From contig CM055265.1 in the NCBI GenBank assembly GCA_029237695.1, positions 68,235,903 through 68,299,902 on the forward strand: a stretch of 64,000 nucleotides of DNA, read 5' to 3'. The notes under the pieces were generated by a model, which saw only the letters and a list, made by a program, of their open reading frames with translations, had not been told where the DNA came from and did not search any database. Origin of the DNA: Conchocele bisecta. Its lineage: Eukaryota; Mollusca; Bivalvia; Lucinida; Thyasiridae. Within the stretch, counting starts at the first letter, position 1, and each line of letters opens with the position of its first letter. Shown here one piece after another: positions 1 to 64,000 of this stretch. The translations under genes were made by a program, and so were the position numbers.

Positions 1-1
1 T

Positions 2-415
2 TCCTTCAAGTCCAAGGGTAAGCGATCCTGCTGCACGTTGATGCACGAAGTGCCATCCCTAATGGAGCAATTTGCAACTAGTGTCGACACTCCATTCCAA
101 ACATCGCCAAGGTTGAAAGAAGTAGCAACATACTTTGTCTGTAGGCTGTACTCAAATGAGTCAAACGAGGTCAATGATATTGACCTCGTCCGAATGAGGT
201 TGTTCTCACAGAAGACTAGGGACGTGGAGAGAATTCCCCCAACCAGTGATGCTTTGGATCAACATCTCAAAAGGAGTGTCTTCCAAGCGAGCATCTGGAC
301 AACAGCCCACATGTCCATGATGCCTGTCAACAACCCAACTAACCAGGGTGGAAGAAGAGGACGCAAGCTCTTCCCATTTGACCTTTTGCCCAGCGCCAAG
401 TATGTGTTCCACTGA
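2..415 (+). pseudogene. C-terminal fragment of an uncharacterised transposon-associated protein
   Basis: The frame is open from the window edge, so the gene begins outside; the ATG codons at 38 and 41 are internal. The visible part contains 'FVCRLYSNE' followed by 'LPPT'-like 'IPPTSDALDQHLKRSVFQA', a pattern I know from the C-termini of large uncharacterised invertebrate proteins that are multiplied across genomes ('FVCKLY ... LPPT.DAL..H..R..YQ...W'). The last residues (from about 'GGRRGRKLFPF') no longer resemble that family, suggesting a frame change before the stop at 413-415. No function is known to me. It is probably a transposon-derived or retrocopied piece rather than a working gene. 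Confidence 0.5.
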
Positions 416-419
416 ATGT

Positions 420-1672
420 GGAAGTTCACAATTTCCCAATTACCTGCTCTCGTAGCAAATGCGTGAAGTCAATGTTGAAGTCACACGCGCAGTGCCAAGT
501 GCACATGCGAGGAAAGTAGCTGGTACTAGAACAATTTCCAATCTAAACATGTATATAGGTTAATTTGGTTAATTAGTTAGCCAATTTTCTTAATAAATGT
601 ATTGTTCAAGGAGGTTTTTTCAAGCAATTGTCTATAAGCAGTGCTCGAAGTAGGACTCAGTAATATGAGAATATATGCTCCAATCATGTTATTTTATTTT
701 TATTCGATACTCATACATCAAACCTAGGTATGGATACCAAAATTCACCATTCTATGTCAAATTACAAAATTATGAGGCGTAAATAAGCAAAAAAAGCTTG
801 AAATGGGCAGCCAACTTGGATTTGGTGGCTATTTTTCGAATTATTTATCTGAGTGCTTTGACATTCGAAAACCAAAATTGTTCTATAAACCTTCACCTTT
901 CAATTGGTACAGAAAACGAAACTTTTGCATCAATTTGAAATGTCTGAGTGCCCCGGCACCCCACACTATTAGCAAATGCGAATTTCCTCCGCTTTTCCTC
1001 TGAATAGTCCGTAAACTTTCGAATAATTTCCGGAAAATATCGTAAGTTAATAGTTATGAGATAATCGCACCTTTTCATACTAGTTATGAACAATGTTTAA
1101 GTCCCCTTGCCAAGTCAGCCTATAGGTGGCAGTCCACACACTGTTATGCAATTGAGGTTTTCGGGGCCTGCGACCGCAGCCGAAACGTAAATTTGTGAAT
1201 ATGTTCAATTCACAACAATTCACAAAATACGTTTTGCGCATACACACTGGCCTAACTGATAGGTAACAAGAGCTATATTGACACAAACAGCCAACTCAGT
1301 CATAATGCACCTGGCAGTCAGCACTCTTCACTGTTTACACAAAATGGGCCAAAATCGCATCTATATGGACGCGGGCCAACCTATAACAACACAATCTTGG
1401 ATTTCAAATATCCCGTGCGGACTTTGCACTAATACTTGCTTAATTGTAACCACTTCTGCAATCACACCTTGTCACACTGATCAGCCTGATCCATAGTCAG
1501 CACGGTACCGACCGTTTTCTTGTCGAGCTACATACCTACATTTCTGACAGAATGGCTGCAAATTAGTTCAGACGACAATTCCGAGCAACAGTTTTCACCA
1601 CACCTGACCCTCTGGCTTGCAACTGAAATCATGCCAGAGTGACATACAAATAAGCACAATGATATATTGTTT
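420..1672. other. AT-rich DNA without recognisable genes
   Basis: Only short open frames without protein-like composition occur on either strand. I see no RNA gene or clear repeat. The stretch ends where the Polinton-like palindrome begins. Confidence 0.6.
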
Positions 1673-2049
1673 AGTATTTATAGAGAGAGTCACTTCGTTA
1701 CCGTTTTGCATCCTGGACATTATAAGCAGAAAGGAATAAGACTAACGGTATATAAATATTGAAAAAAGATATGAATATAAATAAAATAGATCCCAACGGA
1801 ATTGTGAGAAAATTTAAATATTTTCTATAAAGATAATAAAATATTTCAATTATATAGACTAATATATAAAATGTTAGCTGAAAAGAGAAAATGAACAACA
1901 GTTTACAAAAACCCCTGCAATACCCCCACACACGATTTGTGGAGATTAGTCAGGGTGAAAATAAAATCACACAGCTCAGAAGGAGTATGACTGAAATGGG
2001 GATAGTATTTTTCACTCCGATAATATAAAGGGGACTTACCAACTAATTA

Positions 2050-5000
2050 ATGAAGAAAAAAATAACGAATATATGAAACGTTTTACGAGGGACATACAAA
2101 CGGGCGCTTTAAACGGGATAGAAAACAAATCTGAAGAAGATGTAAACAAATTCATTCAACGACTTGATGATTATGCTAAAAATGGAGTATAAAAAGTAGA
2201 AATATTAACTACAAAAAAAGTAGAAAAGAAGAGCACCTAAAACGAATTACTTAAGACTTAAAAAAAATAATACTCAGAAGGAGAAGAATATTTTAGAAGA
2301 CTACAAACACCACGAACAAAAGATAGAAAAAAAGGTCGCAGAACCACCACAATAACGCTGGGATAGAACGACTTCCAAAAAATAAAACAGAAGGGTGGAT
2401 AAAAGAGTTAGAACCTCAGCTGCACGGGAGTTTTTATCTCCGATACTCATTTTAATTACAACATTGCAACACATAGAGAAATGATTCAAAGGGAAACCAA
2501 CCCGAGAAAAGCTAAATTTTTTTCCACAAACTTTAAGAAGTCCCTGGTTTAGACGATATGATGAGGTTAAAAAATGTTATTCGCGCAAGAAGAAGAACGA
2601 TAAAATTAGATAAAACAAGCGTCGCATACAAAGTGACCTTTGTTAGATGGGGTAGTACATCTATAAAAATAATATATTCCACAAAAAAAAAAAGATTTAA
2701 AAGACAACGAAAAATGTAGCAGGAGAAAACTGCCGGAATGGTTGCGATACAAGAAGGGTATAAAACCGATAGATTACATTTGGCGAAGAACTCTGTTTAT
2801 CATGTGTTTAGCCCTACACTCACTAAACGATAAATTAACGCGTAATAGATCCATGAAATCCACACTGACTCACAAAGTTAAATATTTTAAATATTGTGAA
2901 AAAAAAAACCAGAGGTTCAAATTCATTCGAATATTTGAAAAAAGTAGAAAAGTGTTTTTTAAAATAGGAATAAGACGCGTACGAACCGACAGAAGATGGA
3001 ACATGGTTTTTAAGAAACTAGCAGCGCACTATGAAGAAATAGGAACAAAAAAAGATGACCAATAGGGGTATACAATGATCAACGCCATATCTAATACAGA
3101 TAATGGATATAAAGCCTGCCAAATTTACTGTTGTACACAGAATGTTATCAAAGATTTACAAACGCCGGTAACCTTCTACGACATTACAAACACCTGTATA
3201 AAGGAATAACGAAAATTATTTGCGAAGGAAAAAGAATAGATTAACCGATGTCCTCCTTTGAAAAAGCATTTTACCCAAAACCCAAAATGTAGTAGAAAAT
3301 CATACAATGGATAAATTCTTTTTACTGGTCCACACAAACTTCAATACTGCCGTTTTGATGACATGGAGGGGAACGATAGTAAGGAAAAATCCCGGTTGAT
3401 GATTTTGCGGAGAAACAAATACAATATACCAGTTCAACGGATGTTATTGGCACGGTTTGTCCTAACACTGTAGAGATAAGAGAGGGTTGAAAAAGACTAC
3501 GAAAAAACTTTAAAAGCCGGAACGAAAAACTCAGAAAGACGGTTTAATTTAAATGTTATTTGGGAACACGATTAAAAAGCACCAGAAGTCAAGGAGTTTC
3601 CCAAGCCGTCCCTCCTACTGTATTATCATATCATTGTATTCTTTTTGAGTCATATTTAGATAAAACCGGAGAAACCAATCCACATATAGATTTAGAGATT
3701 TTAAAACAACCCACGTTCCAACAGTGTGAGTAATGGCGATACACTTCAACAGAAGTAACTCACATAGTAAAAAGGATCCATCCAAATTTGGTTAATTTGT
3801 TTTATGAAGATTTAGAAAAAAGAGCGGTAAGAAAATGTGAAAAAAGTTGGTGAAAACCCTATATATGGATATCCGTCAGATTTTGAAAATCTTTTCATAC
3901 AAACAACAAAAAGAGGTTTACAAAGATGATCACCCAAGTTCCAGATCTCGGATTCAACTCAGCAAATACGATCTAAATTTAATAAAAAATCAATTGATTT
4001 TAAATAAATACAGATAAACCAAGAAAGTTTTAGTGGGTAAAAATCAAATCAACATTATTTATATTCAAGCCCAAGCTTCGCTTTCTTAGATGTAAAATTA
4101 TATCTTTCCCCAGTGTTTGATTACGCTAGATTGGTAGCGCATAAGGATGAAAAGACGAAAAATCTATCTTTCCATACGAATGGTTCGACACACCAGATCA
4201 ATTATCGTACGAGGGTTACCTGAATTTAAATCTCTGAGACCGAATAAACTTGCACCAACAAAAACCATCACTGAGAAGGAGCTAGAAGTATTGCAACGCC
4301 TAACAAAAAACGCGGAATGAAAACTTATAAAGATTGTTAAAAAATTTATAACACTTGGACGTAGGACGAGTTTCTAGAAGCGGCAAGAAAAATGGTCTCA
4401 TTTTAACGAAACAAAAGGTATAGACATGTTAAAAGATGCCGTTACACTTCCCGGTGTAGCTTTTTCAAATACATTCCATCGAGAACTATAAAAAACCTAC
4501 GTAACACCATATACGAATAACATAACTGACGGAGATCAGTCCACCGCCTGTATGCACCCAATGAAGAAATATACGAAATAATGAAACAATAAAGGCGCTC
4601 GTTGTGGACCATCAATTGTATATTCAAGATTAATGGCAGAGGTATTTCTAGAATTAATCACCCCAACGGATGGAAAAAAATGTGACTCTATATTAGGATT
4701 TGAACGCAAACGCCTTTGTATTTTAACCACACTTGCAAAAACAATTCCATTGGAGAGGGAATGGTTTATAAAATCAGAACAACCTCATTTTCGAACAAAA
4801 GAATTACAAATTTTACAAGACAGGTTTTAACGGATAAGTGGTTTTTGGGTTGCCGAAGTGGATATAATAGTTCCCCACAATTTAAAATAAAAGTTTTTTC
4901 TGAAATTCACCATAATCATAAATAGATTGTTGAGGAAAATGAAGTTCCCAACATATGTTAGATTATTTGAAAGAAACATGTCGCTAGTAGAGGAGATGGA

Positions 5001-5952
5001 AAGAAAACTGGTTGTGCAAGTCTGCTAAAAAAGTTTTATTATTTTAACCCCACTTTTAAAATGGTATTTAAATCATCGGATTGAAAATAATTGCCATTCA
5101 CACAATAATAAACTAACCTTCCCGGAAAACCATTTGAGTGGTTTGCAAAAGAAGTTACAGACGCAAGACGCACTGGCGATTTTGACCAGCTCCAAATCAG
5201 CAATTCAGATATTATGAAATTATAGGAAAATTCTGCTGTGGAAAAATGATAAAAACACCAAAACACATCCTAAATACAACATCTACAAAGACGAAAAAAT
5301 GTGTGTATGCGCCCTACGATCTGCGAATTTAACGATTTAGAAGAAATAGGGAATGCGTACGAATATCCTCTCAGCGTACAACCTCCTGATGAAGTCGTCC
5401 ATTCACTGTGGAATTGCAGTATATCAATATGCAAAATTAAGAATGTTACAATTATATTTAAGACTTTTTAGATACATACATTGATCGAGCGGATTTGAAC
5501 TGATTCAAATGTATACAGATAGTGTTATATATGGGTGTCAGTGGTCCCTCTGGATAACATAATAATTCCAGGAAATGCTCGAAGATATTAACGAACAAAA
5601 AAAAGATGGTTGGCATGGATAAATGGAGCAATAGAAGAGCCTGGACTTTTCAAACAAGAATATCAAGGTTGATCGCGCTATAGCCCTCAAGTCCAGTAAG
5701 TGCTATATTGTTCAAAAAAAGATAGCGAGAAGTCAAACATCTGCAAAAGGACTATTCTGCAAGACAAAATAAACTTACATGGGACAGATTCTACGCCGCA
5801 CTGAATCACGACGGAATAGATAGAGGTATAATTAGAGGAATCAGAATAAAAACGGGAACCATGAAACCTACACCCAGAAAAAATTAGGACATTCTGCATA
5901 TTACGATATAACGAAGAGTTTTACTGGATGGATACATACAGAACCTCTATAA
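2050..5952 (+). pseudogene. Protein-primed DNA polymerase B (pPolB), left-arm copy, decayed
   Basis: Fragments of a Polinton pPolB appear in order but in shifting frames. Around 2,735 is 'LPEWLRYKKGIKPIDY', matching the position of 'LPDWLRQKKGMYSVD' in the 31-kb element. The region near 3,065-3,130 corresponds to 'MTIG' and the Cys-rich segment, 3,250-3,300 to 'FEKAFYPKPKCSRKS', 3,930-3,990 to the exonuclease II area, and 5,895-5,952 to the extreme C-terminus ('YYDITKSFTGWIHTEPL' then TAA). Such enzymes replicate linear DNA from a terminal protein. With dozens of frameshifts no functional protein could be made from the sequence as shown. Confidence 0.75.
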
Positions 5953-6324
5953 ATAATTTTATCCAAAATTAAAATAAATTAAATTATTCTAATATGTGTT
6001 TCTTCTTCTCAACAATTGTTTCCTCTTCCTCCCAAAGTTTTCTCTTAGTTTATTTTTTTTTTTTTTTTATTACTAACGCGGATTGTTGTTCAGGTGTGAG
6101 ATATTTTAATCCAACTTAAAAACAGCTTCAATTTCCTTCACAAAGATCATAATATTGATTTGCATTATTCTTTTTGGTTCTTTGCAAACGCTTTACAATG
6201 CACCGACAATTTTTCCATTATTTTTAATTTTATATAACTTATTTTTCAACATAAAAAAAAAAGAATTTATAATAATTTTAGAAAAATAAATATAAATTAA
6301 CAAGAACAGGTATATAATAATACC

Positions 6325-6563
6325 TTCTTTTCTAGGTCTTTCCAACAGGATTTACATCAGAGGTTTTTTAGAATAATATTTCCCTCTTTTTCAAACTATC
6401 AACTCTATCTATAAAATGTTCATAATTTGTTACCGAATTACACATATTTTCCTTTGTCTTTTTACACAAATGTGATACTTTTTTCTAGTTTGTTGTGGCA
6501 GTAACAACAATCGCGCTAGAATAAAATTAACCAAATCATCATCAGTAAGTTTATCTTTGTCAT
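6325..6563 (-). pseudogene. Small Polinton protein 1, left-arm copy
   Basis: This is the reverse-complement counterpart of the 81-codon gene at 9,808-10,053. It is recognisable from the ATG complement at 6,561-6,563 through the 'LTDDDLV'-like start and the 'NPVG' region, with frame breaks. Function unknown. Confidence 0.5.
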
Positions 6564-7556
6564 ATTTTTAAATAAAATTATAATTAATATATACACGGTA
6601 GTTATTTGTTGTAACAGAAAACAAAAAATAACATTTAGTTAAAACATGATAGTTAACAACAGCAAGGTTTTTCAACCTATATGAAAAAGTGGTCCAGAAC
6701 CGCTATGCTATTTGGTAGTTAGAAACAAGTAACAGATTTTACACCAATAGAAAAGTGAACCAGAACCACCATGTTACTGGTAGTTGGAAAACCATCATAT
6801 TTATCACCAATATGAAAAGTGAGCCAGAACCGTCATGCTACTAATTTAAAAAAATTATATATCTTTATGTTATTATTATTTTAATTTTCTTTTAAATCTT
6901 TTAACTCATAAAAACTCTTTTGTTTCTTTTTATTTTTTTATTACTTTTTAATAATTTTATCTCCACCACCTAGACAGTTGTTTTTGCATTCGTTTATCCA
7001 CGAAATCGTTTCCAATCAGCGTTTTCCCACACACTTTATTAAGACTGCACTACATATTTTGTGACTATCAGTTTTGATATGACTCCGCAGATACCCTTCC
7101 ACGAGATAAAACAATTTCCCTCTATAATATTATTTAGATAAGTAGAACTATCCGGCATAATTTTTTTTATTATCAGTAATTTATATAAATTATAAATATG
7201 CTCAAAATGCTTAAAATAATTTCAATTAATTTAGAAAAAAATCATATCACCCCCAACCTAAATCAATACGTTCTTGAGCGTACGCTTTCATCAAATCCAG
7301 CATCTATATAATGTTAACCACCATCGTTATAATTTCCTTGAATACCAAACCATGCTCTTCTTCTTCTCTTCTAACTTCTTCAATGGAATATGTTTATCCT
7401 TAATAATGATTTATTAACTTGTTTTTTCTTAATTTTAATTAACTTGTTCTGATTTAATCTTTTCACTAGTGAACACACCTTGACATAGTTTATATAAGAA
7501 ATATAATAGATATATAATAGATATTCAAAACGAAAAATAGTTGATTAAAAATTAGA

Positions 7557-7900
7557 ATGGACAAAGTAATATTATGGGGAAATGGAGTTTTTAAAGGTTT
7601 TTGTTGCTAATATTTCTTATTTTAAAATGAAAAGAATTATTTAAAAAATAGTACATGAAATTATCCAGCGCAACCTATTACGTACTGATAAAAGAGTTTG
7701 CATTTTCAATATCTATAGAAAATTATCTAGGTGGTTATAAGAAACAACTTAAAGAAATTAAGGTATAAACAGAATTAATAAAGAAATTAGTTGAAAGAAA
7801 ATGCAGCAAATTTTATAAACTATTTCAAATAAAAGATTCATTTACCTGATATGGATTTCTATCAAGAAACGGAAAAATAGGTGAGTTATTTTTGAACCAA
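7557..7900 (+). pseudogene. 'EYMKY' family small protein, left-arm copy
   Basis: This is the mirror copy of the gene at 8,433-8,825, starting 'MDKVILWG'. It is strongly frame-broken but retains the region encoding the Arg/Lys-rich helix and the C-terminal segment. Confidence 0.45.
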
Positions 7901-7924
7901 ATTCCCAAGTATTGGTTAATCGTG

Positions 7925-8005
7925 TAATTGTTGAGCAATCTGAGTAAATATTTGAAGCAATTGTTGAGTAATTGCTGAGCAAGTGCTGAGGTAATTGTTG
8001 AGCAT
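7925..8005 (+). repeat. Degenerate 11-bp repeats (TTGTTGAGCAA type), left arm
   Basis: Consecutive units such as ATTGTTGAGCA, ATTGCTGAGCA and AGTGCTGAGGT follow each other at ~11-bp spacing. The mirror copy is at about 8,374-8,458. Similar units occur at 44,780-44,880. Confidence 0.55.
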
Positions 8006-8162
8006 TATTTACTAGTTGCCCACAATGAGCATTATTTTGCTCGTAATTTGTTAAAATGCCCAAAATACTACTCGAAATTTTCCATAATTCCCAAAGTATA
8101 AATAAAAAAATTAAAACCAACATTATTAAACAAATAAATCCCAAATAAAAAAAAAAATCCCC

Positions 8163-8223
8163 TGTTTGTACAAGTATATATAATCCAAACTACAGTGTAC
8201 ATATAGATAGTACATTTTTGTAT
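8163..8223. other. Central spacer of the palindrome
   Basis: About 61 bases separate the arms (TCCCC on the left, GGGGA on the right). The spacer is itself only weakly self-complementary and does not look like the commonly used long-read hairpin adapter. Confidence 0.7.
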
Positions 8224-8432
8224 GGGGATTTATTTTTTAAATTGGGATTTATTTGTTTAAATGTTGGTTTAAATTTTTTTATTATATAAACTTCTGGAAT
8301 TTAGAAAATTTCGAGTATTTTGGGCATTTTAAACAAATTACGAGCAAATAAGCTCATTTGCTGGGCAACTAGTAAATAATGCTCAACAATTACCCAGCCA
8401 TGCTCAGCAATTACGCAACAATTGCTCAATAA

Positions 8433-8825
8433 TTACTCAGCATTGCTCAAACAATTACCGATAACCAATACTTGGCATTGGTTCTCAAATAACTCACCTA
8501 TTTCTTTCCGTTTCTTGATAGAAATCCATATCAAGTAAATGAATCTTTTATTTGAAATAGTTTTATAAAAATTTGCTGCATTATCATCAACTAATTCTTT
8601 ATTAATTCTGTATAAACCTTGAATTTCTTTAAAGTTGTTTCTTAAAACACCTAGATAATTTTCTATAGAATATTGAAAATGCAACTCTTTTATCCGTACG
8701 TAATAGTTTTTGCGCTGAATATTTCATGTACTCTATTTTAAATAATTCTTTCATTTTAAAATAAGGAAATTATTCTCCACAAACCTTTTAAAAACCTCCA
8801 TTTCCCATAATATTACTTTGTCCAT
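8433..8825 (-). pseudogene. 'EYMKY' family small protein, right-arm copy
   Basis: Beginning 'MDKVILWEMEVFKRFVENN', then after a frame change 'FKIEYMKYSAQKLLRTDKRV' and 'AFSIFYRKLS', and then in the next frame 'FKEIQGLYRINKELV'. The middle part aligns with 'IEYMKYQRNLLRSDKNVAF' and 'TILYRQLCELYKRQ' in the gene at 53,769-54,129 of the 31-kb Polinton. The product would be ~120 residues, helical and basic. Function unknown; conservation in two distinct elements marks it as a genuine Polinton gene. Confidence 0.6.
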
Positions 8826-8892
8826 TCTAATTATTAATCAACTATTTTACGTTTTGAATATCATTATAATCTATTATATACTATTATAACTA

Positions 8893-9125
8893 ATGTCAAA
8901 GGTGTGTTCACTAGTGAAAAAGATAACTCCAGAAACAAGTTAATAAAATTAAGAAAAAACAGAGTTTAAGAAAATCATTATTAAGGATAAACATATTCCA
9001 ATAAAGAAGTTAGAAGAAGAAAAGAATAGCATGGTTGTAATTCAAGGAAATTATAACGATGTATGTTTCAACAATATATAGATGCTGGATTTGAAGAAGC
9101 GTACGCTCAAGAACGTATCATTTAG
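8893..9125 (+). pseudogene. Small Polinton protein 3, right-arm copy
   Basis: It starts with ATG 'MSKVCSLVKKITPETS', then stops and frameshifts, then 'KDKHIPIKKLEEEKNSMVV' and ends 'QYIDAGFEEAYAQERII' before TAG. The mirror copy is at about 7,255-7,490 (minus). The short, charged product has no family I recognise. Confidence 0.4.
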
Positions 9126-9807
9126 GTTGGGGTGAAAATGATTTTTTCTAAATTAATTGAAATTATTTTAAGGCAATTTGAGCATATTATAAATTTATTA
9201 TAAATTACTTATAATAAACAAAATAAGCCGAAGTCATACTTATCTAATAAAATATAGAGGGAAATTGTTTTATCTCGTGTAAGGGTATCTGCGGATCATA
9301 TCAAAAAGAAGTAAAAAATAGAATGTGCACGTCTTATAAGTTTGTGGGAAAACGCTGATTTGGAAACGATTTCGTGGATAACGAAAGCAAAACAACTGTC
9401 TAGGGGTGGAGAAAAAATAATAAAAAGTAATAAAAAACATAAAAAGAACAAAAATAATAAATGATTAAAATATTTAAAAGAAATTAAAAATAAAATAACA
9501 ATAAAAGAATATATAATATATTTAAATTATTACATGACGTTCTGGCTCACTTTTCATATTGGTGATAAATCTGTAGTGTTTTCAACCAACCAGTAACATG
9601 GTGGTTTTTCGGCTCACTTTTCCATATTGGTGTACAAATCTTACTGTTTCAACTACCAATAGCATAAGGACGGTTCTGGACCACTTTTTCATATAGTTAG
9701 TAAAAACCTTGCTGTTGTTAACTATCATGTTTTAACAAAATGTATTTTATGTTTTCTGTTAAACAAAAACTACACGTGTATAATGAATTATAATTTTATT
9801 TCAAATT

Positions 9808-10053
9808 ATGACAAAGACTAAACTTACTGATGATGATTTGGGTTAAATATTATCTAGCGCGATAGTTGGTTTACTGCACAACAAACTAGAAGAAGTATCT
9901 ACATTTTGTGTAAAAAGACAAAAGGAAATTGAATACGGTAACAAATATGAAACATTTTATAGATAAGAGTTGAAGATTGAAAAAAGAGTAAATAATATTC
10001 TAAAAAACCCTGATGTAAATCCAGTTGGAAGACCTAGAAAGAAGGTAATTTAA
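9808..10053 (+). pseudogene. Small Polinton protein 1, right-arm copy
   Basis: A single frame of 81 codons runs from ATG 'MTKTKLTDDDLG' to a TAA at 10,051-10,053, broken by two internal TAA codons. The C-terminus 'NPVGRPRKKVI' is basic and resembles an AT-hook ('GRP' flanked by basic residues), suggesting DNA binding. This is inference only. It reads opposite to pPolB and lies just beyond its 3' end. That the frame survives with a protein-like composition argues it was once a gene. Confidence 0.5.
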
Positions 10054-10164
10054 TACCTGTTAAACTTGTTTAATTTAAATTTATTTTTCTAAAAAATATT
10101 ATAAATTTTCTTTTTTTTTATGTTGAAAAATAAGTTATATAAATTAAAATAATGGAAAAATGAC

Positions 10165-10290
10165 GTGCAATGTTAAGCGTTTGCAAGAACAAAAGAATAA
10201 TGCAAATCAATATTATGATCTTTGTGAGGAAATTGAAGCTGTTTTTAAGTTGATTAAAAAATCACACACCAGACAACAAATCCGATGTTA
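10165..10290 (+). pseudogene. Small Polinton protein 2 (charged helix), right-arm copy
   Basis: An open stretch encodes 'CNVKRLQEQKNNANQYYDLC' then 'EEIEAVFKLIKKSHT', a charged, probably helical peptide ended by TAA. The mirror copy lies near 6,120-6,240 on the minus strand. Start and end are uncertain because of frame breaks, and the function is unknown. Confidence 0.35.
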
Positions 10291-10391
10291 ATAAACTAAG
10301 AAATAAACTTAGGGTAGGAAGAGGCATCAAATGTTGAGGAAGAAACATATCAAGATATTTTTAATATTATATTAATTTTGATAAAATTATG

Positions 10392-13300
10392 TTATAGAGG
10401 ATCTGTATGTTATCCGCATCCAGTAAAACTCTTCGTTTTATCGATAATATCAGAAAGTCTAATATTTTCTGCGTGTATGTTTTTCATGGTTCCGTTTTTC
10501 AATCTGATCCTCTATTCATACCTCTATCTATCCGTCGTGATTCAGTGCGGCGTAGAATCTGTCCCCATGTAAGTTTATTTGTCTTGCAGAAAGTCCTTTT
10601 GCAGAAATGTTTGACTTCTTCGCTACTTTTTTCTGAACAATATAGCACTACTGATAGGGCTATAGCGCGATCACCTTGATAATACTATTTGAAAAGTCCA
10701 GGCTCTCTATTGCTCCATTATCCAGCCAAACCATTTCTTTATTATTCGTTTAAAATCTTCGAGCATTTCCGGTATTATTATGTTATCAGAGGACCACTGC
10801 CACCCATATATAAACTGTCATCTGTAGCCATTTGAATCAGTTCAAAATCCGCTCGATCAATGTATTTTATCTTAAAAAGTCATAATAAAATTGTCACATC
10901 TTTAATTTTGCATATTGATATACAGCAATTCCACATTGAATGGACGATTCATCAGGGAGGATTTGTACGCCTGAGGATAAATCGTACGCATCTCCAGTTT
11001 CTTCTAAATCGTTTAAAATACGCGATCGTAAGTGCCCATCCACACAATTTTCGTCTTTTGTATATTTGTATTTAGATGTGTTTCTGGTGATTCTATCAAT
11101 TTTCCACAGCAAGTAATTTCCTACTAATTTCATAATATCTGCAATTGCTGATTTGGACGGTCAACATCGCCAGTTCGTCCTTGCGTCTGTAACTTCTTTT
11201 GCAAACCCACTCAAATGGTTTCGGGAAGGTAGTTTATTATTGTGTGAATGGCAATTATTTTCAATCCATGATTTAAATACCATTTTAAAAGTGGGGTAAA
11301 TAATATAACTTTTTAGCATACATTGCACCAACCAGTTTCTTCCATCTCCTCTACAGCGACCTGTTTCTTTCAAATAATCTAAACATATGTTGGGGAACTT
11401 CATTTTCCTCAACAATCCAAATTAAGAATAATGGTGACATTTCAGAAAACTTTATCTTTTAAATTGTGGGGAACTATTATATACACTTCGGCAAACCCAA
11501 ATCCAATGATCCTTTTACAACTGGCTTGTAAAATTTGTAATTCTTTTGTTCGAAAATGGTGTTCAGATTTATAACACTTCCCTCTCCACATGGCATTGTT
11601 TTGCAATTGTGGAAAAATACAAAGCGTTTGCGTCAAATCCTAAATATAGAGTCCACATTTTTTCCATTCCGTCTGGGTTGATCTAATTCTAGAAATACCC
11701 TCCCTGCCATTAACTTGAAAATACAATTGAAGGGTCCACCTCGAGCGCTTGTTTCATATTTCGTATATTTCTTTCATTTGGGTGCATACAGCGTGGACAG
11801 ATCTCGTCCGTTATGTTATTCGTATAAGGTGTTACCGTAGTTTTTTATAGTTCCTCGAAAATGTATTGAAAAGCTACACCGGGAAGTGTAACGGCATCTT
11901 TAAACATGTCTATACCTTTTGTATTCGTAAAATTGAGACATTTTTCTTGCCGCTTCTAAAAAACGGTCCCCCCTACGCCCAAGTCGTTTATAATATTTTA
12001 ACCAATCTTTAAAAGTTTCATTCCGCGTTTTTTTATAGGCGTTTGCAATCTTCTAAGCTCCTTCTCAGTGATGGTTTTTTGGTGCAAGTTTATTCGTCCC
12101 AGAATTAAATTCAGAGGTAAAACCCTCGACATAATTTATCTGGTGTGTCCGAACCAATTCGTATGGAAAGAAAGATTTTTTCGTCTTTACATCCATATGC
12201 TCATAACCCATCCAGCGAAAATCAACACCAGGGGAAAGATATAATTTTACATCTAAAGCGAAGCTTGGCATGAATATAAATAATGTTTGATTTTATTTTT
12301 TACCCCACTAAAACTTTCTTTTTTTATCTCTAAAATTTTCAACCATTTGATTTTTATTAAATTTAGATCGTATTTGCTTGAGTTGAATCCGAGAACCGGA
12401 ACTTGGGTTGATCCAATCTTGTACCTCTTTTTGTTGTTTGTATGAAAGAGTTTCAAATCTGACGATATCCATATATAGGGTTTTCACCAACTTTTTCACC
12501 ATTTCTACCGCTCTTTTTTTCTAAATCATCATAAAATCAAATTAACCAATTTGGATGGATCTTTTCACAATGTGTTTTAATTCTGTTAGAAAGTGTATCG
12601 TCCAATAACACACTGATTGGGGAACTGGGTGTTTAAAATCTCTAAATCATATATGTGGATATGGTTTTCTCCGGTTTTATCTAATAAGACTCAAAATCGA
12701 ATACTATCTGATATGGGATAATAACATAGCGGCTTGGGAAACTCCTTGACTTCTGGTGGCTTTATAATCGGTCCCAAATAACATTTAAATTAAACCGCTT
12801 TCTGAGTTTTCGTCGGCTTTTAAAGTTTTTTCGTATTTCTTTTTCAACCCTCTCTTTATCTCTACAGTGTTTAGGACAACAGCCGTGCAAATAACATCCG
12901 TGAAACTGGTATATTGTATTTGTTTCTCCGCACAATCCATTCAACCGGGATTTTTTCCAACTACGTCGTTTCCCCTCCATGTCCCACAAACGGCAGTATG
13001 AATGTGTGGACCAGTAAAGATTTATCCATTGTATTGATTTTCTACTACATTTTGGTTTTTGGGTAAATGCTTTTTCAAAGGCGGACATCGGTCTATCTAT
13101 ATTTTTATCCTTCGCAAATAATTTTCGTAATTCCTTTACTACCGGTGTTTTGTATGTCGTAGAAGGTACAGGCTTTTGTAAATCTTTGATCACATTCTGT
13201 ACAACAGTAAATATGTCAGGCTTATATCCATATCTGTAATAAGAAATGACGTGATCATTGTATACCCCTATTGTCATCTTTTTTTGTTCCTATTTCTTCA

Positions 13301-14300
13301 TAGTGCGCTGCTACGATTTTCTTAAAAACCATGTTTTTCCATCTTCTGTCGGTTCGCCTACGCTCTAATCCTATTTTAAAACACTTTTCTACTTTTTTCA
13401 AATCTCGAATGTATTGAACCCTCTGGTTTATTTTTTTTCCACAAATATTTAAATAATTTAACTTTGTGATTCCTACAGTGTGCTTTTCATGGATCTATCT
13501 ACGCGTAATATCGTTAGAGTGTAGGCTAAACACCTGAATATACAGAGTTCGTCGCCAAATTATCTAACGGTTTTATACCCTTCGTGTATCGCAACTTCGC
13601 AGTTTTCCTCTGCTACAAGTTTTCGTTTGTCATTTCAACATCTTTTTATTTTTGTGGAATTATATTATTTTATAATAGATTTACTACCCCATCTACAAAG
13701 GTCCACTTTGTAATTCGGACCTTTAAAATTTATCTACATTTAATCGTTCTTCTTCTTGCGCGAATAACCAATTTTTACCTCATCATATCGTCTAAACAGG
13801 GACTTCCTTGAAAAGAATTGTGAAAAAATTAGCTTTCTCGGTTTCCCTTTGAATCATTTTCCTCTATGTGTTTGCAATGTGTAATTAATATGTGTATCGA
13901 GATAAAAAACTCCCGTGCAGCAGAGGTTCTAACTCTTTTTATCCACCCGTCTGTATAATTTTTTTGAATCGTCTACCAGCGATATTGTGGTGGTTCTGCG
14001 ACCCCTTTTTCTATTTTATTTCGTGGTGTTAGTATCTTCCTAAAATAATCTCTCCTTCGAGTAATTATTTATTTTTGAAGTAATTCGGTTTTAGGTGCTC
14101 TCTTTTCTACTTATTTTGTAGTAATATTTCTACTTTTATACACATTTTAGCCTCATCATCAAGTCGTTGAATTAATTTGTTTACATCTTCTCAGAATTTG
14201 TTTTCTATCCCGTTTTTAAAAGCGCCCCGTTTGTATGCCCTCGAAAAACGTTTTCATAAATTCGTTATTTTTTTTCTTCATTAATTAGTCTGGTAATCCC
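10392..14300 (-). pseudogene. pPolB, right-arm copy, decayed
   Basis: This mirrors the left-arm copy. The longest open part (13,277 to 12,762) starts 'MTIGVYNDHVISYY' and includes 'RPMSAFEKAFTQKPKCSRK', then 'TIYQFHGCYLHGCCPKHC', which aligns with 'TVFQFHGCYWHGCPTHC' in the 31-kb element. Around 12,360-12,410 is 'VPVLGFNSSKYDLNL', the exonuclease II motif with its aspartate intact. At 11,065-10,895 comes the segment between polymerase motifs B and C, and the gene ends at the TAA at 10,392-10,394. Multiple frameshifts separate these pieces. Confidence 0.8.
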
Positions 14301-14652
14301 CATTCTCTTAATCGTAGTGAAAAATACATATCCCTATTTCAGTCAACTCCTTTCTGCCTGTGTGATTTTTATTTTCACCCAGACTATCTCCACAAATCAG
14401 TGTGTGGGGTTATTGCAAGGGTTTTTAGTAAACTGTTGACATTTTTCTCTTTCAGCTAACATTTTATATATTTAGTATATATAATTGAAATATTTTTTTA
14501 TCTTTAATAGAAATATTAATTTGTCTCACAATCCGTTGGATCTATTTTATTATATTCATAACTTTCAAATATTTAATACCGTTAGTCTTATCCTTTTCGC
14601 ATATAATGTCCCATGCAAAACGGTAACGAAGTGACTGCTCTCCTATACTACT

Positions 14653-15505
14653 GTTATTGCATAAACTGTTTTATGCAGTGGAAAACACCATATGATGTTG
14701 GCTAATTAATTGTAGAACATTTCTATGAGCCACAGACATGTGTTTTTATATGTTATCTCCCTTGAGATAGAATATTATGTCAAGCAAATTTCTATGGGGG
14801 CAGTCATATTGCTGTTCTACGCATAAATGGCGAGTACAACCAAGACAATAGTACCATGTGCCAACTTATCATATGGCGTTTCGGTCTGTCTTGCTTTGTA
14901 TCTAAAACTCTACATGTACTATTCTCCATAGTTTTCACAGTTTTGGGCTCAGTTTATCAGTTAAATTCTGGAAAATACGAAGCAAGACATTTCGTGCGTT
15001 TGAATACATTAGCTAGCATCTTTAATTCTCATAGTTAGGTAGTGTGACCAGTTAGCCGCCAGTTTCGTACAATTTTTTCTGGAAGTTTCAAACAGTAATT
15101 TATTCTAAAGTAAACATATGGATGGGAATAGGTTTGCACCCTCACCTCACAGTACATTTGCCTCTGGATTATTATTCATAGAATATGCAACTTTCAGTCT
15201 CTAATTCCGAAAGTGATTAGTTTTTGTGGAGATAACATATTTCAGTACTTTCAGTACTTTGATTTATATATTTACTAAAATGCCACCATAACGAGCATTC
15301 AGACGGCCGAGTAGTCGGAGTAACTTCCCCTATTCGGGTGTCGCTAGTGGCAATTCATATTTTCTGCCTTCCAGTTCATTTCCGGGCTAATAAGGTTTTT
15401 TCGTTTATTTGAGTAATTTCAGTGGTTTCACGACAGGATGTCGTTTGTGTATGGAGTACTTCTTGTTATAGAGACAGATAACCCGCATCAGATATGCAAA
15501 ACTGT
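14653..15505. other. No gene recognised
   Basis: AT-rich sequence following the palindrome. Short open frames only, none protein-like; no clear repeat seen. Confidence 0.55.
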
Positions 15506-15510
15506 CAATA

Positions 15511-16476
15511 CTGTACTGTAAGATGTACGGGTCGATGCATTGTGGCACCCACAAGATGGCGGACATGGAAAAACGTGAAAGGTAAGTGCATCAATTTTTA
15601 CTGTTTTATCCTTTAAAACTAGCAGAAATCACAAACTAAACGTGGTAATAATGTGTATAAATGTTGTCTTAACCCTCGGTTGCTCTTGTCAGGGTCCATC
15701 TCATAAGCAGGAACAACGGATAAACGTGAACATTTTGAAAACGAAGCCAGAGGACGGCCTTAACTGAGCTCGCATACGGTCATTTCTGCATGAATTTTGA
15801 ATCTGTCATTTGATATTACATCATTGATTGACGTTCTTTGCGAATGTGGGCCTCTCGTTTCCACACTTTAATTGCAAATATGTCAAAAATGACTTGGAAA
15901 AAATCAAAATTCACCACTTGACGGAGGAGACTCCGGAAGCCAGTCGAGCAAAAATATGTATGTACGGTCAAGACATCGACAGTTGCACATGGATTCTGTA
16001 CGAAATAGACATTTGCCATGCATGGTGCCGGTGAAACACGAAGTTAGCTATACTATGTAAGCCTGACATCGAGGAATTTTTCTAAGTCATTTGACATATT
16101 TGCAATTAAAGTGTGGAAACGAGGGGCACATATTCGGAAAGAGCATCAATCAATGATGTAATATCAAGTGAAAGATTTAAAATTTATGCAGAAATGACCG
16201 TATGCGAGCTCAGTAAAGACCGTCCTTTCGCTTCGTTTTCAAAATATTCACGTTTTCAGTCGTTCCTACTTATGTTAGCGAAAGATGGACCCTGACAAGA
16301 GCAACCGGGGTTAAGGTAACATTTATATACATAATTACCACGTTTAGGTCGTGATTTCTGCCAGTTTCAAAGGGGATAACAGTAAAAATTGAAGCACTTA
16401 ACTTTTACATTTTTTCCATATCCGCCATCTTGTGGGTGTCTCAATTTACCGGCCCGTACAGTTTACATTACAGTGG
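15511..16476. mobile_element. Foldback DNA element with ~400-bp inverted arms
   Basis: Sequence from about 15,511 (ACTGTACTGTAAGATGTACG) to 15,905 reappears inverted at 16,075-16,476. Markers are CCCACAAGATGGCGG at 15,548 and CCGCCATCTTGTGGG at 16,423, and the stretch from TGAGCTCGCATACGGTCATT to TTGCAAATATGTCA in both arms. The arms differ by scattered substitutions. No coding capacity is visible in the ~170-bp middle. It is consistent with a non-autonomous long-TIR (foldback) transposon. Confidence 0.75.
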
Positions 16477-16479
16477 TCA

Positions 16480-18640
16480 AGATATGAGACGTTTTCGTAA
16501 GATTTCAGAAAAATTGTTTTTGTTGTTGTTGTAGGTTTTTCATGAACGATTGTACTTGTAGTCGAGAGGTTATGACCTCCGATTGTCACTCCGGCGGCTC
16601 GGGTTGAAATGCAATTGTATTTCCCGCTCTACAAGCTAGTTCTACCCAGTTGTGCCACATAGCGGCTTGGTCCGCGGGTATTCAAAATCGAGCAACAGTC
16701 AGTCGGCATTTGGTAGTGTACTCTCAAAAGAGTTGAGTTCGATAGCATACAATCGGACTGTATTAGGTATATTGTATTGTAATGTTATCTTGCTAGCTTC
16801 AGAGAATATATTGACACAGATAGAGAGATAGATATCTAGGATTTATGCCTGTATGTTGTATTTGTTAGGAGACTGGACAAAGCGAATCTGCCGCGCTTCA
16901 TCTAGCTTGTACAGTGAGACGCCGTGCAAAGAGTATCATGCTGATCGTTAGCCGAGTATTCCAGTGGCGTTTGTACTGCGTTGGACTTGGCTCCGTGGGT
17001 TGTTAATCTCCTTAGAAACTACATATCTTTTAGTGTATATTTTATTTGTGCAGAAATCATTTTTAATCCAAGTATTAAAGTCTCCTGATTACCTTGTGTA
17101 TCATGCGACTAATTAAAGAGCACATTTGACTAGATATACTTTAATTTAGCTTGATTAAGATTCATATGCCATCCCATCTCGGTGTATGAACTTATCATAA
17201 AACCATACTTTAATATGCTGATTAATTTTAGTAGGACTGTATAAGACAAGTCCTCTTGGGCTTCGAACGGACTGTTACCGCGCAGTAGGTAATATTACGG
17301 ACTGTATACGTTGCTCTCATGCAGTGGTATATATATATATCCTTAAAGTCGGGTAATGTGATACCAGGTGGAAGTGGCCATAGATAGCACGTGTGCTAGA
17401 CTCTCCATATTGGTGCTCCCCAGACGAATACGAATACTCCTGGGTCGCGTTAGTACTGAGAGAGACGACATCTCGCCGCTTGCTACTGACGGTGAAGTAG
17501 TGCCTTGGTATATCGTACACTCCTAGGTGGTTTCCAGTTTATATCTCATTGCTTATAAGTGTGCATTACCCAGTTTTAAATCATATATACCTAGCTTTTA
17601 GAAATCCTCATTCGGTCGTACATGTTTGTCAGCAAAGTACTATTTTCATTTTACATGTATTCTAATCCCAATCATCTGTAAATATTCCCAAGTTCAGTCT
17701 TGCATTTAATATATGATTAGTGTGTCACAGTATGTAGTTAAACTATCACAGTGTCCCTTATTTTATGTGAGGTGGCTAGTTCACAAACTCATTTAGAATC
17801 TTCATACCCGTAGTGGTAGTCGCCTACACGAACCCAGATATTGGTTACATGATGTAGATAGTAGCTAGGTGTTGGCACGCGACAGTATGTACAAAGTCAC
17901 ATGGCTTGTCTCAAATACATACATATACTACAAATAGTTCAGATCTGGAAAATGAAAGATTTCCACCATCTGTGTTTACAAGAATACAAGTTTTAGCTAT
18001 AGTATTGACAATCTGGTTACTAAGACTATATACAGTTGTATCGCATACATATAATGTGTTCTCATCATATGGTCGACGTTTGTGTCAATGGGCCTTCATA
18101 ATTGTCATTACATACATGATCTAAATGTTGAACGGTTTCATTGTTTTCATAATACACATTATTCAAAGAAACCTGACACAACTAACCATTTACGACTTTC
18201 ATGTAACAACACATGCACTTCACGGTAGAATAGATATGTGTAGCGGATTAAATGATTCATACTCTGTCATAATGTGTTTGTTTCTTTTTTTGAAGAAGAA
18301 GCACTGCACCACTAAACGTATTTTGTAGCATTCTGTATCTATGAGTATCAGCATTCTCACGAGTCTGCGATCTTCGGGCTTCGATTTGGTTATGCAGAAT
18401 CTTATGGGAGATATTTACGCTGAAAACGTGTCAATCTGCCGTTGATCAATATGCATATAGTCAGTAAGAACGATACACTTGCACATTATTAAACAAAGAT
18501 GTTGGCATCCTTCAGGAATTGTCATGTGACATTTGCGTAACCAATTCGAGAAATTGCTAGCCAGAAACAGGCGAAATATTTCATGAAAATGACATTGACC
18601 ATGAAAGTGTGACGTTTATCTAAAAGTGTTTCAAAACAGT
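16480..18640. other. No gene recognised
   Basis: About 2 kb of mixed-composition DNA with short open frames lacking protein character. A short TA run lies near 17,325-17,340. Nothing else could be supported. Confidence 0.5.
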
Positions 18641-18716
18641 CTACTGTCTGTTTCACGTTTTGCTGCCGATGAACTTTTGGCTATTAAACACATTAAATCT
18701 AAAAAATATTTAAAAG
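18640..18716 (+). pseudogene. Exon-like segment, copy 1 (copy 2 at 55,883-55,974)
   Basis: The frame reads 'SLLSVSRFAADELLAIKHI' then 'KSKKYLK' and runs into GTAAGTAC, a good splice donor. The same peptide with few changes, again with GTAAGTAC, occurs on the minus strand at 55,883-55,974, where it begins with an ATG. Conserved coding with conserved donor suggests a duplicated first exon of an unidentified gene. Here the ATG is absent and a small transposon begins directly at the donor. Confidence 0.45.
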
Positions 18717-19032
18717 TAAGTACTTTTTTATCAATAACAAAAAAGTCACCCTCCCCAAAAAATATTATTTTATGAAATTCCATCAAATATTGATTTTCTT
18801 GCGAAAAAACAATTTTCCTATGGGAATTTAACGTGGGGGCTAAAAATAGATTTTGTTTAAATATATTTTTTTTTGTGGACCGATTTTCAAAATCTAACTT
18901 GTTTTCTTAGTTACATCATTTTCAAGCTATCTAGCCAGGTTTTGGAGTCAATTTCCAAAAAAAATTCGCAATAAAATCAACATTTTTTTGAGGAGGGTGA
19001 CTTTTTTTGTTATTGATAAAAAAGTACCTACT
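18714..19032. mobile_element. MITE-like element with ~37-bp TIRs
   Basis: TACTTTTTTATCAATAACAA followed by AAAAAGTCACCCTCC at 18,720 is repeated inverted at 18,992-19,030 (GGAGGGTGACTTTTTTTG then TTATTGATAAAAAAGTAC). The ~320-bp unit has no reading frame. It sits at the splice donor of the exon-like segment and directly upstream of the LINE fragment. Confidence 0.65.
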
Positions 19033-19046
19033 TTGCACTAAAAAAC

Positions 19047-21289
19047 ATGACGAACTACCGTAGCCCAGGTACAAGTGGATTTGCATGCGAATTTTATAAA
19101 ATGTTTTGGCATAAACTGGGTGATTTCATTTGTAGGGCAATAACTTATAGCTATCAGAAGGGTGAACTATCTATAACTCAACGGCAGGGTATAATAACAC
19201 TAATCCCAAAAGATAATAAATCTCGACATTTTCTAAAAAAATATAGACCTATTTCATTATTAAACACAATTTACAAAATGTCTTCAACATCTATCGCAAA
19301 TAGAATAAAAACAGTATTAGACAAATTAATAAATGGGGACCAAACAGGATTTATTTCAGGAATTTCTTGGGGGAAAACACTAAGCAGGTATACGACATTA
19401 TGCAATATATTGAAAAAAAAAACAATATCCCAGGATTCTTCTTCTTATATACTTTGAGAAAGCATTTGACTCTATATCGTGGAACTATATTCATAAAATA
19501 CTTCGTTACTTTAAATTCGGACCAAATGTTAGGCAATGGATTACATTATTCCACATAAATGCTCAACTATCAGTTAATCAACATTGTAAGCTCTCACCTT
19601 TTTGTTTCAATACATCGAGGCTGTCGTCAGGGGCACCCACTCTCACCGTACATATTTATCTTATGCGCAGAAATACTTGCAATCAGAATACGCAAAAATC
19701 ATAAAATTAAAGGAATTAAAATAAATGGAACATAATATAAACTAACACAGTTTGCAGATGACACTAGTGCCTTCTTGGATGGATCAAGTGAATCACTAAA
19801 TGAAACACTTAATGAACTGGAAATGTATGCCCATATGTCAGGACTTAAAGTTAATTTTGATAAAACAAGTTATTTGGATTGGGACAAAATGGAAACTAAA
19901 GTGGGGAAATAACAGATTTAAATTGCTTGGAATTACTTTTTGACACAGATTTAGAAAAAATTGTGAACATAAATTTCTCGGAAAAAATGAGGCTCATAAA
20001 AGAAAAAATCAACAGCTGGAACAAAAGGTACTTAACACCATTAGGCCGAATCACAGGATGGAGAGCAAGGATGACAGACCGGGTATGGAAGGTCTTCGAT
20101 CCATTTCCCACCTTTAAATATTAGGGGGAAAAATCACAGTCATAAAGTCTCTTCTTCTCCCATCTTTAAATCACCTGTTTATATCCCTACCTAACCCCAG
20201 TCAAACATGTGTTAAAGATTTCAGCAGCATTATGTATGATTTTTTTATGGCAAGGTAAATCACGAGTAAAAGGCACTATCACATGCAAAAAATATGAGGA
20301 TGGTGGACTAAAAATGCCAAATATTGAGGACTATATATCGTCTTTGAAAACAACATGTGTAAGAAGAATAGTGTGCAACAAATACAAATTTATAAACATT
20401 TTAAATACAGAAATTGATACAGATAATATTTTTAAATTGGGAGATATGTACATCGAACGAAAAATAGGAAAAATTTCTAACTTTTTTGTCGGGAAGTTTT
20501 AAAAGCACATCTTTGCCCCTCAAAATGAACTTAAAAACAATTTCAACATAAATATAAACTTTCTTCAATATTATGGCCTTGTCAAAGCAATAAACGATTG
20601 GGGTAAAAGTTTGAAATTTATCAATATCGAAAAAATGTTACAAATGCCATTTACTCCATACAAACTAAAAAATATACCTAAAAAACAAAACCGGGACAAA
20701 AGACATGTACCTCGCATTTAACTCCAATTCTGAAACTCCAGCTGGTAAAATTAAATTGAACTCCATCTATAATTTTAACAATGAAACATGGAAGAAAATA
20801 TATTTATGGCCGCATATCATAACAAAAGACAAAACTCGAAAATGGTTCCAGTACCGAATAAACCACAATATTCTGGCCACAAATGATTTCATAAATAAGA
20901 TTAAAATTGTCAGTAGTCCATTATGTACATTCTGTAAGAAGTTTTCGGAAACAATAAAACATTTGTTTTGGGATTGTAAGGTTACAAACAACATATTTAG
21001 GCAACTTCAAGAATGGTTAGCGACCAAAAATATAACTATTACAATTAACGAAAACTCATTCATTTTTGGGATTTACGAAAAAACAATAAGTATCTTCAAA
21101 CAATTAATACTATTAGAAACTATATACTATCTCTATTATTGCCGGTGTTCAAAAGTAGTTCCAAGTATCAGCGTACTGAAGCATCGAATTCAACTATTGT
21201 ATGAAACATCCAGGAAGGCAGCAATAATGGCCAACAAACTTGAAAATTTTACACACATTTGGGAAGACTTTATCTTTTCAAAAGTTTAA
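19047..21289 (+). pseudogene. 5'-truncated LINE reverse transcriptase (L1/Tx1-like)
   Basis: The reading begins within the reverse transcriptase: 'SPGTSGFACEFYKMFW', 'ITQRQGIITLIPKD', 'YRPISLLNTIYKM', 'NGDQTGFISG', then 'GCRQG' type sequence near 19,620 and the catalytic 'FADD' at about 19,753-19,764. Thumb and C-terminal parts follow: 'INSWNKRYLTPLGRI', 'FLWQGKSRVKG', and a Cys/His motif 'CTFCKKFSETIKHLFWDC' at about 20,925-20,980. The last open segment (20,705-21,289) ends the ORF2-like protein. Endonuclease and first ORF are absent, and at least four frame changes exist, so this is a dead 3' fragment left by target-primed reverse transcription. Clade assignment is from motif style only. 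Confidence 0.85.
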
Positions 21290-21480
21290 TTTATGTAACA
21301 AAAATACAAAAATAAGATTTCATCTTCAGCTGAGCTTGTTGCGGGTGCTATAATAAATCTCTGCTTTTGTGCGTTTTATTTTTCCTTTCTTTCTTTTAAC
21401 CCCTTCCCCTTCCCCACCCCCTCCCCACCCACCATTCCACCTCATATTATAGGTTTGGGAAATAAAGACATTATAAATAT
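21290..21480 (+). other. Probable LINE 3' untranslated tail
   Basis: Non-coding sequence with a pyrimidine/C-rich tract (21,380-21,440) followed by AATAAAGACATTATAAAT. It directly follows the LINE stop and could be its 3' UTR with an AATAAA signal. Confidence 0.4.
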
Positions 21481-21631
21481 GAATCTAGTAGAATAATATA
21501 ATATACACAGAGTAATACAGGTTCAAGCAAAGACCATGATCTGACGGAACCAGCCGCGTTTTGTTTTATAACCAGTGTGGGGATCGGAACAGATTGTACA
21601 TTGGCTTGTTAATACATAACAACTTTAACAT

Positions 21632-21870
21632 TTAACCCTTTCAGCCCTAAATAACTGGAATGGATTATATATAATATGTTAATTTTCGGTCAATTCCATT
21701 CAACACAAAATACTTTTCAAATAATCGATTTATATATATATATATATATATATATTTGTAACAAATATGAAGATTACTTGCAAAGAGTGCAGATCCTGAT
21801 GAGCCGGCTCGTCTGAATCTACACTGTTTAAAAACACCTATATAAACGGCTGTAGTGTTGAAAGGGTTAA
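21632..21870. mobile_element. piggyBac-like MITE with TTAA target duplication
   Basis: The ends read TTAACCCTTTCA and, inverted, TTGAAAGGGTTAA, so a ~231-bp unit with CCCTTTCA ends is flanked by TTAA on both sides. TTAA duplication with CCCTTT-type ends is typical of piggyBac elements. Inside are a (TA)n run at 21,730-21,755 and a segment GATCCTGATGAGCCGGCTCG. No coding frame. Confidence 0.7.
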
Positions 21871-22870
21871 TACACGATTTAAACATGTAGATGCACAGTA
21901 GCATTGAACTTCATTGTATTACATATGCTAAATCAAACTTTGGCTCTTGCAGCGCAGGAGAGTGACATTGTCATCTGCGGGTTTATTATAAGTATTACTG
22001 TCTTTTTTTAATAACACGTGTAAGTTTTTTATTGAAAATTCAGGTCTTTCATTAATGATGATTCTAATGTACGACTTAACCATGAAGTCTTAATAGAACA
22101 GTGATTTCTACCCAGTACTGCAAGAGCAAAAGAGGGTGAATATCTGTAATTGTATATTTTGTATTTGTATCTGACTATTACATGTGTATTATGTACGGTT
22201 TGTGGCACAGGTGACGGGAAAAAAATCACATGACGGTGTATATATATAGATATTAAAGGTTAGCAACGAACTTTGCGAAGTGAAAGACGTGCCTTTTAAA
22301 AATCTGTTAATATGATAGAAATCGGTACCTTACTATTCCATTTGATGTTTAATATTTGTGAAAATACCCCAGTCCGGGTCTCAGTGCCGTTTATTGGGTG
22401 TAAGAGTACCTTGCGCCTGTGGTACAGAACTAGATTTGTAACCGAGTCCTCCCCTGAAAAAGTCGTCGTTATCGAGGGTCCCTGAATTGTTGCTCAAATT
22501 TCCCATTATCGACTGTTTTTAGAGGTTCAACGCGTCGGCAATGATAATGTTTCATCGGAATCTACTTCTTTATAAGTATACGGTGAATTACACATCGTGG
22601 TGTGTTCACAAGGCTTCTTACTTTTGGAATTAATCGGATTTTTATCGTGCTTCGTCAGAAAATTCAATCGACCTATTTTACAACGGCCATTTTTGTTGGA
22701 GCGAGAAGCTGCTGCCTGATTGGTTAAAAATCGCAAAAGGTAAATATTATCAATGTATGAAGTATAAAATTGTTTTTTAAATTTACAGTCAATATTGATA
22801 TTCAAATTTATTTTTCATATAATTTATTAATCATTTTAATACTAAATAGTATTTAATAATACCGAAAGAG
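21871..22870. other. No gene recognised
   Basis: Repetitive AT-rich DNA. A short motif at 22,456-22,487 (AAGTCGTCGTTATCGA) recurs inverted at 55,521-55,547, so part of this is a dispersed repeat that also occurs right of the Polinton. Confidence 0.45.
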
Positions 22871-23330
22871 TTTTGCTTCCGGTAGCCTTGACACTGTCAA
22901 CTGTCGCCGAAGTTCCCGATCAGCTGTTTTATGTTGCGGTTTATTGCAGGTCTGTAGCTATTACGGTATACAAAATCGCCAAAGTTGAAAAGGGAGAGAT
23001 AACCCATCCCGGTGTTCGAATAAAAAATTTACAAACTTTACGCATATACTCATCATAAGGAATTAAGCTACATACCAAGTTTCTAGGTCTGTATCTAGTA
23101 TGGTTTAAAAGTTTTACGAGTTGCAAGGCAAAATTGAAAAATTATATAAGTAGAAATGGGGAGATAATCCATGACACGGGGGTCGAATCATACAGAGTAG
23201 ACGAGTATAATAATCTGGCTAGACTGCAGAATTGGTCCGCAACCATTCAGACCTAAAACTAACATTTACAGCGTTTTAGCCATAAAAACAAGGTTCCACC
23301 TTAAGTATATGCGTAAAGTAATATAACTCA
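22870..23330 (+). repeat. Dispersed ~150-bp repeat, outside copy
   Basis: Contains GGGAGATAAC(C/T)CAT, 'TCGAAT', 'CTCATCATAAGGAA', 'ACATACCAAGTTTC', 'GTTTAAAAGTTTTACGAGTT' in order. The same string of motifs occurs several times at 37,075-37,480 inside the 13.6-kb insertion. Non-coding. Confidence 0.6.
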
Positions 23331-23496
23331 TAACATTACCAATAGGCAGGGCTCCAGAAAAGGAATTAGTAACCGACTATTGTCACTCCATCATTTCTGA
23401 AGCAATAGGGTATTTCAAAATTTTAATTGGGTAAAATAAAATCACACTACTGTTTACACATCAACGGACGGCAATTATTGAATAGTTTGCTTCAAA

Positions 23497-23577
23497 ATGA
23501 AAACATGTCTTGGTATTTCATTAGAATTGTTTCCATGCAGACAATTCTAATGAAATACCAAACTGTGTTTTCATGGA
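23497..23577. other. Strong hairpin (21-bp perfect stem, extended)
   Basis: TTGGTATTTCATTAGAATTG(T) at 23,510-23,530 pairs perfectly with 23,541-23,561 around a 10-base loop, and flanking ATGAAAACA / TGTTTTCAT extends the stem to about 35 pairs. The size is like a miRNA precursor, but a tiny palindromic transposon is at least as likely. Confidence 0.6.
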
Positions 23578-23775
23578 AAATAAGAAAAATATTCTGTATT
23601 TGTGGTCTGTTATTGTTTTCTGCACCATGATAAAGGTACCACAAATTTTGTATTGCTTTTTGATAACTATTACTTCTAATTTCAATTTGGTTTTTGGCAA
23701 TTTTAATTGGGTATTTAAGCAAATACGCAGCTTATCTGGAACTCTGAATAGGTTCAGGGTTATACATAACAGGTA

Positions 23776-23882
23776 AGTAGTATATAAGAGTCAAAATGAT
23801 ACCACCCCCCTCTAGAAGGCACCGGCTACGTGCGGTGCCTCCCACCGCATGGTGGTATCATTGTTGACTCTTATATACTACT
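23776..23882. other. Self-complementary tip of the left TIR (107 nt)
   Basis: The outermost bases AGTAGTATATAAGAGTCAA pair with TTGACTCTTATATACTACT at the inner edge; ATGATACCACC pairs with GGTGGTATCAT, and a small inner stem AGGCACCG/CGGTGCCT surrounds GCTACGTG. The single strand could therefore fold into a branched hairpin, reminiscent in shape of parvovirus ends. The right TIR has the same architecture. Confidence 0.8.
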
Positions 23883-24017
23883 TGGATTTTCCCCACTGTT
23901 CGGCGGGTATGTATGAGAACATATTTTTCATCAACCGCGAGACCATATATTTCCTAGAGCAAACAAAAAAAATAACACCCTATTAAAGATAAAAATCTAT
24001 TGGTTATACTCAGTATA
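23776..24017 (+). repeat. Left terminal inverted repeat of the Polinton
   Basis: It matches the reverse complement of 54,563-54,797, from AGTAGTATATAAGA to TTATACTCAGTATA, with scattered changes. It includes CCCACTGTTCGGCGGGTATG and ACACCCTATTA blocks kept in both copies. The pPolB start codon follows immediately at 24,018. Confidence 0.95.
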
Positions 24018-27000
24018 ATGTCTACCATAAAGCAAATGAGAGAGCAAGCTAAGAGTTGGGGAATTTGCCTAAGAGGTTTGATACTCAAGAAAGATATAGC
24101 AGATAGGATAAGTGACGCGCGAGCCGTCGTCTACGAGGAGAGGCTGCGACGTGCGGTTTCGACCGGAAGACTGCCCGCCGACCCCAAAAAACGCTCCGAG
24201 AAATTGGAGAACGAGACGACGGCCAGTCTGCGTGCCACTGCTTACGCGCAGCGTGTAAAAGAAGATCCCAGCGCACGTAGAAAACCACTATACAAGGCGT
24301 ACTACATTAAGATTTATCAAGGGTTGGTGGGGAGACCTCCTAAAAGTAGGAGAGATATCGCCAGAGCTTTGGTGGAGGAGGGTCCCAGGATTCTCGCAGA
24401 AGAAGCCGAAGTTAGGGAAACTGTTGATAGGGGTAGGAGGAAGATAGTATGGACTTTCGAGAGGGGGGTAGATGGGGAGATCGCTAATCGCATAATGAAT
24501 CGAATTCGCCCAGAGATGACCACGGCATGTTATCTGAGGTATTCGTGCTCTTATCGTATTAGGAACATCGAGACCGACGAAACGATGATCTATCACAAAC
24601 AATCAAAGGGCAGTCCGTGGATAAACGAGATTTCCAAAGCGGAGAGTTGGATATCCGATAGAGAGAAAGGTCGAAGGGACATCGACAAAGTTGATAGACC
24701 AAACACAAAATGGACCTTCGTTCGTTGGATATCGGTCGAGGTGAAGATGATCATCGACGCTCAACAACTTCTCATGGGAACGGGAAAACTCCCAGACTGG
24801 TTAAGACAGAAAAAGGGAATGTATTCCGTCGACACGTACGACGACTACTTATGTCTGTTTAGGTGCATAGCCATCCACCGTGGAGGGAGACCAGACCGCT
24901 GTTGTGAGAAGGCACGAACTCTAGCTCACGAATATCTCGGTCACGATAACGGACCGGATAGTAAGGGAATTCCCCTGAAAGATATTAAGAAGGTCGAAGA
25001 GCACTTCAAGATGGGCATTCGCGTTTACGAGCCCACCGACGAAGGATAAGGTTCCGGCAAACTACGACGCGGTCGGAGAGAAGATCATGACGATAGGAAT
25101 GTTTGGAGGTCACTCTTTTCTCATAACGAACCTTCGCAAGATGACGAACGAGTACGGGTGCACCGGATGTCAACAACGGTTCACAAAGTCGTGTAACATG
25201 CACAGGCACGCTACCACCTGCATGGGTGGGAAGACCGTGGTGACATGTCCAGGTAAGAGGGTAGAGAGACCACAGTCGGCTTTCGAGAAGGCGTTCTATC
25301 CCAAGGGGTCAGTGAGCGAGAGGTCGATTCAATGGTTGAATAGAGAAGAAGAGAAGGTGGGAAAGCACATACATCACGCGACATGTGGTCACGGTGGAGA
25401 GAGGTGGGTGGCCGGCGATCCGGTCGACGGTTATTGTCACGAGACCGAGACCGTGTTTCAGTTTCACGGATGTTACTGGCACGGGTGTCCGACGCATTGC
25501 AGGAGAGGTCACGCGAGATCGCTGTACAGGCGGGCGAAAATCCAAGACGCCAAGATAAGGGATGAGGGTTACGAGCTGGTGGTGATGTAGGAGTGCGAGT
25601 GGTTGAATGAGGTGAATACCTACTATCCACAATCGCCGCGCGAGGAGGAGACGACTCTGTACCCATCACCAATATTAGTATTACGGACATCGTAGGCGGT
25701 TATATCGACAAGTCAACAACCACTCAACCCACCAAAGACCTGACCTTCGAGGTCGAGCACGTTCCTATATCGGTGTCGTTGGGGGATACGATGGATGAAG
25801 GGATCACATACATATGCGAACGAGATCCCGACACGCTAGTCGAGAAGTTCGTGACCGAGCTGCAGATGAGAGGCAAGGCAATCAGGGAGGGGGTTAGGAA
25901 GAAGTATCTGCTGGCCGACATAGATATGCTATCGAAGTCTCAGCAAGCAAAGATTATCTCTTGGATTGACCAAGTCCCGGTGGTGGGGTTCAACTGTAGC
26001 AGGTACAACCTGAACCTCATCAAGCAGTACTTTGTAGAGAAGTTGGCGGCCACCGTGAATAAGGTGATAGTCGGAAAGAGAGCCAGCACGACGATGTTTC
26101 TGTTTACCCCGGAGTTTAGATTTCTCGACATCATCCAGTATCTGGGACCCGGTACCACGTACGACCGGTGGGTTAAGGCGTACGACTGTAAAACGATAAA
26201 GTCTCACTTCCCGTACGAGTGGTTCGATAGCGCGGACAAGCTCGACCATCCGGGGCTGCCAGACTATCCCGAGTGGTACTCGAAGTTAGAAGGGTGAGTT
26301 CCTACTGTCGTTGTCCGAGTGGAAAGAGTGTAAGAAGGTATTCCAAGAAAATGGGATGAAGACGTTCAAGGAATGGTTGCAACACTACAACGACTTGGAT
26401 GTCGGACCGTTCCTGGAGGCTCTGACTAAGATGACGGAGTTCTACAGAGGAAGAGGTGTGGATATACTCAAGGATGCTGTGTCTCTGCCCGGTGTTTCCC
26501 TTCAGTACCTACTCCGCGGGTCGATCGATGGGAAGGCGGACACGCCCGAGCTGTGGTCGCCGAAGTCTGAAACTTATGAGATAATGAAGCAGGGATTGGT
26601 CGGTGGTCCGTCCATAGTGTTCTCCAGATACGCAGAGGCTGGCAGGTCGACGATCAGGGGTCAGGTAGGTAGTCGGGAGGAGAAGATGTGCAAGGCGGTG
26701 ATAGGGTACGACGCCAATGCGCTGTATCTGTCTACCCTGTCGAAAGACATGCCGTGCGGGGAGGAGACGATATGGACGTGTGACGATCCGGAAAGACAGT
26801 CGTATGTAGACTGTTTCGTGAGGAAGGTCAGGAGTGAAAAGTGGTTCGGATTTGCGGAGTTGGATATAGAGGTCCCGGAAACGTTGAGAGACAAGTTCTC
26901 GGAAATGTCACCGCTGTTTGTTAATCGAGAAGTCGATGAGAACGAGGTTCCGCAGCACATGAAGGACTACCTGGCCGGGACCGGGAGGAAAAGGGTCGAA

Positions 27001-27863
27001 GGACAGAGAAAGCTCGTGGGGGCAATGTCCGCCAAGAAGATGATCATATACTCCCCACTGCTAAAGTGGTATCTGGAGCACAGTCTGATCGTCAAGGCGG
27101 TGCATAGGGTGATAGACTACACGCCAGGCAAACCGTTTCAATGGTTCGTGGAAGAGGTCACCGCTGCCAGACGGACGGGGGACGTAGACAAGAGCAAGGC
27201 GGTGTTGGCCGAGATATTCAAACTGGTTGGCAACGCGTGTTGTGGCAAGCTGATAGAGGTACAAGAGAGACACATGAACACCACATATACGAAGGATGAG
27301 AAAACTGTCGACCGGTCGGCGTGGTTCGAAGACCTGGAGGAGATTGGGGAGGCTTACGAGATATCGAGCAGGAAGACTCGAGTGGTGATCAACAGACCGT
27401 TTCAGTGTGGCATAGCGGTCTACCAGTTGGCCAAGCTCCGGATGCTGGAGTTCCACTACGACTTCTTGGACAAGTACGTGGATCGCGGAGATTTCGAACT
27501 TATACAGATGGACACTGACAGTATGTACTTCGCGGTGTCTGAGAAGACGCTGGCGGAGGTGGTGAGAAAGAAGATGAAGAGAAAGTTCAATAAGGAGAAG
27601 ACCGAGTGGTTGGCGTGGGACGCGTGGAGCAACAGAACTCCGGGATTGTTCAAGCTGGAATTCGAGGGAGATAGAGCCATCGCTCTGTGTAGCAACTGTT
27701 ACTAAGTGAGTGGTGACGGAAAATCTAAGCACTCGGCCAAGGGGATGTCAAAGAGATCTAACGATCTGACTTGGGGAAGATACAAGAGTGCTCTCGAAGG
27801 GGGTAGGGGTATGGCGGAGAACAGGGGATACCGAATGGTTAACGGGGTGATGAAGACGTACAG
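24018..27863 (+). pseudogene. Protein-primed DNA polymerase B (pPolB), main part
   Basis: I chose the ATG at 24,018, directly after the TIR ('MSTIKQMREQAKSWG'). The N-terminal region contains 'YDDYLCLFRCIAIHRGG' (~24,840-24,890). A Cys/His segment 'CTGCQQRFTKSCNMHRH' (~25,160-25,210) and 'VFQFHGCYWHGCPTHC' (~25,455-25,500) follow. Then comes the exonuclease region: exo II reads 'VVGFNCSRYNLNL' with Asn where the palindrome copy has Asp. Exo III is near 'HYNDLDVGPF' (~26,380). Polymerase motif A 'YDANALYLS' is at ~26,707-26,733, motif B 'LVGNACCGKL' at ~27,220-27,250, motif C 'DTDSMY' at 27,511-27,528. Lesions: frameshift near 25,048, TAG at 25,588, frameshift near 25,660, frameshift near 26,290, TAA at 27,703, and the 13.6-kb insertion after 27,863. 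It would have replicated the element from a terminal protein. Confidence 0.92.
27858..27863 (+). repeat. Target-site duplication GTACAG, left copy
   Basis: GTACAG lies at the last pPolB-like codons and recurs at 41,474-41,479 where pPolB-like coding resumes. Bases outside the six differ, as expected for a staggered-cut duplication. Confidence 0.75.
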
Positions 27864-27889
27864 TCGTTTCTGTCAAAATGTTCCGGGTT

Positions 27890-28350
27890 TATACGTGTAC
27901 AAAGTGTTTTGCGTTGCGTATCCGTGGAGTTTCCGTTAGTTGCGTTTCAAACCGTGTGTCGTCTACGTGTAATACATTTTCGGCCATGCGTTACGTTTCC
28001 CCACTATTGGGCATGCGCGAAAGTCGAACAAACCGTGTTCAACGCATTGAGTTTCAAAAGCGTGTAATCCGTGTACAACGGTTGTAAAGTTTAACGCATA
28101 CAACGGTTGTAAACAACGCATTGAGTTTCAAAAGCGTGTAATCCGTGTACAACGGTTGTAAACGTATACAACGGTTGTAAACGTATACAACGCTAAGGTA
28201 AATCGTTTAAACGATTTAACGCTTTATTTGACGATCGGTTACTCGCTTCTACATGTACACAGCACCGTACAGATGAAACCGTGTTATACGTATAACACGT
28301 TTCCACGTGTTTTAACGCATTACACGTTTTGGTATGCCAACCGTGCATCG
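27890..28350. repeat. Left subterminal array of the insertion
   Basis: A 44-bp stretch with AGTTTCAAAAGCGTGTAATC and CGTGTACAACGGTTGTAAA occurs twice ~74 bp apart (28,043 and 28,118), surrounded by shorter copies of GTATACAACG and GTTGTAAACG. The array is rich in CpG compared with its surroundings. Related units occur inverted at the other end. Confidence 0.7.
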
Positions 28351-28755
28351 CGTAGAATGCGCATGCACAGATCGTTCTTCGTGTGTGTATATATACTTCT
28401 AGACTCAGCAGGGCTTCTAAAATGTTCAGTTTTCCGGTTCTGGACCGATTTTTGAACTCTCAGACCGATTGAGATTTGAAAACTAGTCTTAAAAATCGGT
28501 CCGAGAAAAATTGCCAGTCGGCTGCTATTTCGCTATAAACCTTGTAAACTGATCGGTTTTGACCACCAAGTAATTTATGACACATATCCGCGGGCCATAT
28601 CCTTTTTAAACCAGTGTGCAGCGCGCTGTGTATTTAGTTTCTCTCAAATATCGATATTTCTTAACACACGCGTGGGACAGGTGTATAGCGGATTAGTGAC
28701 AGAAATAGACTGGCTTCAGCGTAAAGATACGAGAGTTCCTAGACTCGCCATTTCT

Positions 28756-28906
28756 GAGGTCTATAAATACATAAAATATGCTAAAAGCATCAATGAATGA
28801 AGAAAACAATGATTTTTTATATGGAGGGTGTAAAATAAAAAAAAATATTATTTTTTTCTTCATTCATTGAAGCTTTTAGGCATATTTAATGTATTTTTTG
28901 ACCTCG
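28756..28906. mobile_element. Small hairpin MITE
   Basis: AAATATGCTAAAAGCATCAA with TGAATGAAGAAAA at 28,770-28,806 pairs with an inverted copy at 28,857-28,905 (TTCATTCATTGAAGCTTTT and onward). Arms are ~48 bp; the middle is AT-rich. Confidence 0.6.
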
Positions 28907-28924
28907 GTCCGTTACTTCAACCTG

Positions 28925-29745
28925 TGATACACTCCCGCCTGCGATTCGCTTACCAAGAATTGCAATCCAGCGGTCCTTGAATTGCAATTCTTCCCCTCTG
29001 GAATTGCAGTCTAATTGCAGTCTAATTGCGGTCCAAACGCGGTCCCGTTTTTGCGGTCATTCTTTCGCGATACCGTTTGTGCGGTCATTCTTTCGCGGTC
29101 CAGTTTGTGCGGTCATTCTTTCGCGATACCGTTTGTGCGGTCATTCTTTCGCTATTTCCGGTAAAAACTTACCGTATCATCGTACAGTACAGTTTGTTTA
29201 CATTATCAGTGATTATACAAACGTACTATACGAATATTATACAAACATACGATATCCGTTCGTATATACGATATATCCGTACGGATATTGTATGAATATA
29301 AAGTGGGTCATCCTGTAGTTAAAATATACCGATGCACCGGTTCATTTCGAATGTAAACATCCGGTTTTCATTTCGATCATCTGCCATAATTTGAAGTTTT
29401 TCAAAATGAATAAATGTTCAGTTTTACGATACAGAAACAATATTTAAAACTGAGGATTGTGAAGTACGGTATCACTGTACATATACATGTGTGTTCAATA
29501 TACAGTAATTCATCACTGTACTCCGCACCACCGCCGGGGACACAAAACAATGATCCCCCACGCACACCAGCCATCTACATTTGGCGTCCTAAAAGTTCCG
29601 GTCTATATCCCACAGTGGGAACAATGTGTATCACCACCACCACCAGTTTTTGTCTATGACTACACTACACACCCCCCCCCCCCACCGCCCCCGACCACCA
29701 TTCTGTGTAAGCGGTGAGTGGCCGAGACTTCTGTCTGTAACGCAG
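28925..29745 (+). repeat. Cassette copy 1 (full length) preceding the minisatellite
   Basis: It starts CACTCCCGCCTGCGATTC and contains repeats of TGCGGTCATTCTTTCGC (four near copies), a palindromic TACGAT/ATCGTA-rich segment, and a C-rich tract at 29,670-29,690. It recurs nearly whole at 31,108-31,865 and partly at 32,487 and 33,179. Open frames through it are accidental; the two main copies share them only because they are duplicates. Confidence 0.8.
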
Positions 29746-31107
29746 GATGACGTGGCGACTGATCAAGTGCTACTAGTCCTGGTGCGATGACCGACTGATC
29801 AAGTGCTATACTAGTCTTGGTGCGATGGCCGACTGATCAAGTTCTAAACTAGTCATGGTGCGATGGCCGACTGATCGAGTGCTATACTAGTCCAGGTGCG
29901 ATGGCCGACTGAGCAAGGGCTAAACTAGTCTTGGTGCGATGGCCGACTGATCAAGTTCTAAACTAGTCGTGGTGCGATGGCCGACTTATCAAGTCTAAAC
30001 TAGTCCTGGTGCGATGGCCGATTGAGCAAGGGCAAAACAAAATAGTCTTGATGCGGTGGCCGACTGATCAAGTTCTAAACTAGTCCTGGTGCGATGGCCG
30101 ACTGATCAAGTTCTAAACTAGTCCTGGTGCGATGGCCGACTGAGCAAGGGCAAAACTAGTCATGGTGCGGTGGCCGACTGATCAAGTTCTAAACTAGTCC
30201 TGGTGCGATGGCCGACAGATCAAGGACTAAACTAGTCTTGGTGCGATGGCCGACTGATCAAGTTCTAAACTAGTCGTGGTGCGATGGCCGACTGATCAAG
30301 TTCTAAACTAGTCCTGGTGCGATGTCTGACCGATCAAGTGCTATAATAGTCCTGGTGCGATGGCCGACTAATCAAGGGCTAAACTAGTCGCAGTGCGATG
30401 GCCGACTGATCAAGGGCTAAACTATTCCTGGTGCGATGGTCGACTGATCAAGTTCTAAACTAGTCCTGGTGCGATGGCCGACTGATCAAGTTATAAACTA
30501 GTCCTGGTGCGATGGCCGATTGATCGAGTGCTATACTAGTCCTGGTGCGATGGCCGACTGATCAAGTGCTAAAGTAGTACTGGTGTGATGGCCGATTGAT
30601 CAAGTTATAAACTAGTCCTGGTGCGATGGCCGATTGATCGAGTGCTATACTAGTCCTGGTGCGATGGCCGACTGATCAAGTGCTAAAGTAGTACTGGTGT
30701 GATGGCCGACTGATCAAGTTCTAAACTAGTCCTGGTGTGATGGCCGACTGATTGAGTGCTATACTAGTCCTGGTGCGATGGCCGACTGATCAAGTGCTAA
30801 AGTAGTCCTGGTGTGATGGCCGAATGATCTAGTGCTATACTCGGCATGGCCGACTGATCACGTGCTATACTGGGCATGGTGAGATGGCCAACTGATCAAG
30901 TGCTATACTGGGCATGGTGCAATGGGCGACTGATCAAGCGCTATACTAGTTATGGTGCGATGGCAGACTGATCAAGTGCTCTGCTAGTCCTGGTGCGTTG
31001 GCCGACTGATCAAGTGCTATACTCGGCATGGCCGACTGATCACGTGCTATACTGGGCATGGTGAGATGGCCAACTAATCAAGTGCTATACGTACTGGGCA
31101 TGGTGAA

Positions 31108-31865
31108 ATACTACACTCCCGCCTGCGATTCACTTACCAAGAATTGCAATCCAGCGGTCGTTGAATTGCAATTCGTCCGCTCTGAAATTGCAGTCTCAAT
31201 GCGGCTCCAATCGCTTTTGGTCGTTGTTGCGGTCATTCTTTCGCGATACCGTTTGTGCGGTAATTCTTTCGCGGTCCAGTTTGTGCGGTCATTCTTCGCG
31301 ATACCGTTTGTGCGGTCATTCTTTCGCTATTTCCGTTAAAAACTTACCGTATCATCGTATAGTACAGTTTGTTTACATTATACAACGTACTATACGAATA
31401 TTATACAAAAAACATACGATATCCGTTCGTATATACGATATATCCGTACGGATATGGTATGAATATACAGTGGGTCATCGTGCGGTTAAAATATACCGAT
31501 GCACCGGTTCATTTCGCATGTAAACATCCGGTTTTCATTTCGATCATCTGCCACAATTTTAAGTTTTTCAAAATGAATAAATGTTCAGTTTTACGATACA
31601 GAAACAATTTAAAACTGAGGATTGTGAAGTACGGTATCACAGTGCATATACATGTGTGTTCAATACAGCAATTCATCAGTAATTCATCATTGTACTCCGC
31701 ACCACCGCCGGGGACACAAAACAATGATCCCCCACACACACCAGCCATCTACATTTGGCGTCCTAAAAGTTCCGGTCTATATCCCACAGTGGGAACAATG
31801 TGTATCACCACCACCACCAGTTTTTGTCTATGACTACACAACAACCCCCACCCCCGACCACCACT
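31108..31865 (+). repeat. Cassette copy 2
   Basis: Near-duplicate of 28,925-29,745, from ACTCCCGCCTGCGATTCACT to the C-rich tract, with small deletions. Confidence 0.85.
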
Positions 31866-32486
31866 AAACTAGTCCTGGTGCGATGGCCGACTGATCGAGT
31901 GCTATACTAGTCGTCCTGGTGCGATGGCCGACTAATCAAGGGCTAAACTAGTCTCAGTGCGATGGCCGACTGATCAAGGGCTAAACTATTCCTGGTGCGA
32001 TGGTCGACTGATCAAGTTCTAAACTAGTCCTGGTGCGATGGCCGACTGATCAAGTTATAAACTAGTCCCGGTGCGATGACCGACTGATCGAGTGCTATAC
32101 TAGTCCTGGTGTGATGGCCGACTGATTGAGTGCTATACTAGTCCTGGTGCGATGGCCGACTGATCAAGTGCTAAAGTAGTCCTGGTGTGATGGCCGAATG
32201 ATCTAGTGCTATACTCGGCATGGCCGACTGATCACGTGCTATACTGGGCATGGTGAGATGGCCAACTGATCAAATGCTATACTGGGCATGGTGCAATGGG
32301 CGACTGATCAAGCGCTATACTAGTTATGGTGCGATGGCAGACTGATCAAGTGCTCTGCTAGTCTGGTGCGATGGCCGACTGATCAAGTGCTATACTCGGC
32401 ATGGCCGACTGATCACGTGCTATACTGGGGTCATGGTGAGATGGCCAACTAATCAAGTGATATACGTACTGGGCATGGTGAAATAC

Positions 32487-32694
32487 TACACTCCCGCCTG
32501 CGATTCATAAGTAATTCATCATTGTACTCCGCACCACCGCGGGGGACACAAAACAATGATCCCCCACACACACCAGCCATCTACATTTGGCATCCTAAAA
32601 GTTCCGGTCTATATCACCACCACCAGTTTGTGTCTATGCCTACACTACACCCCCCCACCGACCACCACTTCTGTCTGTAACGCAGGATGACGTG
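32487..32694 (+). repeat. Cassette copy 3 (internally deleted)
   Basis: Begins CACTCCCGCCTGCGATTCAT and jumps directly to the 3' part of the cassette (AATTCATCATTGTACTCCGC), so the middle ~550 bp is missing. Confidence 0.85.
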
Positions 32695-33178
32695 GCTGAC
32701 TAATCAAGTGCTAAACTAGTCCTGGTGCGATGGCCGACTGATCGAGTGCTATACTAGTCCTGGTGCGATGGCCGACTGATCAAGGGCTAAACTAGTCTCG
32801 GTGCGATGGCTGAATGATCAAGGGCTAAACTATTCCTGGTGCGATGGTCGACTGATCAAGTTCTAAACTAGTCCTGGTGTGATGGCCGACTGATCAAGTG
32901 CTATACTCGGCATGGCCGACTGATCACGTGTTATACTGGGCATGGTGAGATGGCCAATTGATCAAGTGCTATGCTGGGCATGGTGCAATGGGCGACTGAT
33001 CAAGCGCTATACTAGTTATGGTGCGATGGCAGACTGATCAAGTGCTCTGCTAGTCCTGGTGCGATGGCCGACTGATCAAGTGCTATACTCGGCATGGCCG
33101 ACTGATCACGTGCTATACTGGGCATGGTGAGATGGCCAACTAATCAAGTGATATACGTACTGGGCATGGTGAAATACT

Positions 33179-33385
33179 ACACTCCCGCCTGCGATTCATA
33201 AGTAATTCATCATTGTACTCCGCACCACCGCGGGGGACACAAAACAATGATCCCCCACACACACCAGCCATCTACATTTGGCATCCTAAAAGTTCCGGTC
33301 TATATCACCACCACCAGTTTGTGTCTATGACTACACTACACCCCCCCACCGACCACCACTTCTGTCTGTAACGCAGGATGACATG
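33179..33385 (+). repeat. Cassette copy 4 (same internal deletion)
   Basis: Carries the same deletion junction as copy 3, so copies 3 and 4 arose from one another by block duplication. Confidence 0.85.
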
Positions 33386-34659
33386 GCCATCTCACTTATG
33401 GTGCGATGGCAGACTGATCAAGTGCTCTACTGGTCCTGGTGCGATGACCGAATGATCAAGGGCTAAACTAGTCCTGGTGCGATGGCCGACTGATCAAGTT
33501 CTATACTAGTCCTGGTGCGATGGCCGACTGATCAAGGACTACACTAGTCCTGGTATGATGGCAAAACTGATCAAGGGCTAAACTAGTCCTGGTATGATGG
33601 CCGACTGACCAAGGGCTAAACTAGTCCTGGAGCGATGGCTGACTGATCTAGTTCTATACTAGTCATGGTGAGATTGCCGACAGATCAAGTGCTAAACTAG
33701 TCCTGGAGCGCTGGCCGACTGATCAAGTTCTAAACTAGTCCTGGTGCGATGGCCGACTGATCGAGTGCTATTACTTGTCCTGGTGCGATGGCCGACTGAT
33801 CAAGGGCTAAACTAGTCGGTGCGATAGCCGACTGATCAAGTGCTATACTAGTCCTGGTGTGATGGCCGACTGAACAAGTTCTAAACTAGTCCTGGTGCGA
33901 TGGCCGACTGATCAAGTGCTATACTAGTCCTGGTGTGATGGCCGACTGACAAGTTCTAAACTAGTCCTGGTGCGATGGCCGACTGATCAAGTGGCTGATA
34001 CTGGTGAGATGGGAAACGATTCAAGTAAACTAGTCCTGGTGCGATGGCCACTGTCCAAGTCAACTAGACCTGGAGCGATCCGACTGATCAAGTGCTAAAC
34101 TAGTCCTGGTGTGATGGCCGACTGATCAAGTGCTAAACTAGTCCTGGAGCGATGTCCGACTGATCAAGTGCTAAACTATAGTCCTGGTGTGATGGCCGAC
34201 TGATCAAGTGCTAAACTAGTCCTGGTGCGATGGCCGACTGATCAAGTGCTAAACTAGTCATGGTGTGATGGCCGACTGATCAAATCGTATGCCATAATAA
34301 CTAGATGGCCATGGCCTGCATGTCGTGCCCGCCGAGGCATTTGATAGTACAAACAATTTTTTTTATTGCAACAAAGCTTTAGCCCGTTGACGTAAAAACA
34401 TGCCGCACCCGCCGAGGCTTTGATAGTATACCCAAAAACTTTAACTAAAAAACACTTTAACCAAAAAATTTATCCTGAATGCACACCAATGTGCCAACTA
34501 TATCGCTCTGTCTGCAAGCGGGCCCAACAAAAACTTTAAGGGAAATTTCAAAGTAATTTGACAGTGACATTGGGCACATATAAATAATAATGAAAATGTG
34601 GGTGACAAATACACCGTATGTGAAGTTTCGAGTGAATTGGTGAAGCGGTTTCAGAGATA

Positions 34660-36850
34660 TAGTGTTATATCAGAGACATCATCTGAGACATTTTCTGGCA
34701 AAATAAACATTAATTCATCATTAATACACATATTTATTGGCATTATTATACATTTTATATCGGCCGTAAATTTCCACACTGCTATCAGGGGCGATAACCG
34801 TGTTTCCTTAAAATGTTACCAAGACATTACTATTTATTTTTTGATGTGCAATGATCATACTTTATAATCTGTCGAAAACATTATTTTTTCAGGGAAACAC
34901 ATTTAATTAGTATAAGTAATTAAAAAAAAATATCATGCCCCATTTGCCTATGGAAATAGCCTGATATCACCGCGTGTCACTATCAGTGAAATAAACATTA
35001 CTAAATGATTATATCCATATAACGGGCACTCGTAATGTTTAGAACTGGTGGAATAGTGACACAATTATACACTTATTTAATTCCTACAAATAACTGAGAA
35101 TACACATAACTTTAATGTCCTTGTGCCTACTGAGTGGGTATGTACCTTTAATTAGCATAAATTATTAAAAACAAGAAATGCGTCTGTCGAACGCGGATGC
35201 CACCTGCAGCATATTTGAGAAACTATGACAAAGTGGTTAACCGAAAAGTGTGACGGACGGACAGACGGACGGACGGTCCAAACACTATATGCCACCGTTT
35301 CTTTGAAACGGTGCACCCGGTGGCATAAAAATATCATGCCTCATTTGAATATGAAAATAGCTTGATACCACTGCTAGTCATTATCAGTAAAATAAATATT
35401 ACTAAATGATTATATATGGATAGCGGGCACACATAATTTTTAGAACTGGTGGAATAGTGACACAATTATACATTTATTTAATTGCTATAAAGAACAGTTT
35501 GTGCCTACTGAGTGGGCATGTACCTTTAAAAACTTTAACCTTAAATCAAAAAAATTTAACCGGACGGATGTACGTACGTACGTATGTAGGCCAATGTGAC
35601 AACTATATCGCACTGTCCACATGCAGGCATGTCAAAAACTAAAAAAGTAATTTTACCTTGATATTGGGCACAGGGGTTGCAGGAGTTGAGCATAGAATGA
35701 AAATATGGATGATGATAAACACACATGTGAAGCTTCGAGTGAATTGGCGAAGCTGTTTCTGAGATATAGTGTTCTTAAAAACTTTAACCTACGGTAAATA
35801 AAAATCAGATGGCCATGGCCCGCATGTTGAGCCCACCGAGGCATTTGATGGTGTCCGAGTATATTTATTTGAAGTTTGAATTAACGTATGTAAAAGCTTT
35901 AACGCAAATTTGAAATTCATTTGACCTTGATCTTGGGCATGTGGGTCGCATGCGTGGGCTATAATATGAAAATATGGATGATAATAAAGAATTATCTGAA
36001 GTTTGAAGCAAATCTGGGTAAGTGTTGTGGAGATATAGGTATGCAAAAACTTTAACAAAAAATTTCAAAAACAAAGTCATTTGACCTTGACCTTGGGGCA
36101 CAGGGGCCGCATGAGTGGGGATGACAGAATGAATATATGGATTATGACTAATAAGCATTTGATGTTTCAAGTCAATGTGACTGAGGATATGGTATTTAAA
36201 AACATACACCGATTTCGGACGGACTGACGCACGGACGTCATTGTGATCACTAAGTCTCGCTTTCCGCAAGCAGGCTCGGCAAAAAAAATACAGATGGACG
36301 TCAATGTGCAGACTATATCGCACTGTTCTCAGGCAGTCGCGACAACAATTGTCCAACCCCTTTTTAAAGGTGCAAGCCCACTCAGTAGGCTAAAAATGCT
36401 CTTTATGGGAATTAAATAAGTGTATAATTGTCACTATTCCACTACTTTAATAATAAACATTACGAGTGCCCGCTATACAGATATAATCATTTGGTAATAT
36501 TTATTTTACTGATAGTGACGCGCGGTGGTATCGTTATTTTCATGTGCAAATGGGGAATATATTTTATAATTATTTATACTATTAAATTAAATGCATCAAC
36601 TGAAAAAAAAATTGACAGATTATAAAGTATGATCATTGCACATCAAAAAATAAATACAGAGAATAAATAGTAATGTCCGTTAACATTTTAAGGAAACACG
36701 GTTATCGTCCCTGATATCAATGTGGAAATTTTATTCTGATATAAAATGTATAATAATGCCAAACAATACGTGGGTAATGGTAAATGATTGTTTATCTGGC
36801 CAGAAAATGTCTCCGATGATGTCTCTGACATAAAGAACATTTTTTGCCTA
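34660..36850. repeat. Dispersed non-coding repeat with ~450-bp inverted arms
   Basis: 34,660-35,110 (with TGTGCAATGATCATACTTTA and GGAATAGTGACACAATTATA) is repeated inverted at 36,395-36,850. Part of the left arm (34,930-35,090) is also directly duplicated at 35,329-35,490. Between are stretches such as TTTGACCTTGACCTTGGGCA, AAAACTTTAAC and GGACGGACGG and two copies of GCCGAGGCATTTGAT (34,335; 35,835). This style of repeat is common, in my knowledge, in bivalve genomes. No protein frame. Confidence 0.65.
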
Positions 36851-37074
36851 CTGAGTGGGCATGTACCTTAACGCTAGCTCCGCCCTGTCCAGTGAGACCT
36901 ATGCATGTGTTAAGTTTTTCATAAAAATATTGCAAAGGGTGTTCGCGTTATGCGCCGGACAAATCAGTGCGCGAAAAAACAAAGGGAGATAACTAAACTA
37001 GAAAATGTGTTCATAGAACACGGATACCCCACATATCGCTTTGATAGTAAACAAGGCAAAATTCCAGTGTCCAA

Positions 37075-37480
37075 AAGGGAGAGATAATCCATGACACTGG
37101 GGTTCGAATCAAAAATCGAAATAAACTTTCTGCATCTACTCATCAGAAGGAAGCTACATATCAAATTTCAGTGCTGTAGCTATTACAAAAGTTTTACGAG
37201 TTACAAGGCAAATTTTCAAATTCTAATTCAAAAAGAGGGAGATAATCCATGACTCGGGGTCGAATGAAAATAAACTTTGCAAATCTACTCATCATAAGGA
37301 CATACCAAGTTTCAGGTGTGTAGCTATTAGGGTTTAAAAGTTTTTACGAGCTACAAGACAAAATTGGAAAAATTCTAACTTGAAAAGGGGGAGAGTAATC
37401 CATGACCATGGGGTCGAATCAAACATACATGTACCAAGTTTCAGGTATGTAGCTATTACGGTTTAAAAGTTTTTCGAGTT
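37075..37480 (+). repeat. ~150-bp tandem repeat, inside copies
   Basis: Three copies of a unit with GGGAGATAATCCATGAC, TCGAAT, AACTTT, CTACTCATCA, AAGTTTCAGG and GTTTTACGAGTTA. The same family lies at 22,870-23,330 outside the Polinton. Confidence 0.7.
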
Positions 37481-37559
37481 ACTAGGTTGGTGACGGACGG
37501 AAGAACGGACAAGGTCAAGGGTAACACTAAATGCCCCCTCCTCTATCGTGGTGAGGCAA

Positions 37560-38230
37560 AAGTTGTCATATACAAGTAACTTACCTTAATTTATCAGTTA
37601 CACATCAGACGATGAATGAACTTTAATTCTGGTGTAGAATATTAAAGTTATTCATTATATTCAATAGTGCTGCTTTGACATGACGTGAAATTAAAACATG
37701 CATGACATGATCTGGAAGAAAAACCACAGACCAAGCACGCATATTCAGAATCACGTCTGTCGGTTCTTATCCAGCTCCGATTTCTGTCGACCTGTCCACA
37801 AAATCCAGAATCCAACATTGTCGCAAATTTAATCCTCTATGTTTGGTGTACGTTAGAACAAAATGTCACTTAGTATATTATCCAATCCATTGTAATCTCT
37901 TGTTTCTCTAAATCAAATGCGTCCAACAATCCCTGTAGCTACTATCGTGATAAAAAAATGTGTTAAAGGTTCCGTCAGCGCCTCACATATTGATCTTAAT
38001 ATCCACCATTTTGATTCCAAGTACCAGAATAATGATGTGTTTCCATGCGCCGTCGTAGTGTTATCTGTCAGATTCCGTTGTTTATTTAATCAAATTGATG
38101 GACAAATTTGTGTCCGCTAATGTCGCCAAGAGCATAATCTGTGACGTTGACTGTAATAATTTGGCATAACTTCTAGCTTGTGAATTTTTGGTTGAATGAA
38201 GTGATCACTATGGTGAATAAGTGTGTATTT
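37560..38230. other. No gene recognised
   Basis: AT-rich sequence without protein-like frames or clear repeats. Confidence 0.5.
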
Positions 38231-38480
38231 GTGCCCGGTTTGCTCAGCAGGTAGAGCGATGGTGTGGTAAACCAGAGATCCCCGGTTCGATTCCGGGCTG
38301 GTGCACATCTTTCTCACCCTGTGACATTTAGCGAACAACGTAGTTGCGGGAAGTAACTCTGCAGAATACTCCCGCATCGTCCGTACCGAGAGTTTATAAT
38401 GGTGCTCTCCGTAGGTTTCCCCTGCAAAGTACCAAATCACATCTGATTTGCACTTCAACTGTTAATTGCGACATATTTTC
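38231..38480 (+). mobile_element. tRNA-derived SINE, copy 1
   Basis: The head has an A-box-like TTTGCTCAGCAGGTAGAGCG (38,239-38,258) and a perfect B box GGTTCGATTCC (38,284-38,294) inside a CCCGG/CCGGG stem, as in a tRNA T-arm. The anticodon-arm region TGGTGTGGTAAACCA would place GGT as anticodon (Thr-like), but no clean cloverleaf forms. A ~190-bp body follows (CATCTTTCTCACCCTGTGAC...). It is a retroposon, not a functional tRNA gene. Confidence 0.75.
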
Positions 38481-38524
38481 TGTATTTTTCAATTGAAAGA
38501 AATGTCAGTATTATACTTATTCAT

Positions 38525-38680
38525 TTCTGTGTAATAAGTACAGAAAAATATGTCACAATTAACAGCTAAAGCGCGAATGAGATCCGATTCGGTACTCTGC
38601 AGGAAAAACCTATGGAGCACCGGAACTCTGGGTACGGACGATAATTGAGTATTCTGTTGCCCAACAAAGGACCGTGACTG
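38525..38680 (-). mobile_element. SINE body fragment, inverted
   Basis: The sequence from AAATATGTCACAATTAACAG to GGTACGGACGATAATTGAGT is the reverse complement of the body of copy 1 (38,340-38,480), without the tRNA-like head. Confidence 0.65.
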
Positions 38681-38819
38681 ATAAATACTCCCAAATTGTA
38701 CCCAAACATATGGAATTCGGAGACAAAAATTAAACATAGAATTCAAGGACGAATTTCAATTTGGCGGAGAAGAATGTCACAGTACGCAACTGACCATGGG
38801 GATGAAGTGTGTATGATCT

Positions 38820-38940
38820 GTGCCTTGTTAGCTTGCTCGGTAGAGTCATGGGCATGGTACGGTAAACATGAGGTCCCTGGTTCGATTCCGGGCTGTTATT
38901 TATCTTTCTCACTCTGTGACACAAGTAAACCGTTTTATTT
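38820..38940 (+). mobile_element. tRNA-derived SINE, copy 3 (head only)
   Basis: TAGCTTGCTCGGTAGAG (A box) and GGTTCGATTCC (B box, 38,879-38,889) with the same downstream TATCTTTCTCACTCTGTGAC as copy 1. The rest of the body is missing. Confidence 0.7.
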
Positions 38941-38944
38941 TAAA

Positions 38945-39795
38945 TAGATGGCTATCACCGGAATAAATATTATCTTCACAAAATTTGAATCGGGCCAATA
39001 GAAATCAACAGCTAGAACAGAACGTTTGCAGTAATATAAATCTAATTCCAAAATAAATTTTTAATATTTTAATTTTTATGATCAGGTTTCGAAAATTAAA
39101 ATATGCTTTTCTTTTAAAATTATTATCAATATGTTCACCATGTTATTATGGTTAATATGCAATTCACAGTCTCCTTGCAGCTTGAAATTGAAAGACATTA
39201 TGAAAAGTTGTATTGATCTCAGAAATTGTCATGTCGACTATAGGATCGCGTCGAAATAATGTCAACATAATAGGAAAACGTGATACAGACGAAAAAGTAA
39301 ACAAAACGCAAAATTGATGCTTTGTTTTGCTATATTATACCGTAGACCACACATTATCATTTGATTTTATATGAAAATAAATATATTGTCAGCATGGTGG
39401 TGTCTATTAATGTGTTCTTGATATTCGGAACGGCAGTGAGTGAGTGACGACATTTTGTTTTGTCCAAGAAATTGTCAAGGTCAATGTTTCACTGTTTGTC
39501 TCGCAATAACCCGCCGATTTATATTGCGCACCAAAAAAACAGATCACAAATACCGCTGACTTTCTAGGGTAGTCACTTTGAATTAGATAGATGGGATAAA
39601 ATTTTGGATTGGAACACGGATACGTTTGTCAACTATTTCGATTTTATTGCCGCATTGGTTAAGCAGAGCGGTCCGCTGGCTTTACCGCAGAGCGCAGCGT
39701 AAAGCACAGGGCTACTAAAATAATTCCATTGTATTCAACTCAATCTGTATAGATAAGAGTCTTATACTACATGAATTCAAGTGGGTGGGGGATAT
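38945..39795. other. No gene recognised
   Basis: AT-rich DNA. Near 39,650-39,715 a TGGTTAAGCAGAGCGGTCCG stretch vaguely resembles a tRNA A-box region without a B box. Confidence 0.45.
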
Positions 39796-39799
39796 TCAA

Positions 39800-40060
39800 C
39801 ATTGCCTGTGGCGTAAAGCGGTCATTCTTTCGCAGTTTACAGAAACAAAGGAGCGTAAATTGCAATTAAAAGCGGAGCGCAGCGCGAACTGCGCTATAAG
39901 TATTGCAATTCCGCAACCAACTCTTTGGACCACGGTCAAATGATTGCAGTCCGATTGCGGTCCGATTGCGGTCCAATTGCAATTAATGGGAACGCGAATT
40001 GCAATCCTGCGCTCCAGGAATTGCAATTCGCCTGGTAAGAGAACCGCAGGCCACTCTGTA
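39800..40060. repeat. AATTGCAATT / GCGGTCATTCTTTCGC motif block
   Basis: Contains the same GCGGTCATTCTTTCGC and GAATTGCAATTC motifs as the cassettes at 28,925 and 31,108, with repeated GATTGCGGTCC. It suggests these motifs belong to the insertion's own interior, near both sides of the minisatellite. Confidence 0.55.
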
Positions 40061-40361
40061 TTACGCAGACGAGATTTGTGTGTTGCTTTGTGCAAAGAAA
40101 TCGATAACACTAAACCGTGCTTATTGTATGACATCATTCAGCACGAGAAATGCGTCGTGACCACGTGCACTCCTTTAGGCTATGTTTTGAAATGTTACTG
40201 ATTGGTCAACACGCCTTTTGATGTTCCGCAGACGTCGCGAACCTGTGACTCATGGGGCAATCATGCAGTAACCCATTTCATGCTGAGGATACGATTATGT
40301 TTGTGGGAAAATATTTTCCTTATATGCACTCAGAAGTATATGCCGCGAGCACCATTTAAAC

Positions 40362-40381
40362 CGTCTCGTCGAGACGGTTCA
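40362..40381. other. Short palindrome
   Basis: ACCGTCTCGTCGAGACGGT is self-complementary around a single central base, a 9-10-bp stem. Possibly a protein-binding site of the insertion; role unknown. Confidence 0.4.
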
Positions 40382-40989
40382 AATGAGTGGTCACAACGTA
40401 TACTTTCATTGAGAAATAACAAAAATAAAAATAAATTATTTAATAATTTCATACCCGTAAATGTGTATTCCGAAAGGAATGGAATAAAAAAAAAACACTG
40501 GATTATACGCAGATCTGTCGCCATATTTCGCCGATATTGATTTCGAAAATACTTTCCGTAAATGGTGTTGAAAAGTTGACACAAAATTCAGAGTTCATGC
40601 GGAATTTTCGGTGGGATTATGCACGTATCAACAGCTAATCGTCCGCATGAATAGGCAGGACACGTGACCATTATTTATTATCAATTAATCCTTTTAAGCG
40701 CCTGTTGATCGCGATCATTATACATTGTAATAAGCGTCTGTCTATCGCGAGCACTATACAACGTACCCCGACCATCGCGTTATAATGGAGCTGCAATGTA
40801 TTGTTGTTTACACCCGTATAATTCATTTTCCATATCAGGGGCGAAATGAGTCTGCCTTACAATAATTCGCATGTGCGGAATGGTGGTACATGTAGGTGCG
40901 AAACGATCCGCCTGTAAACCATCCGGGCCGAACAGGTACATGTATTCGCGATATTTTAAAAGGGATGAAACAATGCCGCCTCGAAGCGA

Positions 40990-41410
40990 TCGGGGCCGAA
41001 CAGGTATTCGCGTTAAAACGTGTAACCGTTGTACACGTTTCAACGCTTTCATATAGCTACACGCTTCCAGGTAAAGAGTTGTACACGTTTCAACGCTTTC
41101 ACCTCGCTACATATGTATACGCCAAAGCGTGTTATACGCCTTGAAGCTAAACCTATTACACGCTTTAAAACGGGTTGGCAATGTGTATTACAAGTGTACG
41201 AACCGTATAATACGTTTAAACAACGTATACAACGCTTTTAAACTAAACGGTTTGACAATGTGTATTACACGTGTACGAACCGTATTATACGTTAAAAACA
41301 ACGTATACAACGCTTTTAAACTAAACGGTTTGACAATGTGTATTACACGTGTACGAAACGTATTATACGTTTAAACAACGTATACAACGCTACAGCAAAC
41401 CGTTGCGTTC
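40990..41410. repeat. Right subterminal array of the insertion
   Basis: A ~78-bp unit beginning AATGTGTATTACACGTGTAC and including AACGTATACAACGCTTTTAA occurs at 41,180, 41,257 and 41,335. Its components are the inverse of those in the left array (27,890-28,350). GCGTTCGCGTT repeats follow before the end. Confidence 0.7.
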
Positions 41411-41473
41411 GCGTTGCGTTCGCGTTGAGTTTGCAAGTGTTGTCTACGGTGGAACAAAAACGCAGACTGCACT

Positions 41474-41561
41474 GTACAGGCAGGAGAAGTTGGGGTTGTC
41501 GGCGTACTACGACAAGAGGAGAGTGATGGAAGACGGGTTGCACACAGAGCCTATAGGATAG
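41474..41561 (+). pseudogene. pPolB C-terminus, stranded beyond the insertion
   Basis: After the right GTACAG the frame reads 'QEKLGLSAYYDKRRVMEDGL' then 'HTEPIG' and TAG (41,559-41,561). This is the usual end of Polinton pPolB; the palindrome copies end similarly ('IHTEPL'). It is 13.6 kb from the rest of its gene. Its stop codon overlaps the integrase stop by 11 bases in convergent orientation, fixing the original pPolB-integrase layout. Confidence 0.85.
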
Positions 41562-42597
41562 GTAAAAAAAAGATCTCTGAAAAAGGATAGAATACTAAAG
41601 ACTCGGGGGGTAGCTGGGTGTCAGAAGGTACCATAAGAAGTTCTTCGCGAACAAAACCGCGAGATGGACCATCAGCCAAATAATAGAGCACGGGCTCATC
41701 GGGTTTGGTAATAGAGCGATCCAGATGATATACATTCAGAGACCACACGGGATCAGTCGCGCGGCTGCTGCCACCTTCGAGCTCTCCCGGTTGATAGAGG
41801 TACCGGACGTCAACATCCGATGGAAGTCGTTGCTCCTCTAAACCAACGGGTCGCCCGCGCGAGACGGCAGAGGGCTTGCTCGTCACCTTTTTAGACTTGA
41901 TGGCATCCACGGGCTTCTTACCTATCAATCTGGTCACCTCTCCGTTCAGTGCGGAGACCATGGCGGGCAGTCTGGCCACCCACTCGGTCGATCCGAATGA
42001 GGGTCTACAAGTTCTTTGGCAGATTGGTATCCGAACAGCCAGGGTTCGATTTAACCGCACCACGATCCCCTGGTCCCGGTGGATGTTGACGCGGCCGCGT
42101 CTGATAGAAACTTTGTGCTTAGACAATAGATGAGAGACCGCGCCCATGAACTCGTGGCCGGGATCGACCTGAAGAAGATTCGGCCATTTGAGAGGACTCC
42201 TCTTATATATTCTGGAAAGAGCCTCGGCCACCTCCTTAGACTCTTTAGTGGCCAACGGCTCAGCCCCCTTATAACGACTCACTACGTCAACGATTGTCAG
42301 TGCGTACTTGTACGTTTTGCGACCGACGCGATCGTGATGGAGAAACAGGAGATCCGCTTGGTGAACTTGGTTCGGCACCGGCACGTCGAATTTCGGGCGC
42401 GGAATATTGTGAGGCGCGGGTAAATAGATCTGACAGATGGCCTGCTTTTTGAGCCATTCCTTGACAGCGTTTTCTGAAACCTTGGTCGCCGCCGCGAGGT
42501 TCTTGATGGCCGCGAGTCCCTTCCAGTAGCCACGTGGGCTATAGTATGTATTCGCTAGCTTGCGCGTTAGTTTGGTATCAAGTTTGTGCGTGTTCAT
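41551..42597 (-). pseudogene. Polinton integrase (DDE/retroviral type), inactive
   Basis: The frame is full length (348 aa) with a conserved N-terminal 'YYSPRGYWKGLAAIKNLA', the catalytic core and a C-terminal 'DPVWSLNVYHLDRSITKP... LYYLADGPSRGFVREEL' region typical of Polinton integrases. Catalytic acids D82 ('HQADLLFL') and D145 ('QVDPGHEF') are present, but the third position of the DD35E triad, residue 180, is Val (codon at 42,058-42,060). Residues ~184-200 read in a wrong frame, so two compensating indels also scramble the helix after the active site. It would have inserted the linear genome with a 6-bp duplication. First of the leftward gene cluster; its start overlaps the next gene by 20 bp. 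Confidence 0.9.
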
Positions 42598-42928
42598 CGT
42601 ATGCGAAGTATTCTAATATATCGGACAATCTCCAACATGCCCTCGCCAGTTCGTCCGGTAACTGCGTCGTTAATAATAAACCTTTGTTGGAAGTCCAATC
42701 CCGATTGGTTTTGGAGGTTAAGTTCTGAAGGAACTCGGAGGAATCGATTGGAGTTGAGGAGGATTCTAACAGCCGCTTTGCGAAAAGGGTGGCCGCTATT
42801 TCATCCTCGCGCCACGTCTCGAGAGAATCTTGGGCCAGACGAATCATACTCTTTGCACCAGCTATACGATGTTTTTTGGCAGTGTAGCCTACATCGATCA
42901 TAGCGTAATAAAGTTCGTCAACTAACAT
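42578..42928 (-). CDS. Hypothetical Polinton protein, 116 aa
   Basis: Intact frame starting 'MLVDELYYAMIDVGYTAKKH' and ending 'FAYDEHAQT'. Soluble, mostly helical, acidic C-terminus, no motif I recognise. Its end overlaps the integrase start by 20 bases in the same direction, implying co-expression. Spacing to the upstream gene is 48 bp with an AT-rich stretch (42,928-42,975) that could hold a promoter. Confidence 0.65.
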   Translation of the reverse strand: MLVDELYYAMIDVGYTAKKHRIAGAKSMIRLAQDSLETWREDEIAATLFAKRLLESSSTPIDSSEFLQNLTSKTNRDWTSNKGLLLTTQLPDELARACWRLSDILEYFAYDEHAQT

Positions 42929-42976
42929 CGTTCTATATATATATTTTTATAAAAAATATTTTTTTAATTAATTAAT

Positions 42977-43399
42977 TTATTCAATATAGTAGCCAACGAG
43001 ATCCACCACACCCATTCCCATGACGATGAACGCGATCTCGCGATCTTTTTGGGCCTCTGACGGTACATAGAAATCTGAAAGTTGGGGCTCGGGATCCATT
43101 GGATGGAGATTTTTCTGCGGATATGCCAGCGCGTACTCGCGGTTGGCTTCTTCAACGTTCTGGAAAGTTTGCGAGGCGTGATTCTCGCGGCGAAGCTCTT
43201 CGTTGACCCAGTCCAGATGGGCGGTTCGTTTTTTCGACCACGCTTCCTTTGCGCTATTGAGTTGTTCTACAGCTAAATAGTGACGCTTGCGCTCCTCATC
43301 CACGTCCGATTTTCCTATTTTCGAGAATATAAAGTTGCTACCGCTGAACGCCAATGCGTTTACAAGTGCGCCACCTATCATTATTCCGATCGAAGCCAT
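42977..43399 (-). CDS. Conserved Polinton membrane-associated protein, 140 aa
   Basis: Intact frame: hydrophobic N-terminus 'IGIMIGGALVNALAFSGSN', a charged helical centre ('RKRHYLAVEQLNSAKEAWSK'), then 'PQLSDFYVPSEAQKDREIAF' and a hydrophobic end 'IVMGMGVVDLVGYY'. From memory, proteins with the same order (LAVEQL..., LSDFY.PS, terminal hydrophobic segment) accompany Polintons in cnidarians and molluscs. Function unknown; perhaps virion-membrane or scaffold related. The ATG follows the stop of the upstream gene with no gap, so the two are likely coupled. Confidence 0.75.
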   Translation of the reverse strand: MASIGIMIGGALVNALAFSGSNFIFSKIGKSDVDEERKRHYLAVEQLNSAKEAWSKKRTAHLDWVNEELRRENHASQTFQNVEEANREYALAYPQKNLHPMDPEPQLSDFYVPSEAQKDREIAFIVMGMGVVDLVGYYIE

Positions 43400-43633
43400 T
43401 TATTTCCATATATTAGCAGGTAGAATTCCAACTTTAATTAGATAATCTCGGGTCGAAACTGAGGCCGCTACATCTAAGGTCGCGAGCCCTGCGTCTCTCA
43501 CAGTAAAGTCCAATTTGGGAGTGGACCCTCCTAGGGCCATCTTTGATAGTCGAGCATACCCGATACTGAAACCCGATATCACCACGGCGTGATAAAACGC
43601 ATTCACTATCATTTTGCCATCTTGTTCAGCCAT
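43400..43633 (-). CDS. Conserved small Polinton protein, 77 aa
   Basis: Intact frame 'MAEQDGKMIVNAFYHAVVIS' ... 'GSTPKLDFTVRDAG' ... 'VSTRDYLIKVGILPANIWK'. The 'PKLD.T.RD.G' and 'TRD.L.K.GI.P..I.K' patterns recur in small proteins of invertebrate Polintons as I remember them. One hydrophobic stretch near the start could be membrane-embedded. Function unknown. Directly abuts the 140-aa gene. Confidence 0.75.
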   Translation of the reverse strand: MAEQDGKMIVNAFYHAVVISGFSIGYARLSKMALGGSTPKLDFTVRDAGLATLDVAASVSTRDYLIKVGILPANIWK

Positions 43634-43707
43634 TGTTATAATTATTGCACATAAAAGGGATCGCGATCAATGTTTAAATGGGGTGCATCCAATCGTTTCG
43701 TAACTTT

Positions 43708-44113
43708 TTAAGGAACCGCCGCTGGAGTTGGGGTTCTGTTGTAGAGATGGTAAAGCACACCCAGGGTGCCCACAACTGTCAGACCATCACCAACAACCCA
43801 CGGGGTCCAATCAGTTGGTTGGAGCAATCGGTTCCGGGGGTGTTGTTGCACTCGGAACCGATTGCAGATGTTTTGCTGTCTCCGTCCCCAATCTCGATTG
43901 GAGTTTGACCTCCCGAAGCTCGGCGAGTATTTTATCTTGTTTAACTTTTCGGGTGGCAGCCGCCGCCCGCCCAGCTGCCTGTCTTTTTGGGTTTTTATGT
44001 CGTGTAATCGGGTTCAACTCCAACTCCAATCGCGATGTAATCGGGTTCGAAATTGGAGTTGCAATCGGGGATTGCTGTTCCGTCACTCTCGCGGGTGTGT
44101 CTTGTGTCATCAT
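43708..44113 (-). pseudogene. Basic Polinton protein with C-terminal membrane segment, frameshifted
   Basis: The first 100 codons give 'MMTQDTPARVTEQQSP' and a basic 'NPKRQAAGRAAAATRKVKQD' segment, then a stop at 43,811. In another frame, continuing at once, is 'VVGDGLTVVGTLGVLYHLYN' and a natural stop at 43,708-43,710. This hydrophobic tail matches the expected layout of the family (basic helical body, single C-terminal membrane span). One small indel near 43,810 therefore breaks an otherwise complete ~130-aa gene. Function unknown. Confidence 0.65.
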
Positions 44114-44657
44114 TTATAATATTAAAGCTTATAGTTCGTGGGCATATATGTCCAAATTGACAGTGTTTACCCGTGGTCAACGCGGTTGTCAGTGGAGCCA
44201 AGTACATTCCAAACTTGTGATAAATTGAGCAGCAGGCTGTTCTAAGAGTGTGTCCTATAAAAGGGTCAGTCTCTAGATCGTGAATCAACCCCTCGGTGTT
44301 TGGAATAGGGAGAAGTATACTAACGGCGGTAGCGTACAAATGAATAGCCGCCGATCCAAGAGTTTTTGTCATCTCTGCTCCCAATTTGGATTCGTATCGC
44401 GCATACATTTTATCAATCTCCGCATCCGACATCTTATCCACCTGACAAACTGAGAGACGCCTACCGAGATAATGCTCCGATTGTCCCCCAGCAACCAGCG
44501 CAGCTAGCCGCTCGCGTCGCGCCGCATTTTCATTCGTATCGGCCCCAATCGCGATTGTCAAACCCGATTGCTCTGTCGGATCATTATCTTTCAGGATGTC
44601 AGCAGTCGGAGTTGAGGTTTCTTCCATTAGCTGATCGAGAAGTTCGTCGCAGTTCAT
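43995..44657 (-). CDS. Conserved Polinton protein ('LGAEMTKTLG' family), ~220 aa
   Basis: I prefer the ATG at 44,657 ('MNCDELLDQLMEETS'); a longer frame to 44,789 adds a hydrophobic leader that could instead be upstream DNA. Core motifs are 'DTNENAARRERLAALV', 'YARYESKLGAEMTKTLGSAA' and 'MYLAPLTTALTTGKHCQFGH', an arrangement I associate with an uncharacterised protein of invertebrate Polintons. The last ~35 residues overlap the next gene by ~120 bp and look unconserved, so the true end may lie near 44,130 with an indel. Function unknown; possibly structural. Confidence 0.65.
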   Translation of the reverse strand: MNCDELLDQLMEETSTPTADILKDNDPTEQSGLTIAIGADTNENAARRERLAALVAGGQSEHYLGRRLSVCQVDKMSDAEIDKMYARYESKLGAEMTKTLGSAAIHLYATAVSILLPIPNTEGLIHDLETDPFIGHTLRTACCSIYHKFGMYLAPLTTALTTGKHCQFGHICPRTISFNIINDDTRHTRESDGTAIPDCNSNFEPDYIAIGVGVEPDYTT

Positions 44658-44779
44658 TTTTCTTAAAATTAATTTAACTATTCTAACAAGTCTCATCACT
44701 TTAACATATTGCCAAGCGCACCACCCGATACTTATGATCACCGTTATGCTCGCAACAAAGCTCGCAGCGGAACACCAAA

Positions 44780-44880
44780 TTGTTAACATTGTTAACCATT
44801 GTTCAGCATTTGTTCAACATTTGCTAAGCATTTCTTCAGCAATTGCTAATTGTTAAGCATTTACTCAGCAGTTACTAATT
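44780..44880. repeat. Degenerate 11-bp repeats (TTGYTNAGCA type)
   Basis: Units CATTGTTCAGCA, TTTGTTCAACA, TTTGCTAAGCA, TTTCTTCAGCA and ATTGCTAATTG follow one another at ~11-bp steps between the ATPase stop and the upstream end of the 264-codon frame. Similar to repeats beside the centre of the 13-kb palindrome. Confidence 0.6.
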
Positions 44881-44889
44881 TCAAAATTA

Positions 44890-45538
44890 TTAATTGATTA
44901 CTTTATAAGCAGTTGGTTGATCAGTCTTTAGCAGAAGCTTGGCGTGCTTAGTTTCGGAAAGCATCTGTCGAACCTCCAGGCGCTCCTCGCGCGTTGGGAT
45001 AACGTCATTCTCTCGAAGACAGTCATCGAATGAGTCTCGGTCCTTGCAGTGAAAGAGGGCGACCCATTTCGTTTGCTCGCGCAGATCTTTGAGGACGGCG
45101 TTGTATTTTTGAGTGGAGATCCATACGCTTTGCCTCGCATGGCGGCCAGAAAATGCGAGCTCGGAGAGCATGTCCTTCTTTTTGGTCATCGCCGCCTTGG
45201 CCGAGCAATCGTCAATCACATATAGGGTGGGCTCACCCTGGAATCTTTGGTATAAACCACGCAAACCAATCATGAAGCCTATCACCGGGGTCAATAACGT
45301 ATACCTCAGGGTCGGTCCATATCCACGGGCGCCGCTGATAAGTATCGTTGTGCCGCACAGTGGGACATAGGATCACAATGTGACGAAAGGCATCGCGGTA
45401 GGACCCCTCGAGTAAGTCGAGGATGAAAACCGTTTTTCCACATCCTGTCTGCCCACATATTATGGCAGAGTGGGCATCTCCAATCGTGAATTGGTATTGA
45501 TTGCTAAATTTAGTAGATCGCTGATACGTATCGGCCAT
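44890..45538 (-). pseudogene. FtsK/HerA-type genome-packaging ATPase, frameshifted
   Basis: Walker A 'GQTGCGKT' lies at residues 29-36, followed by 'HIVILCPTVRHNDTYQRRPW'. After a one-base disruption between about 45,250 and 45,275 the other frame continues 'LYQRFQGEPTLYVIDDCSA' (Walker B, Asp-Asp), 'RHARQSVWISTQKYNAV' and ends '...TAYKVIN' at 44,890. This is the A32-like ATPase that pumps DNA into capsids in Polintons and related viruses. Combined length ~215 aa is normal. Its start overlaps the end of the capsid gene by 29 bp, a tight operon-like arrangement. Not functional as sequenced. Confidence 0.9.
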
Positions 45539-46809
45539 CTTCGATGTTCAGTTGTGCGTCTGTAATTATATATAAGTACACGTTCAATGGCCCGGCTCCA
45601 TCCGCCTCTTTGGTTATCTGGATCGTCACACCCTCACTAGCGTTCTCAACTTGGCGTCCGCTACCGTATATTTGGTCATCGTTGCTGGCTCGCATGTCTA
45701 GCCATAACGCGTATTTGGTATTCAGGAACTCCGCGAGGGAGACGGCCGAGAGATGCAGGTCTTTGGCAACTGCTGCAACCTCCGGAGAGCGTTTAGAGCC
45801 GGCCGCAAACTGCTTTCTTACTTCATCCCACTGCTGGTGCGCGCGAAGACCCGCGCTGTACAGTTGATTGGGGACTCCCTCGATCGTCACCTCTACCTTC
45901 GTGATTTTGGGGTTATAGAATTTGTCGGTTTTTCTAGCACCGAACGCGAACCGAGCATCCTCAAACAGCATCAGTATACCTTTCATCGAGCGGGCGGATA
46001 CGTTGACATTAATATTCCACAATGTGTCGCCTTTGTCTTTCGTCATATTGCGATGGCGAAGAACTCGGTCGTAAAGTATGGCAACGCGCCCGGTGTACTG
46101 GGTTCTGATCAATCGCCCGAGTTCGGGCATCGTGACCATGTCGTACTCCAGCGAAACATTGTCGATCGTAATAGTCGATAAACATGTTCGGTGGCTAATG
46201 AGAACTCGTCCGTAGTCGTTGAACGTTTAGTTCGTATTCGAGGCGGTCAGCCAAAGCACTCTGATAGTAGGGCATGTGGCTCTCCAGCAACTCAAAGTCG
46301 AGCGGGATGTAGAAGCGGTTGCCGTAAGCGCCCGCGACCGCGTTGTCACTCGCGTTGTTATCTGCCTTGTTAGCAGCCCCGATTCTAAGTTTGGTTACGT
46401 TCTTATTTTTGCTGGTGTCAATACCCTGATAGACAGCGTTTTCGCGCTCTTCTGCCGTCTTCCACATGTCCTGATAGCAATGGTAGAAGTCGCTGTCGTC
46501 GATCGACATCACCTCATTACCAAAAATCTTTATCATAGTCTTCTTGACTATGGCGCGACCCAGGTTCTGAACGACGGTTCGGTCCTCGTCCGTCGACGTC
46601 AGCGAAATAGTGAAAGCGAGGCGAACTGTACCCGGCACAATGGCGTCGTGAGTTTCGAGGTTGGGGAAGCGGACTAAGAGCTGCTGGTTCTGGTCGATCG
46701 TCGATGGGTTGTTCGTAATAACGACACTCTGTCTCACGCCTTTTGCCCCGAGGGGCTCACGCAGTCTGCGGTATGGATTGAGTTTGCGACCGTATTGACT
46801 CGAAGACAT
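45510..46809 (-). pseudogene. Major capsid protein (double jelly-roll hexon type), frameshifted
   Basis: The N-terminal part (46,809-46,195) starts 'MSSSQYGRKLNPYRRLREPL', with 'PNLETHDAIVPGTVRLAF' and 'NRFYIPLDFELLESHMPYY', a pattern typical of Polinton/adintovirus hexons. A one-base change in or near an A run (46,215-46,230) moves the rest into another frame. There 'SLEYDMVTMPELGRLIRTQY', 'NINVNVSARSMKGILMLFED' and '...NIEDGRYVSAIY' complete a protein of ~430 residues, the usual size. It would form the trimeric capsomers of the icosahedral shell. A remaining start codon for the second half at 46,139 is incidental. Confidence 0.88.
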
Positions 46810-46880
46810 AATTTAGTGAAACTATTAAACCCGTATGGTTTTGTCTTTAATACATAATTAATAATTTTGAAAAAATTAAA
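46810..46880. promoter_or_regulatory. Divergent intergenic region (capsid / coiled-coil membrane protein)
   Basis: 71 AT-rich bases separate the start of the capsid gene (-) from the start of the 46,881 gene (+). Two divergent structural genes must be driven from here; no specific box could be identified. Confidence 0.45.
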
Positions 46881-48145
46881 ATGGATGATTACGATATTAA
46901 CATGGATGAAATCGGCAGAGACGATGAGGATAATGATGATGATAACTTCGAGGATTCCATCACAACCTTCGACAAAACACCCGGCGAGGAAATAGGTGGC
47001 GCTACCAGCAGCGTTGGTCAAAGTCAGGAATTACTTGATGGAGCTGTAAACGACTACTACAACAATTTGTCAGAAATCGGTCTGGTCCCGTCTGTCGGTC
47101 GCGACTACTCCAAATTCGAATTGGATATGCATGGTAAGTTGCGACTAAAATCATCAAATATCCCGATCATCAACATGAATACCGGTAAACCCCTATCGCT
47201 AAAAACCATTGCCGGAAACCGGGGCGGTGGTGAAATCATAAAGAACGAACTAGGATTTCCAGATTGGGTGCGTGGTAAAACAATTATGCCGACCCGCGCT
47301 GTAGAGGCCCTACAGTCTACCGACGAAACTATGGCGAAGACGGCCACCGCGATAGAAACGGTCGAGCTCAGCGAGGTCCCTCAAATAGCCACCGACGTTA
47401 GTAACACGATGGAGACCACGTTCAGCGAAAACGAAATACTCAACGATGACCCACCGTTACCTCTTCGAGAACTCCGTGGACTCGATAAGGCTCTATAAAC
47501 GGTCCGGGGCGAACTGGTCCTTAACCTCTCCAAACTCTCGTCGCTGGATGAACATATCGCGCTAGAAGAAAGAAAACTGGAGGAAGCCGGTGACGATAGA
47601 GAATCTACCGAGCGAATCACCGAACGCCTGCGGTCTTTCGGGACGAAAGAGAAGCTCGCTTGGAGGCCGCCTCGGCTAACCGTGAGGCTCTCCGCACACA
47701 AATAAGTCGGATCCGCGAAACAATCTCGAGGGTCTTGCACGAGGAGACGACACTCGGTGAGCGTCTTCGCACTCTTTTCAGAGAGCAGGTCGTCACGATA
47801 GCAAGCATCCTCGCAGATGTCGGCTTGACTATATCAACCATAGTTCTAGCTTTCACTGGTGGTTCGGCGCCACCACCCGCGCCACCACCAGCACCCGCTC
47901 CATCCGGTGGAGCCAAGGAGTGGGTAAGAAAACAACTAAAAGCCCTCGCCAATCTTCTAGCTAAATGAGCTGGAAAGGCGGCTGCCGCACTACCTGGACT
48001 GATCGGAAGTATCGTTTCTTACTTATTATCTATATTATCAAAAACGGTCGGATGGCTCACCAATAATACTTGGGCTTTAATCGTGGCAATCGCCGGTCTC
48101 CTACTATTCTCCGCCAGAGAGTTCCTAAAACCAAAGCGCGAGTAG
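46881..48145 (+). pseudogene. Large conserved Polinton coiled-coil/membrane protein, broken
   Basis: It begins with a very acidic segment ('MDDYDINMDEIGRDDEDNDD'), then 'NTGKPLSLKTIAGNRGGGE' and 'NELGFPDWVRG'. Next are a coiled coil ('LDEHIALEERKLEEAG', 'ANREALRTQISRIRETISR'), a Pro-rich linker after 'VGLTISTIVLAFTGG', and two C-terminal hydrophobic segments ('ALPGLIGSIVSYLLSIL', 'ALIVAIAGLLLFSAREF') before TAG at 48,143. This order is familiar from uncharacterised proteins in invertebrate Polintons. Three lesions: TAA at 47,496-47,498, a frameshift near 47,645, TGA at 47,966-47,968. Likely a virion or membrane-active protein; function unproven. Ends 21 bp inside the convergent neighbour. Confidence 0.75.
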
Positions 48146-49537
48146 TCCTATCACCACGAGGGCGACGACGAGCCCTAATTTCTCCTCCTCGTGTGTTGTG
48201 CTTCCAATTTCAACATTGTTGATGATTGGTGTTTCAACACTGTTGACGATTGAATTGGGGGAACTCAATTCGTGAATTGGGGGTGTGGGTGAAACAACGG
48301 GTTCAAATAAACTTGATGGGGTGGCAAATTCATGAATTGAGGGTTTTATGAAATCGGTTCCACTTACAACTCCGCGCCCGATGATATCCGTGTTCACGTT
48401 ACCGTTGTGGCCGATTTTTTGATTGGCGGTGGCGATTACGATCTGATTATTGTAACCGTCAACCGGGTCGTCTCGTAGTATCATATTACTCGGCGCCATA
48501 TAAAGACCTATTTCAAATACATAGTCTACTGGGGTGCTGGCATTCTGCAAAACGTCTTGATAATTCTGGATCGCCTTCTCCAGGTCCACCCTAGCTGAGA
48601 TGGCGTCCTCTACAAGTGCCAATAATTGTTTTTGTGCATCAAACGCTGTTCCCGTGCCCAGTATAGAACTGCGAGTTTGCTTCTGTGCGCCAAGGATGGC
48701 CCAGACGTACGTGCGAATGGAGTCGTTGACGCGAGTAACCCCGGCCTGCGTGAACCCTAGACCCGTATCTAACATAAATGTACCCCACGCGTCCTGAACC
48801 TCAGCAGCCTTCTGTATGTAATCGACGTGAGCCCGTTTCGGAGGTAACATTTTACAAGAAAACACGCCACAGTGCCGACCTCCAGACACTTCCGGCCCGA
48901 ATGTCATCGTCGCGGGGTCAAAATTCCCGGCGTTCCGACTGACGATGTGGTCGCCGGAGTGATCGTGTCTAAAATCAGTCTGCGTCCAATTCCCGGACTG
49001 GCCCCGAATGAGAACGTCCCCGAGGCCGGTGCTGGTAGGAAATGCTTTCTGTCTCCAGTCCGCGTGTTTTGAAACGTTAAATTCGTTACACAGACTTTCA
49101 AACACCATACGGTCGTATGCGTTGGAAATGGGATCTCAGGCGTCTCCTTGAGGTAGTGAAATACCTAGTTCTTTGAGAATCCTACTAATAGTATAATACG
49201 CATGAAAGTTGTAGACACTTCGGAGCATGACATTCTTGGATGTCAGATGGTCTTTATGTGAAACTCCACACCCGGCTGTTGCACACCATACAGCGAAATT
49301 TATTTGGTTCTGCCAAAACTGCATCGGTGTTGCTTTCCACCCGTTTACCGCCTCCATCGTAGTAATCTTGGGCAGCCTATATTGTTCAAAGATGTCGGGG
49401 AAGTTGGTGGCAAAGACGCTGTCCGGTCTAACCGTTACGGTTGGGTGTACAAGGCGGTTAATAACGTCTTTTTGCGTGTATTTACCTCCGACCGCGTACT
49501 TTGCATTAGAGTTAAAGCTAAATGCTTTGGTATCCAT
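48125..49537 (-). pseudogene. Conserved tail-anchored Polinton protein, ~470 aa, one stop
   Basis: Frame starts 'MDTKAFSFNSNAKYAVGGKY' at 49,537, is cut by TGA at 49,136-49,138 and continues in the same frame to 48,125. Notable blocks: 'FWQNQINFAVWCATAGCG', 'NDSIRTYVWAILGAQKQTRS', 'GTGTAFDAQKQLLALVEDAI', 'GLYMAPSNMILRDD', 'GYNNQIVIATANQKIG', a low-complexity region repeating 'IHE(L/F)..PSS', and a C-terminal membrane anchor 'LGLVVALVVIGLLALWF'. The central blocks match an uncharacterised Polinton family I recall from cnidarians and molluscs. Probably a minor virion protein; inference only. One substitution would explain the stop. Confidence 0.75.
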
Positions 49538-49551
49538 TGAAAGATATTATT
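49538..49551. promoter_or_regulatory. Very short divergent gap
   Basis: Only 14 bases lie between the start codons of the 470-aa protein (-) and the penton-like protein (+), if ATG 49,552 is right. Any promoters must overlap coding sequence. Confidence 0.35.
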
Positions 49552-50319
49552 ATGTTTGCTACTATCACTAATGTTCAAAAAGAGAGTTGTGAACTTCAAA
49601 AATCAATCGACAACTGCTGCGAAAAACGCCGGGTGGGCCTCAGATCAATCACCTTCACGGTTGGGTGGAAAAACATTGAAATACGAGAGCGTGGAGCGCT
49701 CGAGGGTATCTATTCCGGAGATTATGTATACATTCTCGAGGGCACCGATCGTACAGAAGTAGGGAAACGCCTTCGGGAAACAAGTACCACATTACTTCCT
49801 GACCTTTGGGGTTTCAGAGATGTCCAAGCTTTAATCGCGACGAATATGCCTGGTAAGGGCACTCTCGCAGTCTCAAAAGTCACGGGGCTTGCGACATTGT
49901 CCGCTGATAAAAAATTAGAGATCACTCCGGGGTTGGCCTCAATGTTAGGATTTAAATTTGCACCCCCTTACAACGAGGATGAAGGGATTCGTACCCCGTT
50001 GAACTTTGTCTTCCCCGTGGGTGAGCACCGCGGCGATACCCCAGTAAATTTCGCCTTCACGAAAACTCTCAGGGTACACCTGGATCGGGTGAACACATCG
50101 TACAACACGGTGGACGGCACTCCCAACACATTACTGAAAACTGTGCCCGCCAGCGACTGTTTCTATGGCGAGACTGTGACCTTAGACTTCCCACACCCCG
50201 AGATGAAAGTTTTGGAATCGGGACATATCCACGAGTTGAAGATTTCTATTCTTGATGATAAAGGGCGAGAGTTGAAGAACGATTACCCGATTTCGGTCGT
50301 CCTAGAAATATCAAATTAA
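49552..50319 (+). CDS. Penton-like / minor capsid protein candidate, 255 aa
   Basis: I chose ATG 49,552 ('MFATITNVQKESCELQKS'); the in-frame ATG at 49,522 would lie inside the divergent gene. The frame is intact. Beta-rich sequence ends 'HELKISILDDKGRELKNDYP' then 'ISVVLEIS', closely resembling the C-terminal strand pair ('I.I.D..G....F....V.V.L.I') seen in Polinton/adintovirus penton proteins. Size also suits a single jelly-roll vertex protein. The N-terminal half ('GIYSGDYVYILEGTDRTEVG') is not one I recognise. Next to fibre and capsid genes, a vertex role is sensible but not proven. Confidence 0.65.
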   Translation: MFATITNVQKESCELQKSIDNCCEKRRVGLRSITFTVGWKNIEIRERGALEGIYSGDYVYILEGTDRTEVGKRLRETSTTLLPDLWGFRDVQALIATNMPGKGTLAVSKVTGLATLSADKKLEITPGLASMLGFKFAPPYNEDEGIRTPLNFVFPVGEHRGDTPVNFAFTKTLRVHLDRVNTSYNTVDGTPNTLLKTVPASDCFYGETVTLDFPHPEMKVLESGHIHELKISILDDKGRELKNDYPISVVLEISN

Positions 50320-50375
50320 TTAATTTTAAGAAAATTAGAATTAAACGCATGTTCGTAATATATATTAACAACATT

Positions 50376-52208
50376 ATGAGTATATACGGCCCAGGTAGTT
50401 CTCCCGATTGGGTGACAAATATAAATTCAAAGAATTTGGAACCGACAGAAGGGGTATTCATCCCGACAGAGAGCGACTTTTTAACTACCCAAAACACAAA
50501 GGCCTTGATCAATAGAACTATATCGGTGGCCACGGGCGAGAATCACAAGAGTCTACTATCACAACTTAGAGAATATGCCCTGGCTGTGAATACACAAAGT
50601 CGTGAAGAAACGCATACGGAACTAAACGAACTAGGTGAAAAAATAACCAAATTTCGAAAAGAGGCCCGGTTGGGGATTGATAAAGTCCGAGAAGACCACC
50701 AGGCGGACCTTACGGAGGCTTATGATGCGTTGCGCTTAGAGGACTCTCTCACCAGAGAAGCGGCACTTACTGAATTAGACGGGAAAATAATCGATTTTCG
50801 AAAAGAGACCCGGTTGGGTATTGAGGGAGTCCGAGAAGACCGCCAGGCGGACCTTACGGAGGCTTATGATGCGCTGCGCTCAGAGGACTCTCATCAGAGA
50901 GAAGCGGCACTTACCGAACTAGGAAAACAAATAACCAAATTTCGAAAAGAGGCCAGGTCGGGTATTGAGAATGCCCTCCGAGAAGACCACCAGGCGGCCC
51001 TTGCGAAGGCTTATGAGGTGTTGCGCTCAGAGGACTCTCTCATCAGAGAAGCGGCACTTACTGAACTAGGTAAAAAAATAACCAAATTTCGAAAAGAGAC
51101 CCGGTCGGGTATTGATAAAGTCCGAGAAGACCACCAGGTGAACCTTGCGGAGGCCATTGCGGAGGCTTATGATGCGTTGCGCTTAGAGGACTCTCTCAGC
51201 AAAGAAGCGACACTTACTGAACTAGACGGGAAAATAGCCGAATTTCTGAAAGAGACCCGGTCGGGGGTTGAGGGGGTCCGAGAAGACCACAAGGCGGCCA
51301 TTGCGGAGGCTTATGGGGCGTTGCGCTCAGAGGACTCTCTCAACAGAGAAGAGGCACTTACTGACCTATACGAAAAAATAACCGAATTTCGAAAGGAGGC
51401 TCGGTTGGGGGTTGAGGGGGTCCGAACGGGTATTGAGAACGCCCGAGAAGACCACCAGGCGGCCATTGCGAAGGCTTATGAGGTGTTGCGCTCAGAGAAC
51501 TCTCTCATCAGAGAAGCGGCGGTTGCTGAACTAGACGGAAAAATAACCGAATTTCAAAAAGATGCCCGGTCGGGTGTTGAAAAAGCCCTAGAAGGTCACC
51601 AGGCGACCATTATGGAGGCTTATGATGCGTTGCGTTTAGAGGACTCTCTCAGCAGAGAAGCGGCACTTACCGAACTAGACGGTAAAATAACTGAAGTTTC
51701 TGATAAACTGAAACATGCTCGTAGAGCCGCGACCAAAGCGCTTGAGGAGACCGCTGAAGAGGTTCGTGCTGAGGCCCATACCTCTATCGGGGGGCTTGCC
51801 GGATTGTTAAAAACAATGAAAACGCAAAAACGTATGATAACAGTTTGAGCTGAGAAGCGGGGCTCATTGGTTGAGGGGCTCCCTGAATATTCGTTCGGTG
51901 CCAAAGCGAGTAATAAATGTGGGGGATACACCATAACAGCTCTAGGCACACTTCTCCGAATGGCGGTCTGCTCGGTTAATGCTAATGGTAAACCTGTGGG
52001 CGCGGTCACGATAAATCTCGTAGTTGATGGGAAAGAACGGGCAATTGGAGTCACTAAACCCGCTGGAGATAGTTCGTCGGTGGTTTCGTTCGCCGGTGAC
52101 GATCTAATTAGACTTTCCGAAGGTAGTGTTATTAACTTTGTTACGAAAATCGCTGACCCAGAGAGTTCTTCCACTATTGTTACATTGTTAATTGAACTTA
52201 ATTTGTAA
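50376..52208 (+). pseudogene. Coiled-coil fibre/spike protein with C-terminal head, one stop
   Basis: Start ATG 50,376 ('MSIYGPGSSPDWVTNINSK') preferred over 50,349. After a ~95-residue N-terminal part come seven ~48-residue repeats of the form 'ELDGKITEFRKE.RSGV', 'REDH.AAIAEAYDALRSED', 'S..REAALT' plus a partial eighth, all helical and charged, ideal for a trimeric coiled-coil stalk. TGA at 51,846-51,848 is followed in the same frame by a ~120-aa beta-rich domain, 'YSFGAKASNKCGGYTITALG' ... 'INFVTKIADPESSSTIVTLL', which looks like a receptor-binding head. The architecture (base, stalk, knob) is that of a viral attachment fibre. No family name is certain. The stop removes the head in this copy. 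Confidence 0.7.
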
Positions 52209-52232
52209 ATACTAATATATATATTCAAAATC

Positions 52233-52850
52233 ATGAACGAATCACCGCTTCCAATTGTCAATACCACTCCATCAACACTGTATCCAATTAACGAAAGAAG
52301 TTCATATTTTAGGTTGAATAATATCGTCGCTATGCAGGATATTTTAGTTAGAGAATGTGCAAATAGAAAAAGACACGCTAACAAATATAAGCGTGCGGTG
52401 AACATAGCTGAAGCATCTAGTACGGTTCTGGCAAGTTTATCTGTAATGAGTGGTGCGGGGACTGCTGCAACGCTAGCTACAATTGTAACGGTTCCACTTG
52501 CAGGGGTTTTGAGTGGAATTACCGTTTTATCTGGAATACTTTGTATGGTAATAAGGGCGGCGGGTGGAAAACTCGAGAAAAAAAGTAGAAAACATGATAG
52601 AATATCCGTTCTCGCTAGGTCTAAGAAAAATAGCATCGACGTTATGGTGTCCAAAGCGTTGGCCGATAAGAAAATATCAAATTTAGAGTTTGAATCCGTG
52701 GCGGAAGAAATGGGGAGATATGAAGAATTAAAAAATGATATAAGAATCAAGGCGCGCGCCACCATGCCCAAAATTGAGTGTACTGATTGGGATAAATTTA
52801 GGGTAAAACTTGGAAATAAAGTCGGAGGAAATGTTACAGCACCATTGTGA
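52233..52850 (+). CDS. Two-helix membrane protein, 205 aa
   Basis: Intact. N-terminal half has a basic helix 'RECANRKRHANKYKRAVNI' followed by two hydrophobic spans around 'STVLASLSVMSGAGTAATLA' and 'VPLAGVLSGITVLSGILCMV'. The second half is a charged helical domain: 'RKHDRISVLARSKKN', 'VSKALADKKISNLEFESVAE', 'RYEELKNDIRIKA'. I recall this arrangement ('H..I..LA..K...I....SKAL.D..IS..E') from many invertebrate, Polinton-associated proteins. A role in membrane remodelling or entry/exit is possible but unproven. Lies 24 bp after the fibre gene on the same strand. Confidence 0.75.
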   Translation: MNESPLPIVNTTPSTLYPINERSSYFRLNNIVAMQDILVRECANRKRHANKYKRAVNIAEASSTVLASLSVMSGAGTAATLATIVTVPLAGVLSGITVLSGILCMVIRAAGGKLEKKSRKHDRISVLARSKKNSIDVMVSKALADKKISNLEFESVAEEMGRYEELKNDIRIKARATMPKIECTDWDKFRVKLGNKVGGNVTAPL

Positions 52851-53680
52851 TATTTTATAAAATAATTTTTAAAAAATAATTAATTTTCTTATATTGGTGC
52901 AGTAAACAAATTTACATACCTATACAACATGTGTTTTTCACTGAGAATTACGCCGTAATCACTATTGGTTGTACTGGTGTATCACAATTACAATGTACAT
53001 ATGAGCCGCTATTCAGTCGAGGATTACACTGTAATCGACTGTGTACACACCGTCTGTGTAAATTGATACACTCGGCTATCAATTTACATAACCCGTGTAA
53101 TTGAAACTGTCTGTTTACCTCGGCTATCAATTTACATAACCCGTGTAATTGAAACACTCGGCTATAAATAACAGTCTGTTTCAATAACCCTTGTAATTGA
53201 AACATTGCCGTTACAATAGGGGGTGTTCAGCTTTAAATTATTAAAAAGATTTACAAAATTAATTATAAAATTAACAAAATAACGAACCATCCCATGTTTT
53301 CTTTCGCCAATGGGTATTAATAAATAATTATAATTTGCACACCATTTGTATGTTGTATAGGAAACTGATGAGTATATATATGTTTGTTGACCTTACAACA
53401 ATTGGTCTCATCTCGTGCATGCCATGTTGTTGATCCGGTATGACGTTCGTCTCGTCTGTTTAATGGTAGCAGTTTATAAATATGTGTGCATTTGGTGATG
53501 TAATTGCGTAGCTCAAAGGTGCCGGCCTAAAAGATTTCTGCCTAAGAGCTTTGCAATTTCGGAAACCAAATTCACACATAGGCTCGCCTTACTTCGCTGG
53601 TTTCTCTTAATTAGAGGAATTGACAATGGGGTTCAAGGCGACCCGTAAAACTAGACTGTGAGCCAACAGATGCGTGGGTT
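52851..53680. other. Non-coding stretch within the Polinton, with a ~60-bp repeat
   Basis: At 53,040-53,205 the segment CTCGGCTATCAATTTACATA with ACCCGTGTAATTGAAAC occurs three times with changes. The remainder up to 53,680 has no reading frame I can support. Confidence 0.55.
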
Positions 53681-53692
53681 TAAGAAAGGTCC

Positions 53693-53750
53693 CAACACCC
53701 CAGTGGCTGGGTGCCGGCTAGAAATCTGCCCAGTCGCTGGGGGTGTTGTG
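53693..53750. other. GC-rich stem-loop between convergent genes
   Basis: CAACACCCCAGTGGCTGGG pairs with CCCAGTCGCTGGGGGTGTTG across ~18 bases. It sits between the ends of the rightward 52,233 gene and the leftward 53,769 gene, a plausible place for a 3'-end or transcript-stabilising structure. Confidence 0.5.
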
Positions 53751-53768
53751 CACGAGTGGAGGCTTTTG

Positions 53769-54129
53769 CTATTTTTTGTTCAATATATCTTTATAAGTGA
53801 TATCGTAGAAATGTATATTCGTAAACGAATCGTTGGGTTTTAACAATTTTATATAATACACCTTAGTTTTATATCCGATACGCATTATCAGTCTTAATGT
53901 TTGTATTTGCCTCTTGTATAGTTCACATAATTGTCGGTATAATATTGTAAATGCAACGTTTTTATCGGAGCGTAATAAATTACGCTGATATTTCATGTAT
54001 TCGATATCGCCTAGTGTTCTCATTTTTTTTATTGAATTTATATATAGGACTATAACCCCCGTATTCTTCGTAAACTTCTTCAACACAGGCATTAACAACT
54101 TTCAATTCCAATTGTATTGTATTATCCAT
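53769..54129 (-). pseudogene. 'EYMKY' family small Polinton protein, frameshifted
   Basis: Start 'MDNTIQLELKVVNACVEEVY' at 54,129, then a frame change near an eight-T run (~54,025-54,035) and 'LGDIEYMKYQRNLLRSDKNV', 'AFTILYRQLCELYKRQ', ending 'FYDITYKDILNKK'. The central block matches the gene near the centre of the 13-kb palindrome ('FKIEYMKYSAQKLLRTDKRV'). The homopolymer position means the break could be a sequencing error. Product ~120 aa, basic, helical; function unknown. It is the last clear gene before the right TIR. Confidence 0.6.
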
Positions 54130-54257
54130 TTTCTCTAATAATATTGGTAGTTGTTTTTTTTCTGTTCAATTTCCAATTTTATAAAATTAGTTTGATAATG
54201 TTTTTTTACAGTGTTTTAATGCTGTAGAAACACCGTGACTTATCAAAAACTACACAT

Positions 54258-54458
54258 CTATTCTATCTTTCTAACTGACTTTCCGATTTGAATTATTACT
54301 AAACGATAATACTTGCGAGCACGTAATCCCTTGTTAACCATTCGATGAGTAGCCTGAGTGCCACCACATGGTGGACATAGCAATGACTCGGATTTGGTCC
54401 CTACCCCACCCCACAATGCCGACATGGGCGAGGCGAAACGGAACCTCTTCGCATCCAT
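54258..54458 (-). CDS. Hypothetical small protein, ~66 aa
   Basis: From ATG 54,458: 'MDAKRFRFASPMSALWGG' ... 'LLCPPCGGTQATHRMVNKGL' ... 'QIGKSVRKIE'. Basic, with a CPPC pair that might bind metal. Lies between the EYMKY gene and the right TIR on the same strand. No family recognised; may be chance. Confidence 0.3.
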   Translation of the reverse strand: MDAKRFRFASPMSALWGGVGTKSESLLCPPCGGTQATHRMVNKGLRARKYYRLVIIQIGKSVRKIE

Positions 54459-54562
54459 GCACGGTGATGTTTGCAATATTCGTAAATACCGGTACGAAAA
54501 CATCTCTCGTGACTACCTGTCTTCAACCACGCACAATTAACTAGAACCATTATGTTATTATA

Positions 54563-54797
54563 TATACTGAGTATAACATAGGGATTCTTATCTCTAATAG
54601 GGTGTATCTTCTCATGTCATAAATATATGTTCTCGCGGTTGATGAAAAATATGTTCTCATACATACCCGCCGAACAGTGGGGAAAATCCAAGTAGTATAT
54701 AAGTGTCAACAATGATACCAACATTCGGTGGGAGGCACCTCACGTAGCCGGTGCCTTCTGGAGGGGGGTGGTATCATTTTGGATCTTATATACTACT
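54563..54797 (-). repeat. Right terminal inverted repeat of the Polinton
   Basis: Reverse complement of 23,776-24,017 with scattered substitutions and small indels; the outer end is ...TATATACTACT at 54,797. Confidence 0.95.
54691..54797. other. Self-complementary tip of the right TIR (107 nt)
   Basis: Same fold as the left tip and exactly the same length: AGTAGTATATAAGTG at the inner edge pairs with the outer CTTATATACTACT, with GGCACCT/AGGTGCC-type inner stem elements kept in modified form. Confidence 0.8.
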
Positions 54798-54858
54798 GGG
54801 TATACCAAGGCACGGTTAGGGTTAGTGTTGTAAACAAAGAGGCGGAGCAAATATGCAG

Positions 54859-55059
54859 TCACTGCAATAATCTTACCGAATCGTAAACACTGCAAGCGAT
54901 GCCTGTCGTGCAGGTCAGTGCGATCTTCTTTCCTTCTTTCTTCGCTGACGAAACGAGATGCGTCACGAAAAATGACTTCCCGCTGCCTGCCTGACCGCCG
55001 ACATAAATGTTATGACAGGCGGTCGCGGCAGCAAACGCTTCCAACTGTCTCGCATTCAT
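54859..55059 (-). pseudogene. Pif1-type DNA helicase fragment
   Basis: The frame reads 'NARQLEAFAAATACHNIYVG' and the Walker A motif 'GGQAGSGKS', then 'KIALTCTTGIACSVYDS', the classic start of a Pif1-like helicase domain. It stops at 54,859, only 62 bp from the outer end of the Polinton TIR, and the remaining motifs are absent. Either the Polinton inserted into or near this gene, or the fragment is a captured piece. Upstream (above 55,060) no further coding is visible. Pif1-like genes occur both in hosts and in Helitrons and some viruses. Confidence 0.8.
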
Positions 55060-55880
55060 TACATTATAATTACATTTTATTTCTGTTCTTGTTGTTTTGG
55101 GCGTTCCCGCGATCTGTCAAAATATACGGCTTACTTGATTTACAAGTTCAAACTTACGGTTTACTCGGAGTGTGGAGCGCGAGGGTCTACCGATACATAT
55201 TAATTTTACAAATAGACATGGTATTTACTTTTTTACTTTAATTGAGCCAAATATGAACATTTTAATATTCAATAATTGTCACAATTTATTTCTTGAACGA
55301 ACTATAATGCGCAATCCGCTACGAACAACCCAACACATGCTTACTTGATTTGAGAACATTCCATCTCAAATAGTGGATGTCAGTAAACAAGTGTACATTT
55401 AGCTGCGATCCGGTCGCGCATGAACTCCAGCCAATCAGAACACGACTCGCAATTCACTGCGGATTGGTCTCTATGCCAGCAGTAAACATATTCTATTTTT
55501 GTAAATCAGGGCAAATCTGGGACCGTCGATAACGACGACTTTTTTTAGGCCTGATGGGTTGACACAACTTACCTGTATCGCAAGCACAGGGCATTTTTTA
55601 ACACGTAAACGGCTCTGTGACGCTGATTAATGTATTTTTAACAATAATCAACGTAAATTGTTACAGTCAGGTGACGATTTCTATAATTTCAAGGGATTTG
55701 AATAGCCTGTTGATTTACCTGTTGTGCACCTTGTATCTTATACAAGTAACAACAGACTATCAGATTAGTTGTTCCCATCACCTGTGGTTTGTGGGGGGTG
55801 GCACCGACCCACCACAAACCTATTACGGAGAAAATAAATATTTTCAAACCGGAAAAAAAAAAAAAGAAAAAAAAAAGTAC
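55060..55880. other. No gene recognised
   Basis: AT-rich. GGGACCGTCGATAACGACGA at 55,521 is an inverted match to 22,456-22,487, marking a dispersed repeat. An A-rich tract lies at 55,850-55,877. Confidence 0.45.
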
Positions 55881-55882
55881 TT

Positions 55883-55974
55883 ACATTTAAATATTTTTTA
55901 GATTTGATGTTTTTAATAGCCAAAGGTTCGTCGGCAGCAAAACGTGGAACAGACACTAGTGGACTAGACACCAT
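55883..55974 (-). pseudogene. Exon-like segment, copy 2
   Basis: From an ATG at 55,974: 'MVSSPLVSVPRFAADEPLAI' then 'KNIKSKKYLN', running into GTAAGTAC, a strong splice donor. Copy 1 is at 18,640-18,716. Could be the first coding exon of a host or transposon gene whose remaining exons lie elsewhere. After the donor comes an A-rich tract. Unidentified family. Confidence 0.45.
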
Positions 55975-55984
55975 CTTTGTACAA

Positions 55985-56830
55985 ATTGCACCACAAGTAG
56001 CTTAACTATCGCGATAAATATTTATTGGCGGCCATCGTGGATTTGGCCCCAAATGAACTATGAGGTGAAAATCCATATTCCTTCCATTAAGATTCTTGAA
56101 AATAATACTCATATATAAAGATAATCTGTGCCAAACTTAGAAATGTTAGCCAGATATGAGAATGTATGGCCTTTTAGTAAACTACCGTCCCTCACTAATT
56201 ATCAGGATCTACACTATTTGCAAACATTGACATTATGTATTGGTTAATGAATGAATTAATTTCTACATGTGTATTAAACGTCGTGTATTTCTAGAACATA
56301 TTATTTCTCCATTTTTGTATATTTTTTTAACGCGTTTCATAATACCGACCTGGAGACGGCAAACCAAGTGCTTTTCTACCTAAGAACATAATAAATATGA
56401 TATTTTTCGTAAATGACATTCGAGATTAGATTTTTCTTTCTTAGGAGTAAGTGAACCTATTGTTCAATTCATGCAGAACCAGTACAGACTTGCTGCATGT
56501 CATGTACAAGTAGGTCCCACAGCATCCATACGAATACTGAATGTAGGAGAGTCTGGCCTTATTGGATGGGATTCTGTTAAATTATATAGTAAAACTCTGT
56601 GGTGTGTTCTAACATAGATTAAACCATTTGACTTACATTTTTGTTTACTGTACTACTTTTGACTACACCGCGCGTGAATATCTGATGATTTAGTGTGGTT
56701 AAACCTCTAACCTATACGTACACAAATGCGCGCTTTTTTAACGGTGTTACCGTAAAACAATGCTACTGCAAATAAGTCCTATCTATATAAAGAACAAACG
56801 ACTCAATTTAAAGTTAAAATGATATCATAT
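55985..56830. other. No gene recognised
   Basis: Only short frames; nothing supported. Confidence 0.5.
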
Positions 56831-56837
56831 ATTGAAG

Positions 56838-57540
56838 TTGTGGCTAAATATAAAGACAAAATGCTAATATATAATGAACTTTTGACTTCATATAAAGACA
56901 TAATGGTATCATATATTGGACTTTGGACTTCATATAAAACATAATGGTATCACATATTACCCTGTTGACTTCATATAAAGACATAAAGGTATCATATAAT
57001 GAACTTTTGACTTGAAATAAAGACATAATGGTATCATATAGTGGACTCTTGACTTCATATAAAGACATAATGGTATCATATAATGAACTTTTGACTTCAT
57101 ATAAAGACATAATGGTATCATATATTGGACTTCGACTCAATATAAAGACATAACGATATAATACAGTGAAATGTTGACTTAATATAAAGACGAATGACAT
57201 CATATATTGAAGTTTCGACCCAATACAATGACATGGTATACTATATTGACGTTTCGACTCAATACAAATACAATATGATATCATACATTGAAATGTTGAC
57301 TCAATATAAAGAAATATTGGTACGATATATTGAACGTTTGACTCGATATAAAGACATACTGGTATGATATATTGAACGTTTGACTCAATATAAAGACATA
57401 CTGGTATGATATATTGAACGTTTGACTCAATATAAAGACATACTGGTATGATATATTCATCGTTTGACTCAATTCTAAGACATAATGATATAATATATTT
57501 GCATTTTGACTCGATATATACACATAATGAGCTCATATAT
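56838..57540. repeat. 42-bp minisatellite (~16 copies)
   Basis: The unit is approximately GACTTCATATAAAGACATAA followed by TGGTATCATATATTGAACTTTT. Because 42 is divisible by three, a 230-codon frame stays open on the minus strand, giving repeated 'YIIPVCLYIESNVQ'; this is a by-product of the repeat. Left units use TTCATATA, right units CTCAATATA, so the array expanded in two blocks. Confidence 0.9.
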
Positions 57541-58292
57541 TGACGTTAGTACTGCATAAAAATGGTAAATCTTCATTAATGGACAATCAATGGTTAAATT
57601 CGGTTCTGAAAGGCATTGTTGTTTTCTAGAGATTATAGAGACTTTCGATCTTATTTATACATATTTCATTATTCATTATTTATTGCATGCACTGTATTAC
57701 TATGAAAATGTTTTTCTATTTAACTTGAAATATGACTAGCACTGAAACAGGGTAGCCCCTGCGTACAATTGAGCATTCACTCGCGCTGTTTTGAGATCAC
57801 GGTGATCCTACATATCAAATGTATATACTTACATAAAGATGTACTCAGTATGTCGCATACCCGTTACCGTACATTCCCGTAGAATCATAGTATATCTGCC
57901 TACTCCGAATGTGATACATGTATATATGTACAATGAACGCATTAAAAATATAATTTCATTACTGTAATCTTGTACATGTATAACCTGACATTACCGTTGA
58001 TAATCTTGAAACTTCTAATCACCAATTATGTCGGAAATTTCAACAACCAATGAGCGATAGTCGAGTCTCTTATGTATCGCTACAAATTGCACGTATCACG
58101 TAATGTAAGTATGTACATGTATATGAAAAGCATAGAATGTACTTGCAGCTGGACAGGGAAAACTCGACAACAAACACAGTGGCAATAACTGCCACTGGGT
58201 TTGTCGTCTGCAGCCTCCCAGTTTCAATTATTAAGTTTAACAATGTAACTGTAATTTTACTACGAAGGTAACTAACGCGTTGTAATGCCCTC
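57541..58292. other. No gene recognised
   Basis: AT-rich DNA before the 3.7-kb transposon. Nothing supported. Confidence 0.5.
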
Positions 58293-60538
58293 ACGTCGAG
58301 GGTTCAGCGCAATACGGTCGTAACTAACTTTTTGTTCAAAATGGACTTTTTTTAATTTTAAAATGTATTTTCTAGTAATACAGCACATGTAAACAGATTA
58401 GAATTGAATTCCAATTGTTAAGGCTATAAATGGTCATGTTGCATAAGGTCGTAACTCAAAATCGCCAAATAATCTCAGCACAACGCAGTCGTAACTCAAA
58501 TTACATGTACAACGTATTTGTACTGCATTTTATACAGAACTGTGGTGGATCTATAGTGCAATTTTGAACTGTAAATAATGGTTGCCTTGTATTTAGTAAA
58601 AAAAATGTATTACATTGTACATAATCTTTTTTTAAATATTTAAAAACAATTGCCAGTTTGGATAAAAAAATATAATCTCGGAATGCAAAAACATTTCAGC
58701 ACAATACGGTGTCGTAACTCCAGTTATTTGTATAACAGTTTTGTGCTGCATTTTATACAATATAGTTGTAGCTCCACACTGATATTTTGATATATAAATA
58801 AATATCAAGTTATAGTTAGCATGGTTAGTCAGAAAACAATATTACATTTAAAATTTATTTTTTTTTTATTAAAAAATATGAGATTGAAAAATAATGTTTA
58901 ACTGACAAAATAAGTTCAGCACAATATGGTCGTTATTTTCTTTTTCATTTATCTTTTCTTGGCATCTTTCGTTGTATTTTGTTTTTGTCAAGCATGACGC
59001 CACGAGCACATGTAACATAAATTGATTTCAATATTTAATGCTAAAAATGGTCATGCTGCATATAGTTTTAGCATTTAAAAATACTTATAAAATTAAAAAA
59101 ATGTTTTACTGACAAAGCCAAATAAATTCAGCCAAAAAATTAATTGTTTTTTTAATTGTTTTAATTGTTCAATATAAATTGCAAATAAAGGGGGAAATAA
59201 GTGGTACTGTATATAGCTGAAAATGAGGTTGAACTCATGGTCAGGAAACTAGATTTAAACATTAGTTTTATAATCTTAATGCAATCTAAAATGATTATGC
59301 CTGCTCCGGAAGTTGTATGTACCGTATTCATGAAAATGTGTAGTAATTACATTTTTGTTCAAATTGTCACATTCAATTCCGTGACTTGTTTCTTATCTCA
59401 GGCAATATTATGTTAGTGTGTGTATCTTATAATAGATACTTCCAATTCAATTGGAGGAGACTGTGACATTGTAAGTCCAAATAAACCACCTAATTGTGTC
59501 ACCTGTAGGTGAGATTTCACTGGCCGTAGCTGCAATCACAGTTTCCTGTAAAAGTTTTAGGAGCTCCTGTGCTGAGCATACGATAGAATTGTCATATTTT
59601 CTAATAATGTTTTACTTATAGAGATCAGACATTCATTAATGAATTAAGTCACTTAAACATAATTGAAATAGTCAGCGTAGTTTGTTTCAGATCAATATTT
59701 TATGATTTCACAGTTTATTTTGCTTTTAAAGGTTCATTTTTTCGTCATATCTGGTGAATGATAAGCATAAGACAGCCATTATTATAATATCAAAAGCATA
59801 TATTATATGGTTATAAATGGGGTTGTAAAAATAAGAATGCACTGTTACAGAGTACCTGAATTATGTGAGTAGTTTGGCGCGGAAGTCTAAAATGACTAGA
59901 CTAAGTATTTGCCAGTGGCTATATCTCGGTCTTACAAAGCAGCTAATTCAGTGTCATAGAATTGGTGACTGATGACGTCATGAAAAAAACATTGTTAATT
60001 CAAACATGGCACATGCTACACATGATGCGGACCACGTGCTTGGGTATTACCAGATACATACTCCCTTACTTTCTAAAATATATTATGTTTCATAATTAGT
60101 GTAGCTGACTGTGTCTTTCTCAAACCGTGTTTTCATTTACTTTACTGTTTACATCATTATATTAGACAAATCAGAAATCATGGAAATATATATGCAATAC
60201 ACAAATTCAATAATGTAAAAATGATATTTAATAATTTGATTCCAATAATCAAGGCTAAACATGATTATGTGGAATATCCTTGTGCAATTTAAAATTATTA
60301 GGAGTTACAAGCGAGAAAGCCAACTAATTTCTGACGTAACTTGAGTTAAAAAAAGTGTATTTTTACAAAACTAATCTGCAATTTTTAAGCTTGGAGTAAA
60401 TAACAATGCATGAATATTTATAAATTGCTATGGTTATGGCACTGTGTATCAGATATGCACAGAAAACAGATTCATAAAACAATTATTATGTATTTCTAAA
60501 CCTAACTGGACATACAAAATGGAATTGGTAGGGAAAGT

Positions 60539-60661
60539 TAGTAACCATTAATTATATGACTGAAAAAGTAGCATTCAAAATGTTAGTTAACACATGTATT
60601 TTACATGTGTTAACTAACATTTTGAATGCTACTTTTTCAGTCATATAATTAATGGTTACTA
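60539..60661. mobile_element. Perfect 60-bp hairpin
   Basis: 60,539-60,598 and 60,602-60,661 are exact reverse complements around a TTT loop (start TAGTAACCATTAATTATATG). Perfect arms in AT-rich neutral DNA imply a very young element, gene conversion or an extrusion-prone palindrome. Confidence 0.9.
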
Positions 60662-60827
60662 GTTTAATTTTATATAAAACATTACATCAGTGTCTAACAG
60701 TTTTATAGTATAATAATTTCTGAACAATAAACAATTTTATTTCACAAATTCTCCTTACTGGTACATGTACATTGTATAGTGAAAATGCACAACCAAATAA
60801 TCACAGTATCTGAGAGTATATACCTGT

Positions 60828-61132
60828 AGCCGATTTCATCAACATTGCAAAGTATACTTTAGTAGCAAAGTATACTTTGAGGGAGAAATTTTCAATTTTA
60901 TGATAAATTTATTAATTTTTATTATACTGAATTTATTACATTATCACAGCCAATTTGGCTGTGATAATGTAATAAATTCAGTATAATAATTCTGCATACT
61001 TTTAATCATGAAATATATGCATTTGTTAGTTCTATATGAAATAATGCATTTCAGGAAAAATAAATGATTACTCCCTCAAAGTATACTTTGCTAGTAAAGT
61101 ATACTTTGCAATGTTGATGAAATAGGCTACTG
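60828..61132. mobile_element. MITE with ~60-bp TIRs and internal palindrome
   Basis: GTAGCCGATTTCATCAACAT with TGCAAAGTATACTTTAGTAG starts the left arm; the right end (to 61,132) is its inverse with two or three changes. AAAGTATACTTT occurs twice in each arm. The middle holds a perfect palindrome ATTATACTGAATTTATTACA-to-TGTAATAAATTCAGTATAAT (about 60,917-60,988) centred on CCAATTTGG. No coding. Confidence 0.8.
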
Positions 61133-62021
61133 AAGATAATGTAGATGCTTTCAAATTGGAATTTTAGAAAGTGATATGGTGTGATTGGTTGATAAACGTT
61201 ATGCCCAGTACATCGTGCGAAAAACAACATATTGAGTATCTGAAACATCATCTGAGACACAGTACCTTTAGTAACTGTACATATTATTACTGAGGATGGA
61301 TGTATGTTAACCTCCAAAATGGCGCAATATAATTAAAATAGTTCAGAAGTTTCAAGTTGAAATAAAAAAAACACTTTTGATTTCAATAAACTGTTTCGAG
61401 AACGACCCATTATCAATTATTTTTACCATATCTTCATGACAATTAAAGGTGTAAATGTAGGTCAAGGTCATGACACTTGTGATAATGTAATTATGTAAAG
61501 TGTATATATGCAGTGCATAAATAAGCTGTACTAATTGCATCTGTGTATGTACTGATATTAGTGAAAAACTTTAAATTCAGACATGTACACAACACATGCA
61601 TTAATGAGCTAAAAAAGCTGACCACTGAAGGTCATGGTCATGACCTTGATGATGATAACATGTTATGCTCAGAAAAGAAAATAAGGATATTTTCAGATTT
61701 TTAAAAAATGATTCCGAGTTACGACCGTATTGCGCTGAACTATTTCAACATTTTGGCTGTAATTTTCAGCGCAATACGGTCGTAACTCAAATTCAAATAT
61801 TTGCTAATGTCACTTTTTGATTTAATTTAAAAAAAAAATCATCAGGTTATTTATTTTTCATGTCTTTTATTACAGAATATATTTTTCATGTATTTTATTA
61901 CAGAATATAAGTGAAAATGGTACACAACTGAGTGTAATTGTTAGTTTTAGAAATATGTTTGGCTCTCCTGAACATTTTACAAAAAGTGAGTAAATACCGT
62001 ATTGCGCTGAACCCTCGACGT

Positions 62022-62530
62022 TCTTTCGATTTCGACACAATTTCGAAAGGCATACTATGACTTGGATAGCAAACCCAATCTCCATCTCCATACTCTTGGA
62101 GGCAGAGCACAGTTGGGTTAGGACCAATATAATTTCGACACATCAATCAGCGTAGGCCGACGCCGGACTACGTGCTTGCGAAGGCCGACCTGTGACTAGA
62201 CTGGTCACACTGGTCATAATACACATTTTGTCAGCATCGTGACCGTAATCGTTGTGCCCAATAGTACAAGTAGTAGACGTACACACTGTCACAAGAAACA
62301 CGAATGTAATTTCATGTTGCAATGTGACATCTAGACTCACTAAAATGACATTCCTACCAAATACATTTACACATAAATACTATTTAACAACAAACAATTA
62401 TTTCATGTACATGTACATTACCATTCTCTATATATTATCTGTGTATTTTTTTTGCCATGTTAACCAATGAAAATGGTTATGTACTTGCCCATATACCACT
62501 AGGTGGTCTGGGATTCTTTACAAATAAAGC
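62022..62530. other. No gene recognised
   Basis: Mixed sequence; short frames without protein character. Confidence 0.5.
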
Positions 62531-62539
62531 TTATGTTCT

Positions 62540-62860
62540 GTTTTTATGTTCTGTACAGTGACGCCCGTGGGGATTGTGTGGGACTTTCCTTGCATTTGCG
62601 TTATTGTCATAACTATGGCTGTGACTGGAAATATTGAGCTTATGGGACCCGTGACAAGTGTAGCTCCTGATCAATTAGCACTCTGCTGTAGTCTAATAAC
62701 GATATATAGTGTCTGTTGGCAGCATGACGGACGGTACGTTGATGCAATGGCGAACGGTGCAAATCCTGATCAGACTGTGCGGATGCACAGGCTGATTTGG
62801 ATATACGCTGGTCGCAAAACTCAAATGCCCAATTTCCCCAGTCATTCGTACTGATGGTGT
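62540..62860 (+). repeat. Dispersed mollusc-type repeat
   Basis: A conceptual translation contains 'MANGANPDQTVRMHRLIWIY' then 'AGRK'. I associate 'AN.A.PDQT' translations with a very common non-coding repeat in bivalve and other marine invertebrate sequences, where it is often mis-annotated as protein. Not a gene. Confidence 0.5.
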
Positions 62861-63020
62861 TTGTTTGGGACCGTACACTGCGGGTCGTGGAGTGCATGTA
62901 AACGTTTTTTTTAAAGCGTTTACTCTATTTTGTACCGTTGTTTGTTTTATCAATTCAGCAGTAGAAACATGTATGTATGTACGGAGCCCCGCAAGGGAAG
63001 TAGAATTATTTTTTTTATTA

Positions 63021-63138
63021 ATTCGTTCCCAGGAAATAACAATTCGTTCCCACGAAATAACAATTCGTTCCCTCTATTGTAAAAATTCGTCCCCACGAAT
63101 TAACAATTCGTTCCCGCGAATTAACAATTCGTTCCCAC
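63021..63138. repeat. 21-bp minisatellite (5-6 copies)
   Basis: The unit is ATTCGTTCCCACGAAATAAC(A). One copy is disrupted (CTCTATTGTAAA). Each unit contains TTCG...CGAA, a short self-complementary core. Confidence 0.85.
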
Positions 63139-63880
63139 ATGTTGATAGGATATTGTAGTATACTATTTTAGACATGTAGAAACCTAAAAATGTAGCTATA
63201 TCAAAGTATTATATAATCAAGGCATTGAACTAAGTGTGCCCCAATTACACCATCACCAGTTTCAGGAAGTAATATATTTTATATTTCTTATAAAATCACA
63301 TTATTCCCAGTGCCTATGCAGAGCTAAGGCCCACCGGAGCCGCCTAATAAAACCGACACAAAATCAGCATTTTGCACGCAGAAGCCGTACCAGCCAGAAA
63401 ACCTGACACAAGTCGCCCGACTACGCTAGGTCGGACACGAGTTCGTATCGTGATTTCACTCTAAAGACTAAACTGAACCAACCAGATCGGGATGTGTACA
63501 TTATTATCCCGTCAACACCCACACATTGCTTTAAAATGCAAAAGAAATAACCCCAGCCGCCGCACATGTTCATACGCAGTGATTAGGTCGTATTGACAGG
63601 ATATCAAAAGTGTTTCGGCACCGTGTTTCACGGCACATACGCACTGTGATGACGGGATGTAACATGTGTCTTGAGTTATAAATCATTTTACCTTTTACAT
63701 AGAAATTGTTTTTATTGCAATGGCGGCCGTATTGAATTTCACATATTTTATGGAGTTTCTCAAATTTATATTTTGGCAGACATATTTTTCCACAAATGTA
63801 AACATACAGTAGCGCTTTTCTGCTCCTTACCTATTTGTATATACTAATATCGTATACATATCGTAATCGTATAGTATTGG
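63139..63880. other. No gene recognised
   Basis: Moderately GC-balanced DNA with no supported gene. Confidence 0.45.
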
Positions 63881-64000
63881 TATATTTAATGAGCATATCG
63901 TATGATCATATAATATTGGTATGTTTGTACCGTATCATCGTATAGTTCAAACGTATTATACGAATAGTATTCAAACATACGATATCCGTTCGTATATACG
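63881..64000. repeat. Copy of the CGTATATACG segment of the cassettes
   Basis: GTACCGTATCATCGTATAGT ... AACATACGATATCCGTTCGT ATATACG matches parts of the cassettes at 29,170-29,290 and 31,340-31,450. It runs off the window edge, so a further family member probably begins here. Confidence 0.7.

Follow-up and report, generated by a model that had tools for sequence, protein, structure and literature searches.

The 13-kb palindrome at positions 1673-14652 of the window (the whole 64,000-nucleotide stretch of Conchocele bisecta DNA analysed here), composed of two arms and a 61-nt spacer, belongs to a palindromic family that is a young mobile element related to Polintons, with dozens of copies in this large genome. 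We consider it likely that this family originated by fold-back and has since multiplied as palindromes through hairpin replication and integration in trans.

After blastn comparison of the 64-kb window against itself, a sole inverted pair was detected, 1679-14647, with 85.6% identity over 13,511 columns, and because of its length this palindrome is not a product of chance. The left arm (1673..8162, forward strand) extends between the AGTA..ATAG terminus and the spacer, and the right arm (8224..14652, reverse strand) is the left arm inverted, with the same terminus at its end. The spacer or loop between them (8163..8223) is 61 nt long and unpaired, and carries on either side AAATCCCC (8155-8162) and GGGGATTT (8224-8231). 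The mirror symmetry ends on both sides at the AGTA..ATAG..GTCACTTCGTTACC terminus, and the flanks beyond are unlike each other. Using the sequence from the other Polinton of the window as a tblastn query, we identified homology to the protein-primed DNA polymerase (pPolB) in frame-shifted pieces at 2399..5706 on the forward strand in the left arm (arm positions 727-4034) and at 10655..13837 on the reverse strand in the right arm (arm positions 816-3998), directed inward in both. Two small genes were also located by tblastn, s2 (6305..6531) and s3 (6965..7118) on the reverse strand of the left arm, and s3 (9204..9413, 81% identity) and s2 (9763..10050, 56% identity) on the forward strand of the right arm. 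The s2 product may be HTH-like, its Pfam matches being weak and below the cut-off, and no Pfam match passed the cut-off for the 10 broken ORFs scanned in the window copy. Given the self-blastn pair, the termini at both ends and the inward pPolB in both arms, the palindrome with identical polymerase ends described in the original prediction is real.

Under one scoring, alignment of the two arms of the window copy gave 334 mismatches, of which 56 are transitions, and 479 gap openings, mostly (403) of 1 nt. By this first scoring the ratio of mismatches to gaps was 0.70, whereas the six control pairs from the window that were informative gave 2.3-9 (two tandem ones yielded trivial alignments); by a second scoring it was 0.49 and the controls gave 1.06-5.8. 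Each arm is about 9.4% off a cleaner copy, counting insertions, deletions and mismatches; another copy is 1.5-2.3% off. Read along the contig, the substitutions in the two arms were T>A 55 and 51 times, A>T 12 and 12 times and G>T 22 and 18 times, and G was lost 44 and 39 times, with T as the most frequently lost base in the right arm; the insertions were less biased towards particular bases, with counts per arm of A 87/61, T 76/74, C 29/26 and G 18/19. Since gap openings exceed substitutions and the same main substitution errors recur in both arms along the contig, the arm difference of about 15% appears to be mostly sequencing error, and one uncorrected read may run through both arms. An age estimate from the raw 85% identity was dropped, as most differences resemble read errors.

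The palindrome interrupts a dispersed repeat, which is broken at the left flank (1460..1672, forward strand) and continues at the right flank (14653..14762, forward strand), as located by matches to the joined flanks. From 1276 candidates 40 matches were scored, 2 of which were the window locus itself, and 38 of the 38 at other loci cross the join with 77-80% identity; at the join the joined flanks of the window copy are 5 nt longer than in all 6 relatives retrieved. These matches bear on the possibility of an assembly or library artefact, in which a fold-back read was built into the contig. Palindromes made up 0.5% of unamplified PacBio reads in one study, according to an excerpt of its text (PMC6218980), the left arm and the window copy as a whole resemble uncorrected-read sequence, and a 26.3-kb locus in the same genome, which mirrors its flanks too, looks artefactual. 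In the window copy, however, the symmetry stops at the termini, the unlike flanks adjoin in all 38 scored matches elsewhere, and the 10 other loci retrieved were all palindromic, 9 with target duplications, so that an artefact is extremely improbable. The existence of a single arm, which would have spoken against the original prediction, is disfavoured, as the same structure stands at many loci, 9 of 10 with target duplications, and the relatives of the interrupted repeat show that the flanks belong together. The 26.3-kb pair (at C1:210980602) was rejected as a full-length parent: pPolB lies at both ends and the mirroring, which shows 53 mismatches and 101 gaps over 2.7 kb, reaches about 300 nt into the flank, so that an assembly fold-back is its probable origin.

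A search for exact family termini gave 85 in the genome and 0 in the control, and these formed 35 inward pairs and 15 single termini. The size of 31 pairs was 12.6-13.9 kb and none was longer, below the 15-20 kb of Polinton genomes given in the excerpted text of PMC4642659. All 10 pairs retrieved whole were palindromes with two identical ends, 9 of them with arms 97.4-99.1% alike, and the tenth being a hybrid, the main piece of which is 95% alike between arms. The view of the palindrome as a single fossil is thereby refuted. A perfect 5-bp target duplication was found in 9 of the 10, the exception being the hybrid, and for this reason the copies look young. The 61-nt loop is common, with few differences, to all 8 long copies examined. 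A 35-mer of pPolB, allowing up to 3 mismatches, gave 68 matches, which formed 27 inward pairs, 25 of them with arms that share an allele, a degree of pairing reached in 0 of 100,000 shuffles; of the 35 terminus pairs, 25 showed the 35-mer in both arms, 8 in a single arm and 2 in neither.

Neither the 35 terminus pairs nor the 35-mer matches revealed a parent of the same sequence that is not palindromic; the 15 single termini, 9 of which have no nearby 35-mer match and 3 of which show one arm only, may include non-palindromic family members. These single termini, together with the existence of a related non-palindromic family, would be in line with formation of the palindrome afresh at each insertion of a monomer, for instance as head-to-head dimers. 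Against this stand the identical loop in all 8 long copies examined and the lack of any terminus pair demonstrated to be monomeric, as the 8.55-kb pair is another palindrome, and we regard such repeated formation as very unlikely. The 7.7-kb loci L019/L020 were considered as an independent snap-back and rejected, since part of the family loop and the inner arm end are kept; because this part of the loop adjoins unequal deletions of both arms, they are deletion products of the long form. In L038 and L039, which are also palindromes, a deletion next to the loop affects one side only.

In order to compare arms within and between loci, the nine copies with target duplications were used. For all 18 arms the closest relative was the sister arm, the divergence being 0-0.29% within a copy and 0.96% (median) between copies. 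The pPolB variants mirrored in both arms were 50 synonymous and 34 nonsynonymous with 0 stops, while those present in one arm were 12 synonymous and 31 nonsynonymous with 2 stops (Fisher P 4e-4 for mirrored versus one-arm variants; P 6e-15 for the mirrored set versus neutral). Before filtering, the count was 216 in both arms and 101 in one arm, 43 of the 101 being in L019 with a misaligned tail. The one-arm variants look neutral or erroneous. Because sister arms are nearest to each other and the mirrored variants are mostly synonymous and without stops, the arms were homogenised while pPolB was under selection, and pPolB is, as judged from these variants, under purifying selection. The reading frames are blurred by residual indels in the copies examined, and from the substitutions only we infer a polymerase that would be working. 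One pPolB piece of a cleaner copy matched PF03175 at 1.1e-7 in Pfam, and the family pPolB has 1736 protein homologues; no match of the pPolB piece was found in viral contigs.

The arms of mammalian Y chromosome palindromes are kept alike by gene conversion. Chromosomal gene conversion after insertion, instead of hairpin replication, would also give nearest sister arms and mirrored variants. Under that process, however, neutral changes would be mirrored as well, whereas the mirrored set is strongly synonymous without stops and the one-arm set is not; furthermore, the copies appear to be young, 9 of 10 having perfect target duplications, and the family end sequence at both ends of a related palindrome (L037) suggests a swap before insertion. 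We thus consider gene conversion to be an unlikely source of the likeness. The arms are probably identical because of replication through a giant hairpin.

In line with the original prediction, integrase, ATPase and capsid genes were not seen: no integrase (rve), capsid or packaging ATPase match was found in the 8 Pfam-scanned ORFs of 30 listed for a cleaner arm, and within the 35 family pairs lay 0 of 115 scored integrase matches (16,029 candidates). Three of the 115 were inside listed pairs of Polinton termini that span 16.6-16.9 kb. Integrase-bearing Polintons are abundant in this genome and one is in the window, at 23776..54797 on the forward strand, with termini AGTAGTATA and with rve (4.5e-7, just below the Pfam cut-off), Capsid_N (2.6e-5) and a weak ATPase homology, Pox_A32 (0.0028). 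This separate Polinton, the ends of which have only AGTAGTATA in common with those of the palindrome family, represents a possible type of helper. For the small gene L009:5665-5988, no homologue was found among 9 candidates.

Two kinds of relatives were identified. L037 is a different palindrome with another gene and loop, but with the family end sequence, 95-97% alike, at both ends, which suggests that an end swap reached both arms prior to insertion. It contains an 879-aa gene and, of pPolB, only the start. The 879-aa ORF is open along its length in several diverged copies, and nothing similar was found in Pfam, the protein database (7997 candidates scored), viral contigs or PDB sequences. 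The second kind are single-pPolB elements (termini AGTAGTATATAGGGAGTCAC..), which resemble the family in the first 30 nt of the terminus (93% alike), in pPolB (about 70% at DNA level) and in 5-bp target duplications (3 of 3), but differ in being non-palindromic, with inverted ends of 1.3-1.5 kb and one pPolB in the three examined. No integrase match was detected among their 6 scanned ORFs, and because this related non-palindromic family lacks integrase in the scanned ORFs, loss of the integrase, ATPase and capsid genes may have preceded the fold-back.

The original prediction proposed an integrated counterpart of snap-back genomes. The integrated palindrome, with its identical polymerase ends, is as expected of folded-back linear protein-primed DNA, and to this extent the proposal holds; the idea of a one-off by-product of a complete Polinton is not sustained, in view of a multiplying family with a common loop in 8 of 8, mirrored variants and selected pPolB. 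Chance integration of a single defective genome, produced by snap-back from a complete Polinton, would account for identical ends, a short-stemmed loop and the lack of any integrase or capsid gene seen; it is nevertheless highly improbable with dozens of loci, different target duplications, one loop and diversification under pPolB selection, and with nearest non-palindromic relatives that are small and gave no integrase match among scanned ORFs. Hairpin replication is a better fit than a dead defective genome because the arms are homogenised and pPolB is under selection, and we infer that the first palindrome arose by snap-back. In this scheme a small element of the Polinton lineage, replicating by protein priming, would have undergone a single fold-back at a short inverted repeat; the resulting 13-kb palindrome, with identical ends and a pPolB gene in each half, would then have multiplied as a mobile family. 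In each cycle pPolB would prime at the ends, the displaced strand would form a hairpin of about 6.4 kb with the 61-nt loop, and arm mismatches would disappear either through repair of the hairpin or because one arm serves as template for self-primed synthesis of the other. Complete Polintons would then provide, in trans, the integrase that inserts the linear duplex. The selection on pPolB suggests that the element supplies its own polymerase, and the lack of integrase suggests that it needs help for insertion.

Most Polintons encode capsid proteins and a packaging ATPase, and their target duplication is 6 bp. The family shares with Polintons/Mavericks a pPolB of the same family (PF03175), inverted AGTAGTATA ends, dispersed insertions and short target duplications, but it is wholly palindromic, is 13 kb in size, has no integrase, ATPase or capsid seen, and shows target duplications of 5 bp, found in 9 of 10 copies and missing from one. 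Palindromic snap-back defective genomes are known in adenovirus. A retrovirus-like integrase is a universal Polinton signature in the excerpted text of PMC4642659, and snap-back defective genomes of AAV are described in an excerpt of PMC8235507. The likeness to these adenovirus and AAV genomes lies in identical ends joined via a short loop with other genes gone; the palindrome family, however, is inherited, mobile, present at dozens of loci and equipped with a selected polymerase gene. Bidnaviridae, in the excerpted text of PMC4061559, likewise have a Polinton-type pPolB in a compact replicon and two DNA components with alike ends, but these are linear ssDNA viruses with capsid genes, and the putative second component of the palindromes has the orphan 879-aa gene. 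A doubtful but possible reading is a palindromic protein-primed lineage alternating between integrated duplex and giant single-strand hairpin, with at least two complementary components, perhaps one with pPolB and the other with the orphan 879-aa protein, and with interchangeable ends, which would form a new class of genetically palindromic satellites dependent on the integrase and perhaps the virions of complete Polintons in the same genome.

In the accessible parts of the open-licence literature on Polintons, snapback, transposon palindromes and bivalves, a palindromic Polinton family was not found, which is not proof of absence. Replication of Polintons as linear DNA with terminal-protein priming has largely been deduced from the polymerase. 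Integrated palindromes with mirrored, selected variants are genomic evidence for a stage where the arms meet, and the replication mode of Polintons becomes testable in living tissue. Fold-back genomes are usually dead ends; this family would show that one can become a lasting and multiplying lineage.

The palindrome at 1673-14652 stands with its two polymerase ends, as in the original prediction: comparison of the window with itself by blastn gave an inverted pair at 1679-14647 (85.6% identity) with arms of about 6.4 kb each and a 61-nt spacer between them, both ends start with AGTA..ATAG..GTCACTTCGTTACC, the sequences beyond these ends are unlike, and inward-reading pieces of pPolB, the protein-primed DNA polymerase, were detected in both arms by tblastn. 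Immediately to the right lies a separate imperfect inverted repeat (15510-16474; 86%, arms of about 400 nt), and the reverse-transcriptase-like ORFs at 19020-21289 (zf-RVT, 5e-8 on 20669-21289) are probably a LINE fragment. The window arms differ by 334 mismatches (56 transitions) and 479 gap openings (403 single-base), or by 268 and 549, respectively, under a second scoring; the ratio of mismatches per gap is 0.70, as against 2.3-9 in six informative control pairs from the same window (second scoring, 0.49 against 1.06-5.8). Each arm diverges by about 9.4% from a cleaner copy of the same family, as against 1.5-2.3% for another family copy. Relative to the cleaner copy and read along the contig, the two arms have 55 and 51 T>A changes (12 and 12 for A>T), 22 and 18 G>T changes, and 44 and 39 losses of G; the inserted bases show a weaker bias, and in the right arm the commonest loss is that of T. 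The same contig-wise substitution bias in oppositely oriented arms can hardly come from evolution of double-stranded DNA, and we read the window copy as one uncorrected read running through both arms, so that the true arm divergence would be near zero. On its own, this copy would raise the suspicion of an artefact.

The joined flanks of the window copy gave 40 scored matches (from 1276 candidates), two being its own locus, and all 38 matches at other loci span the join unbroken at 77-80% identity, as a dispersed repeat; the flanks thus belong together, and the palindrome was inserted between them. Relative to six fetched relatives, the joined flanks carry 5 additional nt at the join, which is consistent with a 5-bp target duplication obscured by read errors; the exact duplication is not readable in this copy, the left flank of which has further gaps too.

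A search of the whole genome (1.89 Gb, 1196 contigs) placed the palindrome in a family, and the reading as a lone defective genome was dropped. The outermost 1.3 kb of the arm gave 40 scored matches from 309 candidates, and all 10 of the +/- pairs fetched, retrieved in halves, were palindromes, nine with arms 97.4-99.1% alike and few mismatches. The locus L013/L014 (C11:11998792-12012016), with 95% in its main piece and arms from two subfamilies, is a hybrid, probably produced by recombination between two copies, and is the only one of the ten to lack a perfect 5-bp duplication at its flanks. Exact copies of the 29-nt terminus number 85 (reversed control, 0) and form 35 inward pairs and 15 single ends; the window copy is absent from this count because its ends carry errors. 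The pair length is 12.6-13.9 kb in 31 cases and 7.7-11.7 kb in four, and inspection of all four short pairs identified three family palindromes with loop-adjacent deletions (L019/L020, L038 and L039) and one different palindrome, L037. The three deletions start near the loop, as if the palindrome centre were a weak point. A 35-mer of pPolB (up to 3 mismatches) was found in both arms for 25 pairs and in a single arm for 8; the other 2, L037 among them, showed it in neither. Near the 15 single termini, examined within the search loci, it was found in both arms for 1, at the expected far-arm place for 2, in one arm for 3 and not at all for 9; truncated or non-palindromic members may be among these. 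The 26.3-kb inverted structure L029/L030 (C1:210980602-211006893), with its flanks mirrored too and many gaps, is probably an assembly fold-back, a caution for this class of repeat.

L037 is a palindrome of 8.55 kb (arms 99.2%, 52-nt loop, duplication ACTAT), of which both ends resemble the palindrome family for 468 nt (95-97%), and its interior carries a gene for 879 aa (L037 773-3412) and another small gene. For this orphan protein, no relative was found in Pfam, PDB or the protein database. For its gene, 52 of 1661 genomic candidates were scored and gave 60 matches; besides the two L037 arms, five are stop-free and nearly full-length at 73-93%, and many of the remainder are partial or stop-containing. 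At least seven inward pairs of this gene exist, including L037. One of them, L041, is a palindrome (99.3%) with neither a recognised terminus nor a duplication, and in another, L042/L043, examined at its ends only, these ends are inverted and of the window-Polinton type, and the duplication is AGTCA. Palindromes have thus moved within at least two kinds of element.

The complete Polinton in the window (23776-54797, 31 kb) has homologies to an integrase (rve, 4.5e-7), a capsid protein (Capsid_N, 2.6e-5) and, weakly, an A32-type ATPase (0.0028). Each of its termini starts as an imperfect palindrome, about 108 nt long, its flanks are AGGTA/GGGTA (4/5), and the 29-34 kb region is packed with tandem repeats. 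Its left terminus has 496 exact occurrences in the genome, and the 100 places listed include 22 inward pairs, 15 of them at 16.3-17.5 kb as against 31 kb in the window. Its integrase gave 115 scored matches (from 16,029 candidates), 29 of which are on contigs covered by the Polinton-pair list; three lie inside listed Polinton pairs and none inside palindrome pairs. The genome thus offers an integrase as a putative helper; by the integrase criterion, the palindrome is not itself a Polinton. The palindrome terminus with up to 3 mismatches marks 828 ends. A family ending in AGTAGTATATAGGGAGTCAC has 48 exact ends and 16 inward pairs of 1.7-26.3 kb; the three members examined are non-palindromic elements of about 8.6 kb, each with 5-bp duplications, inverted ends of 1.3-1.5 kb and one pPolB with about 70% DNA identity to that of the palindromes. 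The scan of six ORFs of these members gave no integrase hit, and therefore the lack of integrase may predate the fold-back. The small genes of both groups look HTH-like (Pfam weak, below cut-off). At C1, a window-Polinton-type terminus at 132824162 (+) faces a palindrome-family terminus at 132832576 (-) 8.4 kb apart, perhaps a mixed-end element.

Over the first 3.5 kb, the two arms differ by 0-0.29% within nine copies and by 1.53% within the hybrid, as against a median of 0.96% between copies (0.23-2.14, 180 comparisons), and the sister arm is the nearest neighbour for 18 of the 18 arms of the nine copies. The 35-mer allele is identical in both arms for 25 of 27 inward pairs (0 of 100,000 shuffles as high, maximum 18), subfamily structural differences are also mirrored between arms, and the loop is common to all eight long copies examined. 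Variants were counted in the nine copies after prior exclusion of columns adjoining gaps, the hybrid and the L019 tail, with frames taken from one copy. Those shared by both arms comprise 50 synonymous and 34 nonsynonymous changes and no stop, plus 15 outside the frames (53 transitions, 46 transversions), and depart from the neutral synonymous share of 20.4% (P 6e-15). Those in one arm comprise 12 synonymous, 31 nonsynonymous and 2 stop changes (9 transitions, 36 transversions), show no departure from this share (P 0.27) and look largely like residual assembly error; two variants fall in neither class. The two sets differ (Fisher P 4e-4). Unfiltered, the nine copies gave 216 both-arm and 101 one-arm variants; the misaligned L019 tail contributed 43 of the one-arm variants. 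By the simplest route, a displaced full-length strand would fold on itself, after which repair or self-primed copying would equalise the arms. The variant pattern implies that the arms were nearly equal when inserted and that changes enter both arms during replication, under selection on the polymerase; the window element is snap-back-like in how it works, and is by descent a product of the Polinton lineage.
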